DNA from: Mesorhizobium sp. SOD10 | Lineage (GTDB): Bacteria > Pseudomonadota > Alphaproteobacteria > Rhizobiales > Rhizobiaceae | Assembly: GCA_000824805.1 (NCBI GenBank) | Contig: CCNA01000001.1 | Location: forward strand, 496,001-560,000 | Length of the DNA stretch: 64,000 nucleotides | Reading direction: 5' to 3' | Part shown: piece by piece, positions 1-64,000 of the stretch | How the letters are laid out: each line of letters opens with the position of its first letter | How positions within the stretch are numbered: the first letter of the stretch is position 1 | Position numbers and translations under genes: made by a program | Notes under the pieces: generated by a model | What the model saw: the letters and a program-made list of their open reading frames with translations, nothing else | What the model was told of the DNA's origin: nothing | Databases searched by the model: none

Positions 1-221
1 ATTGCCGTTTCGAGCGCCTTTTGGGCTTTGCGCCGCCACCAGAAGCGGAGCCCGTAAAGCGTCGCGAGCACCGCAACGGTGGCGCCGATGATCGTGGCCC
101 TGAGCCACACGGGCCCAAGCGGGTGCATATCGGCAAAGCGGATCAACGGCCCGGCATACCAGACCGCCGCCGAGAAACCGGCGAGCGCAACCAAGCTGAA
201 GATCCGCAGCAACCAGCGCAT
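1..221 (-). CDS. tssM: T6SS membrane subunit TssM (IcmF), second copy, N-terminal fragment cut by window edge
   Basis: Reading left from an ATG at 221, about 73 residues are visible before the window ends. They hold a hydrophobic segment (about residues 4-24), the motif GPLIRFAD and a second hydrophobic segment (about 42-60) followed by a basic stretch (RFWWRRKAQKA). This matches the start of IcmF/TssM proteins and parallels the complete TssM at 11938-15480, which has a GPIV motif and two early membrane segments. The start codon overlaps the stop of the upstream tssL paralogue as ATGA, the expected tssL-tssM coupling. The Walker A region lies outside the window. TssM would span the inner membrane and contact TssL and TssJ. 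Confidence 0.72.
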   Translation of the reverse strand, partial: MRWLLRIFSLVALAGFSAAVWYAGPLIRFADMHPLGPVWLRATIIGATVAVLATLYGLRFWWRRKAQKALETA

Positions 222-1750
222 CAGCCGCCGTTCTCCGCGCTGGTCTGCAGGGTCTCCTGTTTCGGGATCATCACGTCGACGCGGCGGTTCTTGGCGCGGC
301 CGTCCGCCGTGCCATTGTCGGCGATCGGCTCGTCCTCGCCCTTGCCGTCGGCGCTGAGGCGCGTCGGGTCCTTCAATTGCATGGCCATCATCGCCTGGAC
401 GGCCTTTGCCCGGGCGACCGACAGATCGAAATTCGATTTGAACGTGCTCGACTTCTTCGGCTTCACATTGTCGGTGTGGCCGACGATCCGGATCGGCCCG
501 GGTTCAGCGTCGAGCGCCGTGGCGATGTCGGCGGCGACCGGCTGGAACTGCGGCTTCAGTTCCGCCTGGCCGGATGCGAACAAGAGCTGGTTGTTGATCT
601 CGACGACGATGAATTCGCCCTTCTCGCCGACGCTCAGTCCGCCGCCGGCGATCGCCTTGGCAAGCGTGGCGCGGATGCGGTCGATCTGGGCGGTATCTGG
701 GACCGCGGGCGGTGGCGGGCTGGCTTGCGCCGGCTCAGTGGGCGCCGCCACGCTGGCGCGTTCGATGGTGACGGGAGTCGAGGGATTGAGCGCCAGCAAT
801 TCGCCGGCGGTCGCGTCGCCTTCGTCGGTGATCAGCACCCGCAATCCGAAGAAGGCCGCTGTCACCAGCGTCGCCGCGGCGGCCGCGACCGCCCAGAGCG
901 GCAGCCGCGCCCTTGGCTTCGGCAACGCCGCCGCCATGCCTTGCCAGCGCGGCGAGACGTCGTCGCCGGCGCGCGGCTTGAAATAACGCAGTGTGTCGTA
1001 GACGTCGCGCCGGACGTATTCGAGCGTGTTTCGCTCTTTGGCCAGCCCGCGATACTGGCCCTCGAAACCCAGTGACAGGCAGGCATGCATCAGCTCAAGC
1101 AGGTCGTAATGCGCTTCCGGCCTGGCAAGAATATTGTTGAGCGCCTCGTAGAAGCCGGCGCCGGTCGGTTGAGTGTGGAAGACCTGCGCCACCAGGCTAT
1201 GCTGAAGCCAACTATCCTTGCTCGGCCATGGCAGATTGCCGACAAGATCGTCGGCGGTTTCGCAAAGGGCGAACTTGGCGATCCGCGCGTCTTCCTCGGC
1301 TACGCCGGCTTTGGCGATCGCGCGGTCGAAGGTCTCGATCGCGTCGGCGATACGCTCCGCCAGGGTCGCTGCTTGCCGTTCGACCGGCATCAGCCGCAAT
1401 TGGCCGAAGAGCATCAACAGCGGGGCCGCGGCGGCAAGGATCGGATTGGCCGCGGCGTATCTCACGCCGCCGGCGGCGTCGAGCAGGGCATCCTGCTGCA
1501 CCCCCGGCGCCGCATTCGCGGCCGCTCCCGGGGTCGGCTCCTGGAAGAGCACGGTTCCGGACGACCAGCCGGTTGGCATCTGCCGGCCACCGCCGGGGTC
1601 GAACATTGTCGCTTCGCGGGAAGGCGATGGAGCAGGCCGTGCGCCTTCGGGACCGGACCTCTCGGGAACCGCAAGCGGCTTCTGCTTCGGCCGCGGTGCG
1701 CGGATGACGGTCTTGTCCGCAGGCTTCGAGGGATCGTCCTTCGAACTCAT
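221..1750 (-). CDS. tssL: T6SS membrane subunit TssL (DotU/IcmH) with C-terminal OmpA domain, second copy
   Basis: TssL is the inner-membrane base subunit of the T6SS membrane complex. From the ATG at 1750 the protein has 509 residues: a proline-rich cytoplasmic leader, a DotU domain (roughly 95-290), one hydrophobic segment (LPLWAVAAAAATLVTAAFFG) and a C-terminal OmpA-like peptidoglycan-binding domain with GHTDN and NRRVDVMI motifs. Another in-frame ATG at 1795 would add 15 residues; neither start has a strong ribosome site, and MSSKDDP looks more like a natural start. The gene is coupled to the partial tssM at the left edge. It is a paralogue of the TssL at 15482-16807, with a longer leader and linker, and not a close duplicate. 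Confidence 0.85.
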   Translation of the reverse strand: MSSKDDPSKPADKTVIRAPRPKQKPLAVPERSGPEGARPAPSPSREATMFDPGGGRQMPTGWSSGTVLFQEPTPGAAANAAPGVQQDALLDAAGGVRYAAANPILAAAAPLLMLFGQLRLMPVERQAATLAERIADAIETFDRAIAKAGVAEEDARIAKFALCETADDLVGNLPWPSKDSWLQHSLVAQVFHTQPTGAGFYEALNNILARPEAHYDLLELMHACLSLGFEGQYRGLAKERNTLEYVRRDVYDTLRYFKPRAGDDVSPRWQGMAAALPKPRARLPLWAVAAAAATLVTAAFFGLRVLITDEGDATAGELLALNPSTPVTIERASVAAPTEPAQASPPPPAVPDTAQIDRIRATLAKAIAGGGLSVGEKGEFIVVEINNQLLFASGQAELKPQFQPVAADIATALDAEPGPIRIVGHTDNVKPKKSSTFKSNFDLSVARAKAVQAMMAMQLKDPTRLSADGKGEDEPIADNGTADGRAKNRRVDVMIPKQETLQTSAENGG

Positions 1751-2048
1751 TGGCGACGATCCATCGTCGCGGCGCGACAAACATGCCTTCGCCATGGAAA
1801 ACGCGTTTCAGGCTGAGCCTCGGCGGCGGGCCGCATGGAAAGGCTCATCTCGCTGAAACATGACATTGCTGCACACGCCCCAAGCCGCGCCGCTTGCCCC
1901 GTCGGGCAAGCGTCCTTGTGCATTCTAGTCGCCCGGATACCCAATTGAAACGGGGCCGCCGATTGAAATCGGAAAGCAAGATGCTCGAAGGGGCGGCTTC
2001 TTCTGTGAGACCCGTCACATTTGGCCTGCGCAGTCGGTCCCTCTGCGT
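1751..2048. other. Gap of about 300 nt between tagH and tssL of the second T6SS set
   Basis: No convincing gene is seen here; reading frames across it are shadows of neighbours. In the main cluster the same interval, between tagH and tssL, carries tssJ and tssK. Those two genes are therefore missing from this set. The gap includes a perfect hairpin (separate entry) and a less GC-rich stretch at 1930-2000. Confidence 0.6.
1892..1911. repeat. Perfect 8-bp inverted repeat with 4-nt loop
   Basis: GCTTGCCC, loop CGTC, then GGGCAAGC. It lies downstream of tagH and upstream of tssL on the transcribed minus strand. There is no T-tract on either side, so it is a poor intrinsic terminator. It could attenuate transcription or shield the tssL message end. 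The structure is seen directly; the role is inference. Confidence 0.4.
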
Positions 2049-3131
2049 CTATTTCTGCTTGTCGGCTTTGGCGTAGGCTTCGGCGAAATAGGCGAGGAAG
2101 ACATCCAGCATGCCGTTCTCGTGCTCGTCCTCCATCCTCCGCCATGTCGCGACGAGCGCGTCCCAGGCCTGGCTCTTCCTGGACGAGAAGGAAGCCGGTG
2201 GGATTTTTTTGGCGATCGCCTCCGGCGACAGGTCGTCGAGCAGCCGCGACAGCGCCGCCTGCATGGCGGCATAGGTCGCGATCTCGTGCGCCTTCAGGTC
2301 GCGGAACGCATCCTCGAGGCTGCGCCTGGCATCGAGATAGCCCGCCCTGCGCTTGGCGAACATGATCTCCAATATGTCGTCGGTGCCCGGCACGAATTTC
2401 AGCGGGTTGTTGTCCTCGGCGCCGATCATCGTGCGATGCGCGCTCTTGGCGAGCACCTTAGCCGCCGCGCGCGCCTTGAGCAGCAGGGATAGCTGCTCGA
2501 CCGTGGTCCTCAGCACCGCGCCGATCTCGGCCGCGACGTCGTGCGGGTCGCGCGCCTGCAGGAGGTCCGGCGCGATGCCGGCCGCCCTGGCGATTTCCCG
2601 CAGGATCGCGTCCGCTTCCGCGGGCCGATTGGGTAGGGCTGCTGGACCCGGCTGTTGCAACGCCGAGGATGTCGAGACGGGCGCCGTCCCGGTCGGGCGC
2701 TGTTCCGCCGGACTGAAGAACCGCTCATGGCCGGGGTCCAGCGGGCGGCCGGTCGAGGGCGGCAGCTCGCGCTGCGTCGACCCGGTCCTGGTCTGCGCAT
2801 GTCCGGCCGCGGCCCGTTCGTCTTCGATTGAAACGCCGACGACATAGCGGCCGATCAGCAGCCGGTCGCCCTGGGCCAGCCGGTGCGGCCCGCTCATGCG
2901 CTGGCTCGAACCGTTGACGAAGGTGCCGTTGCGCGAAAGGTCGTAGAGCCAGAACGAGCCCGCCTGGTAGCGGACCTCGCAATGCCGGCCCGAGATGAAC
3001 TTGCCCGGATCGGGCAGCGTCCAGTCGCAATTCTCGCGGCCGATTTCGAAGCTGCGGTCGCGGGCGCCATAGCTGGCGGCGGTGCCGGCCGGCAGCCTGT
3101 CGACATTGCTGATCTGGAGCGAGATGAACAT
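2049..3131 (-). CDS. tagH: T6SS-associated FHA-domain protein TagH, second copy
   Basis: FHA proteins bind phosphothreonine and relay Ser/Thr-kinase control in some T6SSs. The N-terminal FHA domain (about residues 1-95) has the family signature: IGRE, SGRHCEV, then NGTFVNG. After a Pro/Gln-rich linker, the C-terminal 200 residues match the TagH C-terminal domain (MIGAEDNNPLKFVPG motif). The ATG at 3131 is chosen over a TTG two codons upstream. It heads the minus-strand set tagH-tssL-tssM at the left edge and is divergent from vgrG. It is a paralogue of the TagH at 18639-20087. No PpkA kinase or PppA phosphatase is visible in the window, although they could lie past the left edge. Confidence 0.82.
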   Translation of the reverse strand: MFISLQISNVDRLPAGTAASYGARDRSFEIGRENCDWTLPDPGKFISGRHCEVRYQAGSFWLYDLSRNGTFVNGSSQRMSGPHRLAQGDRLLIGRYVVGVSIEDERAAAGHAQTRTGSTQRELPPSTGRPLDPGHERFFSPAEQRPTGTAPVSTSSALQQPGPAALPNRPAEADAILREIARAAGIAPDLLQARDPHDVAAEIGAVLRTTVEQLSLLLKARAAAKVLAKSAHRTMIGAEDNNPLKFVPGTDDILEIMFAKRRAGYLDARRSLEDAFRDLKAHEIATYAAMQAALSRLLDDLSPEAIAKKIPPASFSSRKSQAWDALVATWRRMEDEHENGMLDVFLAYFAEAYAKADKQK

Positions 3132-3437
3132 CCGCAAGCGTCGCCGAACTTGGTCAACAAATGCTTATCTTTCGCGCAATTCCGGGCAGAAACGCCAACG
3201 TACCATCCTGGAATTGCTTTGGCATTCTAGCAGCTTGCGAGCGCGGCGGGAGAGGAGCGTTTCACACCGGCGCATAGGCCAGTTTAGCCACGGCTGTTAT
3301 TTGGCCGCCGCCAAACATGTGCTAGGCTGAAAGCGGTCCGGTGCGGTGGGCGTGAAAAGTTCCCGAACGTGATGCGGTTAACATAGCGGGAGCTTCAATC
3401 CATCATACTGGCGGCCGCGTCCAGGAGGGGCACGACC
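3132..3437. promoter_or_regulatory. Divergent intergenic region, tagH (minus) / vgrG (plus)
   Basis: About 306 nt with no supported gene, less GC-rich than its flanks. It should carry promoters for both directions. A short inverted repeat, TTTGGC-CGCC-GCCAAA, lies at 3300-3315, about 120 nt before vgrG. A good ribosome site (AGGAGGGG) precedes vgrG. I could not find a sigma-54 type site with correct spacing. Confidence 0.45.
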
Positions 3438-5762
3438 ATGCCGAACGAACGCGCCACGGTTGTGCAGACGCCGGCTGGCGCCGACCTCACCTTCACCCAT
3501 CTCATCGGCCGCGATGAGATCAGCCGCTGCTTTGCCTATACGGTCGGCTTCGTCTCGAAGAACCGCGACATCGACCCGCTGAAGATGCTGGGCGGCGCCG
3601 TTTCGGTCGAGGGCGAATCCGATCCGAAGCGCTGGTTCAGCGGCCTCGTGTCGGATTTCAAGCTGACCCGCATCGAGGACCGGCTGGCCTTCTACGAGGC
3701 GACCGTCAGGCCATGGCTCTGGTTCCTCGGCAACACCACCGATTGCCGTATCTTCCAGAACATGACGGCGGTGGAGATCGTCGAGAAGATCTTCTCCAAA
3801 TACGGCATCGCGAAATTCGAAAAGCGCCTGCAGGGTTCATACCCGTCGCGCGAATATTGCGTCCAATACGACGAGAGCGACCTCGATTTCGTGCAGCGGC
3901 TGCTCGAGCATGAAGGCATCTTCTATTTTTTCGAGCATGACGAGGGCAAGCACACGCTCATCCTCTGCGACGCGATGAGCAAGCTGAAGCCGGCGCCGGG
4001 TTACGAGAAGGTGCTTTACAACTTCGAGGGCCAGGCTTCACGGCGCGATGTCGAATACATCACCGAATGGATCCCTGGCAGCGCAGTGCGGCCGGGCGCC
4101 TATGCGCATACGGACTATGATTTCGAAAAGCCCGGCGCCGATCTGATGGCGAAATCCGCCCAGCCTTTCGCCCATAAGGAGGCCTCGGGCGAGAACTATC
4201 GCCAGCCCGGCGCGCATCTCGATCTCGGGCGCGGCGACAAGATCGCCGGGATCCGCCGCGAGGAGCTTCAGGCGGTGCACCAGCACAGCACGGCGGTGGG
4301 CACCGTGCGCGGCCTTTTTTCCGGCTGCAAGTTCACGCTGGAGAGCTTTCCGCGCGACGACCAGAACCAGGACTATCTGGTGGTCAGCGCCGAATACCGG
4401 CTGTTCGATCCGGGCTACCGGACCCAGAACGAGGCCCACAGCGAGAATTTCAAGGTGGTGCTGGGCGTGGCGCCCACCAAATTGCCCTACCGGCCGCCGC
4501 GCATCACGCCGCGGCCGATCATGCGCGGGCCGCAGACGGCGACGGTCGTCGGACCTTCGGGCGAAGAGATCTTCACCGACAAATATGCACGGGTGAAGGT
4601 GCAATTCCACTGGGACCGCCTCGGCAAGAAGGACCAGAACTCTTCCTGCTTCGTGCGCGTCTCGCAGACCTGGGCCGGCAGCAACTGGGGTTTCATCCAG
4701 ATCCCGCGCATCGGCCAGGAGGTCATCGTCGACTTCATCGAAGGCGATCCGGATCTGCCGATCATCACCGGCCGCGTCTACAACGCCGCGCAGATGCCGC
4801 CCTATGGGCTGCCGGGCAACGCCACGCAATCCGGCTGGAAGTCGAATTCCTCGAAAGGTGGCGGCGGTTACAACGAGCTGATGTTCGAGGACAAGGCGGG
4901 CTCCGAGCTGGTCAATTTCCAGGCGCAGAAGGACCACCACCTGCTGATCAAGCACGACCGCAACAAGACGGTGCAGCACGACCAGTCCGACCGCATCGAC
5001 CACGACGCCAAGCACTCCGTCGGCCACAACCTCGACGAGGACGTCGGCAACAACAAGACGGTCAAGATCGGCGTCGACCAGACGACGAATATCGGGTCGA
5101 ACGACACCGAGACGGTGGGTAAGAACCGATCGCTGACGGTGATGGCAAACGAGACGATTCACGTCGTTTCGAATTCGACGGAAAACATCGATGCGAACCA
5201 TTCGCAGACGGTGGGGCTCAATCAGACAGTCACGGTGGGCATCGCGCGCGTCGATACTGTGGGGGCGGCCGAAGCGAGGACCGTAGGTGCCTCGCAGACC
5301 AACACGATTGGGGCGACACGGTCGGTGAGTGTGGGCATCAACCAAAGCCACAGTATTGGCGCCGCGGACAGCTGGGACATCGGCTCCGATCAGAGTGTAA
5401 ACATTGGAGCCAATCAGACGGTTACGGTCGGAGCGGCGCAGGGGTTCGATATTGGCGCTGCGCGCTCGGCCAAGATTGCGGCTGACGACACGACCGAGGT
5501 AGGCGGCGGTTACGTTCTCAAGGTGGCGAAGGGAAGTCTGACTGACGTCAAAGAAGATACCGGCATCAAGGTTGGCAAGAACTTGACCATCGACGTGACG
5601 GAATCGATCCTGATCAAATGCGGAAGCTCCAAGATTTCGATGAAAAAGGACGGAACGATAGTGATCGAGGGAAAGGACATTTCCGTCAAGGGATCAGGCA
5701 AGATCGATATAAAGGCCTCGAGTGACGTTATTATCAAAGGCTCCAAGATCAACGAGAACTGA
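3438..5762 (+). CDS. vgrG: T6SS spike protein VgrG (TssI) with extended repeat tail
   Basis: VgrG trimers cap the Hcp tube and carry effectors. The 774-residue product has the gp27-like N-terminal half (TFTHLIGRDEISRCFAYTV opening), the gp5 OB-fold region (SCFVRVSQTWAGSNWGF, IPRIGQEVIVDFIEGDPD) and a long C-terminal beta-helix. Residues about 495-690 are short degenerate repeats of the xxVGxNxT type, typical of the triple-stranded VgrG needle. The last 50 residues contain CGSSKI...KDGTIVIEGKDI, a motif shared with the next gene. A strong AGGAGGGG ribosome site supports the start. Codon use loosens towards AT after about 5080, within the repeat tail. It heads vgrG-DUF6484-TIGR02270. Confidence 0.95.
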   Translation: MPNERATVVQTPAGADLTFTHLIGRDEISRCFAYTVGFVSKNRDIDPLKMLGGAVSVEGESDPKRWFSGLVSDFKLTRIEDRLAFYEATVRPWLWFLGNTTDCRIFQNMTAVEIVEKIFSKYGIAKFEKRLQGSYPSREYCVQYDESDLDFVQRLLEHEGIFYFFEHDEGKHTLILCDAMSKLKPAPGYEKVLYNFEGQASRRDVEYITEWIPGSAVRPGAYAHTDYDFEKPGADLMAKSAQPFAHKEASGENYRQPGAHLDLGRGDKIAGIRREELQAVHQHSTAVGTVRGLFSGCKFTLESFPRDDQNQDYLVVSAEYRLFDPGYRTQNEAHSENFKVVLGVAPTKLPYRPPRITPRPIMRGPQTATVVGPSGEEIFTDKYARVKVQFHWDRLGKKDQNSSCFVRVSQTWAGSNWGFIQIPRIGQEVIVDFIEGDPDLPIITGRVYNAAQMPPYGLPGNATQSGWKSNSSKGGGGYNELMFEDKAGSELVNFQAQKDHHLLIKHDRNKTVQHDQSDRIDHDAKHSVGHNLDEDVGNNKTVKIGVDQTTNIGSNDTETVGKNRSLTVMANETIHVVSNSTENIDANHSQTVGLNQTVTVGIARVDTVGAAEARTVGASQTNTIGATRSVSVGINQSHSIGAADSWDIGSDQSVNIGANQTVTVGAAQGFDIGAARSAKIAADDTTEVGGGYVLKVAKGSLTDVKEDTGIKVGKNLTIDVTESILIKCGSSKISMKKDGTIVIEGKDISVKGSGKIDIKASSDVIIKGSKINEN

Positions 5763-5770
5763 GATTCGCC

Positions 5771-6196
5771 ATGGCTGCTACAAAGGAGCGCATTGAGGGC
5801 GTCGTGATCGGCGTCTTCCTCGGATTCGATGATGATGGCCCCTTGGTCGTCTTTCCCGGAAACCCCCAGGAGACGGCCTTGCGCGCGCGCAGCCTTGCGG
5901 AACTCAGCCAAGAGATGGTTGGCCAGCAGGTCGCGCTGCTGTTCGAAGAAGGAGACCCGCTAAGACCGCTCATTGTCGGCAAGATCGTCGAGCCGAAACA
6001 TAGCCTTAGCACTCCCCAGGTCAGCCGTGACGGCGAACGGGTCCGAATTACCGCCGAAGAGTCCATCGAGCTTCAGTGCGGCTCGTCCAAGATCATTCTG
6101 GAAAAGGACGGCCGGATCGTCATTCGCGGTGTGCGACTTACCAGCCAGGCCAGCGGAGCAAACAACATCCGCGGCGGCTCGATAAATCTCAATTGA
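5771..6196 (+). CDS. DUF6484 domain protein, T6SS spike-associated
   Basis: A 141-residue protein lying 8 nt after vgrG. Its N-terminal half (IGVFLGFDDDGPLVVFPGNP, then ALRARSL) matches DUF6484, a small domain found next to vgrG in many T6SS effector modules. The C-terminal part (residues about 100-140) has ELQCGSSKI...KDGRIVIRG, almost the same as a stretch in the VgrG tail, and ends in a short beta-helix-like NIRGGSINLN. This suggests that it stacks on or substitutes for part of the VgrG needle tip; that is inference. Its stop overlaps the next start (TGATG), so the two are translationally coupled. Confidence 0.75.
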   Translation: MAATKERIEGVVIGVFLGFDDDGPLVVFPGNPQETALRARSLAELSQEMVGQQVALLFEEGDPLRPLIVGKIVEPKHSLSTPQVSRDGERVRITAEESIELQCGSSKIILEKDGRIVIRGVRLTSQASGANNIRGGSINLN

Positions 6197-7287
6197 TGCA
6201 AGCCTCGCGTTCGAAGGTGGCGGCAACGGCTGTGTTTCAGCGGCTAATCGCGACGGATGTGGTGCGCCAGCATGCTGAACTGGTCGCCTTCCTTTGGGGG
6301 CAACGCGACACGCTACTGTCGGAAGACCCAGCCGACCTCAAGGTCGTTGAAGGGATCGACCGGCGATTGCATGTGAATCTCGATGCCATGCGCATCGCCG
6401 GAAAAGCCGTGTGGCCGTTTCTTCTGGAACAGTACGAAGCTTTTCCCGAGAAAGGGGAACTGTTCGCATTTGTCTGGATGGCGCTGGAACTGAAAGATCG
6501 GGAACGCATAGCGCAATCGCTGCAATTCGGGCAGGCTTCCAGGGATGATGCTTCGGGTTTTGTCGGAGCTCTGGCCTGGAGGCGGCCTGAGGACATCGGG
6601 CCACTGGTGCGCGAGTGGATCGGCGGGCAAGACGGCTTCAAGCGATACCTTGCCGTCTCGGCCTGCGCGGAGCACGGCGTCGACCCGAAGCAATTGTTAC
6701 GACGGCTCGTGCGCGATCCCGACGCAAGGGTACGCGCATCAAGCTTGCGGCTGGCGGGCAAGCTGGGACGGGCCGATCTCGTTGGCGAGATGCAGGGCGG
6801 TCTCGATGCCGACGACGAGAAGGTTCGGCTTTGGGCCGCATGGGCTTTGACGGAGCTGGGTTCCGGTCACCTGGCGCGAACGGAATTGCGAAAGGTCGCG
6901 GTTGGTGGTGGTCCCGAAGCGCTGACCGCGTTGCGGGCAGCCCTGAAAGCAGGGCCGGACAAGGAGGTTCGCGCCTGGTTGGGCGGACTTATGAAAACAC
7001 CCATCTCCGCGCATCTGGCGGTGAGAGGCGTCGGGATGCTGGGCGATCGGTCGGCTCTGGCTTGGCTCATCGAGCAGATGAGGCTGCCGATGCTTGCCGC
7101 CTCCGCTTCCGCGGCATTTTTGGAACTGTTTCCGGAGGCCCATCGCGAGGATGATCTCTTCACCACGGACCTCGGCAAGGCCGGGCAGCCTTTTGTCGAC
7201 CACTTTGGCGACGAAAGCGTGATCATGCCGCTGGCTGACAAGATCGAGGGCTGGGCAAAGTCGAAAGGGGCGCTCTCTGGCGTCTGA
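6196..7287 (+). CDS. TIGR02270 family HEAT-like protein, T6SS-associated
   Basis: A 363-residue helical-repeat protein. Several stretches look like HEAT units (for example residues 155-260: RYLAVSACAEHGVDPKQLL, VRASSLRLAGKLGR, VRLWAAWALTELG). The family is TIGR02270, of unknown function, regularly found in vgrG effector modules. The ATG at 6196 overlaps the DUF6484 stop; a longer in-frame start at 6076 would sit deep inside DUF6484 and is rejected. No signal peptide or membrane segment is seen. It may be an adaptor or scaffold that loads effectors onto VgrG. The gene converges on the gene at 7295-8221 with only 7 nt between stops. Confidence 0.72.
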   Translation: MQASRSKVAATAVFQRLIATDVVRQHAELVAFLWGQRDTLLSEDPADLKVVEGIDRRLHVNLDAMRIAGKAVWPFLLEQYEAFPEKGELFAFVWMALELKDRERIAQSLQFGQASRDDASGFVGALAWRRPEDIGPLVREWIGGQDGFKRYLAVSACAEHGVDPKQLLRRLVRDPDARVRASSLRLAGKLGRADLVGEMQGGLDADDEKVRLWAAWALTELGSGHLARTELRKVAVGGGPEALTALRAALKAGPDKEVRAWLGGLMKTPISAHLAVRGVGMLGDRSALAWLIEQMRLPMLAASASAAFLELFPEAHREDDLFTTDLGKAGQPFVDHFGDESVIMPLADKIEGWAKSKGALSGV

Positions 7288-7294
7288 CCCTATC

Positions 7295-8221
7295 TCAATC
7301 GGGGATCGGGTGACCGAAGAAATGGCGTCGCGCTACCGCGTACTGCCCGATCGTCCCGCTCTCGAGAAAATCGTCCAGCACGGCAGCCATGCCGATCAGG
7401 TCTGGATCGCCGTCAACGTAGAAAAAACCCGTGCAATCGAGACCGGTATACGCCTCAAATCTGTGCCGAAGATTTGGCAGCGATAGAGGCACTTCTCGAT
7501 CGAGTTCGGCAAGAAACTGGTCTACGAAATTCCGCATTGACCAGCGGGAGCCGCGCCACAGGAACGCTGCGTCGTCGTTCACTTGCTTCGTCACTTTCGC
7601 GTATTGGGCTTCCACCAATCGGGGAAACGCCGCTTCTCCCTCGGCGAGAATTCGCAGTTGCGACTCAGCTTTCCTGAAAGACGGGTTCTCTTCGAGAAAT
7701 CGGTCGACGTTCTTGAAAGGAAAAGTGTCGGCATGTTCGATCAATTCCCCGCCGGGCTCTTCGAGCAGGTCGGCGATGCGAGCGCCGATCATTGCATGCT
7801 CGTCGACGGTGTCCGCGGCGTCCCAGGCCTCCAGCATAGGCGGAACGAGCCATGCCCGACCGGCCAATGCGGCGCCTTGGGCTGCATAGACGCGGGTTAA
7901 TGGATCAGCGCTGGACAGAGCCCCGGCCAGGAGTTGCAGGTCTCTTTCTCTGCCGATATCGCCCGTCAGCATCAATGCCACTTGCGCCAAACGATGCGTC
8001 GCATGTTCCTCGTAATACCGGCTCAGGAGGGGAACCTGGCTATGATCGCCGTGCTTTGCGCGCTCCACGACGGCGGCCAGCACAATCCAGGGGTTTGAAT
8101 TGCTCAGCGCGGCGGGCGACATGAGTTCGGCCGGCGGCGTCCCTGCAAAATGGAATCCATCCTCGCGCCAGTCGAATGTTCTGGCCATGAATTCGGGCAC
8201 TTCCGCCGGTACCGTATTCAA
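7295..8221 (-). CDS. Candidate T6SS immunity protein, HEAT-like, unknown family
   Basis: A 308-residue cytoplasmic-looking protein with helical repeats (VALMLTGDIGRERDLQLLAGAL, VYAAQGAALAGRAW) in the middle and a distinct C-terminal third. It starts 13 nt after the stop of the PAAR-like effector, the usual place for a cognate immunity gene. The start is a TTG at 8221, chosen because GGAGG lies 8 nt upstream; the next ATG (8188, MARTFDWRED) has a weaker site. I do not recognise the family. The immunity role rests on position only. A second HEAT-type adaptor role, similar to the convergent TIGR02270 protein, is the alternative. Confidence 0.5.
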   Translation of the reverse strand: MNTVPAEVPEFMARTFDWREDGFHFAGTPPAELMSPAALSNSNPWIVLAAVVERAKHGDHSQVPLLSRYYEEHATHRLAQVALMLTGDIGRERDLQLLAGALSSADPLTRVYAAQGAALAGRAWLVPPMLEAWDAADTVDEHAMIGARIADLLEEPGGELIEHADTFPFKNVDRFLEENPSFRKAESQLRILAEGEAAFPRLVEAQYAKVTKQVNDDAAFLWRGSRWSMRNFVDQFLAELDREVPLSLPNLRHRFEAYTGLDCTGFFYVDGDPDLIGMAAVLDDFLESGTIGQYAVARRHFFGHPIPD

Positions 8222-8234
8222 GACTTTGCCTCCG

Positions 8235-9296
8235 TCAGCGAGCTACCATCCGATGCAACTCGGTGAGCTTGTTCTGGGCCGCGGCAAGGGCGTCCTCGAC
8301 ATGCTTGCAATGCTGGTGAACCGCCGCGTGATTGCCCTTCCCGACCGGGCAGCCTCCTGCGGTCAGCGCCGTCTTGTGCCCGATCGTGACGATTGGATTG
8401 CTTGGATGCGCGCCTTTTCTTGCGGCCCTGATCCGTTCTCCCTGCCTGCGTACTTTCTTTCCGATCTTGCGTCCGTATCGTTTACGAAACTCGGACGCGG
8501 CAGTGCTCTCCTTTACCTGGGGCTCATATTCGTTGTCACGGGCGTCCTGCGATTCCTTTGCGTCCACGTAGTAGTGGGGCGAGCAAGGGTCCTCGGGATC
8601 CTCGCTCGGAAGAGAGCCGTCGCAGCCCTCGTCCTTGCCGACCTGCTTGGCCAATTCGTACAACTCCCTGGCCGCTTTTGCCTCTCTCAATTGCCTCGGA
8701 CCAAATCCGCTGCCATCCTTCTTCTTCGCCGTGGTGAAATCAAAGCCATACCACTCTTGAGCCGTGACCTTTTTCCCGGCTTTCTGGGCTGCCGAATGTG
8801 CCGGGCCCTGGCAGCACGGACACTTGCCTTCCTTGATCAAGGCGTCCTGCTGCGCCAGGTTCATATTTTCCCCGGTGGGAAGGGGCGCGGTGGTGGTAGG
8901 TGGGGAGGCATGATTGCTGGTGGTGATGTCAAAGTGGCGACAAACGTTCTTGCCCTCGAACTTGACGTCCATGCACCAGGCCTGAAAGTAGGTCTTTCCC
9001 GTGATCTGGTGCGTCAGGATATTGGCGCCAAAGGTCCGGGTGGCGGCTTCGTCGCCGAGAACGGACGGCTTGTAGTAAGATTGCTGCGCCAGCGCCGCCG
9101 GTTGTCCGCCAATTTTTACGGTTTCGGAGCCTTCCTTCAAATCGGTCGAAAGCGAAGTGTCCGGATAAGGTATTGGAATTGGTCCCGCGGGCGGCGACGG
9201 GGGAGATAGGCACACGTCGGGGAATCTGGCGATGGACTTGTTCATGCCATTCTTGGCCGCGATCTCCCACATGCCGGCAAAGACATTCTTGGTCAT
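8235..9296 (-). CDS. PAAR-like (DUF4150) T6SS effector with C-terminal putative toxin domain
   Basis: A 353-residue specialised effector. Residues 1-130 match DUF4150/PAAR-like domains that sharpen the VgrG tip: NKSIARFPDVCLSPPSPPAG, VKIGG, GDEAATRTFGANI, CMDVKFEGKNVCRHFD. The rest has a Cys cluster (CPCC, 159-162), a charged middle and a His/Cys-rich end: GHK (306-308), GGCPVGKGN (314-322), His323, 327, 329 and Cys330. The end recalls Tox-GHH2-type nuclease tails of PAAR effectors such as Pseudomonas Tse7, but the second His of a GHH motif is Lys here, so nuclease activity is a guess. GGGGGA precedes the ATG at 9296. The longer upstream reading frame overlaps the thiolase-like gene and is rejected. 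Confidence 0.78.
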   Translation of the reverse strand: MTKNVFAGMWEIAAKNGMNKSIARFPDVCLSPPSPPAGPIPIPYPDTSLSTDLKEGSETVKIGGQPAALAQQSYYKPSVLGDEAATRTFGANILTHQITGKTYFQAWCMDVKFEGKNVCRHFDITTSNHASPPTTTAPLPTGENMNLAQQDALIKEGKCPCCQGPAHSAAQKAGKKVTAQEWYGFDFTTAKKKDGSGFGPRQLREAKAARELYELAKQVGKDEGCDGSLPSEDPEDPCSPHYYVDAKESQDARDNEYEPQVKESTAASEFRKRYGRKIGKKVRRQGERIRAARKGAHPSNPIVTIGHKTALTAGGCPVGKGNHAAVHQHCKHVEDALAAAQNKLTELHRMVAR

Positions 9297-9310
9297 CTTC
9301 GTCCCCCGAT

Positions 9311-10318
9311 CTAGTGGGTTATGATGGCAGCCGCCCGGCCGCCATGGAGCGAGCTTCCGTGCAGGGCGGCGATAGTGCCGGGAGCGTACCCGCGTGTGAA
9401 TGCCTGCTCGGCGACGGCAAACTGAATGAGGCCCGCCGCGGCGCCGCAATCGCCCATGCAATCCGCGGCGAGCCACACCAGTTGCTCGGGTCGCACACGC
9501 CGCACAAGGCGCATCTGCGCCAGCGCGAGCTCCTCGAATGCAAATGATTCTCCGGCCACGTCGCTCAGGCGCCAATCGACATCGTGCATCGCAATGCCTG
9601 CTTCCTGCAGGGCCAGGCGCAACGCCTCCGTGAGCCCGTCGGCCCGCGATGGTTCTTCGCTCAGAACCGTCGCCGTCTCCATTGCCAATCCAACCCCCCT
9701 CACGGTCACGTGGCTGTCAAAGAGAGCCTTTCTGGTCACCAGTGACAGGCAGGCAGCTTCTCCGGGGATCACGCCATCCGTCTGCTCGGACGTCTTCAGA
9801 CGCTTGTGTCGATCCAGCCAGTTCAGCGCACGCGTGTCGATCAGGCTGTCGATCGCCATGATCAGGCAGCCTTCGACACTGGACTCCCGGAGTATCTTGC
9901 GTGACTGCTCGATGGCGGCGAACGCAGAAATTTGGCCGGCCGCGATGTGTCCCGATCGCCCTCCCGCGATAGGGGCACCGTTCCGGTATCGCAGGTCCGA
10001 CAGTATGCCATTCATTCTCGCGCCGTGCGCGTCGGGCTCGCGCGCGCATAGGATGAGGGGCAGATCGCCCCAGGGCAGTTGATCGCCCAACGAAGGATCG
10101 ACCTGGTCAATCGCCAAACGCGCGAGAGCGGCCAAACGATCCCGCCCGCGTATTTCGCCGGGGATCACCTCGATGGACGCGCCGCGTATCGGCTCGCCGT
10201 TGATGTCCCGATAGGGGAGTGCGGCAAATGCGGCAATGCTGGCGCGCACTGCAGCGGCGGTGCTCGCCGCGCAATAGCCGACGGGTGAGATCAAGCTGAG
10301 GCACGAAACGGCCGTCAT
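9311..10318 (-). CDS. Thiolase-like / beta-ketoacyl-synthase-fold protein of T6SS effector module
   Basis: A 335-residue protein with a degenerate ketosynthase fold (SLISPVGYCAAST opening, PGEAACLSLVT, GDCGAAAGLIQFA). In true ketosynthases the nucleophile sits in a TACASS-type motif; the equivalent place here reads GHIAAGQISAFA (residues 123-134), with no cysteine. It is therefore probably not an acyl-transfer enzyme. Thiolase-like proteins of this kind lie between DUF2169 and PAAR effectors in T6SS modules, for example beside Tse7, where they are thought to help effector assembly. The start overlaps the DUF2169 stop (ATGA), and the effector follows after 14 nt. Confidence 0.7.
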   Translation of the reverse strand: MTAVSCLSLISPVGYCAASTAAAVRASIAAFAALPYRDINGEPIRGASIEVIPGEIRGRDRLAALARLAIDQVDPSLGDQLPWGDLPLILCAREPDAHGARMNGILSDLRYRNGAPIAGGRSGHIAAGQISAFAAIEQSRKILRESSVEGCLIMAIDSLIDTRALNWLDRHKRLKTSEQTDGVIPGEAACLSLVTRKALFDSHVTVRGVGLAMETATVLSEEPSRADGLTEALRLALQEAGIAMHDVDWRLSDVAGESFAFEELALAQMRLVRRVRPEQLVWLAADCMGDCGAAAGLIQFAVAEQAFTRGYAPGTIAALHGSSLHGGRAAAIITH

Positions 10319-11397
10319 CGCTTGCCTCTTCGCTTTTCCATGGCCGAAACGGCTTCACCAAGCCCGGCATAATGCGGCTTGCCGGAGTGCCGCGGCTCCG
10401 ATCCCACTCGGACTTCCTGCAGTTCGGTTATTCTCTTGGGAAATCTGACGCTGGCCCGCCCCACCAGCACGATCCTGCCTTCATGCGGCACGATGGTCAG
10501 CGTGTCCGGTGTCGCCATCTTGTGCTCAGTTCTGTCGTCGTACATGAAGCGCACCGGCACCGACAGCGCCGGCAGCCTGACCTTGAAGATGCCGCTCTTG
10601 CTCATGCCGGCACAGCCGAACATCATACCTTCAGAAAGTTTGTCGAGCCATTGATCCTCGGGCGCCGCCTGGAAATAGCGGTCGTCGAAATCCTGCGGCA
10701 GGAAGGGCAACACGTTGTCCATCCAATGCTTGTCATAAGTGCCGGCATAGCGGGCGCGTTCCTTCGCGAAACGGGGCACCGGGCCGAAGCCGATGGGACG
10801 GGGCCGGTCGTTCCAGATGCGCATCCGCGATTGCGGGTGCTCGACACATGGCAGCGGTACGCCGTCGATATTGCCCTGGCCGGCAAGGTAGCCGCTGCCG
10901 ATCGGGTTGATCGCGTCGCTGCGATGCGTTGCCGGGTCGGGATCCGTGCGATCGGTGCCGCCGAAGGCAAGATGCCATGCCAGCGGCATCGAAACGAAGG
11001 GCGTCGGTCGCGAAGCCTGGATGCCCAGCCCGCCTCTGAACCATCGCCTTTGGCCGGTAACCACCGCGCGCTTGTCCAATCCCGGACCGACCAGGCGCAC
11101 TTCCACCGCTTCCGCTTGCCTGCCTTGCGGCGCGATCGCCATGGCATCGAGCAGGACCTCGCATTTGGGTTTGACGGGAGCGAAGTCGGTTTCGACTCGG
11201 ATGGAGGTCAACTCCGGATCGCCGTAATGCGTGTCGGCATAGACGAAAGGCGACTGCTGCTCGCTCGGCGCGCAGTTGCCCTGCTCATCGACGTCGTACG
11301 TCGCGCGAACCACGAGCACACAAAACTTCACGCAGTGCTTATCCTGGTATGGAAAGGTCTCCGCGAGAAACGGCGTGGTGTTTTGGCTGACGAACAT
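10315..11397 (-). CDS. DUF2169 family T6SS effector adaptor/chaperone
   Basis: A 360-residue DUF2169 protein. Recognisable features are FVSQNTTPFLAETF at the start, ATYDVDEQGNCAPSEQQ, WHLAFGGTD, NPIGSGYL and RFAKERARYAGTYDKHWMDN. DUF2169 proteins act as adaptors that bind PAAR-like (DUF4150) effectors and help them load onto VgrG; here the cognate effector lies two genes downstream. The start at 11397 (MFVSQNT) lies 16 nt after the tagF stop; in-frame codons further upstream would run into tagF and are rejected. It overlaps the thiolase-like gene by 4 nt, so the adaptor, thiolase-like and effector genes are likely co-translated. Confidence 0.85.
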   Translation of the reverse strand: MFVSQNTTPFLAETFPYQDKHCVKFCVLVVRATYDVDEQGNCAPSEQQSPFVYADTHYGDPELTSIRVETDFAPVKPKCEVLLDAMAIAPQGRQAEAVEVRLVGPGLDKRAVVTGQRRWFRGGLGIQASRPTPFVSMPLAWHLAFGGTDRTDPDPATHRSDAINPIGSGYLAGQGNIDGVPLPCVEHPQSRMRIWNDRPRPIGFGPVPRFAKERARYAGTYDKHWMDNVLPFLPQDFDDRYFQAAPEDQWLDKLSEGMMFGCAGMSKSGIFKVRLPALSVPVRFMYDDRTEHKMATPDTLTIVPHEGRIVLVGRASVRFPKRITELQEVRVGSEPRHSGKPHYAGLGEAVSAMEKRRGKR

Positions 11398-11413
11398 CAG
11401 GCGCGCCCCCACA

Positions 11414-11956
11414 TCAGCTGGTCTCCCAACTCGCCGCGAAGATCTGCTCCAGCGTCGGCTGCGGCGCTTGCGGATCGACGTCGAAAACATCCGTGTGCGC
11501 CGTCCACATGACCAGGTCGTCGATGATATCTCCATTCCCATCGACAGATGGGGCGGGTAGCGCGGCTAACGCCGTATCGAGTTCGTCGGGCGTCAGCTCC
11601 GCCCGCTGCGCGGCCAGGGCTGCGTTCTCGATGCTTTCGAACCATGCGTCCGCATAAGCGAGCTTCAGCGGCGCCTCCGACAGCTTTGCGACGACGCTCA
11701 ACGGAAATCGCCGGCCGACCTGGTCGGCGCTTTGCAGTATGATGCCTGCCGAGGCGCCGAAGGAGCCGGCGCCGCTGAGAAAGCGCAGCACCGTGCTCGT
11801 CGGCCAAGTTTCAAGGTCGAACAGCGGCACGATGTGTTGCGCCAGCCAGCGGTCCCACACGCGTACGAAATCGCCCTGCAGCCGGCGCGACACGAAATCG
11901 CCGGCGGCGGGCATTTTGCCATAGAAACCGGGCACATTCATATCTGTGGCGGACAT
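11414..11956 (-). CDS. tagF: T6SS-associated protein TagF (ImpM domain)
   Basis: About 180 residues with the TagF/ImpM pattern: PGFYGKMPAAGDFVSRRL near the start, WDRWLAQ, and the WPTSTVLRFLSGAGSFGASAGIILQSADQVGRRFPLSV core split over the middle. TagF is a post-translational repressor of T6SS firing in several bacteria. Two starts are possible: 11956 (MSATD), after an AAGAAG-like site, and 11941 (MNVPG), which makes an ATGA overlap with tssM. I chose 11956. In either case the gene is translationally coupled to tssM. No PppA domain is fused, unlike some alphaproteobacterial TagF proteins. Confidence 0.85.
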   Translation of the reverse strand: MSATDMNVPGFYGKMPAAGDFVSRRLQGDFVRVWDRWLAQHIVPLFDLETWPTSTVLRFLSGAGSFGASAGIILQSADQVGRRFPLSVVAKLSEAPLKLAYADAWFESIENAALAAQRAELTPDELDTALAALPAPSVDGNGDIIDDLVMWTAHTDVFDVDPQAPQPTLEQIFAASWETS

Positions 11957-14900
11957 GTGAACTTCTTGAACATCTCTAACGTGTAGGGGTTCTCGACGCT
12001 GGCCGCCTTGAGCTCGAAATCGGCCCACATTCCCTTGGTGCCGAGCCGCAAGCTGTAGACGTCGGTGAGCTTGGTCGCGGTGAAGCGGCCGCCGCGCAGC
12101 ATTCTCAGCCACGCCCAGCTGCCGGTTTCGTTGAGCATCACTTCGGGCGAGCCGTCGACCGGCTGGAAGGCGAGCGAGATCACGCCGGTGCCGTCCTTGC
12201 CCGGCCATGTCATCGGCTGCGGCCTCGTCGCATTGTTGTAGTAGACGAGGTTCTGGCCATCGAGGTTGAGCGTCACCCGCGCCACATTGGGCGACAGGTC
12301 CTTAGGCTCCAGCGTAAAATTCATCACCGGCCCGGTGCCGCCGGGGAAGAGATCGTCACGGATATGCCGCGCCTGCTCGAATGCGGCGAGCGCCGCCGGA
12401 TCGAGACCGAAATCGGCGCGCCATTTCCACGGTTCGCTGGCGGTGTCGACATAGTTGATCAGATGGTCGTTGGTGAAGGCGTCGATCAGTCCGGTCGGCC
12501 CGAACAAGCGCTGGAAGTCGCGAACATTGACGTCGACCGCGCTGTCAGGGCTGAACGGATAGCGGTTGTTGAGCGCGGCCTGGCAGAAGGGCAGGATGTC
12601 GGCGCGCCAGATGGCGTTGAGCTCGTTGGTAACGGCCTTCTGCGACAGGCCGCTGGTGTCGCCGGCAATGCCGCCCAGCCAGTCGTTGATCGGCGAGGGC
12701 AGGATCTGCGCCTGTCTCGCCACCGCGCCTGTCAGTTCGGCCAGCCCGCCCTGCTTCTTGATGGCATCCTGCGGATCGGGATTGGCAGTCACCGTCTGCA
12801 GCACGTTGGACAGCGCCGTGAGCGCCACGACGGCCGAGTCGAGCGCCGGCGGCTGGCCGTCGACCTGGGCGATCGTGCCCTTGAGCGGCTTGAAATGCTC
12901 GGCCACCAGGCTGCCGGTCATATCGACCTGATCGGCCGAGCCCGCGCGGGGCAACAATTTCGCGCCCGTCTTCACCACCTTGCCCAATTTGCCGAGCTTG
13001 CTGAGCAGCTTCGAACCGGTCTTGGCGGCGCCGCCGCTCTTGTCGTCGGCCGCTGCGTCGTCGGATCGGGTCAGATCGGTCTCCTGCACCACCGCCGTCA
13101 GCAGGCGCTTCAGCGCGGAGTCGGCGCTGGAAAGGTCCTTGAGGTTCTCGCTGGCGACATTGAGGTCGGTCAGGGGCGCCAGCCGCATGTCGCGCAGGAA
13201 ACTGTCCCACTGCGCGATATAGTCGTCGTAGTAGAGCTTCAGGATATCTTCCGACAGCGCGGACACCGAGGTCTCCGAATTCTCCGAACAGCCGCCGGCA
13301 AACACGGCGCGGTCGAGTGCCGCCTGTCCCGCCACATCCTCGACCCGGTCGAGGATCGCATCATGGAAGCCGGCATAGGTGTAGGGGCCTGGCACGCCGA
13401 CGCGCAGCGTCTTGTCGGAGCGGCGCGCGAACACCTTGGCGCCGTTCGGCCCGGCGAAATTGGCCGGCACCCATTCCTTGACGGCGGCCACTTCCGGGTC
13501 GGCAAGCAGCTGCTTGTAGGCGCGCTCCGGCAGCGAGATCGTGCAGACCGTCTTCAGCGCCTCGGCGACCAGCTCCTTGTCAGGCGCGATGTAGGTGTCG
13601 TCGACCGCCATGCGGCGGATTGCGGCAAGCTGGTGCTCCTCGGCGTCGGCGGTCGGGAAGGGCGCGGCCGGCGCGAATTGCGGCAGGCTGTTCACCCACC
13701 AGTTCTGCACGAAATCGGTGTCCATCTGCGATAGGCCAGTCATCATGCGGTAGGTCTTCAGCGCGCCGAGCATGAAGTCCGGATCGCGGATCTGCCGCCA
13801 CATCGTGGCCTCCAGCAGCGCGACCATATGCGGTTCGAGCACATTGCGCAGCGCATGGTCGTAGGTGTCGGCCTGCGCGCGCACTAGCTCGGCGGAGGCG
13901 GTCGGACCGAGCAGATTGTGGACCGCATCCGGCGGAGCGGTTCTGGCGGCCGCCACAGCGTCCATCGCCGCCAGCGCGCCGTCCATGGTCGGCTGCTCGA
14001 CCGCGGCCGGCATGGCGGCGACGTCGGTCAGCGGCTGCTGCAATGCCTCGAACTGGCCGGCCTGTTCGGTGATGGCGTTGCGGTTGTCGAGATAGGACCA
14101 GGTGAACAGTCCGCCGGCGAGCAAAGCCGCGAGCGCGCAGGCGGCCGCCGCGCCGCGCCAGATCCAGGCGCGGCGGCGCTGCGCCAGCGGATCGAATGTG
14201 CCGAGGCCGGCCTCCTTGAAAATCACCTCGGTCAGGAGGTTCCTGAGGAAGAAGCTGCGCTTCTCGACGCGCGACGCCGGCATGGCACGGCGCGGCGGCA
14301 GTCCGAAGGATGAGGACAGCGCCGCGGTCAATCGGTCGATCGGCGCGCCTTCCTGCGTCGCCGAGGTCAGATAGAGGCCGCGCAGCCAGGCCGCTTCTTC
14401 GTAGCGGCTCTCGCCGAACATCGCCTCGACCAGCACCTGGATCGGCTCGGAAAGGCTCGCCAGCTGCGCCGGGAAACGGAAGATCTCGGCGCGCTGGCCA
14501 AGCTTGTCCTCGTCTTCCAGCCGTGGCACCAGCCTCCGTTCCAGTTCGGCGGCAAGCCGGGCAAGTTCCGTCTGGATCGTGCCGGCATTGACCCGGGCGT
14601 CGAGCGGGAAAGTGGTTCCCCACACCTGCTCGCGCGCCGTCGTCGACAAGCCGCCGAAAAAGGCCTCGAAGCCCTTGATCAGGTCGGCCTTGGTCATCAT
14701 CAGATAGACGGGCAGGCGGATCTCGAGCCGGTCGTTCAGCTCCGCCAGCCGGCGTCGGATTTTCCGGCCATGCGCCTTGATCGCCTCGTCGCCTTCCGAG
14801 AGCACATCGATCGACAGCGCGACGATGACGCCGTTGAGCGCACGGCGGCCCCGGTGCTTCTTCAAAAGGTCGAGGAAGCCAAGCCACTCCGCCGCGTCGA

Positions 14901-15480
14901 CATCCGGCTGGCTCTCCTGCTGGACGTAGCGGCCGGCGGTATCGATCAGCACTGCGTTTTCGGAGAAGAACCAGTCGCAATTGCGCGTGCCGCCGACGCC
15001 CTGCAGATCGTCGGTGAGGTCGATCGGGAAATTGAGGCCGGACTGGCGCAATGCCGCGGTCTTGCCGGTGGCGGGCGGACCGACGATCACATACCAGGGC
15101 ATCTCGCGCAGGAATTTTCTGCCGCCAAGCTTGCGCCGCTTGAGCTCGGCCATCACCTCGCCGAATTTGGCGCCGACCGCCGCGACGCTTTCCTCGCCGG
15201 GCGTGAGCTGCTTTTCCTGGACAGGCGCCGCGATCTCGGCAACGAACATGCGGTTGGCACGGATCGCGCGGCGCTGCGCGATGATCAGCCAGATCAGCCA
15301 CAGGATGATCAGCCCTGCGATGATGGCGATGCGCACATTGTCGGATTCGAACGGGGCGTAAGGGCCGACCTGCACAATCGGGCCGAACACCCAGATCAGC
15401 AGCGAGAGCAGCGCTATGCCGATCAGCGTCCAGAGAAAACGCGAGGTGATGACGGCCCAGAGGAGGCGCAGGATGAACAT
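11938..15480 (-). CDS. tssM: T6SS membrane subunit TssM (IcmF)
   Basis: An 1180-residue IcmF protein, full length for the family. Two membrane segments near the N-terminus (about 14-36 and 48-68) are followed by a cytoplasmic domain with a Walker A motif GPPATGKT (134-141) and DTAGRYV. A third membrane segment lies near 436-458 (GAAAACALAALLAGGLF), and a large periplasmic domain ends in the C-terminal region that meets TssJ. It sits between tssL (1 nt gap) and tagF (overlap). A Lys/Gly-rich stretch with KLLSKLGKLGKVVKTGAKLL lies in the periplasmic part and could be amphipathic. Confidence 0.95.
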   Translation of the reverse strand: MFILRLLWAVITSRFLWTLIGIALLSLLIWVFGPIVQVGPYAPFESDNVRIAIIAGLIILWLIWLIIAQRRAIRANRMFVAEIAAPVQEKQLTPGEESVAAVGAKFGEVMAELKRRKLGGRKFLREMPWYVIVGPPATGKTAALRQSGLNFPIDLTDDLQGVGGTRNCDWFFSENAVLIDTAGRYVQQESQPDVDAAEWLGFLDLLKKHRGRRALNGVIVALSIDVLSEGDEAIKAHGRKIRRRLAELNDRLEIRLPVYLMMTKADLIKGFEAFFGGLSTTAREQVWGTTFPLDARVNAGTIQTELARLAAELERRLVPRLEDEDKLGQRAEIFRFPAQLASLSEPIQVLVEAMFGESRYEEAAWLRGLYLTSATQEGAPIDRLTAALSSSFGLPPRRAMPASRVEKRSFFLRNLLTEVIFKEAGLGTFDPLAQRRRAWIWRGAAAACALAALLAGGLFTWSYLDNRNAITEQAGQFEALQQPLTDVAAMPAAVEQPTMDGALAAMDAVAAARTAPPDAVHNLLGPTASAELVRAQADTYDHALRNVLEPHMVALLEATMWRQIRDPDFMLGALKTYRMMTGLSQMDTDFVQNWWVNSLPQFAPAAPFPTADAEEHQLAAIRRMAVDDTYIAPDKELVAEALKTVCTISLPERAYKQLLADPEVAAVKEWVPANFAGPNGAKVFARRSDKTLRVGVPGPYTYAGFHDAILDRVEDVAGQAALDRAVFAGGCSENSETSVSALSEDILKLYYDDYIAQWDSFLRDMRLAPLTDLNVASENLKDLSSADSALKRLLTAVVQETDLTRSDDAAADDKSGGAAKTGSKLLSKLGKLGKVVKTGAKLLPRAGSADQVDMTGSLVAEHFKPLKGTIAQVDGQPPALDSAVVALTALSNVLQTVTANPDPQDAIKKQGGLAELTGAVARQAQILPSPINDWLGGIAGDTSGLSQKAVTNELNAIWRADILPFCQAALNNRYPFSPDSAVDVNVRDFQRLFGPTGLIDAFTNDHLINYVDTASEPWKWRADFGLDPAALAAFEQARHIRDDLFPGGTGPVMNFTLEPKDLSPNVARVTLNLDGQNLVYYNNATRPQPMTWPGKDGTGVISLAFQPVDGSPEVMLNETGSWAWLRMLRGGRFTATKLTDVYSLRLGTKGMWADFELKAASVENPYTLEMFKKFTCPPQI

Positions 15481-15481
15481 C

Positions 15482-16807
15482 TCAGAGCCTCTTCTCGACC
15501 AGAACCTCGACCCGCCGGTTGAGCGCGCGGCCCTCGCGTGTCGAGTTGTCGGCCACCGGATCGGTTTCGGCGCGGCCCTCGGAAGAGATGCTCTCCTGCG
15601 GCACGCCGGCCTGCACCAGAAGCTTGGCTATGGTTTCGGCGCGCGCTTCTGACAGACGCTGATTGCTGGCCAGCGGGTTGGACTTTTGCAGGCGCACATT
15701 GTCGGTATGGCCGACAACGGTGATCTTTCCGATCAGCTCCTTGTTGTCCAGGATCACCTTGGCGATCGACTCGATCAGCGGCTCGTAGCCTTCCGTCAGC
15801 GTCGGTCGGGAGGATTGGAAGAGGTCGGGACTGGAGGACTGGATGACCAGCTTGGCGAGCGACACGCTCTCGGTGCCGCTGAGCGCTCCTTTGAGGTTGT
15901 CCGGCGCCTCGGCCTTGAACTCCGGCAGCAGCGCGAAATCGACCGGCTGCGGCTCAGGCGCGGGCGCGTCCTGCTTGGGCGCGGCGCGGGTGACGTCGCC
16001 GCGCGAGGCCGGCGGCAGCGTGCGCACGAGCGCGGAGAGCTCGACCGCCTGGCTGCTCAGGCCCATCGACAAGCCGACATAGGCAGCCGCGGCAACGACG
16101 ACCGCGGCAAGCGCCATCACCCAGATCGGCACGATGAAGCGCTGCGGCTCGTCGGAGGCGATCACGCCTTTCCAGTTCGGCGACAGCGGCGCGTCCTCGG
16201 CATCCGCATTGCGCAGGAAGCGTGCCGCCGCCACGCGCACGGCATTGAGCGACCGGTCGCCGGCGCGGCCGGGCACGCGGTATTTGCCGCGGAAGCCGAG
16301 CGCCAGGCAGTAATATTGCAGTTCCAGCATCTCGCGGTCGCGGTTGGGATGCCGCTCCAGCTCGTCAAGGCGCGTGAAGAACTGGGTGCCGGCATCGACG
16401 TCGCCGCGCAGCATTACCACAAGCGGCTGGCGCGGCCAGGCGCTGGCACCGCCCCATGGCGTGTTGAGCGCAAGGTCGTCGAGCAGCGCCGCCACGGCCC
16501 ATGCGGCCTGGTCCGCGCGCTCCAGCGAGGAGCCCGCGGCAACAGCGGCATCGCGCGCCCGCACCAGCTCGTCGAGCAGGCGCGTGCGCATCACCTCCGG
16601 GTTCTCCGGCGCCAGCGCGCTTTCGAGCTCCGGTGCGAATTCGAGCAGCGGCGCGAAGATGTTGATCAGCGTGTTGGGATGGGCGCGCGCGCGTTTGACC
16701 GGCGCGCCCGGCGCCAGCGGCGCCATCGGCCGGGGCGCGGCGCCCGTCAGCCGGATGCGTGTGCGTTCGCGATCCTCCGACAGCCCGAAAGGATCATCCC
16801 GGCTCAT
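15482..16807 (-). CDS. tssL: T6SS membrane subunit TssL with C-terminal OmpA domain
   Basis: A 441-residue TssL. The DotU domain spans about 45-215 (NTLINIFAPLLEFAPELE, WAVAALLDDLALNTPWG, LQYYCLALGFRGKY). One hydrophobic segment (about 225-252) precedes a periplasmic OmpA domain (about 315-441) with VVGHTDNVRL and NRRVEVLVEKRL. The peptidoglycan-binding extension is a common alternative to a separate TagL anchor. It lies between tssK (4 nt gap) and tssM (1 nt gap) in the main operon. A paralogue is at 221-1750. Confidence 0.94.
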   Translation of the reverse strand: MSRDDPFGLSEDRERTRIRLTGAAPRPMAPLAPGAPVKRARAHPNTLINIFAPLLEFAPELESALAPENPEVMRTRLLDELVRARDAAVAAGSSLERADQAAWAVAALLDDLALNTPWGGASAWPRQPLVVMLRGDVDAGTQFFTRLDELERHPNRDREMLELQYYCLALGFRGKYRVPGRAGDRSLNAVRVAAARFLRNADAEDAPLSPNWKGVIASDEPQRFIVPIWVMALAAVVVAAAAYVGLSMGLSSQAVELSALVRTLPPASRGDVTRAAPKQDAPAPEPQPVDFALLPEFKAEAPDNLKGALSGTESVSLAKLVIQSSSPDLFQSSRPTLTEGYEPLIESIAKVILDNKELIGKITVVGHTDNVRLQKSNPLASNQRLSEARAETIAKLLVQAGVPQESISSEGRAETDPVADNSTREGRALNRRVEVLVEKRL

Positions 16808-16811
16808 GGCC

Positions 16812-18146
16812 TCACCTGTTCACCGAATAGCAGTCGACCTGCGGCTCGCTCGGCAGCACGCCGGAAACGCCGATGACGAAGCCGGGGGCGTCGAGCAGCG
16901 AGGCCCAATGCTCGCTCTTCTGGTCAAGCTCCAGGCACAGCCGGTCGCCGTCATAGGGGATCTCGCGCGGCTGCGAATGCAACGGCTTCAGCGGAATGCC
17001 CGGCAGGCGCGACTTCCACAGCCCCTCGAATTGATCGGCCGAGCCGACCGTCGCCTGGTTGACGAAGATCTTGCGCAGCGCGTCTTCCGAAAGCTCGGAG
17101 CCGACGCGGATGACGATGCGGCTGGCGACCAGAAGCTTCGGGTTGTCGATGCGCACCTTCCAGACATTGGTCGCGTGCCGCATGACCGGCAGCGCGCGCG
17201 ACTTCGGCTCGATGTAGCGCAGGCTAAGGATGAGCGAACGCAAGGCATCCGCCAGCGCCATATAGGCCGGGCCGGGCGCCATGTGGTCGTAGGCCGGCAA
17301 TTCGCCGAGCCGCCGCGAGCTCGAGCCGTAAGTGGCCATCTCGCCGGCGAGGCCGGCAAGCTCGAGATAGAGCTCGGCCGGATGGAAGACGTCCTGCGCC
17401 AGCATATGCGCAAGCCGCGGCCGTGCGGCATTGGCAAGATGCAGCATCAGCAAGTCTTCGACGCTGCGGCCGGCCCCGCCCATCACCATCTTGCCATGCG
17501 CTTCGGCGATCTGGTCGAGGCCGGTGACGACCTCCTGCAGCAATTGCCGGTACCAATGCACGGCGCCGGTGATCAGCGTCGGCGGCAGGAAGCTCTCGTC
17601 GAGCGAGACGCCGCCATCCGCCCGCACGCCCTTGATGTCGGCGACCGGCAGCGCCGTGTAGCCGCCGACCGATTTGCCGGGCGCCAGCAGCACCGCCTGC
17701 GGCCGGGCGATTTCGATCTCTTCCGGATCGGCGCCGCCCTGCACGGCATCGCGCACCGGGACGATCTTGCCGTGGTAGCGCGCACCGGTCGATTGGGCAT
17801 GCGCCGGATCGAAGCCGACGCCGCCGGGCGGCTCCAGCGGCAGCGCCACCAGCACCGGCCCGGCGCCGGTGTCGGCCGTGACCGGCAACGGCTTCGGCGC
17901 GTCCATCAGTTCCGGGATGGAGAAGGGCGTGCCGTCCGGGAAGATGCCCCGGGCGGACACGATCGACACCTGGCCGGCGTCGAGCAGCGACTGGTCGAGC
18001 GTCAGCTGCTGGAAACCGAACGTGTGGAGCTGGCCGGCCTGCAAGGCGCCGCGCACCATTCCCTCGAAGAACCGGTCCTGCTGCTGGAAATGCTGGGTCC
18101 TGAGAAACAGGCCCTCCGACCACAGCACCCTGTTTGCGTCGCTCAT
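16812..18146 (-). CDS. tssK: T6SS baseplate subunit TssK
   Basis: A 444-residue TssK, which links the baseplate to the TssL-TssM membrane complex. Typical motifs are VLWSEGLFLRTQHFQQQDR at the start, the LHTFGFQQLTLDQSLL stretch, and the C-terminal end with SEHWASL. The ATG at 18146 gives the canonical start; a longer in-frame extension would run through tssJ. The gene follows tssJ by 35 nt and is 4 nt ahead of tssL, in the usual J-K-L-M order. Confidence 0.94.
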   Translation of the reverse strand: MSDANRVLWSEGLFLRTQHFQQQDRFFEGMVRGALQAGQLHTFGFQQLTLDQSLLDAGQVSIVSARGIFPDGTPFSIPELMDAPKPLPVTADTGAGPVLVALPLEPPGGVGFDPAHAQSTGARYHGKIVPVRDAVQGGADPEEIEIARPQAVLLAPGKSVGGYTALPVADIKGVRADGGVSLDESFLPPTLITGAVHWYRQLLQEVVTGLDQIAEAHGKMVMGGAGRSVEDLLMLHLANAARPRLAHMLAQDVFHPAELYLELAGLAGEMATYGSSSRRLGELPAYDHMAPGPAYMALADALRSLILSLRYIEPKSRALPVMRHATNVWKVRIDNPKLLVASRIVIRVGSELSEDALRKIFVNQATVGSADQFEGLWKSRLPGIPLKPLHSQPREIPYDGDRLCLELDQKSEHWASLLDAPGFVIGVSGVLPSEPQVDCYSVNR

Positions 18147-18181
18147 GCCACTGCTCTCTGCACTGTCCTGTCGTCGGCTTG

Positions 18182-18634
18182 CTAGGCGGATATGCCGCCC
18201 TTGCCGAGGCTGACGTTGATGGTGAATTTCGACCCCGGCGAAACGGATTTGGTCGTACGCCAGTTGCGTCCGCCCGGTTCGCGGATCAGCGCCACGAAGC
18301 CGAGCGCTGTCGCGTTCGGCTCGACCGTGATGGTCTTGGCCGCCGTCTTGCCCGGCGCGACCGAGATCGCGTCGGAGCCGATCAGGTCGGCGCCGAGCGC
18401 CGAGCCGGCATCGCCCTGCAGCGCGAAATAGTCGGCCGAGTTGAACTTGCCGGTGCTGGCAAGCCGCATCACCAGCACGGTCACCGGCCTGTCGCTGCCG
18501 CCCGGTCCCGGGTTCATGCCGGCGCCACCGGTCACATTGACCGTGATGACCGATGGTTTCGGCGGGCCGCTCTGGCAAGCCGCAAGCAGCCCCGTTGCAC
18601 CAAGGGCAACGATGAATTCCCGTCTGTCGATCAT
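18182..18634 (-). CDS. tssJ: T6SS outer-membrane lipoprotein TssJ
   Basis: A 150-residue lipoprotein: short basic N-terminus (MIDRREF), hydrophobic stretch and a lipobox LLAAC around residue 20. The body matches TssJ, a transthyretin-like fold that anchors TssM to the outer membrane (VLVMRLASTGKFNSADYFAL, GFVALIREPGGRNWRTT). The ATG at 18634 has AGGAG about 8 nt upstream; an ATG six codons earlier would overlap tagH and is less likely. Only one TssJ exists in the window although there are two TssL-TssM sets. Confidence 0.9.
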   Translation of the reverse strand: MIDRREFIVALGATGLLAACQSGPPKPSVITVNVTGGAGMNPGPGGSDRPVTVLVMRLASTGKFNSADYFALQGDAGSALGADLIGSDAISVAPGKTAAKTITVEPNATALGFVALIREPGGRNWRTTKSVSPGSKFTINVSLGKGGISA

Positions 18635-18638
18635 GTCC

Positions 18639-20087
18639 CTACTCCTCTTCATATGCGTCCCTGAAGTCTGCGCCGATCTCGCCCAGGAAGCTCGATTCCG
18701 CGCTCTGGGCGATGTCGCGATGGCGTTTCTGGTAAAGCTCCCACAGCTTGGCGTTACGCCCGCCGGCGAGCAGATTGCCGATTGCGGAATTGGACTTTAG
18801 CTCTTCCTCGATCGCGGCCGGATCGAAACGGTCGATCATGCGCCGAAGTGCTGCCTGCACGCCGCGCCAGGCGCGCACGTGATGCTGCGCGAGGTCCTTC
18901 ACCGCGTCGCCGATCGCCGCCTCGCCGGAGAGGAAGCCCGGGCTTCGTTCCGAGATTATGGTGACGATCACATCCTCGACCGTCGGCAGGAATTTGAGCG
19001 GGTTGACCTCGGAGGCGCCGACCATGGTCTGGGCGACGCGCGCGCTTCCTTTTTCCTCGGCGCGCTTGCGCAAGAGCTGCATCAGGCCGTCGAGCATCAG
19101 CCTGTATTCGCGCCCGAACTTTTCCATTTCGGCGATCGCGTCGCGTCCGGGAAAATCGGCCTCCGCGACGCCCATGCCGCGCAGGAATGCGGCGCGCAAC
19201 GCCATGTCGCTCGGCGCCGCCGATATCGGGCGTGACGGTTTGGAGACGGGGCGAGGCGAGGGTGCAGCGGGTCCGGCTGCCTCCGCCGGTATCTCCCATG
19301 GACGGGCGGCTTTCGGCTTCCCAGCCGGCCGCTCGACCCGGCCAGTTGGATCGGCACTGTTGGCGGAAGCGGGCGCCGCTGGCGGCCCGAAGCTGAAATC
19401 GTCGAAGCCGGACGGTTTCGGCGCGGGCTCGGGCAAATCGTTGCGCGACGGCATGTCGCCGAAGCCGAACGGATCCGATCGGCCGGCGGCGGGGCCTTCG
19501 TCCGAGGCCGGCGTCGCCACCGGATCGAGGCTGAACGGGTCGTCGAAGGCAGGCGAGCTGCGCTGGTTCGAGGCGCGATCATAGGCTCCCGGCACAGGCT
19601 GCTCGAACGGGTCCGGCAACTCGGCCGGGCGCGGCGGCCGCGGCTCCTCCTCGACCTTGGCCGAGAAGAAATCGTCGCCGCCGATGCTGGCTGGCGTCCG
19701 CGATTGCGGCGATGACCATACCGGCGCGGCGTTGGCGATCGGCGCCTGACCGATCGACGTGTGGCCGGCGCTTGGCTGGACCTCGACATGGAGCACATAG
19801 TCGCCCATGCGCAGCCGCATGCCGCTTTGCAGCCGTGTCGACCTGCCGGCCCCGAGCGGGCTGTCGGAATCGTCGATGAACAATCCGCTGCTCGACGTGT
19901 CGGTGACGTAGTAGCCGTCACGCCCGCCACTGATCTTGCAATGGGCGCGCGAGACAAACATGTCCGGATCGTCGATCTGCCAGCCGGCATCGGCGCTGCG
20001 GCCGATCACCAACTCGCCCTCGTCCAACCGGGTCTGCCTCACCACTTGCGAGCGTGGGCCTTGTTCCAGGGTCAAAAGCAGGCTCAT
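18639..20087 (-). CDS. tagH: T6SS-associated FHA-domain protein TagH
   Basis: A 482-residue protein. The FHA domain (about 1-105) has LVIGRSADAGWQI, VSRAHCKI and a degenerate asparagine motif (TSSSGLFIDD in place of the usual NGTFVN). A Pro/Asp-rich linker with repeated DPF and DDFSF pieces (about 120-290) separates it from the TagH C-terminal domain (MVGASEVNPLKFLPTVEDV). The linker and the altered FHA loop distinguish it from the copy at 2049-3131. The stop lies 4 nt before tssJ, and the start touches the tssG stop. It should sense kinase-dependent phosphorylation, but no kinase is in the window. Confidence 0.9.
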   Translation of the reverse strand: MSLLLTLEQGPRSQVVRQTRLDEGELVIGRSADAGWQIDDPDMFVSRAHCKISGGRDGYYVTDTSSSGLFIDDSDSPLGAGRSTRLQSGMRLRMGDYVLHVEVQPSAGHTSIGQAPIANAAPVWSSPQSRTPASIGGDDFFSAKVEEEPRPPRPAELPDPFEQPVPGAYDRASNQRSSPAFDDPFSLDPVATPASDEGPAAGRSDPFGFGDMPSRNDLPEPAPKPSGFDDFSFGPPAAPASANSADPTGRVERPAGKPKAARPWEIPAEAAGPAAPSPRPVSKPSRPISAAPSDMALRAAFLRGMGVAEADFPGRDAIAEMEKFGREYRLMLDGLMQLLRKRAEEKGSARVAQTMVGASEVNPLKFLPTVEDVIVTIISERSPGFLSGEAAIGDAVKDLAQHHVRAWRGVQAALRRMIDRFDPAAIEEELKSNSAIGNLLAGGRNAKLWELYQKRHRDIAQSAESSFLGEIGADFRDAYEEE

Positions 20088-21145
20088 CAGGCTGCCTCCG
20101 CCATGTCCGGCCGCCAGCCGACGATGGTGCGCAGTCTGAGATCGTCGGCGTCGCCCTTTTCGGCGGGGCGTGAAAGCCAGGAGGTTCGGCCGAGCTGGAT
20201 GGTTCCCATCTTCGGAGGTGGCACGGCGTCGCGTGCGAGCACGATCCTGAGATCGACGTCGAGCGCCTCGCCGATCATGTCGCGCACCGCCTTCTTGAAC
20301 AGGCCAAGGCGCCGTTCGCCGGGCAGGAACGACTTGAAGTCGTCGAGGCTGAGCGGACCGACGCGCAATTCGATCCGGCTCTGCCGGCTGAAGACGCGGG
20401 GGCCGATCGTTGCTCCGCCGCCCAGCGCCGCATAGGCCTTGCCGACTTGGCTCTGCAGCGCCTTCGGAATGGTGATCCAGGCGGCGACGAATTCCTTGAT
20501 CTCAACCGGCACCTTGAAGGCGGTGGCGAGGAACAGCGTCAGCCGCTCCGCGCCGTCGATCTGGTGGGCCAGCGATCCGGCCTGGCGCAGCCGCACCGTG
20601 TCGAGCTCGGGATCCTGCGTGCCGGGGAGGCCGATCCCGGCCATCGCCTCCAGCATGGCGCGCACGCGTCCGCCGACCGAACGTTCGACCTGCACCGCCG
20701 GATGCGCATCCGCCCATGCGCGGTAATAGAGCGCGATCATGCGATGCTGCAGGATGTTGACGAAGTCGACGAAGGTCGTGTCGCTGGTCTGCTCGGCGCC
20801 GGTGAACCAGCGCTGCGACAGCCGGTCGAGCACCCAGCGCGTCAGATGCAGCGGCATCGGACCTTCCGGCCCGAGCAGGCCGAGATTGGCGATGGTCACC
20901 CGCGCCGGAGCCTTTTCGCCCGCATCCTGGAATTTGATCACGTCCCTGGCCGAGAAGCTCAGCCGCACATGCTGGCCGAGCCTTGCCGGCTCGCGGTCCG
21001 CGGTTCCGGAGTGCCCGAACAGCCCGCGTCGCTGCTCCAGGCGGCGCAGCAGCTCGAAGAAATCATACTCCTCCGACAGTGACTCCGCTTCGGTTAGGGC
21101 AGGCTGCACTAGATCAGGTAGCGATTGCCGGGCGTCATCGGCCAT
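20087..21145 (-). CDS. tssG: T6SS baseplate subunit TssG
   Basis: A 352-residue TssG, partner of TssF in the baseplate wedge. Family features are YDFFELLRRLEQRRGLFGHSG near the N-terminus, VRLSFSARDVIKF, NLGLLGPEGPMPLHLTRWVLDR and FVDFVNILQHRMIALYYRAW. The ATG at 21145 has AGGAGG 7 nt upstream, which settles the start even though it lies 37 nt inside tssF. The much longer in-frame extension upstream is a shadow of tssF. Confidence 0.94.
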   Translation of the reverse strand: MADDARQSLPDLVQPALTEAESLSEEYDFFELLRRLEQRRGLFGHSGTADREPARLGQHVRLSFSARDVIKFQDAGEKAPARVTIANLGLLGPEGPMPLHLTRWVLDRLSQRWFTGAEQTSDTTFVDFVNILQHRMIALYYRAWADAHPAVQVERSVGGRVRAMLEAMAGIGLPGTQDPELDTVRLRQAGSLAHQIDGAERLTLFLATAFKVPVEIKEFVAAWITIPKALQSQVGKAYAALGGGATIGPRVFSRQSRIELRVGPLSLDDFKSFLPGERRLGLFKKAVRDMIGEALDVDLRIVLARDAVPPPKMGTIQLGRTSWLSRPAEKGDADDLRLRTIVGWRPDMAEAA

Positions 21146-22983
21146 GGCACATCCTCCTGCTTCTGCAGCAACCGCGTACGCGTCCGCACGAAACCATTTA
21201 TCCCTGCATGGCGGGCGAACAGCCGCGCCAGCAGGGCCGAAAGCAGCAGCGTGCTTTGGCCCGCCAGCACCGACTGGTCGACATGCAGCGTCACCTCGGT
21301 GCCGCGGCCGAAACACATCGGTCCGTCGATCTGCAGCCGTTCGATCACCGGGCGCGAGTCGATGCGGGTGATCGAATGCACGTTGCGGGCAAGGCTCGGA
21401 TCGCCCCGGTCGGCATAGAGGTCGAGCAGGGCGTGCAGCGGATCGACACCGCGGCCTTCCTTGGCGAGGCTGAGGAAATTGAGCGAGAGCTGCGCCACCA
21501 GCCGCCAGGCGAGATTGTCGGCGCGGGATTCGCCTTCGGCGCCGGCCGGCAGCGCTGCCGGGATCGCCGGCTGCGGCGGCCGCAGCGCGCCGAGCAGCCG
21601 CACCGCTTCCACAGGATCGGCGGTCTCCAGCGTCAGCGTCGGCGTGTCGTCCAGGATCGGCAGATCGCGGTTGGTGCAGAGCGCCATCACGTCGAGCCGC
21701 TTGAGCGGCCGGTTCGCCGGGCTTCCCGCCGGGCGTGAGACGGCGATAAAGACATCGTCGCCGGTGTAGGAGGTGCGGGTCAGGCCGTCGCGGCGCTCGT
21801 CTTCCGTCGCACGGCGCGGGCGCCGCTCCGTCGAATAGACCCAGCCGCTGCCGCGGTTCTGCCCGAGGCTGAACAGTTCTGGGATTACCGCCTCGCTGCC
21901 TTCGGCGTCGGCGTCTTCCACCCGGGTGACGCGGAAGATCTCGAAGTCGCGCGCCCGGGTGCGGTCGGCGTGCAGCACCTGGCGAGTCCGGCGCGGATCG
22001 ATCTCGATGACGTTGCACTCGCGTTCGAAGAGATTGATGATCGGCGTCACGAACAGCTCGAAATCGGCCGCCGCCATATCGGCGAGTTCCGGCACCGGAC
22101 GCCGGAACAGGAAGATGATCTCCATTCCCCCATCGCATTTGCGCACCACGGGCTGCAGGCCGGCGACGCGCACATAGTGGAAGCGCTCGGGGATCATGAA
22201 ATATTCGCGCAGCAGCCGGTATCCCTCGAAGGTCGGCCGCGTGCGTGGCATCAGCGCTTCATCGTCGTGGATGCCGATCATTTCGGGTTCGGGCAGGGCG
22301 GTGAGCGGATTGGTTTTGCCTTCCGCCCGCGCGCCGGCGGCCGAGCAGGCGCCGAAGATAGCGTCGAAGATGAGCGGCGCCTTGGTGCGTCCGGTGAAAT
22401 AGAGGTCGAGACGGTCGAGCGACAATTCGCTGAGCTTGCCTTTTCCGGTTCGCGCGAGCGTGATGCGAAATGCCGCTTCGCCGCGCACCCCGCCGACCGG
22501 CGCGATGCCGGCGGCCGCCAGCGCGCTGCGGTCCTGGAAGTAGCTGACCGAGGTGATCGCGATCGGCCACAGCGTCACCTCTTGCGCGGTGGTGAAGGTC
22601 GAGCGCGTCGAAAGCCCTGGATGCAGGCCGGAGACCAGCCGCGTGCCGCGCGCGACGGAATGGCCGGCGATCATCGACTGCACCTGCTGTCCAGGTTTCA
22701 GCACGGCCATTGCCGTCGCCGGAGCCGGGGTCACCAGGTCGGGATAAAGCACGTCGAGCACGGCACGCGAGAAGCGCGAGCGCTCTGCGTCGAGCTTAAG
22801 CCGCGTGCGAGCGGCAAGGAAAGCCACGCCGTCGAGCAGCCGCTCGACATAGGGATCGGGGCAAGGGACGGTGTCGAGGGAAAGGTTGCGCGCGACCGCC
22901 GGATGCATGTCGGCGAATTCCGCGGCCAGCGCACGGATATGGGTCAGTTCCTCTTCGTAATACTCGACGAAGACCCGATCCAT
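21109..22983 (-). CDS. tssF: T6SS baseplate subunit TssF
   Basis: A 624-residue TssF, full length. The opening VEYYEEELTHIRALAAEFA and RLLDGVAFLAARTRLKLD are diagnostic. Further along are DLYFTGRTKAP, REYFMIPERFHYVRVAGL and the C-terminal TEVTLHVDQSVLAG with ARLFARHAGINGF. It forms the TssE-F-G baseplate wedge. It follows tssE after a 1 nt gap and overlaps tssG by 37 nt. Confidence 0.95.
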   Translation of the reverse strand: MDRVFVEYYEEELTHIRALAAEFADMHPAVARNLSLDTVPCPDPYVERLLDGVAFLAARTRLKLDAERSRFSRAVLDVLYPDLVTPAPATAMAVLKPGQQVQSMIAGHSVARGTRLVSGLHPGLSTRSTFTTAQEVTLWPIAITSVSYFQDRSALAAAGIAPVGGVRGEAAFRITLARTGKGKLSELSLDRLDLYFTGRTKAPLIFDAIFGACSAAGARAEGKTNPLTALPEPEMIGIHDDEALMPRTRPTFEGYRLLREYFMIPERFHYVRVAGLQPVVRKCDGGMEIIFLFRRPVPELADMAAADFELFVTPIINLFERECNVIEIDPRRTRQVLHADRTRARDFEIFRVTRVEDADAEGSEAVIPELFSLGQNRGSGWVYSTERRPRRATEDERRDGLTRTSYTGDDVFIAVSRPAGSPANRPLKRLDVMALCTNRDLPILDDTPTLTLETADPVEAVRLLGALRPPQPAIPAALPAGAEGESRADNLAWRLVAQLSLNFLSLAKEGRGVDPLHALLDLYADRGDPSLARNVHSITRIDSRPVIERLQIDGPMCFGRGTEVTLHVDQSVLAGQSTLLLSALLARLFARHAGINGFVRTRTRLLQKQEDVPWPMTPGNRYLI

Positions 22984-22984
22984 C

Positions 22985-23737
22985 TCAGGTCTCCCGGAAT
23001 TCGGTTCGCGCCAGGCCGTTGTCGAGATTGATCGTGGTGCGCAGCCGCATGCGTTCCGGCGTCGGCGTCATGATCAGCACGGCATCGATCTCGATCTTGA
23101 GGCCGATGCTTTTGTCGCCGAGCGTGACGTTGACGGTCGTGGCGCTTTCCTTGAGACGCGGCTCGAAGGTGGCGAGCACCGCGCGGATCTCGCGCGCCAG
23201 GGTATCGCGGTCGAAATCCCGCGACGAGCGGCCCGAAAAGGACGGCACGCCGTAATTGACGACGCTGCGGCGCACCTCCGGAAAATCGCCGAGCGGCGGC
23301 AGCTCGTCCAAAGGCTGTTCGTGCTCGGCGTCTGAAAGCATCGGCACGGATTCGAAGCGCTCGGTGTTGAACAGGGCCTCTATGTCGCGCCGGACCGCTT
23401 CCCTGAGCACGCGCGCTGACACCACCACGCCGCGGCTTTCGATCTCGGCGCGATGCTCAGTCTGGAAGATGAGCCTGTGCAGCCGTCGTTTCTGCTCGGA
23501 TGTGAGTTCGGCATCGGCATCGATGGCGCGCGCGCTGCCTCCAAGAAGAGCGTCGACGCGATCGGCGCCGAGCTCTTCGTCCAGCAGACGGCGCAACCCA
23601 TAGATCTCCGAGGTCAGCCCGGGCAGATCGTTGACGAGGCGGTCCCACAGGGAGGGCTGGACCGCCTCGCGCTTCGCCCGCGAGCTGCCGGCGAGCTGCG
23701 CTTTTGCGCCAGGCCGCTTGGCCTCACTTGCCGACAT
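22985..23737 (-). CDS. tssE: T6SS baseplate subunit TssE (gp25-like)
   Basis: A 250-residue protein; typical TssE is nearer 140-180, so this one carries a long N-terminal half. The C-terminal gp25/lysozyme-like domain (about 110-250) has VLREAVRRDIEALFNT, VRRSVVNYGVPSFSG and VLATFEPRLKES. The N-terminal part (SLWDRLVNDLPG, then a Glu/Arg-rich helical region) is an extension seen in some alphaproteobacterial TssE proteins. It overlaps the hcp end by 14 nt. It would initiate sheath polymerisation with TssB and TssC. Confidence 0.88.
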   Translation of the reverse strand: MSASEAKRPGAKAQLAGSSRAKREAVQPSLWDRLVNDLPGLTSEIYGLRRLLDEELGADRVDALLGGSARAIDADAELTSEQKRRLHRLIFQTEHRAEIESRGVVVSARVLREAVRRDIEALFNTERFESVPMLSDAEHEQPLDELPPLGDFPEVRRSVVNYGVPSFSGRSSRDFDRDTLAREIRAVLATFEPRLKESATTVNVTLGDKSIGLKIEIDAVLIMTPTPERMRLRTTINLDNGLARTEFRET

Positions 23738-24200
23738 AGACGTCCATTTCGATCTCGTCGTCCTTGTCGTAGACGAACTTGATCTTCTTGTAGGCGAAGC
23801 TGACCTCTTCCTCGATCAGGTCCGACTCGTTGGCGTCCTGCCGCATGTCGTATTCCATGATCGAGGCGTCGGTGAGCGTCACGACCAGATAGTCGCTGGT
23901 CTCGCCGTCGATGGTGCGGCGGGCCGAGAACACCACCTCGTCGAGCGCCTTGTTCTCGAACAGCGCCTTCTTCAGATAGGGCGACGACTTGTCGTAATGC
24001 TTGAGGAATTTGATCATTCCCATCGACACGCGGCCGCGCCGCGAGAGCGAGTTGGGGTCGTAGGGCGCGATCATTTTGTAATCGACGCCATGGATCTCGA
24101 TTTCGTCTTCATGGCCGTCGCGCTTGCTCGGGCCCTTGATGTCCGGGACTTTCAGGAAGCCGTCGATCTTCATCGAAGGCGAATCGGTTCTGTCTGGCAT
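23724..24200 (-). CDS. hcp: T6SS tube protein Hcp (TssD)
   Basis: A 158-residue Hcp. It has the beta-rich pattern FLKVPDIKGPS, EIEIHGVDYKM, GRVSMGMIKFLKHYDKSSPYLKKAL and the C-terminal VSFAYKKIKFVYD. Hexamers stack into the inner tube. GGAG lies a few nt upstream of the ATG at 24200. The sequence is acidic and lacks any fused effector domain. It sits between tssC (46 nt gap) and tssE (overlap) and should be expressed highly with the sheath genes. Confidence 0.94.
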   Translation of the reverse strand: MPDRTDSPSMKIDGFLKVPDIKGPSKRDGHEDEIEIHGVDYKMIAPYDPNSLSRRGRVSMGMIKFLKHYDKSSPYLKKALFENKALDEVVFSARRTIDGETSDYLVVTLTDASIMEYDMRQDANESDLIEEEVSFAYKKIKFVYDKDDEIEMDVYVGK

Positions 24201-24246
24201 TGTCTTTCTCCACCGCTACGAAACAGGATGACTTTGCTTAACGATT

Positions 24247-25752
24247 TCAGCCCTTCACCGACGGCAGTTCCGACACCAGCCGGAGCGAGGCATTGATGCC
24301 TTCCAGCTGGTAGTGCGGACGCAGATAGAAACGGGCATTGTAGTAACCGGGCCGGCCCTCGACGCTGTCGACCTGGACCTCGGCGGCGGCAAGCGGGCGC
24401 TTGGCGCGCGCCTTGTCGTCCGCAAAGGCAGGGTTGGCCAGCACGTACCGGTTGATCCATTCGGTCAACCAGATCTCCATATCGCTGCGTTCCTTGAACG
24501 AGCCGATCTTGTCGCGCGCGATCGCCTTGAGGTAGTGCGCGAAGCGCGAAACGGGGAACAGATAGGGCAGGTTGGCGCTCAGACGTTCGTTCGCCTGCGC
24601 GTCCGGATCGACCAGACGCCCGGCGCGCGTCTCGTCATCCTGCAGGGAATGCGCGCCGATGAAGGCCGCGAGATCGGTGTTTTTGCGGTGCAGGATCGGC
24701 ATCAGGCCGAGCTTGGCCAATTCCGCCTCGCGCCGGTCGTCGATGGCGACCTCGGTCGGGCATTTCATCGCGATGGAGCCGTCATCGGTCGGGAAGGCGT
24801 GCACCGGCAGGTTGAGCACCGTGCCGCCATTCTCAACGCCGCGGATCTGCGTACCCCAGCCATAGAGCTTGTGGCTGCGGTTGATGTTGACGCCCATCGG
24901 GAAGGCGGCGTTCATCCAGACATATTTGTTGTGGTCGCCACCCACGTCTTCCTCGAAGGTGAAACCCTTCACCGGAACGGTTTCCGAGCCGTAGGGCAGG
25001 CGCGCCAGCACGCGCGGCATGGTGAGCCCGATATAGCGGGCGTCCTCGCTTTCACGCAGCGACTGCCATGAGGCATAGGCCGGGTTGTTCACGATCATCT
25101 GCAGGTCCTGCGGGTTGGGCAGTTCCTGCCAGCTGTCCATGCGGAACAGCCGCGGCGAGGCGGCCGCGATGAACGGCGTGTGCGCCGAGGCGCACACGCC
25201 GGAAATGTTGCGCAGCAGGCCGACATCGCGCGGGTGGTTCGAGAACTCGTAGGCGCCGATGATGCAGCCGATCGGCTCGCCGCCCAGCATCGAATACTCG
25301 TCCGTATAGACTTTCTTGAAGATCGGGCTCTGGTCCCACATCTGGCCTTCATAGTCTTCCAGCGTGTCGGCCAGCTGCTCCTTGGAGATGTTCATCACCC
25401 GGATCTTCAGCTTGGTATCCGTCTCGGTGTTGTTGACCAGGTACCAGAGGCCGCGCCACGTGCCTTCCATCTCGCGCACTTCCGGCGCATGCAGGATCTC
25501 GTTGACCTGCGTCGTCAGCATCTTGTCGATGCCGGCGATCAGCGACTTGATCGACTTGATCGCATTGGACGAGATGGTCGTCGTCTCGGAGCGCGACTGA
25601 GCGGCCAGCGCCAGATTGCGCACCAACTGCTGCAGCTTTTCGCTGTCGTCTTTCTTGACCTTGAAATCCTTTTCCAGGAGCCCGCTGAACTCGCCGAGAT
25701 CTATCGCTTCCGCTTCGGCGGTGGCGACTGCGGTTTTTTGCTGTTCGGCCAT
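24247..25752 (-). CDS. tssC: T6SS contractile sheath large subunit TssC (VipB)
   Basis: A 501-residue TssC, near the usual 490-500. Seen motifs include LNLPVHAFPTDDGSIAMKCP, RFAHYLKAIARDKIGSF and ARFYLRPHYQLEGINASLRL at the end. The ATG at 25752 follows a GAGGAG ribosome site and is 3 nt after tssB. TssB-TssC heterodimers form the sheath that contracts to push out Hcp-VgrG and that ClpV later disassembles. Confidence 0.96.
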   Translation of the reverse strand: MAEQQKTAVATAEAEAIDLGEFSGLLEKDFKVKKDDSEKLQQLVRNLALAAQSRSETTTISSNAIKSIKSLIAGIDKMLTTQVNEILHAPEVREMEGTWRGLWYLVNNTETDTKLKIRVMNISKEQLADTLEDYEGQMWDQSPIFKKVYTDEYSMLGGEPIGCIIGAYEFSNHPRDVGLLRNISGVCASAHTPFIAAASPRLFRMDSWQELPNPQDLQMIVNNPAYASWQSLRESEDARYIGLTMPRVLARLPYGSETVPVKGFTFEEDVGGDHNKYVWMNAAFPMGVNINRSHKLYGWGTQIRGVENGGTVLNLPVHAFPTDDGSIAMKCPTEVAIDDRREAELAKLGLMPILHRKNTDLAAFIGAHSLQDDETRAGRLVDPDAQANERLSANLPYLFPVSRFAHYLKAIARDKIGSFKERSDMEIWLTEWINRYVLANPAFADDKARAKRPLAAAEVQVDSVEGRPGYYNARFYLRPHYQLEGINASLRLVSELPSVKG

Positions 25753-25755
25753 GAC

Positions 25756-26292
25756 TTACTCCTCGCCCTTGCCGTCATCCATCGCCTGGCTGGCGATCTT
25801 GCTCAGCAGCGGCTCGTTGTTCAGAAGCTGCGCGATGCGCTTTTCGGCGTCGACGCGGCCGTCCATGAAGCCGAGCAGCTCCTCGAGCTGCCGGCGCATC
25901 TTCAGGATCTCGGCCAGTTGCGGGACCTGCTCGGCGATTTTGTCGGGCGCGAAGTCGCCCATCTTGGAAAAGGTAAGATCGATCGCCAGCTCTTCCTCAC
26001 GCTCCTGGCCTTCGGGCTGCGGCAGGGTGTTCTTCACCCGCGCCTTCACGCGCGGGCCCATCGCTTCCATGAATTTCGGGAACCGGTTGGCGTCGGTTTC
26101 GACGAAGTTGCGATCGAGGACCGACTTCGACGCTTCCTTGGTCTGCGAAGCGCCCGCAAGATCGGCCATCACGGCCATGACGAACGGCAGTTCGATCGTC
26201 GTCGGGCTGCCGTAGGTTTCGACGTCGTAGGCGATCTGCACGCGCGGCGCGCGGTTTCTTTCGATGACCTTCGCTTTGCTCTCTGCTGGCAT
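25756..26292 (-). CDS. tssB: T6SS contractile sheath small subunit TssB (VipA)
   Basis: A 178-residue TssB with RAPRVQIAYDVETYG, IELPFVMAVMADLAG and LDRNFVETDANRFPKFMEAM, all family hallmarks. It lies 6 nt after tssA and 3 nt before tssC. It pairs with TssC to build the sheath. Confidence 0.96.
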   Translation of the reverse strand: MPAESKAKVIERNRAPRVQIAYDVETYGSPTTIELPFVMAVMADLAGASQTKEASKSVLDRNFVETDANRFPKFMEAMGPRVKARVKNTLPQPEGQEREEELAIDLTFSKMGDFAPDKIAEQVPQLAEILKMRRQLEELLGFMDGRVDAEKRIAQLLNNEPLLSKIASQAMDDGKGEE

Positions 26293-26298
26293 GCTTTT

Positions 26299-27474
26299 CT
26301 ACCTTTCATCCTTCTGGACGGGCTTCTTGGGATCGGGGACACCGGCAAGCAGCCGGAATTCCTTCAGCCCCGACGGGGCGAGATCTTCCATCAGTTCCAC
26401 GAAATCCATGTGCACCATCCGGCGCACGCGCCGGGCGAGATGCGGGATGGGGCTGGACGGTTCGGTGCGGTCGTAGAAGGCGACGACGAGGTCGAGGCAT
26501 TTGACGACTTCGTCGCGCGAGTTGATCCGATCCGGCAGACCGGCGCTCGCTTCCATGGGGCTTGCCACACTTGCCATCGTCTCGGCTCCATGACCGTTGC
26601 GGGCGGGCATTGCTGGTTCCGCTACCGCTTGCGGAGCGGGCTTTGCGGCACCGTTCGCCGTGGCGGCGGCACCGGAATTCCGCTCCAGCGTCGTCAGCAA
26701 ACGCTGCAGGAACTTCTTCAATTCCGGGATAGTGGCGCCATGGCCCTCGATACGGGCGTTGAGCGCGGCGTCCACGGCCTCGAGGGCGGCGATCGCGGCA
26801 TGAGCGTCGGCCAGCAGCGACGTCATCGCCTCGCCGGCCTGATCGATTTGCCCCGCGCATCCGGCGCGCACCCGGTTCAGCAGCTGGTTGTGCGCGCTTA
26901 CCAAGGCAGCCCTTTCGGCGGCGTTCAGCCCCGAGGCCGCTTCCTGCAGCATGAGGCGCTCGTCGAGCGCGCCGTGTTCCAGGTCGCGTCCGCTGATCGG
27001 TCCGACCTGGCGCGGCGAAAAGAAGATCTTCTCGCGCAGGTTTGCCAGCAGGCCTTGCTGGGCGTTCTGGAGGTCGAGAAGCGCATTGATGCGCCGCAAG
27101 GCTGCTTCGCGCGGCGGCGCGTTCGCCCGCAGCGCCGGATGCATCGTGTCCCAATGCTGCTCGAAAGTCCCGGCGATAAGCGTCAGGCCCTCGGCGAGAC
27201 CCGCCAGCCCTTCTTCGTTGGCCAAGGCCCGCGCGACGATGACCAGCAGGCGCAGATCCCGGCCGCGGGAGCGCAACTCTTCGGCCTTTTCGAGCACCGC
27301 CGCCCAGTCGACCGGACTGGATTGCGAGACGGGCTTGCCGTTGCCGTCATGGACAACTTTGAGCTGGGGCTCAGTCAGGCGCTCCAGCTCATGAAAGGCC
27401 GGGTCGTTGCGCAAGTCCTCTCCCGACGGATTCTCACCGTTCAGAGGATTCAGCCAGAGTGCGAGATCAATCAC
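26299..27474 (-). CDS. tssA: T6SS assembly protein TssA (ImpA)
   Basis: A 391-residue TssA with the ImpA N-terminal domain (LNGENPSGEDLRNDPAFHELERL, then DWAAVLEKAEELRSRGRDLRL) and a C-terminal domain ending VELMEDLAPSGLKEFRLLAG. TssA primes sheath and tube polymerisation. The start codon is GTG (27474), with GGGGG a few nt upstream. It is the first gene of the long minus-strand operon and is divergent from clpV. Confidence 0.92.
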   Translation of the reverse strand: MIDLALWLNPLNGENPSGEDLRNDPAFHELERLTEPQLKVVHDGNGKPVSQSSPVDWAAVLEKAEELRSRGRDLRLLVIVARALANEEGLAGLAEGLTLIAGTFEQHWDTMHPALRANAPPREAALRRINALLDLQNAQQGLLANLREKIFFSPRQVGPISGRDLEHGALDERLMLQEAASGLNAAERAALVSAHNQLLNRVRAGCAGQIDQAGEAMTSLLADAHAAIAALEAVDAALNARIEGHGATIPELKKFLQRLLTTLERNSGAAATANGAAKPAPQAVAEPAMPARNGHGAETMASVASPMEASAGLPDRINSRDEVVKCLDLVVAFYDRTEPSSPIPHLARRVRRMVHMDFVELMEDLAPSGLKEFRLLAGVPDPKKPVQKDER

Positions 27475-27805
27475 ACTAACCCCCAGCCAGCGGCCCTGAG
27501 ACCCCTATGTGACGTAACGTTATCACTGGGCTCATGCGACGACAATTGAGCATCTGCACAAAAACTAACGGAAGCTAAACGCGACCGTTCTCTTCGGCGA
27601 AACCCATTGCGCGATTGTCGGACCCGGTATGTGAAATGGCTCGCATAGCCCGGACAGCAATCGTGTTTGTTGGCCACGAGTTTGCAAGGCTTGTGTAACC
27701 GGGCGGTGCCGCCCGGTGGGATCAAACGCCCTATCCGTCACATGGCTTTGTCAAGCAGCCGCTTATATGGCAGGGTACGGTCGGCAGATTGCGGGAGCAG
27801 GTTCG
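27475..27805. promoter_or_regulatory. Divergent promoter region between tssA (minus) and clpV (plus)
   Basis: About 330 nt with no supported gene, relatively AT-rich around 27540-27660. It should hold the promoters of the main T6SS operon and clpV. Two symmetric elements stand out: TAACGTTA at 27515-27522, inside a GTGA...TCAC frame, and a perfect 9-bp inverted repeat at 27698-27717 (separate entry). No clear sigma-54 site was found. Confidence 0.5.
27698..27717. promoter_or_regulatory. Perfect 9-bp inverted repeat upstream of clpV
   Basis: ACCGGGCGG, TG, CCGCCCGGT. It ends about 88 nt before the clpV start. It could be an operator or a leader hairpin. There is no T-run, so a terminator is unlikely. 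The repeat is seen directly; its role is inference. Confidence 0.35.
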
Positions 27806-30637
27806 ATGGAACAGCGCCGGTCATCGCAGAGCTTCAAGCGTAAGGAACTGGTCGCCAAGCTCAACGCCACCGGCGTGCGCGCCTTCAAGGCCGCGGCCGA
27901 CACGGCCAAGCTGCGCGGCAATCCCTATGTCGAGCTCGCCCATTTCATCCAGCAACTGGTGCTGTCCGAGCGCTCGGACGTGCAGATGATCCTGGCCGAC
28001 GCCGGCATCGATGCCAGCCGGCTGACGGCCGACATGACCCGTGCCATCGACAAGCTGCCCTACGGCGCCACCTCGGTAGAGGAATTCTCCGATCACATCT
28101 TTCACGCCATCCAGGAGGGCTGGAACCTGGCGACGCTGGAGTTCGGCGTCGAGGAGGTGCGCAGTGCCCATATCCTGCTTGCCTGCCTGAAAACACCGGC
28201 GCTGGAGGGCTTGGTCTCCAAGATCAGCGCCGAGTTCGACAAGGTCGACGCGGATGGAGTGATTTCCCGCTTCGCCGATGTCACCGAAGGCTCGCTCGAA
28301 GCCGGCTCACCTCCCGTCGAGCCCGCCACTGAGACGCCGATGAAGCGCGGTCCGGGCGGGGATTCGGCTTTAGCCAAATACGCCACAGATCTCACCCAGC
28401 GCGCCCGCGACGGCAAGATCGATCCGGTCGTCGGCCGCGATCCGGAAATAAGGCAGATCGTCGATATCCTGATGCGACGCCGCCAAAACAACCCGATCCT
28501 GACCGGCGAGGCCGGCGTCGGCAAGACGGCGGTCGTCGAAGGATTTGCGCTGCGCATCACGCAGGGCGACGTGCCGCCGACGCTGCAGAATGTCAGCGTG
28601 CGCATGCTCGATGTTGGGCTGATGCAGGCCGGCGCCAGCGTCAAGGGCGAGTTCGAGAAGCGGCTTAAGGCAGTCATCGACGAGGTCCAGGCCTCCGAGG
28701 TGCCGATCATCCTGTTCATCGACGAGGCGCATACGCTGATCGGCGCCGGCGGCGCGGCCGGCACCAGCGATGCCGCCAATCTCTTGAAACCGGCATTGGC
28801 GCGCGGCGAGCTGCGCACCATCGCGGCCACGACCTGGGCCGAGTACAAGCAGCATATCGAGAAGGACCCGGCGCTCACCCGCCGCTTCCAGGTGGTCAAG
28901 ATCGAGGAACCATCGGAAGCGGTGGCCGTGCTGATGCTGCGCGGCGTCGCGGGCGTCTTGGAGCAGCACCACAAGGTGCAGATCCTGGACGAGGCGATCG
29001 AGGCGGCGGTCTCGCTTTCGCATCGCTATATCCCCGCCAGGCAACTGCCGGACAAAGCCGTCAGCCTGCTCGACACCGCCTGCGCCCGCGTCGCGGTCTC
29101 GCAGCATGCGACGCCGGCCGAAGTCGAGGACATCCTGCGCCGCCGCCAGGCGCTGGAGGTCGAGAGCGGCATCATTGGCCGCGAGGCGGCGATCGGTATC
29201 GACGTCGCCGACCGGCAGGCCCGTGTCGATGCCGGGCTGGCGGAAACCGAGACGACCTTGGCCGCCGCCCAGGCGCGCTGGGACCGGGAAAAGGCGCTGG
29301 TCACTGAGATACTTGAGCTGCGCGCAAAATTGCGTGGCGAGGGCGTACCGCTCGACGAGGCAGCGGACGAAGAGGCCACTGCGGAGACGGCGAATGCGGA
29401 GAGCGCGGAAAAGGCGCCCGAGCAAAAGGCTTCCGAAAGCAAGATTGGCGAGAGCAAGGCTGACGAGACCAAGAAAGCCAAGGCCTCAAAAGGTAATGGG
29501 GCCAAGGGTGCGAAGGCCGAAACAACTTCAGCCGAGCCGGCGGATGAAGCCGCTGCCGACCTCGCGCGGTTGCGCGAGCTGATGGCCGAGCTTGCCACCG
29601 CGCAAGGCGAGACACCGCTCATCCTGCCGTCGGTCGACCGCAATGCGGTCGCCGCCGTGGTGCAGGATTGGACCGGCATTCCGACCGGACGCATGCTCTC
29701 CAGCCAGACCGAAAAGGCGCTCAAGCTCGCCGTGACCCTGTCCGAGCGCGTGGTCGGCCAGGACCATGCGATGGAGATGATCGCCAGGCGCGTGCAGACC
29801 AGCCGCGCCGGCCTCGGCGCGCCGGAAAAGCCGGTCGGCGTCTTCCTGCTTTGCGGCCCCTCCGGCGTCGGCAAGACCGAGACCGCGCTGGCGCTGGCCG
29901 AGACGCTTTACGGCGGCGAGCAGAACCTGATCTCGATCAACATGTCGGAGTTCCAGGAAGCGCACACCGTCTCGACGCTGAAGGGCGCGCCGCCCGGCTA
30001 TGTCGGCTACGGCAAGGGCGGCATCCTGACTGAGGCCGTCCGCAGGAAGCCCTATTCGGTCATCCTGCTCGACGAGGTCGAGAAAGCGCATCCCGACGTG
30101 CACGAAATATTCTTCCAGGTCTTCGACAAGGGTATGATGGACGACAGCGAAGGCCGCCGCATCGACTTCAAGAACACGCTGATCCTGCTCACCTCGAATG
30201 TCGGTTCGGACGTCATCATGGATCGCACGAAGAACGGCACGGTGCGGACCGGCATCGATGACCTCGACGCCGCGTTGCGCGCCCCGTTGCTGAAGGTCTT
30301 CCCGGCCGCCTTCCTCGGCCGCGTCGTCACGATACCCTACTATCCGTTGTCGGATTCCATGATCGAGGCGATTGCCCGTCACCAGTTCGGCAAGATCGCG
30401 CGCCGCCTCAAGGCCACCAATGACGCCGAGCTGGTGATCGGCGACGGCGTGATGGACCTGGTCAAGGCGCGCTGCACCGAGATCGAATCCGGCGGCCGCA
30501 TGATCGACGCCATCTTGACCAACACGTTGCTGCCGGAGCTGAGCCGCGGTGTGCTCAACCGCTCGCTCGAGGGCAAGAAGATGGCAAAAGTCACCGTGGG
30601 CGCCTCGGCGGAAGGATTTACCTACTCGTTCGAATAG
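27806..30637 (+). CDS. clpV: T6SS ATPase ClpV (TssH)
   Basis: A 943-residue ClpV, which unfolds contracted TssB-TssC sheath for recycling. The first AAA domain has Walker A GEAGVGKT (about 235) and Walker B ILFIDEAHTLIGAGG; the second has GPSGVGKTETALALAE (about 684) and VILLDEVEKAHPDV. The Clp N-domain is at 1-150. The middle region holds an unusual Lys/Glu/Ala-rich low-complexity insert (about residues 515-585; KAPEQKASESKIGES and similar), which makes the protein longer than the usual 870-900. The ATG at 27806 (MEQRRSS) follows GGGAGCAGG; an in-frame start 30 codons earlier is rejected. It is divergent from tssA. Confidence 0.94.
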   Translation: MEQRRSSQSFKRKELVAKLNATGVRAFKAAADTAKLRGNPYVELAHFIQQLVLSERSDVQMILADAGIDASRLTADMTRAIDKLPYGATSVEEFSDHIFHAIQEGWNLATLEFGVEEVRSAHILLACLKTPALEGLVSKISAEFDKVDADGVISRFADVTEGSLEAGSPPVEPATETPMKRGPGGDSALAKYATDLTQRARDGKIDPVVGRDPEIRQIVDILMRRRQNNPILTGEAGVGKTAVVEGFALRITQGDVPPTLQNVSVRMLDVGLMQAGASVKGEFEKRLKAVIDEVQASEVPIILFIDEAHTLIGAGGAAGTSDAANLLKPALARGELRTIAATTWAEYKQHIEKDPALTRRFQVVKIEEPSEAVAVLMLRGVAGVLEQHHKVQILDEAIEAAVSLSHRYIPARQLPDKAVSLLDTACARVAVSQHATPAEVEDILRRRQALEVESGIIGREAAIGIDVADRQARVDAGLAETETTLAAAQARWDREKALVTEILELRAKLRGEGVPLDEAADEEATAETANAESAEKAPEQKASESKIGESKADETKKAKASKGNGAKGAKAETTSAEPADEAAADLARLRELMAELATAQGETPLILPSVDRNAVAAVVQDWTGIPTGRMLSSQTEKALKLAVTLSERVVGQDHAMEMIARRVQTSRAGLGAPEKPVGVFLLCGPSGVGKTETALALAETLYGGEQNLISINMSEFQEAHTVSTLKGAPPGYVGYGKGGILTEAVRRKPYSVILLDEVEKAHPDVHEIFFQVFDKGMMDDSEGRRIDFKNTLILLTSNVGSDVIMDRTKNGTVRTGIDDLDAALRAPLLKVFPAAFLGRVVTIPYYPLSDSMIEAIARHQFGKIARRLKATNDAELVIGDGVMDLVKARCTEIESGGRMIDAILTNTLLPELSRGVLNRSLEGKKMAKVTVGASAEGFTYSFE

Positions 30638-30905
30638 GCCTCCACGGTGAGGGAAGCCGTCCTCAGATGGACCAGAGCGCGCCGCCGTCGCAGGCAACGG
30701 AGGCCAGGTCCGACAATCCCTGGATCGTCGCGAACCGCGTGTTGTCTCGATGGCCGCGCACCAGCGCCTGCGCAGCCTCAACGATGTCGAATGCCATGTC
30801 AGATCTCTCCACTCCCTCCGGCGGTTCTCTCGCCGATTGCCGAACCAGTTCGTCATCAGCCGCCGACCGCCTAAAAACGCGATGCCTTCTGCATCAAGAT
30901 TTCCC

Positions 30906-30915
30906 GGTCTAGACC
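30906..30915. promoter_or_regulatory. GGTCTAGACC palindrome, GntR-type operator candidate
   Basis: A perfect 10-nt palindrome, extended by A on the right (GGTCTAGACCA). TGGTCTAGACCA-like sequences are common operators for FadR-subfamily GntR regulators. It lies about 310 nt upstream of soxB. No GntR gene is in the window, so a regulator outside it would be needed; chance occurrence is possible. Confidence 0.25.
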
Positions 30916-31042
30916 AATCGCGAGAAAAGTGTGAGCGATCAGGCTCGGCGACTTCGCCATATCGGCGTGCCGGCTAGTAGCGGTCTCGTTGGACCTAGTG
31001 GCCCAAAATCTGTGAAACGCGCCGGGCAGCGTGTTGCGCTTT

Positions 31043-31064
31043 GAATGGACACAGGTGTACATTC
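31043..31064. promoter_or_regulatory. TetR-type operator candidate upstream of soxB
   Basis: A 22-nt near-palindrome made of GAATG, ACAC, GTGT and CATTC blocks separated by single or double variable bases; 18 of 22 positions are symmetric. It ends about 160 nt before soxB. Size and symmetry fit a TetR-family dimer site. The nearest candidate regulator is the TetR gene at 36204-36866, downstream of the sox genes. Confidence 0.5.
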
Positions 31065-31222
31065 GCGCTAGATACGCGCTTAGCGCTGCTTTTGGGTGTT
31101 CGGCGCCAATGGCAAAGCAGGTATCTTAAGGGGCGATCGATGCGCATATTCGAACTGGAGACACGGCGGCCAAGCCCTTGCGGTGGGGCGATATCTCCGG
31201 CCTGTGACGGCGGTTTGGGCGC

Positions 31223-32476
31223 ATGACGAGAAAGTATTCGGCGCTTTCGCTCTTCAAGGAAGGCATCGCCGGCCAGACCGGTTGGGAAAAGGCCTGGCGC
31301 TCTCCTGATCCGAAACAGCACTATGACGCGATCATCATCGGCGGCGGCGGGCACGGTCTCGCCACCGCCTATTATCTCGCCAAAAATCACGGCATCACCA
31401 ACGTCGCGCTCCTGGAAAAGGGTTGGATCGGCGGCGGCAATACCGGCCGCAACACGACGGTGGTGCGATCGAACTACTTCTATCCTGAAAGCGCTGCGAT
31501 CTATGGGCTGGCCCACAGCCTCTACAAGACGCTATCGACGGACCTGAACTACAATGTGATGTTTTCCGCGCGCGGCATCCTGACCCTTGCGCACAGCGAA
31601 GCCGGAATGGAGACCGCCGCGCGGTCGGTCAACGCCATCCAGGTCAACGGCATCGACTGCGAATTGTTCTCGGTCGAGGACGTGCGCCGCGTCGTGCCGA
31701 TCTACAATTTCAGCCCGGATGCCCGCTTCCCGGTCTATGGCGGCACCTGGCAGCCGAGCGGCGGCACCGCCCGCCATGACGCCGTCGCCTGGGGCTACGC
31801 ACGCGCGGCGAGCCGTCTCGGCGTCGACATCATCCAGAACTGCGAGATCACCGACTTCATCATCGAGAATGGGCGCTGCCGCGGCGTCGTCACCTCGCGC
31901 GGCGCAATCCGGGCCGAGCGTACGGGCATGGCGGTCGCCGGCCATTCGTCGGTGCTGGCGGCGAAAGCGGGATTCCGGTTGCCGGTCAATTCCTACGCGC
32001 TGCAGGCCTGCGTGTCCGAACCGGTCAAGCCGATCATAGAGACGGTGGTGATCTCGCCGGATACGGGCGTCTATGTCAGCCAGTCGGACAAGGGCGAACT
32101 GGTGATCGGCGGCGCGCTCGACCGCATCCCGTCCTATGGTCAGCGCGGCAACCTGCCGGTGCTGGAAGGCGTGATCGCCGGCATGCTCGAGATGTTCCCG
32201 ATCTTCGGCCAGTTGAAGATGATGCGGCAATGGGCCGGCATCGTCGACGTCGTCCCGGATTCCTCGCCCATCATCGGTGAATCGCCGCTGCCCGGCCTTT
32301 TCCTCAATTGCGGCTGGGGCACGGGCGGCTTCAAGGCGATCCCCGCAGGCGGCACCCTGCTTGCCCATCTGCTTGCCACTGGCAGGCATCACGACATCAG
32401 CCGGCCCTTCGATCTCGACCGCTTCGCCCGCGGCCGGCTGATCGACGAAGCCGCCGGCTCCGGCATCGCCCATTGA
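31223..32476 (+). CDS. soxB: Sarcosine oxidase subunit beta
   Basis: A 417-residue flavoprotein subunit of heterotetrameric sarcosine oxidase, which oxidises N-methylglycine to glycine with transfer of the methyl carbon to tetrahydrofolate. It opens with the family-specific KYSALSLFKEGIAGQTGWEKAW and has the FAD motif IIIGGGGHGLATAYYLAK. RHD at 184-186 contains the histidine (185) that corresponds to the covalent FMN attachment site in known SoxB proteins. The C-terminus has the CGWGTGGFKAIPAGG signature. It is first of soxB-soxD-soxA-soxG. The true amine substrate could be sarcosine or another N-methyl amino acid. Confidence 0.93.
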   Translation: MTRKYSALSLFKEGIAGQTGWEKAWRSPDPKQHYDAIIIGGGGHGLATAYYLAKNHGITNVALLEKGWIGGGNTGRNTTVVRSNYFYPESAAIYGLAHSLYKTLSTDLNYNVMFSARGILTLAHSEAGMETAARSVNAIQVNGIDCELFSVEDVRRVVPIYNFSPDARFPVYGGTWQPSGGTARHDAVAWGYARAASRLGVDIIQNCEITDFIIENGRCRGVVTSRGAIRAERTGMAVAGHSSVLAAKAGFRLPVNSYALQACVSEPVKPIIETVVISPDTGVYVSQSDKGELVIGGALDRIPSYGQRGNLPVLEGVIAGMLEMFPIFGQLKMMRQWAGIVDVVPDSSPIIGESPLPGLFLNCGWGTGGFKAIPAGGTLLAHLLATGRHHDISRPFDLDRFARGRLIDEAAGSGIAH

Positions 32477-32489
32477 AGGTATAGAAAAG

Positions 32490-32759
32490 ATGCAGCTCTT
32501 TCCCTGCCCGTTCTGCGGGCCGCGCGAAGAAAGCGAATTTCACTATGGCGGCGAGGCCGGTAATCTGAGGCCCGACGGCAGCGAGGTGACCGCCGAGCGC
32601 TGGGCCGCTTATCTCCATATGCGCGACAATCCGAAGGGGCCGACCCGGGAGATCTGGGTGCATCTGACCTGCGGCGAGTTCTTCGCGATGAGCCGCGACA
32701 GCGTCAATCACAAGGTGTCGGGCTCTTCGTTGCTCGGCGAAGCGGAGCACGGAAGATGA
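32490..32759 (+). CDS. soxD: Sarcosine oxidase subunit delta
   Basis: An 89-residue small subunit that binds zinc. CPFCG at residues 6-10 gives the first Cys pair, and HLTCGEFF supplies His and Cys of the second. It lies 13 nt after soxB, and its stop overlaps the soxA start (ATGA). The length and order match heterotetrameric sarcosine oxidase operons. Confidence 0.93.
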   Translation: MQLFPCPFCGPREESEFHYGGEAGNLRPDGSEVTAERWAAYLHMRDNPKGPTREIWVHLTCGEFFAMSRDSVNHKVSGSSLLGEAEHGR

Positions 32760-35635
32760 GCGCTTCCCGTCTCACCACCGGCGGCAGCGACATCGACCGC
32801 GGCCGTCCGCTGAGCTTCACCTTCGACGGCAGGCACGTGGAGGGTTTTGCGGGCGACACGATCGCCTCCGCCTTGCTTTCGAGCGGCCAGGCCGTGGTCG
32901 GCCGCAGCTTCAAATACCATAGGCCGCGCGGCGTCTGGGGCTCCAGTGTCGAGGAACCCAACGCGCTGGTCGATGTCGAGAGCGCGGTCGGCCGGGTGCC
33001 GAATGCGCGCGCCACGACCGTGCAGGCCGCAGACGGCATCAAGGTCAGGAGCGTCAACGCTTCGCCGACGGCTGAGAACGACCGCAACGCGGTTCTGGAC
33101 CGCTTCGCGCGCTTCTTGCCGGCCGCCTTCTACTACAAGACCTTCATGTGGCCGGACTGGCACCTGTTCGAGCCGCGCATCCGCGCCATGGCCGGACTTG
33201 GCGTCGTCGACAGCGACTGGCGGCCGCGCCAGGTCTCCGATCAGGTCAACCACCATTGCGACGTCCTGGTGGTCGGGGCCGGCCCCGCCGGCCTTGCCGC
33301 GGCGGCCAGCGCGGCGGCAGCCGGGCACTCGGTCGTCGTGGCCGACGACAGGATGCATCCCGGCGGGTCGCTGCGCCATCGCGCCGGCGAAGTCGATGGC
33401 GTCGAGGGCAAGGCGTGGGTCGAGACGACGGTTGCCAGGCTGAAGAGCGGCGGACAGCTCGTGCTGAGCGAGACGACCGCTTTCGGCCTTTACGACCACA
33501 ATCTGGTCGCGCTCAACCAACGCCACTCCGACGGCAGGCCGGACACGCTTTGGCGCGTGCGGCCGCGCCGTATCGTGCTGGCGACGGGCGCGATCGAACG
33601 GCCCGTGCCGTTCGCCAACAACGACCTTCCCGGAATCCTGTCCGCCGATGCCGCGCTCAGCTACCTGCGCCGGCATGGCGTGCTTGTCGGCCGGGAAATC
33701 GTCGTCGTGACCAACAACGACAGCGCCTATGAGCCGGCCTTGGCGTTGGCCGCGGCCGGCGCTTCGGTGACGGTAGTCGATTGCCGGCACGACGGCGGTG
33801 CGCAAGTGAAGACCGGCATTCGTATTCTGGCCGGCCGGACGGTTGTCGCGGCGCGCGGGCGCAACGCCGTCCAGGGAATCCTGCTGGACGATGGCACGAC
33901 GCTTGGCGTCGATTGCGTTCTCGTCTCCGGCGGCTGGACACCCACCGTGCATTTGTTCTCGCAGGCGAAAGGCAAGCTCGCCTGGAGCGATCGACTGGCG
34001 GCCTTCATTCCCGGCGAAGCCATTGATGGTATCGGCGTCGCCGGCGCCGTGGCCGGCACGGTCTCGCTTTCTGACGCTTTGGCCAGCGGCGCCGCGGCCG
34101 CCGGCGACTTCGGATCGTTGTCGCCGGCGCCTCGCGGCACTGGAGCGGAAGCAACATTGGGCGTCGTCAGCCTGTGGCCAAAGCCCAAGGCCAAGGGTCG
34201 CGTCTGGATCGACTATCAGAGCGACGTCACCGCCAAGGACGTCGAGCTCGCGGCGCGGGAGAACTTCGTCTCGGTCGAGCATTTGAAGCGCTACACCACG
34301 CTCGGCATGGCGACCGATCAGGGCAAGACCTCGAACCTCAACGGCCTGGCGCTGCTGGCGGACATCACCGGGCGCGGCATCGCGGAAGTCGGCACCACGA
34401 CCTACCGGCCGCCATTCACGCCTGTTCCCTTCACCAGCCTGGCCGGGTCGCGCCGCGGCAGCATGCACGCTCCGGTCCGCCGCCTGCCGCTGGAGGCAAA
34501 CCATCGCGCCGCCGGCGGTGTTTTCCAGGAATATGGCGGTTGGCTGAGGCCTGCCTATTATGGCGGCGGTGAAGCCGGCGCCTCGATCCAGGACGAGGCG
34601 CGGCGCGCCCGGCAGTCGGTCGCGCTTTTCGACGGCTCGACGCTCGGCAAGATCGAGGTGATCGGCCCGCACGCGGCCGAGTTTGTCGATTTCATCTATT
34701 ACAACACCATGTCGACCCTGAAGCCGGGCCATTGCCGCTACGGCTTCATGCTCTCGGAAAATGGCGTCGTCTTCGATGACGGCGTCCTGGTCCGCCTGGA
34801 CGAGCATCGCTTCATTGTCTCCTGCTCGTCGTCCCATGTCGCCGCGGTCCACACGCGCCTCGAAGAATGGCGGCAGGACCGCTTTGGCCGCGATGCCGTT
34901 TATATCCACAACGCCACCGCGCAATACGCCACTTTGACCGTTTCGGGCCCGAATGCGCGCCAGGTCGTCGAAGCGCTCGATCTGGGTGCAGCGCTGGACG
35001 ATGCCAGCCTGCCGCATATGGCGGTCGCCGCCGGCCGCCTTGCCGGCGACGAGGTGCGCATCGCCAGGGTTTCCTTCACCGGCGATCGCAGCTACGAAAT
35101 CTCCATCCGCGCCGATCGGGCGGAGGCGCTCTGGGCAAGGATGCAGCAGGAGGGCCGCGCCTTCGACGCCGTGCTGCTCGGACTTGAATCGCTGATGATC
35201 CTGCGCGCCGAGAAGGGCTACATCGTCATCGGCAAGGACACCGACGGCACCACCATGCCGCACGATCTGGGCGTCGCCGGACCGCGGACCAAACGCGCCA
35301 GCGAGTTCGTCGGCCGGCGCTCGCTTTTCACGGACGCTGGAAACAGCAAGGACCGCAATCAGCTCGTCGGCCTTGCGCTGCGCGAAGGCGAGGCGCCGCT
35401 GGCGACCGGCGCGCATGGCGTGGAGAAGCGCGACGGCCGCCTCAGAAGCATCGGTTTCGTCACCTCCAGCTACCACAGCCCGACCCTAGGACGCCCGATT
35501 GCGCTCGCGCTCATCGAACGGGGCGCCGCGCGGCACGGCGAAACCATCGACGTTCAGCATCTCGGCGTCGTGCGGCAGGCGACGATCGTCGCGCCTTGCG
35601 CCTTCGATCCGGAAGGGAGGCGGCTCCATGCGTAA
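32756..35635 (+). CDS. soxA: Sarcosine oxidase subunit alpha
   Basis: A 959-residue alpha subunit. The N-terminal ferredoxin-like domain (LSFTFDGRHVEGFAGDTIASALL) lacks an obvious iron-sulfur Cys set. It is followed by an NAD-binding Rossmann domain (VLVVGAGPAGLAAAASAAAA, about 170-190) and a C-terminal aminomethyltransferase (GcvT-like) domain (about 575-955) that binds tetrahydrofolate and collects the methylene group. It sits between soxD (ATGA overlap) and soxG (8 nt overlap). A 922-codon frame on the opposite strand is an artefact of high GC. Confidence 0.94.
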   Translation: MSASRLTTGGSDIDRGRPLSFTFDGRHVEGFAGDTIASALLSSGQAVVGRSFKYHRPRGVWGSSVEEPNALVDVESAVGRVPNARATTVQAADGIKVRSVNASPTAENDRNAVLDRFARFLPAAFYYKTFMWPDWHLFEPRIRAMAGLGVVDSDWRPRQVSDQVNHHCDVLVVGAGPAGLAAAASAAAAGHSVVVADDRMHPGGSLRHRAGEVDGVEGKAWVETTVARLKSGGQLVLSETTAFGLYDHNLVALNQRHSDGRPDTLWRVRPRRIVLATGAIERPVPFANNDLPGILSADAALSYLRRHGVLVGREIVVVTNNDSAYEPALALAAAGASVTVVDCRHDGGAQVKTGIRILAGRTVVAARGRNAVQGILLDDGTTLGVDCVLVSGGWTPTVHLFSQAKGKLAWSDRLAAFIPGEAIDGIGVAGAVAGTVSLSDALASGAAAAGDFGSLSPAPRGTGAEATLGVVSLWPKPKAKGRVWIDYQSDVTAKDVELAARENFVSVEHLKRYTTLGMATDQGKTSNLNGLALLADITGRGIAEVGTTTYRPPFTPVPFTSLAGSRRGSMHAPVRRLPLEANHRAAGGVFQEYGGWLRPAYYGGGEAGASIQDEARRARQSVALFDGSTLGKIEVIGPHAAEFVDFIYYNTMSTLKPGHCRYGFMLSENGVVFDDGVLVRLDEHRFIVSCSSSHVAAVHTRLEEWRQDRFGRDAVYIHNATAQYATLTVSGPNARQVVEALDLGAALDDASLPHMAVAAGRLAGDEVRIARVSFTGDRSYEISIRADRAEALWARMQQEGRAFDAVLLGLESLMILRAEKGYIVIGKDTDGTTMPHDLGVAGPRTKRASEFVGRRSLFTDAGNSKDRNQLVGLALREGEAPLATGAHGVEKRDGRLRSIGFVTSSYHSPTLGRPIALALIERGAARHGETIDVQHLGVVRQATIVAPCAFDPEGRRLHA

Positions 35636-36152
35636 TCTTGCCGAAAAATGGCCGGCGGCGCCCGACTGGGCCACGTCTACGCTCAACAAAGGCGGCGTCA
35701 GCGTGCGGACGCTTGGCGGGCTGAACCAGTTGCTGGTCAGCGGCGACCTCGCTGCGTGGCCGAAGGCGTCAAGGCTTGCCGGCGAAGGCGTCGGCGCCGG
35801 CGCGATCGCCAGCGGCGATAAATATATGGTGCGGATCGCGCGCGACCGCCTTCTTGCGGTCGGCGAACAGCCATTCGCCATCGCGGCCGGCTGGCACGCG
35901 GCCGGTTTCGCGGTCACGGTCATGGATGCGGCACTGCATGTGTTCGAGATCGAGGGACCGGACCTGGAGCGCCTGATCGCCAGGGGCACGGCGCTCGATC
36001 CGGGAGCGGCAAGCCGCTCGGCTTCGATCCTTTTTGCCGGCGTCGGCGCTCTCTTCTACCGGTTCGGCAACCCCGATCGGGCGCGTCTCCACGTCGACAG
36101 GGGCCTTGCTCCGTTTCTCTGGGAATGGCTCGAACAGGTGCAAGTGTTGTAG
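35628..36152 (+). CDS. soxG: Sarcosine oxidase subunit gamma
   Basis: A 174-residue SoxG subunit. The ATG at 35628 has GGGAGG 8 nt upstream and overlaps the soxA end by 8 nt; the longer frame starting at 35499 is rejected. Family features are weak but present: GDKYMVRIARDRLLAV, HVFEIEGPDLERLIARG, SASILFAGVGALFYRFG. Together with soxB, soxD and soxA it completes the heterotetramer. Confidence 0.88.
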   Translation: MRNLAEKWPAAPDWATSTLNKGGVSVRTLGGLNQLLVSGDLAAWPKASRLAGEGVGAGAIASGDKYMVRIARDRLLAVGEQPFAIAAGWHAAGFAVTVMDAALHVFEIEGPDLERLIARGTALDPGAASRSASILFAGVGALFYRFGNPDRARLHVDRGLAPFLWEWLEQVQVL

Positions 36153-36203
36153 CGGAGTGGTTTCAGGTCTATCTAGCCGGCGTTCAAACCTAGCCGGTCC
36201 ACT

Positions 36204-36866
36204 ATGTTCTCCGATTCCAGTGATGATGAAGTCGTGCGGCGATCCGGTCTGATCGGCAACACCAAGGTGACGCGCGAGGACTGGATGAACCTCGCGCTGG
36301 AGACGTTGATCTCCGAGGGCGTGGAGGCGGTGCGCGTGCTTGCGCTCGGTCAGAAGCTGAACGTCTCCCGGTCCAGTTTCTACTGGTACTTCAAAAGCCG
36401 CCAGGATCTGCTCGACCAGTTGCTGGACTACTGGCGCAACAACAACACGCGTTTCATCGTCGAGCAGGCCGGCCGGCCGGCCGCGTCGATCACGCAGGCC
36501 GTGCTCAACGTTTTTGAGTGCTGGCTGGATGAATCGATGTTCAATCCGCGGCTGGATTTCGCCGTGCGCGCCTGGTCGCGCCAGTCGGCCGATGTGCATC
36601 GGATCGTCAACGAGGAAGACGATACGCGGGTCGACGCCGTCCGGGCGATGTTCTCGCGGCATGGTTATGCAGACACGGAAGCGTTCGTGCGGGCGCGCGT
36701 GCTCTATTTCACGCAGATCGGCTATTACTCGCTCGAGATCGTCGAGCCGGTCAGCAATCGTCTTTTCCTGACCCCGGCCTACCTGCTCACGCACACCGGC
36801 AAGGAACCGCGCGCAGGCGAGGTCGAGGCCTTCGCCGAAAAGATGCTGCTGAAAAGCCCCGGCTGA
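36204..36866 (+). CDS. TetR family transcriptional regulator, sox-linked
   Basis: A 220-residue regulator. The N-terminal TetR helix-turn-helix lies at about 22-70 (VTREDWMNLALETLISEGVEA..., LNVSRSSFYWYFKSRQDLL). The C-terminal ligand-binding part does not match a family I know. It is 51 nt downstream of soxG on the same strand. The gap carries a direct repeat of CTAGCCGG (36173-36180 and 36190-36197). The palindrome at 31043-31064 is a candidate target, so it may repress or induce the sox operon in response to an amine; that is inference. Confidence 0.85.
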   Translation: MFSDSSDDEVVRRSGLIGNTKVTREDWMNLALETLISEGVEAVRVLALGQKLNVSRSSFYWYFKSRQDLLDQLLDYWRNNNTRFIVEQAGRPAASITQAVLNVFECWLDESMFNPRLDFAVRAWSRQSADVHRIVNEEDDTRVDAVRAMFSRHGYADTEAFVRARVLYFTQIGYYSLEIVEPVSNRLFLTPAYLLTHTGKEPRAGEVEAFAEKMLLKSPG

Positions 36867-37131
36867 CCGGCCCGCCATTCGTGATCGCTTCAATTCAGAT
36901 CGCGTGGCCTCCACGCCCACTATGACGACGCACTCAGGTCCGACGCAAATGGCGGCTTGGCGCCTCATTGCAGACGTCGGACACCTGTTGCCTGAACGCG
37001 GTTTCCGTGTGCGGTCAGGATGGCTGAATGCAGTTTCCCTGCGCCCTGGGTCGGAAATGCCTCAAACGGGATTGCATCCGGAATGCTCTTGTTGTACGAA
37101 CGTTCAACAAGCATTTGACGAGCGCCCCACC
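36867..37131. promoter_or_regulatory. Promoter/operator region upstream of CocE-type hydrolase
   Basis: About 265 nt. A reading frame continues in phase with the hydrolase from 36904, but its product (Trp/Arg/Cys-rich, no match to the family) and the operator at 37089-37110 suggest that it is non-coding leader. No other gene is seen. Confidence 0.5.
37089..37110. promoter_or_regulatory. BetI/TetR-like operator, copy 1
   Basis: A palindrome-like element: TTGTTG, TACGAACGTT, CAACAA. It matches the reverse complement of the site at 52262-52283 at 19 of 22 positions. It ends 21 nt before the proposed hydrolase start, a good place for repression. The likely binder is the BetI-like TetR protein encoded at 44575-45252, last gene of the operon it precedes. 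Confidence 0.6.
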
Positions 37132-39141
37132 GTGCTACGGACCGAGTTTCCCTTTGCCGTCGAAACCGTCGATCCATATTGGATCGCGCTGGCTGACGGC
37201 ACGCAAATCGCCGCCACCATGTGGCGCCCGCGCACCGACGCCAAGGTGCCCGTGGTGGTCGAAATGGTGCCTTACCGGCGCCGCGACGGCACCGTTGCCC
37301 GCGACACCGACATCCACCCCTGGCTAGCCGGCCATGGCATCGCCTGCGCCCGCATCGACATTCGCGGCTCCGGTGATTCCGACGGCGACCTGGCTGACGA
37401 ATATCTGCCGCTCGAGCAGGAGGACGCCTGCGAGATCATCGCCCATCTGGCGGCGCAATCCTGGTGCAACGGCAATGTCGGCATGACCGGCATTTCCTGG
37501 GGTGGCTTCAACGCGCTGCAGGTCGCGGCGCGCCGCCCGCCGGCGCTGAAGGCCATCATCGCCAATTGCGCCACCGATGATCGCTATGCCGACGACATCC
37601 ACTATATGGGCGGCGCGCTGCTGACCGAGCAGGAAATGTGGTCGAACTTCATGCTGGTGAAGAAGGCTATGGCGCCCGACCCGCAGATTGTCGGCGACGC
37701 CTGGCGCGCCATGTGGATGAGCCGTCTGGAAGCGACACGCTCGCTGTCGGAAATCTGGCTCGCCCACCAGCGTCGTGACGACTATTGGCGGCAGGGTTCG
37801 GTCTGCGAGGATCATGCCGCGATCGAATGCGCCGTCATGGCTGTCTGCGGTTGGGAGGACAGCTATTCGAACTTCGTGCCGCGCCTGCTGGAACACCTGC
37901 CGGGGCCGAAGCTCGGCATCGTCGGACCGTGGTCGCATGCCTATCCCTGTCGCGGCGCGCCGGGTCCGCTGATCGGCTATCTGCAGGAGACGCTGCGCTG
38001 GTGGCGTCATTGGCTTTGCGGCGAAGACACGGGCATTATGGACGAGCCGCTCTACCGGGTCTGGATCACCGGCGAGGAGCGGCCGCAGCCTTTCTACCTC
38101 CCGGATCATGCCGGCAGTTGGGCGGCCGAGGACCAATGGCCGTCGCCGCGCATCGAGCGCCGCGTCTTGCATCTGAACGCCGGCGGACTGGGCGGCCAAC
38201 CCGCACCGGGCGCCACGCTGTCGGTATGCTCTCCCGCCACCGCCGGCCGCGACTGCGGCCGTTGGGGCGGCTATGGCGGTTCATGCCCCGACATGCCCAT
38301 CGACCAGCGCCGCGAGGACGGCCTGGCGCTGTGCTTCGACACTTTGCCGCTCGACGATGATCTGACCCTGCTCGGTGCGCCCGAGCTCGATCTGCTCGTC
38401 AGCGTCGACCAGCCGCATGTCAACCTTGCCGCCCGTCTTTGCGACGTCTATCCCGACGGCACCTCGGCGCTGATGACCTATGGCGTGCTCAACCTCAGCC
38501 ATCGCGACAGCCACGAGCACCCGACGCCCTGTCCGATCGGAACGCCGTTCCGCGTCAGGCTCAAGCTCAATGATTTCGCCCGCACCATACCCAAGGGGCA
38601 CCGCGTCCGGTTGGCGCTGGCCAACCAGCATTGGCCGATCCTGTGGCCGCAACCGAAACTTTCGCTGCTGTCGGTCGCGAGCGGCGACAGCAAGCTCGTT
38701 CTTCCGGTACGCCCCCCGTCGCCGCGCGACCGCGACGTCCGCTTCGAGCCGGCCGAAACCGCGCCGCCGGTCCCGACCATGACGCTGGACGAAGGCTTCG
38801 ACCGTCGCATCGTCACCGATGACGTCGGCTCGGGCCTGCAGATCATCGCCTTGACCTCGGACCATGGAAGCAGGCGCTACGATGATCGCGCCATCACCGT
38901 ATCTTCCGCCAACAGCGACACGATGAGCATCAGCAGCGGCGATCCCCTCTCGGCAAAGCTCGTCACCGAATATCGATGGGCGATCACCAGCGCCGACGCC
39001 GACACCGAAGCGCGCGCGGTGACCGAGCTCACGGCTGATGAAACGCATTTCAACCTGAGTTGGCGTCTTGAAGCCCGAGAACGGGGCAAGCTCGTCCACA
39101 GCGCCTCGGCGACACGGCGCATCAGGCGCGATTTCGCCTGA
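37132..39141 (+). CDS. CocE/NonD family hydrolase
   Basis: An alpha/beta hydrolase of the CocE/NonD (X-Pro dipeptidyl-peptidase S15-like) family, acting on esters or amides. The nucleophile is the serine of GISWGGFN; ARIDIRGSGDSDGDL and the histidine of GPWSHAYP fit the rest of the fold and triad, and the C-terminal beta-sandwich (LDLLVSVDQPHVNLAARLCDVYPDG) is present. I propose the GTG at 37132 (VLRTEFPF), because family members begin near this sequence and an operator lies just upstream; an ATG at 36904 would add 76 dissimilar residues. Length is then 669. It starts an operon with five ABC transporter genes, so its substrate is probably the imported compound. Confidence 0.8.
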   Translation: MLRTEFPFAVETVDPYWIALADGTQIAATMWRPRTDAKVPVVVEMVPYRRRDGTVARDTDIHPWLAGHGIACARIDIRGSGDSDGDLADEYLPLEQEDACEIIAHLAAQSWCNGNVGMTGISWGGFNALQVAARRPPALKAIIANCATDDRYADDIHYMGGALLTEQEMWSNFMLVKKAMAPDPQIVGDAWRAMWMSRLEATRSLSEIWLAHQRRDDYWRQGSVCEDHAAIECAVMAVCGWEDSYSNFVPRLLEHLPGPKLGIVGPWSHAYPCRGAPGPLIGYLQETLRWWRHWLCGEDTGIMDEPLYRVWITGEERPQPFYLPDHAGSWAAEDQWPSPRIERRVLHLNAGGLGGQPAPGATLSVCSPATAGRDCGRWGGYGGSCPDMPIDQRREDGLALCFDTLPLDDDLTLLGAPELDLLVSVDQPHVNLAARLCDVYPDGTSALMTYGVLNLSHRDSHEHPTPCPIGTPFRVRLKLNDFARTIPKGHRVRLALANQHWPILWPQPKLSLLSVASGDSKLVLPVRPPSPRDRDVRFEPAETAPPVPTMTLDEGFDRRIVTDDVGSGLQIIALTSDHGSRRYDDRAITVSSANSDTMSISSGDPLSAKLVTEYRWAITSADADTEARAVTELTADETHFNLSWRLEARERGKLVHSASATRRIRRDFA

Positions 39142-39158
39142 GGGACAGGGAGGAGGCC

Positions 39159-40109
39159 ATGCTCGCATATGCGGTGAAGCGCATCGGTCTCGGTCTCCTG
39201 ATCCTCGTCCTTGTCATGATCGCTATGTATGCGGCCGTTTTCCTGGTCCCGGGCGATCCGGCAACCGTGGCGCTCGGTCCCCGCGCCACGCCGGAACTGA
39301 AGCGGCTGCTGATCGAGCGCATGGGGCTCGACCAGCCGGTCTGGTGGCAGATCGTCGAATTCTTCCGGAACGCTCTGACCGGCAATCTCGGCTACGACGT
39401 CTGGTCGAACCGGCCCGTTTCCACTCTGGTTCTGGAAGCGTTGCCGAACACGCTTGTCCTGGGGCTGACGGCGCTCGCCGTGGCGCTCCTGATCGGCGTG
39501 CCGCTCGGCTGCCTGTCGGTGATGCGGCGCGGCACGGCCGCCGATGCCGCCATCGGCGTGCTCTCGGTCGGTGTCATCGCCGTGCCGTCCTTCGTCGTCG
39601 CCATCTACTCGCTGCTGCTCTTCGCCGTCACGCTGCGCTGGCTGCCGGCCATCGGGGCGGGCGAGGCCGGGGATTTCTTCAGCCAGGCCAGGGCGCTCGT
39701 CATGCCGGCCGCCGCGATCGCCCTCGGCTGGGTCGGCTATATCGCCCGCATGGTGCGCGCCTCGATGATGGAGGTGATGGGCGAGCCCCATATCCGTACC
39801 GCGCGCTCATTTGGTTTGCCGGAGTGGAAGATCGTCTCCAAATATGCGCTGCGCATCGCCATCATCCCGACCATCTCGCTGGTCGCGGTCGGCCTCGGCA
39901 GCATCCTATCCAGCGCCGTCTTCGTCGAGGCGGTGTTCGCCAGGCCCGGCATCGGCAAGCTGATCACCGACGCCGTCGGCACCCGCAACTATCCGGTCGT
40001 CATGGGCACGGTGCTGATCATGACCGCCATCTATGTCTCCATCACCATCGCCGCCGATCTTCTCATCGCGCGGCTCGATCCGAGGGTCCGTGATGTCTTC
40101 CGTGGCTGA
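39159..40109 (+). CDS. Dipeptide/oligopeptide-type ABC transporter permease (DppB/OppB family)
   Basis: A 316-residue inner-membrane permease with about six membrane segments. The N-terminus (LAYAVKRIGLGLLILVLVM) and FLVPGDPATVAL are typical of DppB/OppB, and the EAA loop is ARSFGLPEWKIVSKYALR. AGGGAGGAGG precedes the ATG. It lies 17 nt after the hydrolase and overlaps the next permease gene by 17 nt. Confidence 0.93.
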   Translation: MLAYAVKRIGLGLLILVLVMIAMYAAVFLVPGDPATVALGPRATPELKRLLIERMGLDQPVWWQIVEFFRNALTGNLGYDVWSNRPVSTLVLEALPNTLVLGLTALAVALLIGVPLGCLSVMRRGTAADAAIGVLSVGVIAVPSFVVAIYSLLLFAVTLRWLPAIGAGEAGDFFSQARALVMPAAAIALGWVGYIARMVRASMMEVMGEPHIRTARSFGLPEWKIVSKYALRIAIIPTISLVAVGLGSILSSAVFVEAVFARPGIGKLITDAVGTRNYPVVMGTVLIMTAIYVSITIAADLLIARLDPRVRDVFRG

Positions 40110-40980
40110 GGCCTCTCCATCCGCGCCCGATCGACAACGGCTTGTCCTGCTACACGCACTGCTTGCCGACCCCTTCACCCGCGTGGCACTGGTCCTGGTC
40201 GCCGGCTTCCTTGTCACCGCGCTCTTCGCGCCCTGGCTGGCGCCCTATTCGCCGGTCAAGATCGATGTGCTGCACAAGCTGCAGCCGCCATCGGCGGAGC
40301 ACTGGTTCGGCACCGATCATCTCGGCCGCGATCTCTTGTCGCGCGTCATCTACGGCGCGCGCACGGCACTCACCATCGCCATGGTCTCGGTGGCCATCGC
40401 CGGCGCCATCGGCCTGCTGCTCGGCCTCATCGCCGGCTATGGTCCGCGCTGGCTCGACGCCATGCTGGTGCTGACCTTCGACAGCATGAATTCGCTGCCG
40501 ATGATCATGTTCGCGCTTGCCATCATCACCGTGCTCGGCGCCGGCACCGGCACGCTCATCATCGTCATCGCCGCGACGTCCTTCCCAAGCTATGCGCGGC
40601 TCATCCGGGCCCAGACGCTGGCGCTGAAGAACAGTGACTACATCCTTGCCGAGCGCCTGCTCGACGCGAGCGCTTCGCGCATCATCTTCATCCACCTCCT
40701 GCCCAATGTCGTCGGTCCGCTGATCATCCTTTTGTCGATGGACATTCCGGTCGTCATCATGGTGGAGGCCGGCTTGAGCTTCCTCGGCCTCGGCGTGCGC
40801 CCGCCGACGCCGTCCTGGGGCTCGATCCTCTACGACGGCTACACCAGCATCAGCTCGGCACCCTTCATGGTGATCTTCGGCGGGCTACCGCTGGTGCTGG
40901 CGACGCTCGGCTTCACCTTTCTCGGCGAGGGCCTGCGCGACTATCTCGACCCGCGCCTGCAACTGCGGAGGCCGGCATGA
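40093..40980 (+). CDS. Dipeptide/oligopeptide-type ABC transporter permease (DppC/OppC family)
   Basis: A 295-residue partner permease. Family marks are HWFGTDHLGRDLLSRVIYGAR, the EAA loop and the C-terminal FTFLGEGLRDYLDPR. The start ATG at 40093 overlaps the previous gene by 17 nt; a longer start at 40033 is rejected. The stop overlaps the next ATPase start as ATGA. Confidence 0.93.
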   Translation: MSSVAEASPSAPDRQRLVLLHALLADPFTRVALVLVAGFLVTALFAPWLAPYSPVKIDVLHKLQPPSAEHWFGTDHLGRDLLSRVIYGARTALTIAMVSVAIAGAIGLLLGLIAGYGPRWLDAMLVLTFDSMNSLPMIMFALAIITVLGAGTGTLIIVIAATSFPSYARLIRAQTLALKNSDYILAERLLDASASRIIFIHLLPNVVGPLIILLSMDIPVVIMVEAGLSFLGLGVRPPTPSWGSILYDGYTSISSAPFMVIFGGLPLVLATLGFTFLGEGLRDYLDPRLQLRRPA

Positions 40981-41942
40981 GCGGCTCGCTCGCGGCCAGC
41001 GGTCTCAGCGTCCGCTACGAAACACCGCATGGCAGCGTGCAGGCTCTTCGCCATGTCGACATCGAGGCGCATCCCGGCGAGGTCATCGGCATTGTCGGTG
41101 AGAGCGGCTGCGGCAAGTCCACTTTGGTCACCGCTCTGGCAAATCTCTTGCCGGCGAACGCCTGCATCGACGGGTCGATCCGATACAACGGCGTCGACCT
41201 GACAAAGCTCGATGCGCATCGCCAGCGGCTGCTGCGCGGCGACGAGATCGCGCTGGTCGGCCAGGACCCGATGACGGCGTTCAACCCGGTGCTGACCATC
41301 GGCGACCAGCTCGTCGACTTCCAGCACCACCGTAAGGATCTCAGCCGCGCGCAGAAACGGGCCCGCATCGCCGCCATGCTCGGTCGCGTCGGCATCGCCG
41401 ATGCCGAACGGCGCATGCAGAGTTATCCGCACGAGCTTTCCGGCGGCATGCGCCAGCGCGTGGCGATCGCCGCCGCCTTGCTGACCGATCCCGGCCTGCT
41501 CATCGCCGACGAGCCGACAACCGCGCTCGACGTCACCATGGAGGCGCAGATCATCCATCTGCTGCGCGAGCTCAGGCGCGAATATAACGGCATCATCATC
41601 GTCGTCTCGCATCATCTCGGCGTCATTGCCGAGCTCTGCGACCGCGTCTATGTCATGTATGCCGGCGAGGTAGTCGAGGGCGGCGAGGTCGACGCGATCT
41701 TCCACGATCCGCGTCATCCCTATACCCAGGCGCTGCTTGCCTGCGATCCCGCCCGCTTCCATGATCGGCTGGACAGGCTGCCGACCATTCCAGGGTCGTT
41801 GCCGAGCCTGACCCAACCACCACCGGGATGCGTTTACGCGCCGCGCTGCGATCGCGCCTTCGCGCCATGCGGCTCCATCGCACCACCGCTGACGAGGCTC
41901 ACCGCATGCCATGCCGCCCGCTGCCACGCGGTGACGCCATGA
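40977..41942 (+). CDS. Peptide-type ABC transporter ATP-binding protein (DppD/OppD family)
   Basis: A 321-residue ATPase. Walker [10 protein letters not shown] (about 42-50), signature [12 protein letters not shown] and Walker [13 protein letters not shown] are intact. The C-terminal oligopeptide extension contains the [14 protein letters not shown] cysteine motif. It overlaps both neighbours by 4 nt. Confidence 0.94.
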
Positions 41943-42967
41943 GCCCGCTGCTTGCCGTCGAGGACCTCTCGGTCAGCTTCGTGCGCGGCAGCCTGCTCGA
42001 CCGGCTGATCAACCCGTTCCCGTTGCCCGGCTTCAACGTCGTCGACGGCGTCACGCTGTCGCTCATGCCGGCCGAGACGCTTGGGCTGGTCGGTGAATCC
42101 GGCTCCGGCAAGACGACGCTGGCCCGCACCATCCTCGGCCTCATCCGGGCGGCAGCCGGTCGTATCGTGTTCGAGGGGAGGGAGGTCGCGACGCCGTCCG
42201 ACTTTCGTGCCATGCGCCGGCGCTCGGCGATGATGTTCCAGGATCCGGTCGCCTCGCTCAGCCCGCGCCTGCGCGTCGGCACGCTGCTCACCGAACCGCA
42301 GGTCATCCAGGGACTGCCGATGCCGGATCGGCGCGCGGCGGCCAAGGCGCTGCTGGCGCTGGTCGGCTTGCCCGCCTCCTTCGTCGACCGCTTTCCGCAT
42401 GAATTGTCGGGCGGGCAGGCTCGTCGCGTCGGCGTTGCGCGGGCGCTTGCGATGAAGCCGCATCTGCTGCTTGCCGACGAGCCGACAGCCGGGCTCGATG
42501 TGTCGGTGCAGGGCGATGTGCTCAACCTCATCGGCGAGCTCAAGCGCGAGCTCGGCTTCGCCGCCATGATCGTCACCCACAATCTGGCGATGATCCGCCA
42601 CGTCAGCGATCGGCTCGCCATCATGTATCTGGGGCGGCTCGTCGAGACGGGACCGACGCAAGAGGTGTTCTCAGCCCCATTGCATCCCTATACCGCGACA
42701 CTGATCCGCTCCGAGCCGTTTCCCGATCCGCGCCGGCGCAGCCACAACCCTGCCGTCACCGGCGAAATTCCGAGCGTGTTCCGGCGACCTGCCGGGTGCG
42801 AGTTCCACACGCGCTGTCCCCTCGTGCAATCCCGCTGCAAGACCGAGGCGCCGGTCTATCGGCCGATGGGGGCCGGCCGCATGGTGCGCTGCCATTTCCC
42901 GCTGCAGACCGGCGGGCAAGAACGGGAAGCCGTCTTACGCGCTTCCGCAAACCAAAGGGGAAACTGA
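41939..42967 (+). CDS. Peptide-type ABC transporter ATP-binding protein (DppF/OppF family)
   Basis: A 342-residue second ATPase. Walker A GESGSGKTT, signature LSGGQARRVGVARAL, Walker B LLLADEPTAGLD, and a C-terminal CEFHTRCPLVQSRC motif. The ATG at 41939 overlaps the previous stop. It pairs with the DppD-like protein to power transport. Confidence 0.93.
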   Translation: MSPLLAVEDLSVSFVRGSLLDRLINPFPLPGFNVVDGVTLSLMPAETLGLVGESGSGKTTLARTILGLIRAAAGRIVFEGREVATPSDFRAMRRRSAMMFQDPVASLSPRLRVGTLLTEPQVIQGLPMPDRRAAAKALLALVGLPASFVDRFPHELSGGQARRVGVARALAMKPHLLLADEPTAGLDVSVQGDVLNLIGELKRELGFAAMIVTHNLAMIRHVSDRLAIMYLGRLVETGPTQEVFSAPLHPYTATLIRSEPFPDPRRRSHNPAVTGEIPSVFRRPAGCEFHTRCPLVQSRCKTEAPVYRPMGAGRMVRCHFPLQTGGQEREAVLRASANQRGN

Positions 42968-42968
42968 A

Positions 42969-44531
42969 ATGACGAAATGGACAATGGACAGACGTGCATT
43001 CCTGAAAGCCGCTGGCGTGCTGGGCGCCGGCCTGGCGATGAAGCCGGGCTTTGCCTGGGCGGCGGCCGGCGACACGCTGCGCATCCGCATGGAAGGCGAT
43101 CTGCAGACGCTTGATCCCGCGTTCATGATCGGCGGCATCGAAGACGTCATGATGCGCGGCATTTATGTGTCGCTGAACCGTCTTGGCGATCTCAGGCAAG
43201 GTTCGCCATGGTCGCTGTGGGGTGCGGAGAAGCTTGAGCTGAAGGATCCGAAAACCATCGCCTTCACCCTGATCGATGGGCTGAAATGGTCGAACGGTCT
43301 TGGTCCGGTCACCGCCGAAGACGTGAAATTCTCCTACGAGCGTATAGCCGACCCGAAGCTGTCGTCGCCCTGGGCTTATCAGTTCGAAAAGCTGGACCGT
43401 GTCGAGGTCGTCGACGCCAGATCCGGTATCATCCACCTCAAGGACCCGTACCAGCCGATCTTCGTCACCAGCCTGCCTTACTATGGCGGCCACATCATCA
43501 GCCGCGCCGGCACCGAGAAGGCCGGCGGAAAATTCACCACCGAGCCGCCGGCGACCTGCGGTCCCTATCTCTTCTCGGATTGGCAGCAGAAGCAGAAGGT
43601 GACGCTGACCGCCAATCCTGACTGGCCAGGACCGAAGCCGGATTTCGGCAAGGTCGAGATCTATGTCGTCGCCGACGATCAGGCGGCGCAATTGGCCTAC
43701 GAGGCCGATGCTTTCGACTACACAAAGATCGCCATTTCGGCGACCAAGGCCGTGAAGGCCAAACCGCCCGCCAACACCAGCCTCATCGAGGCGCAGTCGA
43801 CCCGCTATGTCTGGCTGACGATCAACATGCTGAGCCCGCGCCTCAAGGATCTGAAGGTGCGGCAAGCCGTGCAGTACGGCGTCGACGTCGGGCAGATCCT
43901 GACCGGCGTCTATGACGATCTCACCAAGCGCTCCACCGGCGTCGTCCAGCCCGGCACGAAATTCGCGCGCCCGAGCAATCTGATCGCGGCGCCCGATTAT
44001 GAAAAGTCCGCCGCCTTGCTCGCCGAGGCAGGCGTCAGCGACTTGTCATTGACGTTGACGGTGATGAACGATTCGATCCGCACGGCGGCCGCGCAGATCA
44101 TCCAGGCGAGCCTCGAGCAGGCCGGCATCAAGGTCGAGATCCAGCCTTATGACGAAGCCGCCTTCTGGGGCGTCGGCGACAAGACGCAAGGCGACGGCTA
44201 TAAGAACATCGACCTGGCGCTGATGGATTTCGCCGGCGGCGTCGATCCGTCCGAGAACCTCGTCTGGTTTCGCCCTGACCAGATCGGCGCCTACAATTGG
44301 TCCGGCTTCGACAGTCCCGAATTCGAGACCTGCTATCAGCAATTGATTGCCGAAAGCGACGAGGCCAAGCGCATCGCCTTGTCCAACCGCATGGAGGATC
44401 TGATGGAGCAGTCCGGCGGTTTCGTCTTCATCTGCCACCAGCCGCTGGTTGCGATTCATAGGACCGTGTTCGAACCCGTCATCTATCCGGACGGTCACCC
44501 CAATCCTGTGCTGTTCAAGAAGACGGCGTGA
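42969..44531 (+). CDS. Peptide-type ABC transporter substrate-binding protein, Tat-exported
   Basis: A 520-residue periplasmic binding protein (SBP_bac_5/DppA family). A twin-arginine signal (MDRRAFLKAAGVLGAGLAM) and an alanine-rich cleavage region near residue 35 lead to the mature domain. Family features are LQTLDPAFMIGG, FTLIDGLKWSNG and EDVKFSYERIADP. Tat export implies folding in the cytoplasm before export. It lies 1 nt after the second ATPase gene. Ligands of this family include peptides, glycine-betaine-like amines and opines; nothing in the sequence fixes the ligand. Confidence 0.92.
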   Translation: MTKWTMDRRAFLKAAGVLGAGLAMKPGFAWAAAGDTLRIRMEGDLQTLDPAFMIGGIEDVMMRGIYVSLNRLGDLRQGSPWSLWGAEKLELKDPKTIAFTLIDGLKWSNGLGPVTAEDVKFSYERIADPKLSSPWAYQFEKLDRVEVVDARSGIIHLKDPYQPIFVTSLPYYGGHIISRAGTEKAGGKFTTEPPATCGPYLFSDWQQKQKVTLTANPDWPGPKPDFGKVEIYVVADDQAAQLAYEADAFDYTKIAISATKAVKAKPPANTSLIEAQSTRYVWLTINMLSPRLKDLKVRQAVQYGVDVGQILTGVYDDLTKRSTGVVQPGTKFARPSNLIAAPDYEKSAALLAEAGVSDLSLTLTVMNDSIRTAAAQIIQASLEQAGIKVEIQPYDEAAFWGVGDKTQGDGYKNIDLALMDFAGGVDPSENLVWFRPDQIGAYNWSGFDSPEFETCYQQLIAESDEAKRIALSNRMEDLMEQSGGFVFICHQPLVAIHRTVFEPVIYPDGHPNPVLFKKTA

Positions 44532-44574
44532 TCGCTTGATGGACAGGACGGGCGCAATCCATTAGCTGGGCTGC

Positions 44575-45252
44575 ATGACGCAAGCCCAACCGGAAGATGC
44601 AAAAAGGAAGCGCGGCGCGAAGAAGGCGCCACGCTTCAGCCGCGAGCAGGCGGATGTGCGCCGCTCCATGCTGATCGAGGCGGCGACGCGGTGCCTGTCT
44701 GTCGGCGGCATCGGCGCCTTCACCATAGATCGCATCTGCAAGGAGGCCGGCGTCTCGCGCGGCCTCATCAACCACCACTTCGAAAGCCTCGACGGGCTGC
44801 TGGTCGAAGTCTACAAGTCCTCGCTCTATGCCAGCGTCAACAACCAGATCGACGAAGCCAAGCGCCGCCGCGCCGAGGCGTCCGGCTGGCCCCCGGAGGC
44901 CGCGCTGGCTGCCCTGGTGCGGTCCAACTTCGCGCCGGAATATTTCAGCCGCGAGAACCTGCTGATCTGGCTGTCCTTGTGGGGCGAGATCGCCGTCAAC
45001 GCTCGGCTCAAGGCGGCGCATCGCGAGCTCTACGACGCTTACCGCGCCGAACTTGCCGAGGACATCGCGGCGGTTGCTGTTGAGCGTGGAAGGCAGGTCG
45101 ACGCTTCCGCGCTGGCGCGCAATTTCATCGCGCTGGTCGACGGGCTCTGGCTCGAATGGTGCCTCGACGAAAGCGTGGTGACGCCGCAGGCAGCGGAGGC
45201 GGCAGGGTTCGAGATGCTCGAAGCGCAGGTCGGACCGCTGCGGGACAGTTGA
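44575..45252 (+). CDS. BetI-like TetR family transcriptional regulator
   Basis: A 225-residue TetR protein. After a basic leader, the helix-turn-helix (about 32-80) has RSMLIEAATRCLSVGGI and AGVSRGLINHHFESLDGLL, very like BetI. The C-terminal domain shares BetI features: RSNFAPEYFSRENLLIWLSLW and NFIALVDGLWLEWCLD. BetI proteins sense choline or betaine aldehyde. It is 43 nt downstream of the transporter and likely the last gene of the operon that starts with the hydrolase. The two TTGAACG/CGTTCAA palindromes (37089 and 52262) are plausible targets. Confidence 0.82.
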   Translation: MTQAQPEDAKRKRGAKKAPRFSREQADVRRSMLIEAATRCLSVGGIGAFTIDRICKEAGVSRGLINHHFESLDGLLVEVYKSSLYASVNNQIDEAKRRRAEASGWPPEAALAALVRSNFAPEYFSRENLLIWLSLWGEIAVNARLKAAHRELYDAYRAELAEDIAAVAVERGRQVDASALARNFIALVDGLWLEWCLDESVVTPQAAEAAGFEMLEAQVGPLRDS

Positions 45253-45324
45253 ATGTGAGGGCAGCGCTGCTTTGCACCTTGCTGCGTAAGGCTGCCTCAA
45301 CCTTTCTTGCTTCCTGGACAGCGG

Positions 45325-46170
45325 CTATCCGGTCATCTGCTTGAGCGCCTTGAGCAGGCGAACATGGGTGTGGGAATGATGGTGCCTGACATGAACGGCC
45401 GAATAGATGGGATGTGAAATCTTCGGCGCATCGGCGACGAACTCCGCCACGCCCTCCTGCCGCAATCTGGTCGCCACCGCCTCGGTGACGAAAGCGGTCC
45501 CGCCCCGGCTCCGCAGGAGATAGGCGACGGCGCCGCCATTTCCGGTCGAGACGGGGGTGTTCTCAAGCTCCGGCAGCATCTGCCTGTGGGCCCGGTTGAA
45601 GAAGGCCGAGTAGTTGGCCCGGATATAGTCGGCCGGCGTGACTGCGCCGAAGGTAAGGCCGCGCGTCGATACCATGACGAAATTCTCCTCGGCGATCTGC
45701 TCGTAATGCATGTCCGGCAGGTGCTGCGGCGAATAGAGCACCGCCAGATCGAGGCTGCCGGTTGTGAGATCGAGGATCATCTGGTTGGAGTAGTCGATCT
45801 CGACGTAGATCGCCAATTTGGGCAGCGTCGCCCGCACCCATTCCAGCCATCCTTCCAGCACGCGCTCATAAAGCTCGAACTGGATGCCGATGCGGATCAG
45901 CCGGTCGAACTGGCCGACCGCCTGGATTTCGCGGCGGGCGTCGAGCCAGCGCAGCCTGACCGCGCGCGCATGCTCCTCGAACCTCAGGCCGGCGACGGTC
46001 GGCTCCGTGCCGCTCTTGCCGCGGATGAAGAGCTGCTTGTCCAGCAGTGTCTCGAGCGTGCGGATGCGGCTCGAAACGGTGGACTGGGTGATGCCAAGGC
46101 GCTCCGCCGTCCTGTTGAAGTTGCGGCTTTCGATCAGGTCCAGGAATGTGTCCAAGAGTTCAATCTGCAT
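45325..46170 (-). CDS. LysR family transcriptional regulator
   Basis: A 281-residue LysR regulator. The N-terminal winged helix (LLDTFLDLIESRNFNRTAERLGITQSTVS split over 4-35, then RIRTLE) is typical. The C-terminal substrate-binding domain follows (about 90-280) and is slightly short. It is divergent from the amidohydrolase gene, with a 19-nt LysR-box palindrome between them (46235-46253), and converges on the BetI-like gene with 72 nt between stops. Confidence 0.9.
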   Translation of the reverse strand: MQIELLDTFLDLIESRNFNRTAERLGITQSTVSSRIRTLETLLDKQLFIRGKSGTEPTVAGLRFEEHARAVRLRWLDARREIQAVGQFDRLIRIGIQFELYERVLEGWLEWVRATLPKLAIYVEIDYSNQMILDLTTGSLDLAVLYSPQHLPDMHYEQIAEENFVMVSTRGLTFGAVTPADYIRANYSAFFNRAHRQMLPELENTPVSTGNGGAVAYLLRSRGGTAFVTEAVATRLRQEGVAEFVADAPKISHPIYSAVHVRHHHSHTHVRLLKALKQMTG

Positions 46171-46234
46171 CTCGGCTATCCAGCGCCAGCAATTCTTTCA
46201 TGGCTAACGCTTTTCGGGGCGGTCCGACAACGGG

Positions 46235-46253
46235 TAATCGGATTCGTCGATTA
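46235..46253. promoter_or_regulatory. LysR-box palindrome in divergent promoter region
   Basis: TAATCG-N7-CGATTA, containing a T-N11-A core. It sits 65 nt from the lysR start and about 73 nt from the amidohydrolase start, the classic place for LysR autoregulation and divergent activation. Confidence 0.55.
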
Positions 46254-46325
46254 ACGTCCCGCCGCTGGCGGCGTTGCCGGCTCTGCCTTGGAAGCGCACG
46301 TTTGCCGCAACTCTCGTTCCACTCA

Positions 46326-47429
46326 ATGGCAGGCAAGACATCCATGTTCATCGTCGACACCGACGTTCACAATTACTGGTCCAGCGCCGAGGTGTTGCTG
46401 CCCTATCTCGAACCCTACTGGCGCGATTTCCTGATGCGCGGCGAGAAGCCCGGGCCGAGGGGAAGCTTTCCGCATGGTCACCGTCCGTGGCTGCACCCGG
46501 AAGGGTTCTCGAGGCACGACATCCGCCCGGAGACCGAGGAGGACAATTACCTGATCATGAAGGAGAGGCACCTCGATCTCTACGACATCGATGTTGCGAT
46601 CCTCACCGCCGACGAGCCCTTGGAAGCCTCGACTCTTGCCAACTACCACTATGCCAACGCACTGGTGAAAGCCTACAATGACTACATGATCGACTGGTGG
46701 CTGCCGAAGGATAGCCGCTTCAAGGGATCGATCATCATTTCGCCGACCGATCCCCATGGCGCCGCGGCCGAGATCCGGCGTCTCGGCCGCCACAAGGACA
46801 TTGTCCAGGTCCTGGCGAGCCACGGCTCGCAACGCCCCTATGGCGATCCCTTCTACAATCCGATCCACGAAGCCTGCGCCGAGGTCGGGCTGCCCTTCGC
46901 CATCCATTTCGGCGGGCAAGGCGGCGTCAACCACAACGCGGTCGCCAGCGGCCCGACCGCCTATTATTGGGAAACGCACGCCTTGCTCAGCCAGCCGGCG
47001 ATGACCCATGTGGTCAGCATGATCTCCAACGGCGTGTTCGAAAAATATCCCGACCTCTATTTCGTCGTGATCGAGTGCGGCGTGTCGTGGGTGCCTTCGC
47101 TGATGTGGCGGCTTGATGCCAACTTCAAGGCGCTGCGAAAGGAGACGCCGTGGCTGAAGATGCTGCCGTCGGAATATTGCCGCCGCAACATCCGCTTCAG
47201 CACCCAGCCGTTGGAGCAACCCCAGAACGTCAGGCATCTGTGGGAAACGCTGGAGCACATGGACGGCCAGAACACGCTGCTTTTCGCCTCCGACTACCCG
47301 CACTGGGACTTTGACGCGCCGACCAATCTGCACATCCCATCGGGCTGGCGCGACAAGATCATGGGGCTGAATGCGTTGGAGGTCTACAAGCGCATCGAGG
47401 CTCCAGCGGCAGCCGTGAGGGTCGCCTGA
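46326..47429 (+). CDS. Amidohydrolase family (amidohydrolase_2) metalloenzyme
   Basis: A 367-residue TIM-barrel amidohydrolase. VDTDVHNYW near the start takes the place of the usual HxH or DxH metal motif, IHFGGQGG supplies a middle histidine, and FASDYPHWD near the C-terminus carries the conserved aspartate. Family members hydrolyse or decarboxylate varied substrates. The start may be 46326 (MAGKTS) or 46344 (MFIVDTD); neither has a strong ribosome site. It is followed by the Rieske gene with a TGATG overlap and is divergent from lysR. Confidence 0.82.
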   Translation: MAGKTSMFIVDTDVHNYWSSAEVLLPYLEPYWRDFLMRGEKPGPRGSFPHGHRPWLHPEGFSRHDIRPETEEDNYLIMKERHLDLYDIDVAILTADEPLEASTLANYHYANALVKAYNDYMIDWWLPKDSRFKGSIIISPTDPHGAAAEIRRLGRHKDIVQVLASHGSQRPYGDPFYNPIHEACAEVGLPFAIHFGGQGGVNHNAVASGPTAYYWETHALLSQPAMTHVVSMISNGVFEKYPDLYFVVIECGVSWVPSLMWRLDANFKALRKETPWLKMLPSEYCRRNIRFSTQPLEQPQNVRHLWETLEHMDGQNTLLFASDYPHWDFDAPTNLHIPSGWRDKIMGLNALEVYKRIEAPAAAVRVA

Positions 47430-47806
47430 TGAGCGCCGCAACAACCGCGGCGGCGCGGACCTTTGCCTGCAAGGCCGCCGACGTCGCTGTAGGCAAACCC
47501 AGGATCGTCACCATCGGCCGCATCCGCGTCGGCATATTCCAGCTCGAGGATGGCTATGCCGCGCTGCTCAACATCTGCCCCCATCGGGCGGGCAATCTAT
47601 GCGAGGGGCCGGTATCGGGCACCAATCGGCAAACCGACAAGACGGAATTCATCTATGAGCGCGCCGGAGAGCTCATTCGCTGCGCCTGGCACGGATGGGA
47701 GTTCGACATCCGGTCAGGCAAATGCCTTGTCGACGAGAAGCTCAGGGCGCGCACCTTTCCCGTTCATGTCGACGGCGACGACCTCTATCTCGAAATACGC
47801 CGCTGA
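47429..47806 (+). CDS. Rieske-type [2Fe-2S] ferredoxin
   Basis: A 125-residue soluble Rieske protein. Ligands are CPH (Cys50, His52) and CAWH (Cys85, His88). The spacing between the two boxes is long, with an insert of about 15 residues (residues 60-80). There is no fused catalytic domain, so it is an electron carrier for some oxygenase or oxidase rather than a full ring-hydroxylating oxygenase. It overlaps the amidohydrolase stop and lies 33 nt before the HD-domain gene. Confidence 0.85.
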   Translation: MSAATTAAARTFACKAADVAVGKPRIVTIGRIRVGIFQLEDGYAALLNICPHRAGNLCEGPVSGTNRQTDKTEFIYERAGELIRCAWHGWEFDIRSGKCLVDEKLRARTFPVHVDGDDLYLEIRR

Positions 47807-47839
47807 CCGCAATGTGCCGTAAACTTTGGAGTTTCGACA

Positions 47840-48463
47840 ATGGAAACCGTGAAGTTCACCCAGATGAAGGATGGCGACCGCGAGGACTATGCCTTCCTGA
47901 CCGAACATGAGACCGAATACGCCGCCGGCACGGCCGACCGGCTGCTGGCGGCGATGGTCGAACTCGACAAATCGCTATCGGGCTACAAGGTGACGCGACT
48001 CGGCCATTCGCTGCAGGCCGCCACGCGCGCCTGGAATGCCGGCGCCGATATCGACTGGGTGGTGTCGGCGCTCCTGCATGACATCGGCGACATCTACGCG
48101 CCCTACAATCACGACGAATACGCGGCCGCCATCTTGCGTCCATTCGTACGCGAGCAATGCGCCTGGGTGGTGGAAAAGCATGGCGATTTCCAGCTGATCT
48201 ACTATGGCGCGCATGTCGGTGCGAATCCGCACAAGCGGGATGCGTTCAGGGACAACGCCTATTTCGACGACTGCGCCGAGTTCTGCGAGAAGTGGGACCA
48301 GTCGAGCTTCGATCCGGATTATCCGACACGGCCACTGAACTTCTTCGCGCCGCTGGTGCGGGAAGTGTTCGCCCGCAAGAGCCACGATCCCGCTGTCGTC
48401 AGGCCCGGAACGCGCATTGCGATGTCGGATGACGCGGCCGCCGCCGAGCGGTCGGGCATGTAG
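47840..48463 (+). CDS. HD-domain protein, possible diiron oxygenase or phosphohydrolase
   Basis: A 207-residue HD-domain protein. GHSLQAATRAW (His56), LLHDIGD (His80-Asp81), YNHDEYAA (His91), VEKHGDF (His114) and a later Asp (153-160) form an H...HD...H...H...D pattern. This is the ligand set of mixed-valent diiron oxygenases such as PhnZ and inositol oxygenase, but ordinary HD phosphohydrolases share much of it. The adjacent Rieske ferredoxin makes an oxygenase role attractive; that is inference. It converges on mttB with 69 nt between stops. Confidence 0.7.
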   Translation: METVKFTQMKDGDREDYAFLTEHETEYAAGTADRLLAAMVELDKSLSGYKVTRLGHSLQAATRAWNAGADIDWVVSALLHDIGDIYAPYNHDEYAAAILRPFVREQCAWVVEKHGDFQLIYYGAHVGANPHKRDAFRDNAYFDDCAEFCEKWDQSSFDPDYPTRPLNFFAPLVREVFARKSHDPAVVRPGTRIAMSDDAAAAERSGM

Positions 48464-48532
48464 CGAGACTGAGATATTTTTCAGGGGAGTGCCCCGGCCA
48501 GTCCTCCCTGCTTCTCCCTCGAAGGTTGCCCC

Positions 48533-50071
48533 TCAGTTCAAGGGCGATCCGCCTTCGCGCTTGCGCCGCTCCATATAGTCGCGCAGCGCCTCGTCGATGC
48601 CGGGATCGATCGGCGGCTGCTCATATTCAGCGACCATGCGTTTCCAGATCACGTTGGCCCGTTCACGCGCGGTGATCTGGCCGCGTTCCATCCAGGTGTC
48701 ATAGTTGTCCCAATTGGACACCAGCGGCGAATAGAAGGCGCGCTCATAGCGCTGCATGGTATGTGCGGCGCCGAAGAAATGCCCGGCCGGCCCGACCTCG
48801 CGCACAGCGTCCAGCGCCAGCGTGTCGATGTCGACGACGGGCGGATCGAAATAGGCCGACATCATCTGCAGCATCTCGACATCGATCACCAGTTTCTCGA
48901 ACGAAGCGGTCAGGCCGCCGCCGAGCCAGCCGGCCGCGTGCAGCACCAGATTGGCGCCGCCCATCAGGCAGCCCCACAAGGACATCGCGCTCTCGTAAGC
49001 CGCTTGCGCGTCGACCGCATTGGCGGCGGTGACGTTGCTGGAGCGGAACGGCACGCCGATCAGCCGGCAGAGCTGCCCGGTGATCTGCGCGGCCTGCGTA
49101 TATTCCGGCGTGCCGAAGGCCGGCGCTCCGGTCTTCATGTCGACATTGGAGGTGAAGCCCCCATACATCACCGGCACGCCGGGACGGACGATCTGCGTCA
49201 GCACGATGCCAGCCAGCGCCTCGGCATGCTGCTGCGACAGCGCGCCGGCAAGCGTCACCGGGCTCATAGCTCCGGCCAGCGTGAACGGCGTGATGACGTT
49301 AACCTGGCCGTGCTCGGCCAATGCGATCAGCCCTTCGGCCATCGGCTCGTCGAGCTGCAGCGGTGAATTGGTGTTGATGATGCCGGTGAACACCGGCATC
49401 TCGCGCGCCAGATTTTCGCGCGTCGTGCCGAGCGAGATCGCCACCATCTCCAGCGCGTCGACGGCGCGGCCGTGACCAAGCGCCTGCGGCTGCCAGTTCT
49501 TGTCGAGCAAAGTGATCTCGGCATAGTAGAGGTCGAGGTGCCGGGTGTTCTGATGCAGGTCGAGCGGTTCGAACGGCCCGCCGCCTTCCTGGTGCAGCAC
49601 GTTGAAGGACTGGATGAGCTTCAGATAGTCGCACATCTCGGCATAGGAGCCGGGGCGACGGCCGCGGTCATTGTCCATGACATAGGCCGGCCCGCCGACC
49701 GACGACAGGATGCAGTGCCGCCCGCCGACCTTGACGTTCTTCTGAGGGTTGCGGGCGCGCAGCTCGAAGGATGAGGGTGCCATGGCGACGCGTTCCATCA
49801 CCATGGCGCGGTCGAAGCGCACGCGCATCTCGCCTTCGTCGACGGTGCAGCCGGCCGCTCGATAGAGCTGGCGCGCCCGCGGCTGCAGCACGCGCATGCC
49901 GATCTCCTCGAGGATGGTGAGGCCCATTTCGTGGATAGCCTGCACCTGGTCGGCCGACAGGACCTCGATCGGCGCGTAGGGCCGCGTCAGCTGCTTCCAC
50001 GACCGTTGCGCGATGCCGGCCACCTCGCGCTGGGGGCGACCGGGCCTGCGACGTGCGGCGATACGCTCCAT
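48533..50071 (-). CDS. Trimethylamine methyltransferase (MttB) family protein, non-pyrrolysine
   Basis: A 512-residue MttB-superfamily protein. Features are HEMGLTILEEIGMRVLQ, GGGPFEPLDLHQNTRHLDL and PVMYGGFTSNVDMKTGAPAFGTPE. There is no in-frame amber codon, so it is a non-Pyl member; characterised ones demethylate quaternary amines (glycine betaine, proline betaine, carnitine) and pass the methyl to a cobalamin protein. No corrinoid protein gene is in the window. AAGGAGG lies 12 nt upstream of the ATG at 50071. It is 69 nt downstream of the flavoprotein gene on the same strand. Confidence 0.88.
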   Translation of the reverse strand: MERIAARRRPGRPQREVAGIAQRSWKQLTRPYAPIEVLSADQVQAIHEMGLTILEEIGMRVLQPRARQLYRAAGCTVDEGEMRVRFDRAMVMERVAMAPSSFELRARNPQKNVKVGGRHCILSSVGGPAYVMDNDRGRRPGSYAEMCDYLKLIQSFNVLHQEGGGPFEPLDLHQNTRHLDLYYAEITLLDKNWQPQALGHGRAVDALEMVAISLGTTRENLAREMPVFTGIINTNSPLQLDEPMAEGLIALAEHGQVNVITPFTLAGAMSPVTLAGALSQQHAEALAGIVLTQIVRPGVPVMYGGFTSNVDMKTGAPAFGTPEYTQAAQITGQLCRLIGVPFRSSNVTAANAVDAQAAYESAMSLWGCLMGGANLVLHAAGWLGGGLTASFEKLVIDVEMLQMMSAYFDPPVVDIDTLALDAVREVGPAGHFFGAAHTMQRYERAFYSPLVSNWDNYDTWMERGQITARERANVIWKRMVAEYEQPPIDPGIDEALRDYMERRKREGGSPLN

Positions 50072-50102
50072 GGCTTTCTGGACCTCCTTGTTGACGCAAT
50101 TC

Positions 50103-50121
50103 CGAACGGAAAACCCGTTCG
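50103..50121. repeat. 7-bp inverted repeat between flavoprotein gene and MttB-family gene
   Basis: CGAACGG, AAAAC, CCGTTCG. It lies 32-50 nt upstream of the MttB start, within the 69-nt gap. It may be a small transcript hairpin between two co-transcribed genes; there is no T-tract for termination. Confidence 0.3.
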
Positions 50122-50140
50122 CACTTTTCCTGGAATTGCT

Positions 50141-52243
50141 CTATTCGGCTGCCGTTCGCATCTCGAAATCCGCTGCCGCATCGACGATCGGCGTGTCGCG
50201 GCGGTAAGGCCGCCAGCGAAGCTTCTCGCCGATTTCGCGTGCCAGCTTGTGGCCGCTATGCACCGCATGGGCGATGGCGCCGGGCGCCAGCGTGTCGCCG
50301 ACGCGATCGACGCTCCGGATGCCCGCCGCCGCGAGCACGTCCGCTCTTTCGCTCAGCGCTTCGAACAACTCGTTTCGCGGCAATCGCAGGCCGACGATCA
50401 GCACCGAGCGGCAGGCGATGCGGTTCTCTTCGCCAGTGAACAGATGCGCCAGTGTTGCCGTCTCGCCATCGAAGGATTTCAGCAGATGCAGCGTCGTCAC
50501 CGGCACGTTGCGGCGCGCCAGCGCCCGGTGCACCAGCGGCAGCTCGTTGGTCATGATGGTCCATCCCGACGCTTGGCCGGACGGTGTCGCATAGTTGACC
50601 GGAATGCCTTGCGCGGCCAGATGCTCGGTGAGGACGCCGCCCATGTAGTAATTGTCGAAATCGAAGACCAGCGTCGGCCCTTCAGGAAGCTTGCCGGCGG
50701 CGATGTCGTCGGGTGTGAGCACGTCCGCATGGTCGAGACGGCCGACGGGGATCTCCATCGAGGAATAGAGCATGTTCGTCCAGCGCGCGCCGGTCGCCAG
50801 CACCACGCGCTCCGGCGCCAGGTCGATGATCTCGTCGGCGCCGAGCGCGCTTTCGGGATAGAGCGAGACATTGCTCATCTCGCCGATGCGGCCGAGGCGG
50901 TATTCGACGACACGATTCCAGGCCGACAGCCCTGGCAATGTCTTCTCGAAGGTTAGCCGTCCGCCGAAGCCGCGGCTGGCGTCGGCAAGCATCACCTCGT
51001 GGCCGCGGCGGCCGAGTGTCATGGCGCATTCGAGCCCGGCCGGTCCGCCGCCGACAATGAGGATGCGTTCGGGCCTGTCGGCGCGCCCGGCGCGCTCGGG
51101 ATGCCAGCCGCGCCGCCACTCCTCGCCGGCGGTCGGATTCTGGGTGCAGCGCACCGGCACGCCGTCGTGCCAGCTCGAAATGCAGATGTTGCAGCCGATG
51201 CATTCGCGGATCTCGGCCTCGCGGCCCTCGCGGATCTTGGCCGGCAGGAAGGGATCGGCGATCGACGGCCGCGCGCCGCCGATGAGGTCGAGCACGCCGC
51301 GCCGGATCTGCGACACCATCGTGTCCGGCGAGGTGAAGCGCCCGACGCCGACCACCGGCTTCTTCGTCAGCGACTTGACGAAATCGATCACCGGCTCGTG
51401 GCTGCCTTCGCCGGTGAAGCGCGACGCCGAGCAATCGGTCGGGCTGGAGTCCATCTTGACGTCGAACAGGTCGGGCAGGTCGGCCAAAAGTTCGATCAGC
51501 TCATGCGCTTCCGAGGGCTGGTTGCGCCCGGGCCGGCCGCGCAGCTCCTCGAGGCTGACACGAAGCGCGACACCGCAATCCTTGCCCACGGCGTCCTTCG
51601 TCACCTCGATCATCTCGCGCACGAAGCGGACACGGTTCCCGATCGAGCCGCCATATTCGTCGACGCGATGATTGTATTCCGGCAGCAGGAACTCGTAGCC
51701 GAGATAGCCCATCCCGGCATAGACATAGACGATATCGAAGCCGGCCGTGCGCGCCTTGCGTGCCGCTTCGGCCTGGCATCGGAGCACCTCGCGGATGTCC
51801 GCCTTGTCCATCGTCTTCGGCCTCAGATTGCCCATGAAGCCGACATGCGTGGCCATCCACGGAATGCCGGATGGCGACAACGGCGGCAGGCGGCTTGTGC
51901 GGTTCATCACCGAAGCGCCGCCATGCCACAACTCCACGCCGGCAAGCGATCCATGGCGGTGCACGGCTTCCGTCATCAGCGCGTGAGCGCGGATGTCGTT
52001 GTCGTCCCACAGCGTCGCGAAAGGCAGCGGCGCATCGTCCGAAGTCGGATCGATCGAGCAAGCCCCCGTGCAGATCACGCCCCATCCGCCTTCGGCCTTG
52101 GCTTCGCGAAACGCCGCGCGAACGCGCGGCAGCGCGTTTGTCATCCCGCTAGCATGCGGCACCTGATAGAAGCGGTTCGGCGCGGTGACAGGCCCTATTC
52201 TTACCGGCTCGAACAGGATTTCGTAACGAGGGTTGCACGGCAT
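50141..52243 (-). CDS. Trimethylamine-dehydrogenase-like FMN/FAD iron-sulfur oxidoreductase
   Basis: A 700-residue protein with an old-yellow-enzyme FMN barrel (1-350), a 4Fe-4S motif (ECIGCNICISSWHDGVPVRC) and a C-terminal FAD/NAD domain (ILIVGGGPAGLECAMTLGRRG). It closely follows trimethylamine dehydrogenase (NRFYQVPH, CARPSIADPFLP-like GARPSIADPFLP, TAGEEWRRGWHPE). Two active-site changes stand out. The cysteine that covalently binds FMN is Ala31 (VPHASGM), and the catalytic histidine after VYG-type Tyr reads YVYAGMGYL, with Met. Related rhizobial enzymes demethylate proline betaine derivatives or dimethylglycine. The substrate is therefore probably an N-methyl amino acid, not trimethylamine. 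A BetI-like operator lies 19 nt upstream of the start. Confidence 0.88.
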   Translation of the reverse strand: MPCNPRYEILFEPVRIGPVTAPNRFYQVPHASGMTNALPRVRAAFREAKAEGGWGVICTGACSIDPTSDDAPLPFATLWDDNDIRAHALMTEAVHRHGSLAGVELWHGGASVMNRTSRLPPLSPSGIPWMATHVGFMGNLRPKTMDKADIREVLRCQAEAARKARTAGFDIVYVYAGMGYLGYEFLLPEYNHRVDEYGGSIGNRVRFVREMIEVTKDAVGKDCGVALRVSLEELRGRPGRNQPSEAHELIELLADLPDLFDVKMDSSPTDCSASRFTGEGSHEPVIDFVKSLTKKPVVGVGRFTSPDTMVSQIRRGVLDLIGGARPSIADPFLPAKIREGREAEIRECIGCNICISSWHDGVPVRCTQNPTAGEEWRRGWHPERAGRADRPERILIVGGGPAGLECAMTLGRRGHEVMLADASRGFGGRLTFEKTLPGLSAWNRVVEYRLGRIGEMSNVSLYPESALGADEIIDLAPERVVLATGARWTNMLYSSMEIPVGRLDHADVLTPDDIAAGKLPEGPTLVFDFDNYYMGGVLTEHLAAQGIPVNYATPSGQASGWTIMTNELPLVHRALARRNVPVTTLHLLKSFDGETATLAHLFTGEENRIACRSVLIVGLRLPRNELFEALSERADVLAAAGIRSVDRVGDTLAPGAIAHAVHSGHKLAREIGEKLRWRPYRRDTPIVDAAADFEMRTAAE

Positions 52244-52261
52244 GGCGGCGTCTCGAATGCA

Positions 52262-52283
52262 CTGTTGAACGATCGTTCAACAA
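52262..52283. promoter_or_regulatory. BetI/TetR-like operator, copy 2
   Basis: The inner 20 nt (52263-52282) form a perfect palindrome with half-site TGTTGAACGA. It lies 19 nt upstream of the flavoprotein start at 52243. It matches the site at 37089-37110 at 19 of 22 positions (opposite strand). TTGAACG/CGTTCAA half-sites resemble those of BetI repressors. The BetI-like gene at 44575-45252 is the likely regulator. Confidence 0.65.
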
Positions 52284-52453
52284 CGTAATCGAGATCGTTC
52301 TGGAACGCAATGGCCAAAGCGAGCCGTCCTTCCAGCCTGGCGCGCATATCGATATGCCGAAATGGCGAGATCCCGGCAGCATTCGATCACCAACAGGTCC
52401 CGCAAAACCGACAGTTCGTCATCGGCGTCAAAATGGAGCCGGACCCAAAGTGA

Positions 52454-52635
52454 GTCTTGAAATGCATGTATGATCGGCACCGCCATGTCGATCCGGCCGA
52501 TCCTTACGTGTTCATGTTCTGCGAGAACTGGCGCTCGAAGGACGACCTCGAGCGGCATTTGGCGATGCCGCAATGAAGCCGCTATTTGGACGCCTTGACG
52601 ATCTGGTCGCACCTCCGACGTCCGTCGTTTCGTGA
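52454..52635 (+). pseudogene. Remnant of an antibiotic-biosynthesis monooxygenase (ABM, YgiN-like) gene
   Basis: Two frames together resemble the C-terminal half of small ABM-domain monooxygenases. The first reads YVFMFCENWRSKDDLERHLAMP and stops at 52572-52574 (TGA). One base shift restores MKPLFGRLDDLVAPP with a stop at 52633-52635. This is the expected continuation (HLAMPH-MKPLF), so a one-base loss near 52571 broke the gene. Upstream, an in-frame TGA at 52451 and no recognisable N-terminal half show further decay. It is not expected to make a functional protein. Confidence 0.6.
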
Positions 52636-52693
52636 TGTTGAGCCGACTGGCGACGTGAAGCAGCGTCGCCGATTATAAGCTCAAGCCTGATCG

Positions 52694-53506
52694 TCACGCC
52701 GGCTTGTCGTCAGGGTGTCCAAGCTCGCAGAACCAGCCGCCGAGATATTTCACCGACGGTTTGTTCGGATCGGGAACAGGGGTCTTCGCCTCGATGGCGG
52801 CACGGAATGGTTCGGCGCTGTCCTGCGGGACAAAGCCCAGATGGTCGGCGCCGCTGTTGTCGACCATCTTCAGCTTGTTGTTGGAAATGCCGAAGGAGAT
52901 CGTATGGCCGACGCGCGGCGCAGTCAGCGACGCCTCGACCAGCCGCACGCAGTCGGCGAAGGAGAGGTATGACCACAGCATGCGGCGATCGGCCGGCTCG
53001 GGGAAGGACGAGAAGATGCGCAGGCACACGGTCTCGATGCCGAACTTGTCCCAATAGAGCCGGCTGAGGCTTTCGACGAAATTCTTCGACACGCCATAGA
53101 GGCTGTCCGGGCGCACCGGCGCGTCGACGCCGATATGCGCCTCGATCTCGTGATAGCCGATGGCATGCACCGAGGAGGCGTAGACGACGCGCTTCACGCC
53201 GTGTTTCCGGGCCCCTTCATAGATGTGGTAGGAGCCGCGGATGCTGGAATCGAGGATGGTCTGCCATTCGCATTCGAGCGGCGCGCCGCCGAAATGCACG
53301 ATCGCGTCGCAGTCCTGGGTCGCCGCGATCGTCGCCTCCATGTCGGCGAGATCGAAGACCGCTTCCTCCTCGTGCGGCGCGAGATCGCCGAACGGCTCGC
53401 GCCCTGCCAAGCGGATTGTCCTTGCCAGCGGCACCAGACCCTTGCGCAGTTGCGAGCCGAGCCGGCCGGCGGCGCCGGTGATCAGGATACGTTCGTAATG
53501 GGGCAT
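52694..53506 (-). CDS. Uronate-dehydrogenase-like NAD-dependent SDR/epimerase
   Basis: A 270-residue extended-SDR protein. The NAD motif is GAAGRLG (11-17), and the active site is Ser111-112, Tyr137 and Lys141 (YGVSK). Overall it follows uronate dehydrogenase (IVHFGGAPLE, YHIYEGARKHG, RPDSLYGVSKNFVESLSRLYWDKFG), which oxidises glucuronate or galacturonate to the lactone. In this operon the partner genes do not fit uronate breakdown, so another sugar-like or hydroxy substrate is possible. It follows the aminotransferase after 3 nt. Confidence 0.78.
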   Translation of the reverse strand: MPHYERILITGAAGRLGSQLRKGLVPLARTIRLAGREPFGDLAPHEEEAVFDLADMEATIAATQDCDAIVHFGGAPLECEWQTILDSSIRGSYHIYEGARKHGVKRVVYASSVHAIGYHEIEAHIGVDAPVRPDSLYGVSKNFVESLSRLYWDKFGIETVCLRIFSSFPEPADRRMLWSYLSFADCVRLVEASLTAPRVGHTISFGISNNKLKMVDNSGADHLGFVPQDSAEPFRAAIEAKTPVPDPNKPSVKYLGGWFCELGHPDDKPA

Positions 53507-53509
53507 TGG

Positions 53510-54712
53510 TTACTCCACTTGCGCGACCGCGGCGTTGATGCGCGCGACCGCTTCGGTCAGCACCTCTTCGCTGGTCGCGGTCGAGATGCGGAAAAAGGGC
53601 GACAGTCCATAGGCGACGCCGGGCACGGACGCCACCCGGCCTTCGCTCAGAAGATAGTTGGCCACGGCCGCATCGTCCTCCAGAACGACGCCCTTGGGCG
53701 TCTTGCGGCCGATCAGGCTGGCGCAGCCGATATAGGCGTAGAAGGCGCCCTCCGGCGGCGACAGCGTCAGGCCGTTGATCTTCCTGATGCCGGCGACGAC
53801 CAGGTCGCGACGCCTCTCGAAGGCCTGGCGGAAGCGCGCCACCTCGTCCTGCGGCCCGTTAAGCGCGGCGACGGTGGCGGCCTGCGCGATCGAGCACACC
53901 GAGGTGCAGGACTGGCTCTGGATCGTCGACATCGCCTTGACGAGCGGTGCGGGTCCTGCCGCGTAGCCGACGCGCCAGCCGGTCATCGCATAGGATTTCG
54001 AGACGCCGTTGACGATCAGCGTGCGGTGCTTGAGTTCGGAACATGCCTTGCCGAAGGAAACGAACTCGCGCCCGTCGAAGAGGATGTGCTCGTAGATCTC
54101 GTCGGAGAGGATAAGCACATGCGGGTGCTTGGCCAGCACCGCGCCCAGCGCCTTGAGATCGGATTCTGAATACACCGCGCCGGATGGATTGCCCGGCATG
54201 TTGAGGAAGAGCCACTTCGTCCTCGGCGTGATGGCCTGTTCAAGCAACGCGGGCGTCAGCCGAAAGCCCGTGGTTTCTGGACATTCGACGACGACAGGCG
54301 TGCCGCCGAGCAGCTTCACCATCTCGGGATAGGAGACGAAATAGGGCGCCGGCAGGATCGCCTCGTCGCCGGTCTCCAGCGTGGCCATCAGCGCGTTGAA
54401 GATGATCTGCTTGGCGCCGTTGGCCACCACGATGTCGTCGGCCGTGTAGTCCAGCCCGTTCTCGCGGCGGAATTTTCCCGCTATCGCTTCACGCACTTCA
54501 GGCGTGCCGGCAGCGGCCGTGTAGAGCGTCTGGCCGGCCTTCGCCGCGAAATGGGCGGCGTCGATGATGTGCAGCGGCGTCGGAAAATCGGGCTCGCCCA
54601 GCCCGAGATCGATCACATCCACGCCCTTGGCGCGCAGCGCCTTGGCGGCCTGCGAAGCGGCCATCGATGCGGAGGGTTTCACCACCGACAGGCGCGAGGC
54701 AACATAGCTCAT
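53510..54712 (-). CDS. Class I PLP-dependent aminotransferase (aspartate-aminotransferase-like)
   Basis: A 400-residue fold-type I aminotransferase. The PLP lysine sits in NGVSKSYAMTGWRVGY (about 237), with NMPGNPSGAVY and SDEIYEHILFDG also conserved. ATG at 54712 overlaps the hyuB stop (TGATG). It could transfer an amino group from the amino acid released by the hydantoinase-like pair to a keto acid, or act on a keto acid made by the upstream thiamine enzyme. Substrate specificity cannot be read from sequence. Confidence 0.9.
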   Translation of the reverse strand: MSYVASRLSVVKPSASMAASQAAKALRAKGVDVIDLGLGEPDFPTPLHIIDAAHFAAKAGQTLYTAAAGTPEVREAIAGKFRRENGLDYTADDIVVANGAKQIIFNALMATLETGDEAILPAPYFVSYPEMVKLLGGTPVVVECPETTGFRLTPALLEQAITPRTKWLFLNMPGNPSGAVYSESDLKALGAVLAKHPHVLILSDEIYEHILFDGREFVSFGKACSELKHRTLIVNGVSKSYAMTGWRVGYAAGPAPLVKAMSTIQSQSCTSVCSIAQAATVAALNGPQDEVARFRQAFERRRDLVVAGIRKINGLTLSPPEGAFYAYIGCASLIGRKTPKGVVLEDDAAVANYLLSEGRVASVPGVAYGLSPFFRISTATSEEVLTEAVARINAAVAQVE

Positions 54713-56328
54713 CAATCGTTCTCCGAAATATAGCCCTTGGATCGGTCGTTGGCCCGCGCGGCGGCGCTGCGCTTGGCCGGATCGCCATAGCCGCCGCCGC
54801 CCGGCAGCTCCAATATTAGCCGCCGGCCGGCGGGCACATGCTGCCAGCCCTTGGGGCGCATCTTCGTGCCGTCATCCAACTTGACCACGCCGGCGACGCC
54901 AGGCTTGCCGCCATTGCGTCCGCGTGGCGGATGGTTGACGCGGTCGAACATGGCCGAGAAGTCGAATTCGTGGCCGTCGGTCGCCGCGATCTCGATGATC
55001 TGCCCGAGGCCGCCGCGGAATTCGCCGTCGCCGCCGGAATTGGGCCGCAGCTCCTTGCGCCAGATGACGATCGGGCCGGTGTGCTCCGTCGCCTCGATCG
55101 GCATCGTGTGCACGCCCGATGGGAAGGCCGTCGCCGACAAGCCGTCGAGCTCGGGGCGCGCACCCATGCCGCCGGAGTTGAACATCAGCACTTCGGCGCG
55201 ACGGCCGGAGCCACCGGCGACGGGGCGTGCCGAAATGTGGATGTTCCACAGCGCGCCGGCGCCTTCGGCAAGGATCCTGCCGGGCAGCGCCTTGGCGAAC
55301 GCGCCCAGCACCAGATCGGGAACCATGTGGCCGAAGATGTGCCTGAGCGCCACCGGCGCCGGCCGCACGGCATTGAGGATGTTGACGGGCGAGGACACGG
55401 TGAAGAAGGCGAGCGAGGCGGCATTGTTCGGAATGTCGGGCGCCACCATGCATTTCAGCGCGTAGCAGGCGTAGGCCTTGCTGTAGATGATCGGGCAGTT
55501 GATGCCCCAGCGGCTCATCGGATCGGTGCCGGTGAAGTCGACCTCGACATGGTCGTCGCGCACCGAAACCGTAGCCGCGAGCTTAACGGGCTCGTCGTAG
55601 CCGTCGGTCACGAGCTCGTTCGACCAGCTTCCCTTGGGCAGCGCCCCGATGCGTTCGAGCATGGCGTCGCGGGTGCGCGAGAAGATGAAGTCGCCGAGAC
55701 CGTCGAGCGAGGTGAGGCCGATCTCCTTCATCATGTCGACGAGACGCCGGTGGCCGACCTCGTTGCAGGCGGCGAGCGAATAGAAATCGCCGACCACCTG
55801 ATTGGGCTCGCGGACATTGGCGCGCAGGATCCTGACCAGGTCGAGATTGACCTTGCCCTTCTCCGCGAACTTCATGATCGGGATCTGGATGCCTTCCTCA
55901 TAGACCGACTTGCCGTCGGAGCCGAAGCCGCGGCCGCCGACATCGACGACATGCGCCGTGCAGGCGAAGAAGGCGACGAGCTCGCCGTTGAGGAAGGATG
56001 GCGATACCATTGTGATGTCGTGCAGATGGCCGGTGCCCAGCCAAGGATCGTTGGTGACATAGGTGTCGCCCTCGAACATCTCCTCGCGCGGGATCGCGTT
56101 CATAAAATGCAGCACGGCCTCGGCCATGGTGTTGACGTGACCGGGCGTGCCGGTGACGGCCTGCGCCAGCATCTGGCCGCGCGGATTGAACACGCCCGCC
56201 GACAGGTCGCCGGACTCGCGCACCGAGGTCGAGAAGGCGGTGCGCAGCAAGGTCAGCGCCTGCTCCTCGACCACCGAGATCAACCGATTCCACATGACCT
56301 GCATGCGGATTTCGCCAATATCGCTCAT
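54712..56328 (-). CDS. hyuB: Hydantoinase B / 5-oxoprolinase family subunit
   Basis: A 538-residue HyuB (hydantoinase_B/oxoprolinase) subunit. Typical stretches are VMWNRLISVVEEQALTLLRTAFS, VTGTPGHVNTMAEAVLHF, DTYVTNDPWLGTGHLHDI and the C-terminal ELPGGGGYGDPAKR. With HyuA it forms an ATP-dependent amidase for cyclic imides or amides (N-methylhydantoin, 5-oxoproline) or, in related proteins, a ketone carboxylase. The start ATG at 56328 overlaps the hyuA stop. Confidence 0.92.
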   Translation of the reverse strand: MSDIGEIRMQVMWNRLISVVEEQALTLLRTAFSTSVRESGDLSAGVFNPRGQMLAQAVTGTPGHVNTMAEAVLHFMNAIPREEMFEGDTYVTNDPWLGTGHLHDITMVSPSFLNGELVAFFACTAHVVDVGGRGFGSDGKSVYEEGIQIPIMKFAEKGKVNLDLVRILRANVREPNQVVGDFYSLAACNEVGHRRLVDMMKEIGLTSLDGLGDFIFSRTRDAMLERIGALPKGSWSNELVTDGYDEPVKLAATVSVRDDHVEVDFTGTDPMSRWGINCPIIYSKAYACYALKCMVAPDIPNNAASLAFFTVSSPVNILNAVRPAPVALRHIFGHMVPDLVLGAFAKALPGRILAEGAGALWNIHISARPVAGGSGRRAEVLMFNSGGMGARPELDGLSATAFPSGVHTMPIEATEHTGPIVIWRKELRPNSGGDGEFRGGLGQIIEIAATDGHEFDFSAMFDRVNHPPRGRNGGKPGVAGVVKLDDGTKMRPKGWQHVPAGRRLILELPGGGGYGDPAKRSAAARANDRSKGYISEND

Positions 56329-58421
56329 GCCTGGCTGCCTTTGCGGATCAGGAGGATCGCGCCGTCGCTCTGGATGACGGCATCGAAGCTGGTGGTGACG
56401 ACGGTCGATGTCTCGCGCTCGACGATGACGGCCGGGCCCGCCACACGATCGTCCGTGCAAAGCGTGTCGCGCTCGACGATGCCATAGCTGCGCGGCGCGC
56501 CGCTGACCGGATCGAACACCTCGCGGGTCGTTGTCGGTTGGCTGGTCTTCTTGCCCATGGTGAGCTCGTGCCGCGCAACCGCAGGCCGAACATCCGTTGC
56601 CTTCACCGACCAGGTAACGATCTCGATCTCCAGCCCGTCGAGCCCGTCGATGGCGCGGCCGAAGAAGCGCTGGTAGCTCTCCTCGAACAGCTCCTTGAGC
56701 TTGGCGACGGCATCGTCGCCGAATGGCGCATCGGCCACCGGCACGGGGATTTCCCAGCCCTGGCCGGCATAGCGCATGAAGGCGGTGATCTCGCAGACGA
56801 TCTGGCCGCTGGCGCCGGTGCGCACAAAACCTTCAGCGGAGGCTTTGAGATCGGCGAGCAGGGCGTTGACCTCGGCCGGCTTAAATTGCGACAGGCGCGT
56901 CAGCTTCGAGGCCAGCGCTTCGTAGCCGAACGGGGCCTTGAGGAAACCGATCGCCGACCCGACGCCGGCGCCGCGCGGCACGATGCACTGGTCGATGCCG
57001 AGCTTTTCGCAGAGCCTTGCCGCGTGCAGTGGTGCCGCGCCGCCAAAGGCGATCATCAGATTGTCGGAAATGTTCTTGCCGTTTTCGACGGCGTGGACGC
57101 GCGCGGCGTTGGCCATGTTCTCGTCTACCACCTCGCAGATGCCGAAGGCGGTCGCCATGGCGTTGAGCGACAGGCGCTCGCCGACCTCGCGCAGGATGGC
57201 CTGTTCGGATGCAGCCGTATCGAGCCTGATCGCGCCGCCGGCGAAATTGTGTGGATCGAGCTTGCCGAGCACGAGGTCCGCGTCGGTAATTGCCGGGCGG
57301 CTGCCGCCGCGGCCGTAGCAGGCCGGGCCCGGCTCCGATCCCGCGCTCTCGGGCCCGGTCTGGATGCGGCCCATGGCGTCCACCCAGGCGATGGAGCCGC
57401 CGCCGGCGCCGATCTCGATCATCTCGATGACGGGGATCGAGATCGGCATGCCCGAGCCTTTCGAGAAGCGGTAGGTGCGCGCCACTTCGAAGGTCCGCGC
57501 GGTGCGCGGCGCATAGTCCTCGATCAGGCAGATCTTGGCAGTGGTTCCGCCCATGTCGTAGGAGACGACCTTTTCCAGTCCGAAGCGCTTGGCGATGTCG
57601 GCTGCGAAAATGGCGCCGCCGGCCGGGCCGGATTCAACCAGCCGTACCGGAAATTCCGAAGCGGTTTCCACCGAGATCAACCCGCCGCCGGAGTGGATCA
57701 TGAAGACGGGGCATTCGGCGCCCATGTCCTTCAGCCGCGTCTGCAGGCGGGCGAGGTAGTCCGCCATCTGCGGCCGCACATAGGCATTGGCGCAGACCGT
57801 GTTGAAACGCTCGAACTCGCGCATCTGCGGCGAGACCTCGGCGCTGATCGAGATCGGGATTCTAAGCTTGCGAGCAAGGATTTCGCGCGCGCGGTGCTCA
57901 TGGTCCGGGTTGGCGTAAGCGTGGATGAAGCCGATCGCCACCGCACCGAAACTGCCGGCAGCGATGCGGTCGGCGATCTCCTCAAGGGCAGCTTCGTCGA
58001 GCGGCTGCAGTTCCTGGCCTTCCGCGCCGATGCGGCCCTTGACCGTGAAGCGGTCCTCGCGCGGGATCAGCGGCGTTGGCAGCTGCAGATTGAGATCATA
58101 TTGCTCGAAGCGGTTTTCCGTCCGCATCTCGATCACGTCGCGAAAACCTTCGGTCGTGACCAGGGCCGTCCTGGCCCCGCGCCGCTCGATCAGCGCGTTG
58201 GTGGCGAGCGTCGTGCCGTGGATGATGATGCCTATCTCGGCCGCCGAAATCCCGGCATCGCGGATGACGACGTCGATGCCATCCAGGATCGCCTGCTCGG
58301 GCGCCGTATAGTTCGTCAGAACCTTGGTCGAGAATATCGTTCCCCTGACATCGAGGGCGATGTCGGTGAAGGTGCCGCCGATGTCGGCGCCAAGGCGGAT
58401 GTCGTCTGATCTGGAAGTCAT
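56325..58421 (-). CDS. hyuA: Hydantoinase A / 5-oxoprolinase family subunit
   Basis: A 698-residue HyuA with an actin-like ATPase fold. LGADIGGTFTDIALDV at the N-terminus binds phosphate; IHGTTLATNALIERRG, SYDMGGTTAKICLI and EIGAGGGSIAWVD follow. It overlaps its neighbours by 4 nt on each side. N-methylhydantoinases release carbamoylsarcosine, a route to sarcosine that would link to soxBDAG; this is inference from context. Confidence 0.92.
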   Translation of the reverse strand: MTSRSDDIRLGADIGGTFTDIALDVRGTIFSTKVLTNYTAPEQAILDGIDVVIRDAGISAAEIGIIIHGTTLATNALIERRGARTALVTTEGFRDVIEMRTENRFEQYDLNLQLPTPLIPREDRFTVKGRIGAEGQELQPLDEAALEEIADRIAAGSFGAVAIGFIHAYANPDHEHRAREILARKLRIPISISAEVSPQMREFERFNTVCANAYVRPQMADYLARLQTRLKDMGAECPVFMIHSGGGLISVETASEFPVRLVESGPAGGAIFAADIAKRFGLEKVVSYDMGGTTAKICLIEDYAPRTARTFEVARTYRFSKGSGMPISIPVIEMIEIGAGGGSIAWVDAMGRIQTGPESAGSEPGPACYGRGGSRPAITDADLVLGKLDPHNFAGGAIRLDTAASEQAILREVGERLSLNAMATAFGICEVVDENMANAARVHAVENGKNISDNLMIAFGGAAPLHAARLCEKLGIDQCIVPRGAGVGSAIGFLKAPFGYEALASKLTRLSQFKPAEVNALLADLKASAEGFVRTGASGQIVCEITAFMRYAGQGWEIPVPVADAPFGDDAVAKLKELFEESYQRFFGRAIDGLDGLEIEIVTWSVKATDVRPAVARHELTMGKKTSQPTTTREVFDPVSGAPRSYGIVERDTLCTDDRVAGPAVIVERETSTVVTTSFDAVIQSDGAILLIRKGSQA

Positions 58422-60088
58422 GCCTTGGCTTTCTGGGAAGCGAGCGCGGCGTCGCGCATCTGGGAGAGGGTTTGGCGAGGCGTCAGCGCTTCGGGTGAGA
58501 TGGCGATGTCGAGGACGGCGCCGGTCGCGGATTGCAGCGCGCGCTCGAATGCCGCCGCGAAATCGCCGGTGGCCTCGACGCGCTCCGCGTGGAAGCCGTA
58601 AGCCTTCGCCAGCGTCACGAAGTCGGGGTTCTCGAGTGAGGTGCCGGAGACGCGAGCCGGATAGTTGCGTTCCTGATGCGCACGGATGGTGCCATAGATG
58701 CCGTTGTTGATGATCAGCACGATCGGCTGAGCGCCCGCCTGGATGGCGGTGCCGAGTTCCTGGCAGTTCATCTGGAAGTCGCCGTCGCCGGCAAAGCAGA
58801 CGACCGTGCGCTGCGGATAAGCGACCTTGGCGGCGATTGCCGCCGGCAGGCCGTAGCCCATGGCGCCGGACTGCGGCGCGAGCAGCCGGGCCTCAGGCCC
58901 GAACTTGAAGAACTTGTTCGGCCACACCGTGAAATTGCCGGCGCCGTTGGTGAGGATGACGTCGGCCGGCAAGGTCTCGCGCAGCCAGGCGCTGACCGCG
59001 ACCATGTCTACGGGACCGGGCTGCACCGGCGCGGCAAACGTTCCCTCATAGGCCTTGCGCGCCGCAGCGCGCCACTCGGCCCAGCCACCCTTCACCGGCG
59101 TCAGCGCCTTGGCGAAAGCGTTCGGGCCGGCATGGACGCCGATCGCGGGCACGTAGATCTTGCCGATCTCGCGGTCGGAGCCGTGCACATGGATCAGCTT
59201 CTGGCGCGGCACGGGCACGGAGAGCAGCGTGTAACCGTCCGTCGTCATCTCGCCGAAGCGGACATTGACGGCGAGGATCACGTCCGCGTCGCGGATCAGG
59301 TTCTTCACATGCGGCACCATGCCGACGCCGGCCTCGCCGACGAAGACCGGCGAGTGGTTGTCGAACTGGTCCTGGTAGCGGAAGGCGGCGACGACCGGGA
59401 TGTCGGAGGCTTCGGCGAAGGCCCTGAGCGCGGCGCGTCCGTCCGCCGTCCAGTTGGCGCCGCCCATGAGCAGGACAGGCCTCTCGGCCGCCGCCAACAT
59501 CTTGAGCGCAGCAGCAGTCGCCTCCTGTGCCGGCGCGGCTTCGAAAATCGCTGCGGGACCGCTCAGCGGCACGGATTCGGTCGCGGTGGTCAGCATGTCT
59601 TCCGGCAACGCGACCACGACGGGGCCGGGCCTTCCTGTCAGGGCCGTGGTCCAGGCCCGCGCCACGATCTCCGGGAGGCGCTTGACGTCGTCGATCTCGA
59701 CCGCCCATTTTGCGACCGTTCTATACACTGCCCGGTAGTCGATTTCCTGGAAGGCTTCTCGGCCCTTCATGTCGGTGCCGACCTGGCCGACGAACAGGAT
59801 CATCGGCGAACTGTCCTGCATCGCCGTATGCACGCCGATGCTGGCATTGGTGACGCCAGGGCCCCGCGTCACGAAGCAGATGCCCGGCGTGCCCGTCAGC
59901 TTGCCGTAGGCGGAGGCCATGAAGGCAGCGCCGCCTTCATTGCGGCAAAGCACATAGTCCAGCTTTCCGCGCGTGTCGTGCAGCGCGTCGAGAACGGCGA
60001 GATAGCTTTCGCCGGGTACGCCGAAGCTCTTGGTCGCGCCCAGGGCGATCAGGCACTCGACAAGAAGGCGACCGCCATTGCGGACCAT
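58418..60088 (-). CDS. Thiamine-diphosphate-dependent enzyme, acetolactate-synthase-like
   Basis: A 556-residue ThDP enzyme. The catalytic glutamate is Glu51 (CRNEGGAAFMA), and the metal/ThDP motif is GDGDFQMNCQELGTAIQ (about 435) with NNGIYGT. The fold order (PYR, central, PP domains) fits acetolactate synthase, but no regulatory ilvH subunit is next to it. It is instead the first gene of an operon with hyuA, hyuB, an aminotransferase and a dehydrogenase, so it is more likely a decarboxylase, carboligase or hydrolase of a specialised pathway. AGAGG lies 10 nt upstream of the ATG; a TATAAAT sequence occurs about 50 nt upstream. Confidence 0.88.
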   Translation of the reverse strand: MVRNGGRLLVECLIALGATKSFGVPGESYLAVLDALHDTRGKLDYVLCRNEGGAAFMASAYGKLTGTPGICFVTRGPGVTNASIGVHTAMQDSSPMILFVGQVGTDMKGREAFQEIDYRAVYRTVAKWAVEIDDVKRLPEIVARAWTTALTGRPGPVVVALPEDMLTTATESVPLSGPAAIFEAAPAQEATAAALKMLAAAERPVLLMGGANWTADGRAALRAFAEASDIPVVAAFRYQDQFDNHSPVFVGEAGVGMVPHVKNLIRDADVILAVNVRFGEMTTDGYTLLSVPVPRQKLIHVHGSDREIGKIYVPAIGVHAGPNAFAKALTPVKGGWAEWRAAARKAYEGTFAAPVQPGPVDMVAVSAWLRETLPADVILTNGAGNFTVWPNKFFKFGPEARLLAPQSGAMGYGLPAAIAAKVAYPQRTVVCFAGDGDFQMNCQELGTAIQAGAQPIVLIINNGIYGTIRAHQERNYPARVSGTSLENPDFVTLAKAYGFHAERVEATGDFAAAFERALQSATGAVLDIAISPEALTPRQTLSQMRDAALASQKAKA

Positions 60089-60207
60089 GCTTAGACATCC
60101 TCTTTAGCGGCGGCAAGCAAACCGAGCCCGCCTTTCGGATTTATACCTGCACTGTGGCCGGCCGGCGCGAAATCAAGAAATGCGGTCCATTCGAAAGTTT
60201 TTCTTTG

Positions 60208-61611
60208 CTATGAAATCCGCACCAAAACACCGGGGTTCATCGTGCCTTGCGGATCGAATGCGCGCTTGAGCTGCGCCATGAGAGTGCGCTCGGCGGAACT
60301 GCGATTGCGGTCGGCCATGGCGATCTTGGCGCGGCCGAGCCCATGCTCGGCAGCAAAGCTGCCGCCCATGTCGGTGGCCAAAGCGGCCAGCGTCTCAGCG
60401 AATGCTCCGGCCTTGCCGTCGAAATCGGCGCGGCCCTCCGGCGGCGACAGATTGTAGTGGATATTGCCGTCGCCGAGATGGCCGAACGGGTTGATCCGCA
60501 CGCCCGGAACAATGTCTTGGCATAGTTTCGCGCCCGCCTCGATGAAACGCGCGATCGCGCCCGGCGGCACGGAGATGTCGTGCTTGAGCTGCTCGCCCTC
60601 CAGCCGCTGTCCCTCCGGCTGCTCCTCGCGCAACCGCCAGAACTGCGCCCGCTGCGCGCCCGAACTGGCCAGCGCGCCATCCACGACCAGGCCTTGCTCC
60701 ATGCCACATTCCAGCGCCGAAGCCAGGATGTCGTCGAGGGGAACGCGCGTCGAGCCCGACGCCATCTCGACGAGCAGATAGGCCTCGCCGCGCGGCTCCA
60801 ACGGATAGGCGAGGTCTGGAAGATGCTTGAGCGCGAGCGTCAGGCCGACATCCGAAAAGAATTCAAGGCCCGCCAGGAATTCTCCGGCCTCGCCGCGCAG
60901 GAAGGCACCGAACGACACGGCGGCGGCGAAGTCGGACATTACCAGCAGCGCGCTCGCCTGCTGCTTTGGCGTGGGATGGAGCCTGAGGATTGCCCGCGTC
61001 ACGATGCCGAGCGTGCCTTCCGAACCGCAGAACAGCTTGCGCAGCTGATAGCCGGCATTGTCCTTCTGCACCGCGCGCATTCCGTCCCACACCGTGCCGT
61101 CCGCCATGACGACCTCGAGGCCGAGGACCAGATCCTGCATCATGCCATAGCGGAATGCTTGGCTGCCGCCGGCGTTGGTGCCGATCAGGCCGCCGATCCT
61201 GGCGCTGCCTTCGGCTCCCAGATGCATCGGGAACATCAGGCCGTGCGGCTCCAGCGCCTCGTGCAGGGAAGCGAGGACGACGCCTGCCTCGACCGCGATC
61301 GAGCCGCTCTCCGGATCCGGCTCGCCGATTGCCGCCATGCGCGACAGCGAAACGATCACCGCGTTTGCCTGCTCGGCGACGGCGCCGCCGCACAGGCCGG
61401 TGTTGCCGCCTTGCGGTACGACTGCCAATCCTGCCTGCCGGCAAGCCTTGACGACCGCCGCAACTTCGGCCGTGTTCGCGGGCCTGGCAACGCCCAAAGG
61501 CGCGACGCCATAGCGGTTCAGCCAGTCGCGATGATAAGGCTCGGCATCGGTGCCCGAAAGCCAGCCTTTCGGTCCGAGAATCTCGCGCAAAGCGGTGACG
61601 GGGTCGGTCAT
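60208..61611 (-). CDS. GlcD-type FAD-binding oxidoreductase
   Basis: A 467-residue flavoprotein of the FAD_binding_4 plus FAD-oxidase_C type (D-lactate, glycolate or 2-hydroxyglutarate dehydrogenase family). VVPQGGNTGLCGGAV binds the pyrophosphate, and FGHLGDGNIHYNLSP plus SFAAEHGLGRAK carry the C-terminal catalytic residues. The ATG at 61611 (MTDPVTAL) is used; a longer frame runs into the upstream ABC ATPase gene. It follows that ATPase gene by 53 nt and may belong to the transporter operon. Confidence 0.88.
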   Translation of the reverse strand: MTDPVTALREILGPKGWLSGTDAEPYHRDWLNRYGVAPLGVARPANTAEVAAVVKACRQAGLAVVPQGGNTGLCGGAVAEQANAVIVSLSRMAAIGEPDPESGSIAVEAGVVLASLHEALEPHGLMFPMHLGAEGSARIGGLIGTNAGGSQAFRYGMMQDLVLGLEVVMADGTVWDGMRAVQKDNAGYQLRKLFCGSEGTLGIVTRAILRLHPTPKQQASALLVMSDFAAAVSFGAFLRGEAGEFLAGLEFFSDVGLTLALKHLPDLAYPLEPRGEAYLLVEMASGSTRVPLDDILASALECGMEQGLVVDGALASSGAQRAQFWRLREEQPEGQRLEGEQLKHDISVPPGAIARFIEAGAKLCQDIVPGVRINPFGHLGDGNIHYNLSPPEGRADFDGKAGAFAETLAALATDMGGSFAAEHGLGRAKIAMADRNRSSAERTLMAQLKRAFDPQGTMNPGVLVRIS

Positions 61612-61664
61612 TGCGATACCTGCGATATGTGGCACGCCGCGTATAGACAGCAGCGGCGCCTGGC

Positions 61665-62420
61665 TCAATGACCCAGCACCTGTGACAGGAATTGCCGCGT
61701 GCGCTCGTTCCGGCAAGAGGTGAAGAACGCCTCCGGCGGCGCCTCCTCGACGATCTCGCCGGCATCCATGAAGATGACCCGGTCGGCGACGCGGCGGGCG
61801 AAGCCCATTTCGTGGGTCACGCAGATCATCGTCATGCCTTCGGAAGCGAGCGTCACCATGACGTCCAGCACCTCCGCGATCATCTCCGGGTCGAGCGCTG
61901 AGGTCGGCTCGTCGAACAGCATGATCTGCGGCTGCATGCAAAGCGCGCGGGCGATCGCGACTCGCTGCTGCTGGCCGCCGGAAAGCTGGCTCGGGAACTT
62001 CATCGCCTGCTCGGGGATTCGGACCTTCTCCAGAAAGCGCCTGGCCGTCGTCTCGGCTTCCGCGCGCGGCCGCTTGCGCACGATCATCGGCGCGATCATG
62101 CAGTTCTCAAGCACCGTCATGTGCGGGAACAGGTTGAAATGCTGGAACACCATGCCGACCTCGCGCCTGATCCCGTCGATGTTGGCGACATCGTCGTTGA
62201 GCTCGGTGCCAAGTACCGTTACGCGGCCGCCGTCATGCTGTTCGAGCCGGTTGATGCAGCGGATCAGCGTGGATTTGCCGGAGCCGGACGGACCGCAGAT
62301 GACGATCTTTTCGCCGCGCTCGACGGAGAGGTTTATCTTCCGCAGCGCGTGGAACGACCCGTAATGTTTGTCGAGGCCTTCGATGCGGACTGCCGGGCCG
62401 GATGGGAGCGTCGAATCCAT
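61665..62420 (-). CDS. Amino-acid ABC transporter ATP-binding protein (AapP/GlnQ type)
   Basis: A 251-residue ATPase. Walker [14 protein letters not shown], signature [15 protein letters not shown] and Walker [16 protein letters not shown] are intact. It follows two permease genes of the Aap type (9 nt gap), so it powers an amino-acid or amino-acid-like importer. Confidence 0.94.
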
Positions 62421-62429
62421 GCGCGTCTC

Positions 62430-63518
62430 CTACCGTTCGCTGACCGACATGCGGCGCTCGAGGTAAGCGCCGTAGCGGGACAGGCTGAAGACGAAGACAA
62501 AATAGATGAAGGCGATGAAGGCATAGACCTCGACATAGGCGAAGCGCCATTCGCCGGTGCCGTAGGCGGCGTTGCCGGAGGCCAGGATTTCGAAGAAGCC
62601 GACGATCACCACCAGCGAGGTTTCCTTGAATGAGATGACGAACTGGTTGATCGTTGCCGGCAATGCGTTGCGCATCGCTTGCGGCAGCACGATGCGTCCG
62701 ATGCGCTGCCAGTAGCTCATGCCGAGCGCCATGGCGGCTTCTTCCTGTCCTGCCGGAACACCCTGCATGCCGCCGCGCACGATCTCAGCCTGATAGGCGG
62801 AGAAGAAGAGGGCGGAACCCAGGATCACCCGGTAGAGTTTGTCGCCCTGCAGCCATTGCGGCAGGGCGAAAGGCAGAACGACAGCAAATGTGAAGAGGAT
62901 CGAGATCAGCGGAAGCGAGCGGACGCCATCGATGATGAGACCGGTGGTGCGCGATATCCAGGGCAGGTCCGAGCGGCGCAGCAGCGCCAGGCAGATCGCC
63001 AGCGGGAAGCCGACCAGGCAAGTGGTGACGAAGATGAAGAGGGTGAGCGCCAGCCCGCCCCAGGCCTCCTCGCCGACATAGGGCAGGCCGAGCACGCCGC
63101 CCTTCATCAGCACGTAGTAGAGGCCTGTTCCTGCGCCCCAGACGAGGGCGATGCGGCGGCCGGTCCAGAAGGCCGGCATGCAACTCAGCACTGTCATGAC
63201 CACCACGCTGACGCAGGCAAGTGCGGAGCGCCATTGCTCCTCGAAGGGATAGAGGCCGAACAGGATGACGCGCCACCGGGCGGTGATGACCGACCAGCAG
63301 GCGCCGGCCGCCGCCTGGCAGGCCTCGGGCCCGCCGCCAGTCGTGAACACGGCCGAGAAGACGGCCCAGTCGAGCAATTTCCAGACGATGAAGGCCATGA
63401 TCGTCAGGGAAATCAACGACAGCAGCGCCTGAAGCGGTGTCGCGAAGAAGCGGCGCTTCAGATCTTCGAGCCTGCCCGGGGCAGGGGGAGCGACAACGAT
63501 CATCTCCATCTCTGTCAT
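62430..63518 (-). CDS. Amino-acid ABC transporter permease (AapM-like)
   Basis: A 362-residue permease of the polar amino-acid (HAAT) type. The long N-terminal portion before the transport domain (RRFFATPLQALLSLISL..., AGACWSVITARWRVILFGLYP) is typical of AapM, which is longer than most such permeases. The C-terminal transport domain has QAEIVRGGMQGVPAGQEEAAMALGMS. It overlaps the upstream permease stop by 4 nt. Confidence 0.9.
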   Translation of the reverse strand: MTEMEMIVVAPPAPGRLEDLKRRFFATPLQALLSLISLTIMAFIVWKLLDWAVFSAVFTTGGGPEACQAAAGACWSVITARWRVILFGLYPFEEQWRSALACVSVVVMTVLSCMPAFWTGRRIALVWGAGTGLYYVLMKGGVLGLPYVGEEAWGGLALTLFIFVTTCLVGFPLAICLALLRRSDLPWISRTTGLIIDGVRSLPLISILFTFAVVLPFALPQWLQGDKLYRVILGSALFFSAYQAEIVRGGMQGVPAGQEEAAMALGMSYWQRIGRIVLPQAMRNALPATINQFVISFKETSLVVIVGFFEILASGNAAYGTGEWRFAYVEVYAFIAFIYFVFVFSLSRYGAYLERRMSVSER

Positions 63519-64000
63519 CCCCTCAGTTGATTGCCCTTGAGGGCGATGGCCTTGTTGATGCGGTTGAACACCGCGGCGAGGCTGAGATTGATGGCGAGGA
63601 AGCCGGCCATCAGAATGCCGATCACCTCGAGCGTCTGGCCCGAGTGGTTGATCGTCAGCGCCACGATCATGAAGAAATCGGTGAAGCCCACTGCAATGCC
63701 CATCGTGGTTGCCTTCATCAGCCAGACATACTGGTTGGCGAGGATCGGCAGCATGGCGCGCAGCGCCAGCGGCAGCCTGACCAGCGTGAAGACGCGCCAG
63801 GGGCTCAGGCCCAACGAAAGCGCCGCTTCCATCTGACCCTTGCCGACCGCCTTGAAGCCGCCGCGCACGATCTCGGCGATGTAGGAGCCCCCATAGATGG
63901 CAATGGCGATGGCCAGCGCGGAAAATTCCGGCGGAATGCGCATGCCTCCCTTGAGATTGAGGCCCTGCAAGGCGGGGAAGTCGAGCAGCGGCAGATCCGG
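63515..64000 (-). CDS. Amino-acid ABC transporter permease (AapQ-like), truncated by window edge
   Basis: The C-terminal 161 residues of an AapQ-type permease. GGMRIPPEFSALAIAIAIY and YIAEIVRGGFKAVGKGQMEAALSLGLSPW (split here by the helix order) are typical of the EAA-containing transport domain. The frame stays open to the right edge (DLPLLDFPALQGLNLKGG), so the gene begins outside the window. A substrate-binding gene would be expected further right. Confidence 0.9.
   Translation of the reverse strand, partial: PDLPLLDFPALQGLNLKGGMRIPPEFSALAIAIAIYGGSYIAEIVRGGFKAVGKGQMEAALSLGLSPWRVFTLVRLPLALRAMLPILANQYVWLMKATTMGIAVGFTDFFMIVALTINHSGQTLEVIGILMAGFLAINLSLAAVFNRINKAIALKGNQLRG

Follow-up and report, generated by a model that had tools for sequence, protein, structure and literature searches.

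Organization of the locus

The window, a stretch of 64,000 nucleotides from Mesorhizobium sp. SOD10, carries three adjacent and co-directional open reading frames (ORFs) at positions 46326-48463, encoding an amidohydrolase-fold protein, a free Rieske ferredoxin and an HD protein. A sequence-only reading had placed such a trio here, and the ORFs as well as the Pfam domains (PF04909, PF00355 and PF01966) confirm it. The ORFs of the first protein, below called ARO, and of the Rieske ferredoxin overlap by one base, and 33 bases separate the Rieske and HD genes. The trio and its surroundings comprise the following features:

31223..35635, + strand: sarcosine oxidase genes soxB, soxD and soxA (TIGR01373, TIGR01374, TIGR01372)
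39159..44531, + strand: Opp/Dpp-type ABC importer with two permeases, two ATPases (read by eye) and an SBP_bac_5 binding protein (PF00496)
44575..45252, + strand: TetR regulator with a BetI-type C-terminal domain (PF13977, E 1.3e-20)
45325..46170, - strand: divergent LysR regulator (PF00126/PF03466)
46326..47429, + strand: ARO, amidohydrolase-related dinuclear oxygenase, the predicted terminal hydroxylase (367 aa; PF04909 Amidohydro_2, E 2.8e-42)
47429..47806, + strand: free Rieske [2Fe-2S] ferredoxin that presumably reduces the ARO (125 aa; PF00355 Rieske, E 7.7e-13)
47840..48463, + strand: HD-domain protein of an uncharacterised family, predicted to be a diiron oxygenase (207 aa; PF01966 HD, 26.0 bits, cut-off 22)
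48533..50071, - strand: MttB-family methyltransferase, convergent with the trio (PF06253, E 6.3e-195)
50141..52243, - strand: OYE-type flavoprotein (PF00724, E 1.2e-71)

The LysR regulator is kept with the trio in rhizobia, with identities of 91-92% at loci L051-L053, 75% at L220 and 98% at L252.

The amidohydrolase-fold protein and its electron donor

The top phmmer matches of the PF04909 protein are four ARO structures (8SM7, E 8.1e-80, followed by 8SM6, 8SM9 and 8SM8), and AibH2 comes next. AibH2 binds its dinuclear metal site through D25, H27, H211, E265, D337 and H340 (PMC7782822). In the alignment all six AibH2/SfbO ligands are kept in the window protein as D13, H15, H194, E250, D323 and H326, and the second-sphere residue D328 is conserved as well. 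The sequence-only reading had noticed an unusual metal motif in this amidohydrolase; this motif equals the ligand set of the AibH2/SfbO dinuclear oxygenases. What that reading overlooked is that the "amidohydrolase" is likely a dinuclear monooxygenase itself. A plain hydrolase or decarboxylase was rejected, since the matches to decarboxylases are much weaker (5-carboxyvanillate decarboxylase, E 7.3e-20) and the dinuclear set is complete.

The Rieske protein is small and free and has a canonical motif (C50-P-H52 ... C85-A-W-H88; CxH...CxxH). Among the best 80 of at least 590 ARO-related loci, which served as the ARO neighbourhood sample, a Rieske match lies within 3.5 kb of the ARO at 74 loci and an HD gene is found at 5. 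At the probed HD loci, Rieske matches were confined to those where an ARO also matched. The Rieske protein therefore probably serves the ARO. The trio had earlier been wired differently, with the Rieske donor supplying electrons to a reductase-dependent HD diiron oxygenase and the amidohydrolase acting hydrolytically. The adjacency and common direction of the three genes agree with that wiring. However, the Rieske protein accompanies the ARO with or without an HD gene, and because it tracks the ARO, electron supply to the HD protein was rejected. The ligands and nearest structures of the ARO, moreover, are those of monooxygenases, and the known HD oxygenases PhnZ, TmpB and MIOX work without an external reductant (PMC8177086). 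We consider this wiring very improbable. Absence of the Rieske gene from homologous cassettes, named beforehand as a finding that would speak against an oxygenase system, was not seen: the gene is present at all eight ARO-HD loci examined (the window, L051, L052, L053, L066, L068, L220 and L252). No match to a reductase was found beside the trio in the probed positions 30001-64000.

The HD protein

The suspected H/HD/H/H/D set is present in the HD protein as H56, H80-D81, H91, H114 and D153, and the six ligands are invariant in 91 collected family members (fragments outside 150-330 aa were dropped). This set by itself is no proof of an oxygenase, since the hydrolase YqeK carries the same one, and most known HD proteins are phosphohydrolases (both from PMC8177086). 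It may be argued that the trio holds no more than a usual two-component monooxygenase made of ARO and Rieske, the HD protein being some metal-dependent phosphohydrolase or a housekeeping enzyme that merely shares the operon. The predicted fold argues against this. In a Foldseek search with a low-confidence structure model (pLDDT 60.3, pTM 0.66, alignment of six sequences) ranks 1-10 were all PhnZ/TmpB, and the next match had E 0.8. In VIA-align with the same model PhnZ (Z 14.4), TmpB (Z 14.1) and MIOX (Z 9.0) filled ranks 1-7, and all other entries remained at Z 6.3 or below (YqeK 4.1). Judged by this model the HD protein looks nearer to HD oxygenases than to phosphohydrolases, and clustering with phosphohydrolases, which had been put forward as counter-evidence, was not seen by fold comparison.

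Membership of the described phosphonate-related families was rejected, as the window protein misses both cut-offs (TIGR03276, 32.9 of 214.6 bits; TmpB NF049941, 28.0 of 300 bits). Eight HD relatives that were scanned also scored far under these cut-offs. The YxxE loop is lost: the window protein reads L..Y, and among the 91 members Y occupies the first site in 8 and E the second site in 3. Positions H62, K108 and R158, which we take to be phosphonate contacts of PhnZ-type proteins, are each kept in 16 of 17 PhnZ-type sequences (from 25 loci, 6 of them without sequence, and with L193 and L201 left out). In the HD family these positions are D in 91/91, Q in 91/91 and E in 53/91 members (D84, Q118 and E in the window). 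Judged from these active-site residues a phosphonate substrate is unlikely. A 69% relative is annotated as 'inositol oxygenase family protein'. The family is common among the Alphaproteobacteria, 109 of 385 sampled genomes having a relative at E 1e-10.

Recurrence of the trio and change of partner

The co-directional order ARO-Rieske-HD goes beyond chance, as it recurs at the Mesorhizobium loci L051-L053, at L252 from another genome of the window's genus, at the Rhizobium megaplasmid locus L220 and at L068 of Saccharopolyspora rosea. At locus L066, from an Actinomycetota MAG, ARO and Rieske genes are adjacent and the HD gene is divergent, with one gene between; read by eye, the intervening gene is enoyl-CoA-hydratase-like. 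ARO-Rieske has become linked to the HD family on at least two separate occasions. Holding the seven ARO-linked HD proteins together was rejected (p-AU 0.00092) for a group that was set by gene context with the quick tree viewed beforehand, using a careful HD tree of 68 rows that excluded the rows of 28 loci. At least two changes are also forced by the starred branches of the ARO tree, in which the window ARO was combined with those of 49 among the best 80 loci and of 7 further loci.

Some of the remaining HD relatives follow other hydroxylases. Genes at the loci were called with a home-made ORF/codon scorer, which dropped the HD ORF in 16 loci, and adjacency counts therefore rest on tblastn probes, which miss distant hydroxylases. 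A TauD (9) or PhyH (3) hydroxylase lies directly upstream, on the same strand and within 150 bp, at 12 of 97 HD loci, a count that includes related genomes and thus loci that are not independent. The 97 loci are those of the class and phylum samples fetched with wide flanks; outside this set are L251, L252, L265, the loci reached through the ARO or on plasmids, and L224-L247, which had flanks of 1.5 kb. The share with a hydroxylase partner drops with distance from the window HD protein: 8/27 at 53% identity or more, 3/21 at 47-53% and 1/49 below. None of the rows in a 32-row clade of the quick HD tree has a hydroxylase directly upstream. The idea that each HD relative has its own hydroxylase partner was rejected, as 85 of the 97 loci have no TauD or PhyH hydroxylase directly upstream and the neighbours read as ORFs or Pfam domains are diverse.

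These 85 loci are in line with a phosphohydrolase merely sharing the operon, as are the occurrence of an HD gene apart from an ARO and the purF-like and ureide settings described below. In genome G684 LysR, HD and the Opp binding protein are retained, and no match to an ARO was found at E 1e-20. Against it stand, besides the fold, the two separate ARO linkages and the concentration of hydroxylase matches directly upstream of the HD gene, 12 there compared to 7 elsewhere at the 97 loci (1 TauD and 3 PhyH within 600 bp; 3 PhyH and no TauD in the remaining 910,974 bases of flank). A phosphohydrolase is considered rather unlikely, and we prefer to regard the HD protein as a candidate oxygenase.

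Exchange of the hydroxylase is seen when two cassettes are compared. The Rhizobium locus L220 has the order reductase-LysR-ARO-Rieske-HD-TetR-BetA-ChoX-BetB-like, and plasmid locus L217 the order TauD-HD-ChoX-BetA-aldehyde dehydrogenase; they are similar cassettes with the hydroxylase exchanged.

Neighbourhood and substrate

Genes of methylated amine metabolism lie around the trio and around several relatives. Two of the sarcosine oxidase genes in the window score above cut-off (TIGR01373, 705 bits with cut-off 529.45; TIGR01372, 1267 with cut-off 1164) and the third under it (TIGR01374, 101.8 of 116.5). With 281.5 of the required 525 bits the MttB-family gene does not reach the cut-off of TIGR02369; it is retained in L252, and no match was found in the fetched stretches of L051-L053 and L220. 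A BetI-type TetR regulator also follows the trio in L220. The binding protein of the importer is kept at 92% in L252, and related ABC genes adjoin the HD-less ARO-Rieske loci L055, L056, L070 and L219. A second HD copy in the window's genus has the order BKACE-HD-carnitine dehydrogenase in all seven loci examined (L031, L226-L230 and L251), with the carnitine dehydrogenase of L031 at 596.7 bits (cut-off 592). In L258 a TauD-HD-choline-type binding protein arrangement adjoins a carnitine-type operon; the dehydrogenase (413.7, cut-off 414) and the binding protein (257, cut-off 379) score under cut-off, as does the carnitine dehydrogenase of L141 (343.8 of 414).

A methylated amine, probably a quaternary one like choline, betaine or carnitine, is the most likely substrate and is preferred to a phosphonate. 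Both N-methyl compounds and phosphonates had been suggested from the sequence, and the neighbourhood agrees with an N-methyl compound. The same two-step logic might also act on a phosphonate, e.g. 2-trimethylaminoethylphosphonate, the trio then being a phosphate-releasing analogue of TmpAB. The TauD partners of the family do score best against TmpA: four that were scanned reach 334-355 bits (cut-off 400; gamma-butyrobetaine dioxygenase 250-269), and that of L258 exceeds the cut-off with 422.8 bits. A PstS-like gene (read by eye) follows the HD gene in L045, and AEP perturbs the EPR signal of the ARO SfbO, as reported in PMC10811679. The replaced contact positions, the lost YxxE motif and the low TIGR03276 and TmpB scores of the HD protein make a trio acting on a phosphonate improbable nevertheless.

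An HD relative also occurs in a ureide cluster (L035), and L036 has the same gene sizes and order. HD relatives were further seen, by eye, beside a purF-like gene in L039 and L048. The ureide cluster, together with malate synthase and a permease of the NCS2 type that adjoin the L068 trio, could point to a purine-derived ureide or other amide-type compound as substrate of the HD protein instead of a quaternary amine. Since choline, carnitine or sarcosine genes occur in the window itself and around several of its nearest relatives, we give this very little credence and retain the methylated amine. Of the specific substrates considered (carnitine, choline, quaternary phosphonates, quaternary sulfonates and ureides) none was established.

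Proposed pathway

That the trio looks like an oxygenase system, as had been proposed, is supported by the AibH2/SfbO ligands of the ARO and by the predicted fold of the HD protein, nearest to PhnZ, TmpB and MIOX. We favour, with slightly better than even confidence, a two-step O2-dependent catabolic cassette in which ARO-Rieske hydroxylates and the HD protein cleaves, most likely with a methylated amine as substrate. A small molecule would be imported, and the ARO, with an Fe/Fe or Mn/Fe site, would very probably hydroxylate an unactivated C-H bond, electrons passing from a reductase encoded elsewhere via the Rieske ferredoxin. We give moderate weight to the second step, in which the HD protein, as an oxygenase of a new family with mixed-valent Fe(II)/Fe(III) and no requirement for an external reductant, would bind the hydroxylated product and use another O2 to cleave a C-C or C-X bond in it. 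The logic would be that of PhnY/PhnZ and TmpA/TmpB, with ARO and Rieske replacing the Fe/2OG hydroxylase. Gene order, metal ligands, homology, recurrence and the change of partner are observations, and the metals, the reactions, their order and the substrate are inferred.

More tentatively, and short of what we would call probable, the HD proteins may constitute an uncharacterised diiron oxygenase family whose substrates are hydroxylated quaternary ammonium compounds, cleaved by the enzyme, instead of phosphonates, and of which a part repeatedly swapped its neighbouring hydroxylase (TmpA-like Fe/2OG, PhyH, a fatty-acid-hydroxylase-like protein, or ARO with Rieske). The window would then hold the ARO version, with two unrelated dinuclear oxygenases in series. 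If true, this would add a fourth group of HD oxygenases, outside phosphonate and inositol chemistry, and O2 activation would extend further through this superfamily, whose members mostly carry phosphohydrolase annotations. AROs were recognised as metalloenzymes only recently, and for almost none of them is a substrate known; a partner of the HD oxygenase type would narrow the chemistry of the window's ARO branch and yield a testable pathway. Turnover of methylated amines by rhizobia and other Alphaproteobacteria is suggested by the neighbouring choline, carnitine and sarcosine genes.

Comparison with known systems

In the literature searched (titles and openings of abstracts, with subscription papers largely outside its coverage) neither an ARO with an HD partner nor this HD family was named. 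The 2-aminoisobutyrate monooxygenase of Rhodococcus wratislaviensis (AibH1H2-AibG-AibF) resembles the window system in having a Rieske-fed PF04909 hydroxylase with the same six ligands, and a LysR regulator is present in its cluster as well. Unlike the window system, it is built of two subunits with the amidohydrolase fold and its operon includes a reductase gene, and no HD protein is among the genes listed in the cluster table (available part of PMC7782822). SfbO and three other AROs (8SM6-8SM9; Liu et al. 2024), the nearest solved structures to the window ARO, are each encoded by a single ARO gene beside a small Rieske gene, as in the window. No HD partner is named for them, in contrast to the window trio, in the available part of the source, and in the window ARO the residues that align by eye with the sulfate-contact arginines R232 and R235 of SfbO (PMC10811679) are H218 and L221.

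TmpA/TmpB and PhnY/PhnZ share with the proposed pathway the succession of a hydroxylase and an HD diiron oxygenase as well as the fold of the HD partner, and some relatives of the window HD protein follow TmpA-like hydroxylases. They differ in the first step, which in the window is assigned to ARO and Rieske, and PhnZ and TmpB differ from the window HD protein in the YxxE motif, the phosphonate-contact residues and the profile scores described above. MIOX is an HD diiron oxygenase that, like the window HD protein, has no YxxE motif, and it is matched by the model at Z 9.0; in contrast to MIOX, members of the window HD family are partly found beside hydroxylase or carnitine genes.

Gene order and setting

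A Rieske gene had been proposed, from sequence alone, to lie between the amidohydrolase-fold and HD genes. This arrangement was borne out as three co-directional genes.

3438-5762: VgrG-like gene
11938-15480: IcmF gene
27806-30637: ClpV-like gene (AAA domains, own reading)
45325-46170: LysR gene, transcribed away from the trio
46326-48463: PF04909 amidohydrolase-fold protein, free Rieske ferredoxin and PF01966 HD protein, in that order, co-directional
54712-60088: hydantoinase B and A genes adjoining a TPP-dependent enzyme

The first and second trio genes overlap by 1 base and the second and third are separated by 33 bases. The surrounding genome is Mesorhizobium-like; the closest named loci among the matches listed are from Mesorhizobium, with 95-97 % identity to the amidohydrolase-fold protein. 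The first half of the window carries a type VI secretion cluster. The hydantoinase genes, together with a sarcosine oxidase at 31-36 kb, could hint at use of N-methylhydantoin or creatinine.

The amidohydrolase-fold protein and its Rieske ferredoxin

Judged by its solved relatives and ligands, the window 'amidohydrolase' is an amidohydrolase-related dinuclear oxygenase (ARO). Its top solved relatives are 8SM7, 8SM6, 8SM9 and 8SM8, followed by AibH2. Structures 8SM6-8SM9 were defined as AROs by Liu et al. 2024, whose AROs were discovered because a Rieske gene adjoins them; one of the enzymes described there, SfbO, is active with Fe/Fe and better with Mn/Fe (PMC10811679). AibH2 is a Mn/Fe hydroxylase, to which an electron chain of its Rieske protein and a flavoenzyme has been assigned (PMC10401708; PMC7782822). 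In the alignment all six metal ligands are retained in the window ARO (D13, H15, H194, E250, D323 and H326), as is D328, the counterpart of AibH2 D342. Among the best 80 of at least 590 related loci, a Rieske match lies within 3.5 kb of the ARO in 74 and an HD match in 5. As a pair, ARO and Rieske add a new member to an already described class; literature searches within an open-access library listed no paper on an ARO combined with an HD protein.

A reductase of the type adjoining other AROs is found close to the homologous loci L051, L053 and L220, and no match to it was found beside the window's trio. In the same genome a second ARO (72 %; G000:C20, L265) is accompanied by LysR and Rieske genes, a reductase and an OpuAC-type binding protein, with no HD match at that locus.

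A YeiH-type gene, of the sulfate/sulfite exporter family, lies in the flanks of five ARO-Rieske loci lacking HD (L054, L057, L218, L222, L223); in three of them, L057, L218 and L222, the Rieske gene is followed by one resembling betaine aldehyde dehydrogenase. A quaternary sulfonate, e.g. trimethyltaurine, might be hydroxylated there and break down to betaine aldehyde and sulfite. Weak YeiH matches also occur in L061 (without HD, 28 %) and L047 (an HD locus, 26 %).

The HD protein

The suggested H/HD/H/H/D diiron set held up, H56, H80, D81, H91, H114 and D153 being invariant in 91 family members; some hydrolases possess the same ligand set (PMC8177086). Matches of the window protein to curated models are weak (TIGR03276 32.9 bits, TmpB 28.0 bits), and eight relatives likewise score far under both cut-offs. 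The structure model, built from a six-sequence alignment, is of low confidence (pLDDT 60.3, pTM 0.66) and therefore a rough guide only. In a Foldseek search of the PDB with this model, ranks 1-10 were all PhnZ and TmpB, the next match having an E value of 0.8. VIA-align re-examination of Foldseek's own matches gave Z 14.4 for PhnZ, 14.1 for TmpB, 9.0 and 8.3 for MIOX and at most 6.3 for other HD proteins (YqeK 4.1). By inference, the HD protein would work like PhnZ/TmpB.

At the positions of the PhnZ phosphonate-contact residues H62, K108 and R158, the family has D in 91/91, Q in 91/91 and E in 53/91 members. The positive charge is thus lost, which argues against a phosphonate substrate. Membership of the PhnZ/TmpB phosphonate subfamily was tested, and the protein falls outside it. 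Unlike PhnZ and TmpB, the window protein has no YxxE loop; MIOX, which with these two made up the HD oxygenases known to a 2020 review, likewise lacks it (PMC8177086).

Recurrence and origin

Besides the window, the co-directional order ARO-Rieske-HD recurs in rhizobia (L051-L053, L252 and L220) and in Saccharopolyspora (L068). In L066 (Actinomycetota MAG) ARO and Rieske are present, the HD gene is divergent, and an enoyl-CoA-hydratase-like gene (own reading) lies in between. ARO and HD, the only two genes compared, have the same spacing on two further Rhizobium plasmids. Rhizobial and actinobacterial ARO-linked members are placed apart in the HD tree, where a single group of ARO-linked HDs was rejected (p-AU 0.00092), and in the ARO tree, too, the starred branches require at least two changes. 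Judged by both trees, the trio arose at least twice.

In the quick tree the rhizobial trio HDs group most closely with another HD, the second copy in the same genome (SH-aLRT 88), which is flanked by BKACE and carnitine dehydrogenase. The order BKACE-HD-carnitine dehydrogenase was found in all 7 second-copy loci examined in the window's genus (L031, L226-L230, L251); two genomes of this genus gave no HD match.

Neighbours of the HD family

Wide flanks were surveyed at 97 HD loci, related genomes being included in the counts. In 12 of them a hydroxylase (TauD-type 9, PhyH-type 3) sits directly upstream of HD, in the same orientation and no more than 150 bp away. The same probes found 1 TauD and 3 PhyH within 600 bp at another position or strand; the other 910,974 bases yielded 3 PhyH matches and none to TauD. 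The upstream share by identity to the window HD is 8/27 (at least 53 %), 3/21 (47-53 %) and 1/49 (below); in the other 85 loci, among them a clade of 32 rows in the quick tree, none was detected directly upstream. Among 24 loci, L224-L247, PhyH is directly upstream in four more (L232, L235, L236, L238) and TauD in L237, the same place as L263. Against the TmpA model (cut-off 400), four TauD partners reach 334-355 bits, more than against gamma-butyrobetaine dioxygenase, and that of L258 exceeds the cut-off (422.8 bits). On a Phaeobacter plasmid a fatty-acid-hydroxylase-type gene comes after an HD relative (69 %).

In L035 (1114-6652) an HD relative overlaps two genes, one AlkZ-like and one of urate-oxidase type; a deacetylase-type gene and an allantoicase gene come next. 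Gene sizes and order are the same in L036. In L221 (6001-6766, Pseudomonas syringae plasmid) an HD relative was matched as two separate pieces, with no full annotated gene.

Proposed chemistry

L220 and L217 hold similar cassettes of HD, choline dehydrogenase, choline-binding protein and aldehyde dehydrogenase, differing in the hydroxylase (ARO and Rieske versus TauD). Carnitine-type genes occur at L031, and also at L258 and L141, whose dehydrogenases score just and well below the cut-offs, respectively. The window itself has a sarcosine oxidase and a BetI-type regulator. Together this gene content points to a methylated amine as the probable substrate.

In the best reading, ARO and Rieske would hydroxylate the substrate and the HD protein would then cleave the hydroxylated product. 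Counting against these two steps, HD relatives elsewhere have a ureide cluster or a purF-like gene as their setting, and genome G684, with the order LysR-HD-Opp-type binding protein (L250, 6046-9408), gave no ARO match. The ligand set shared by some hydrolases, the low confidence of the HD model and the related genomes within the locus counts also weigh against them. In PhnY/PhnZ and TmpA/TmpB, hydroxylation likewise comes first, followed by cleavage by an HD enzyme needing no external reductant (PMC8177086). Hydroxylation followed by cleavage is favoured because the parts are ordered as in these two pairs and relatives have a TmpA-like partner.
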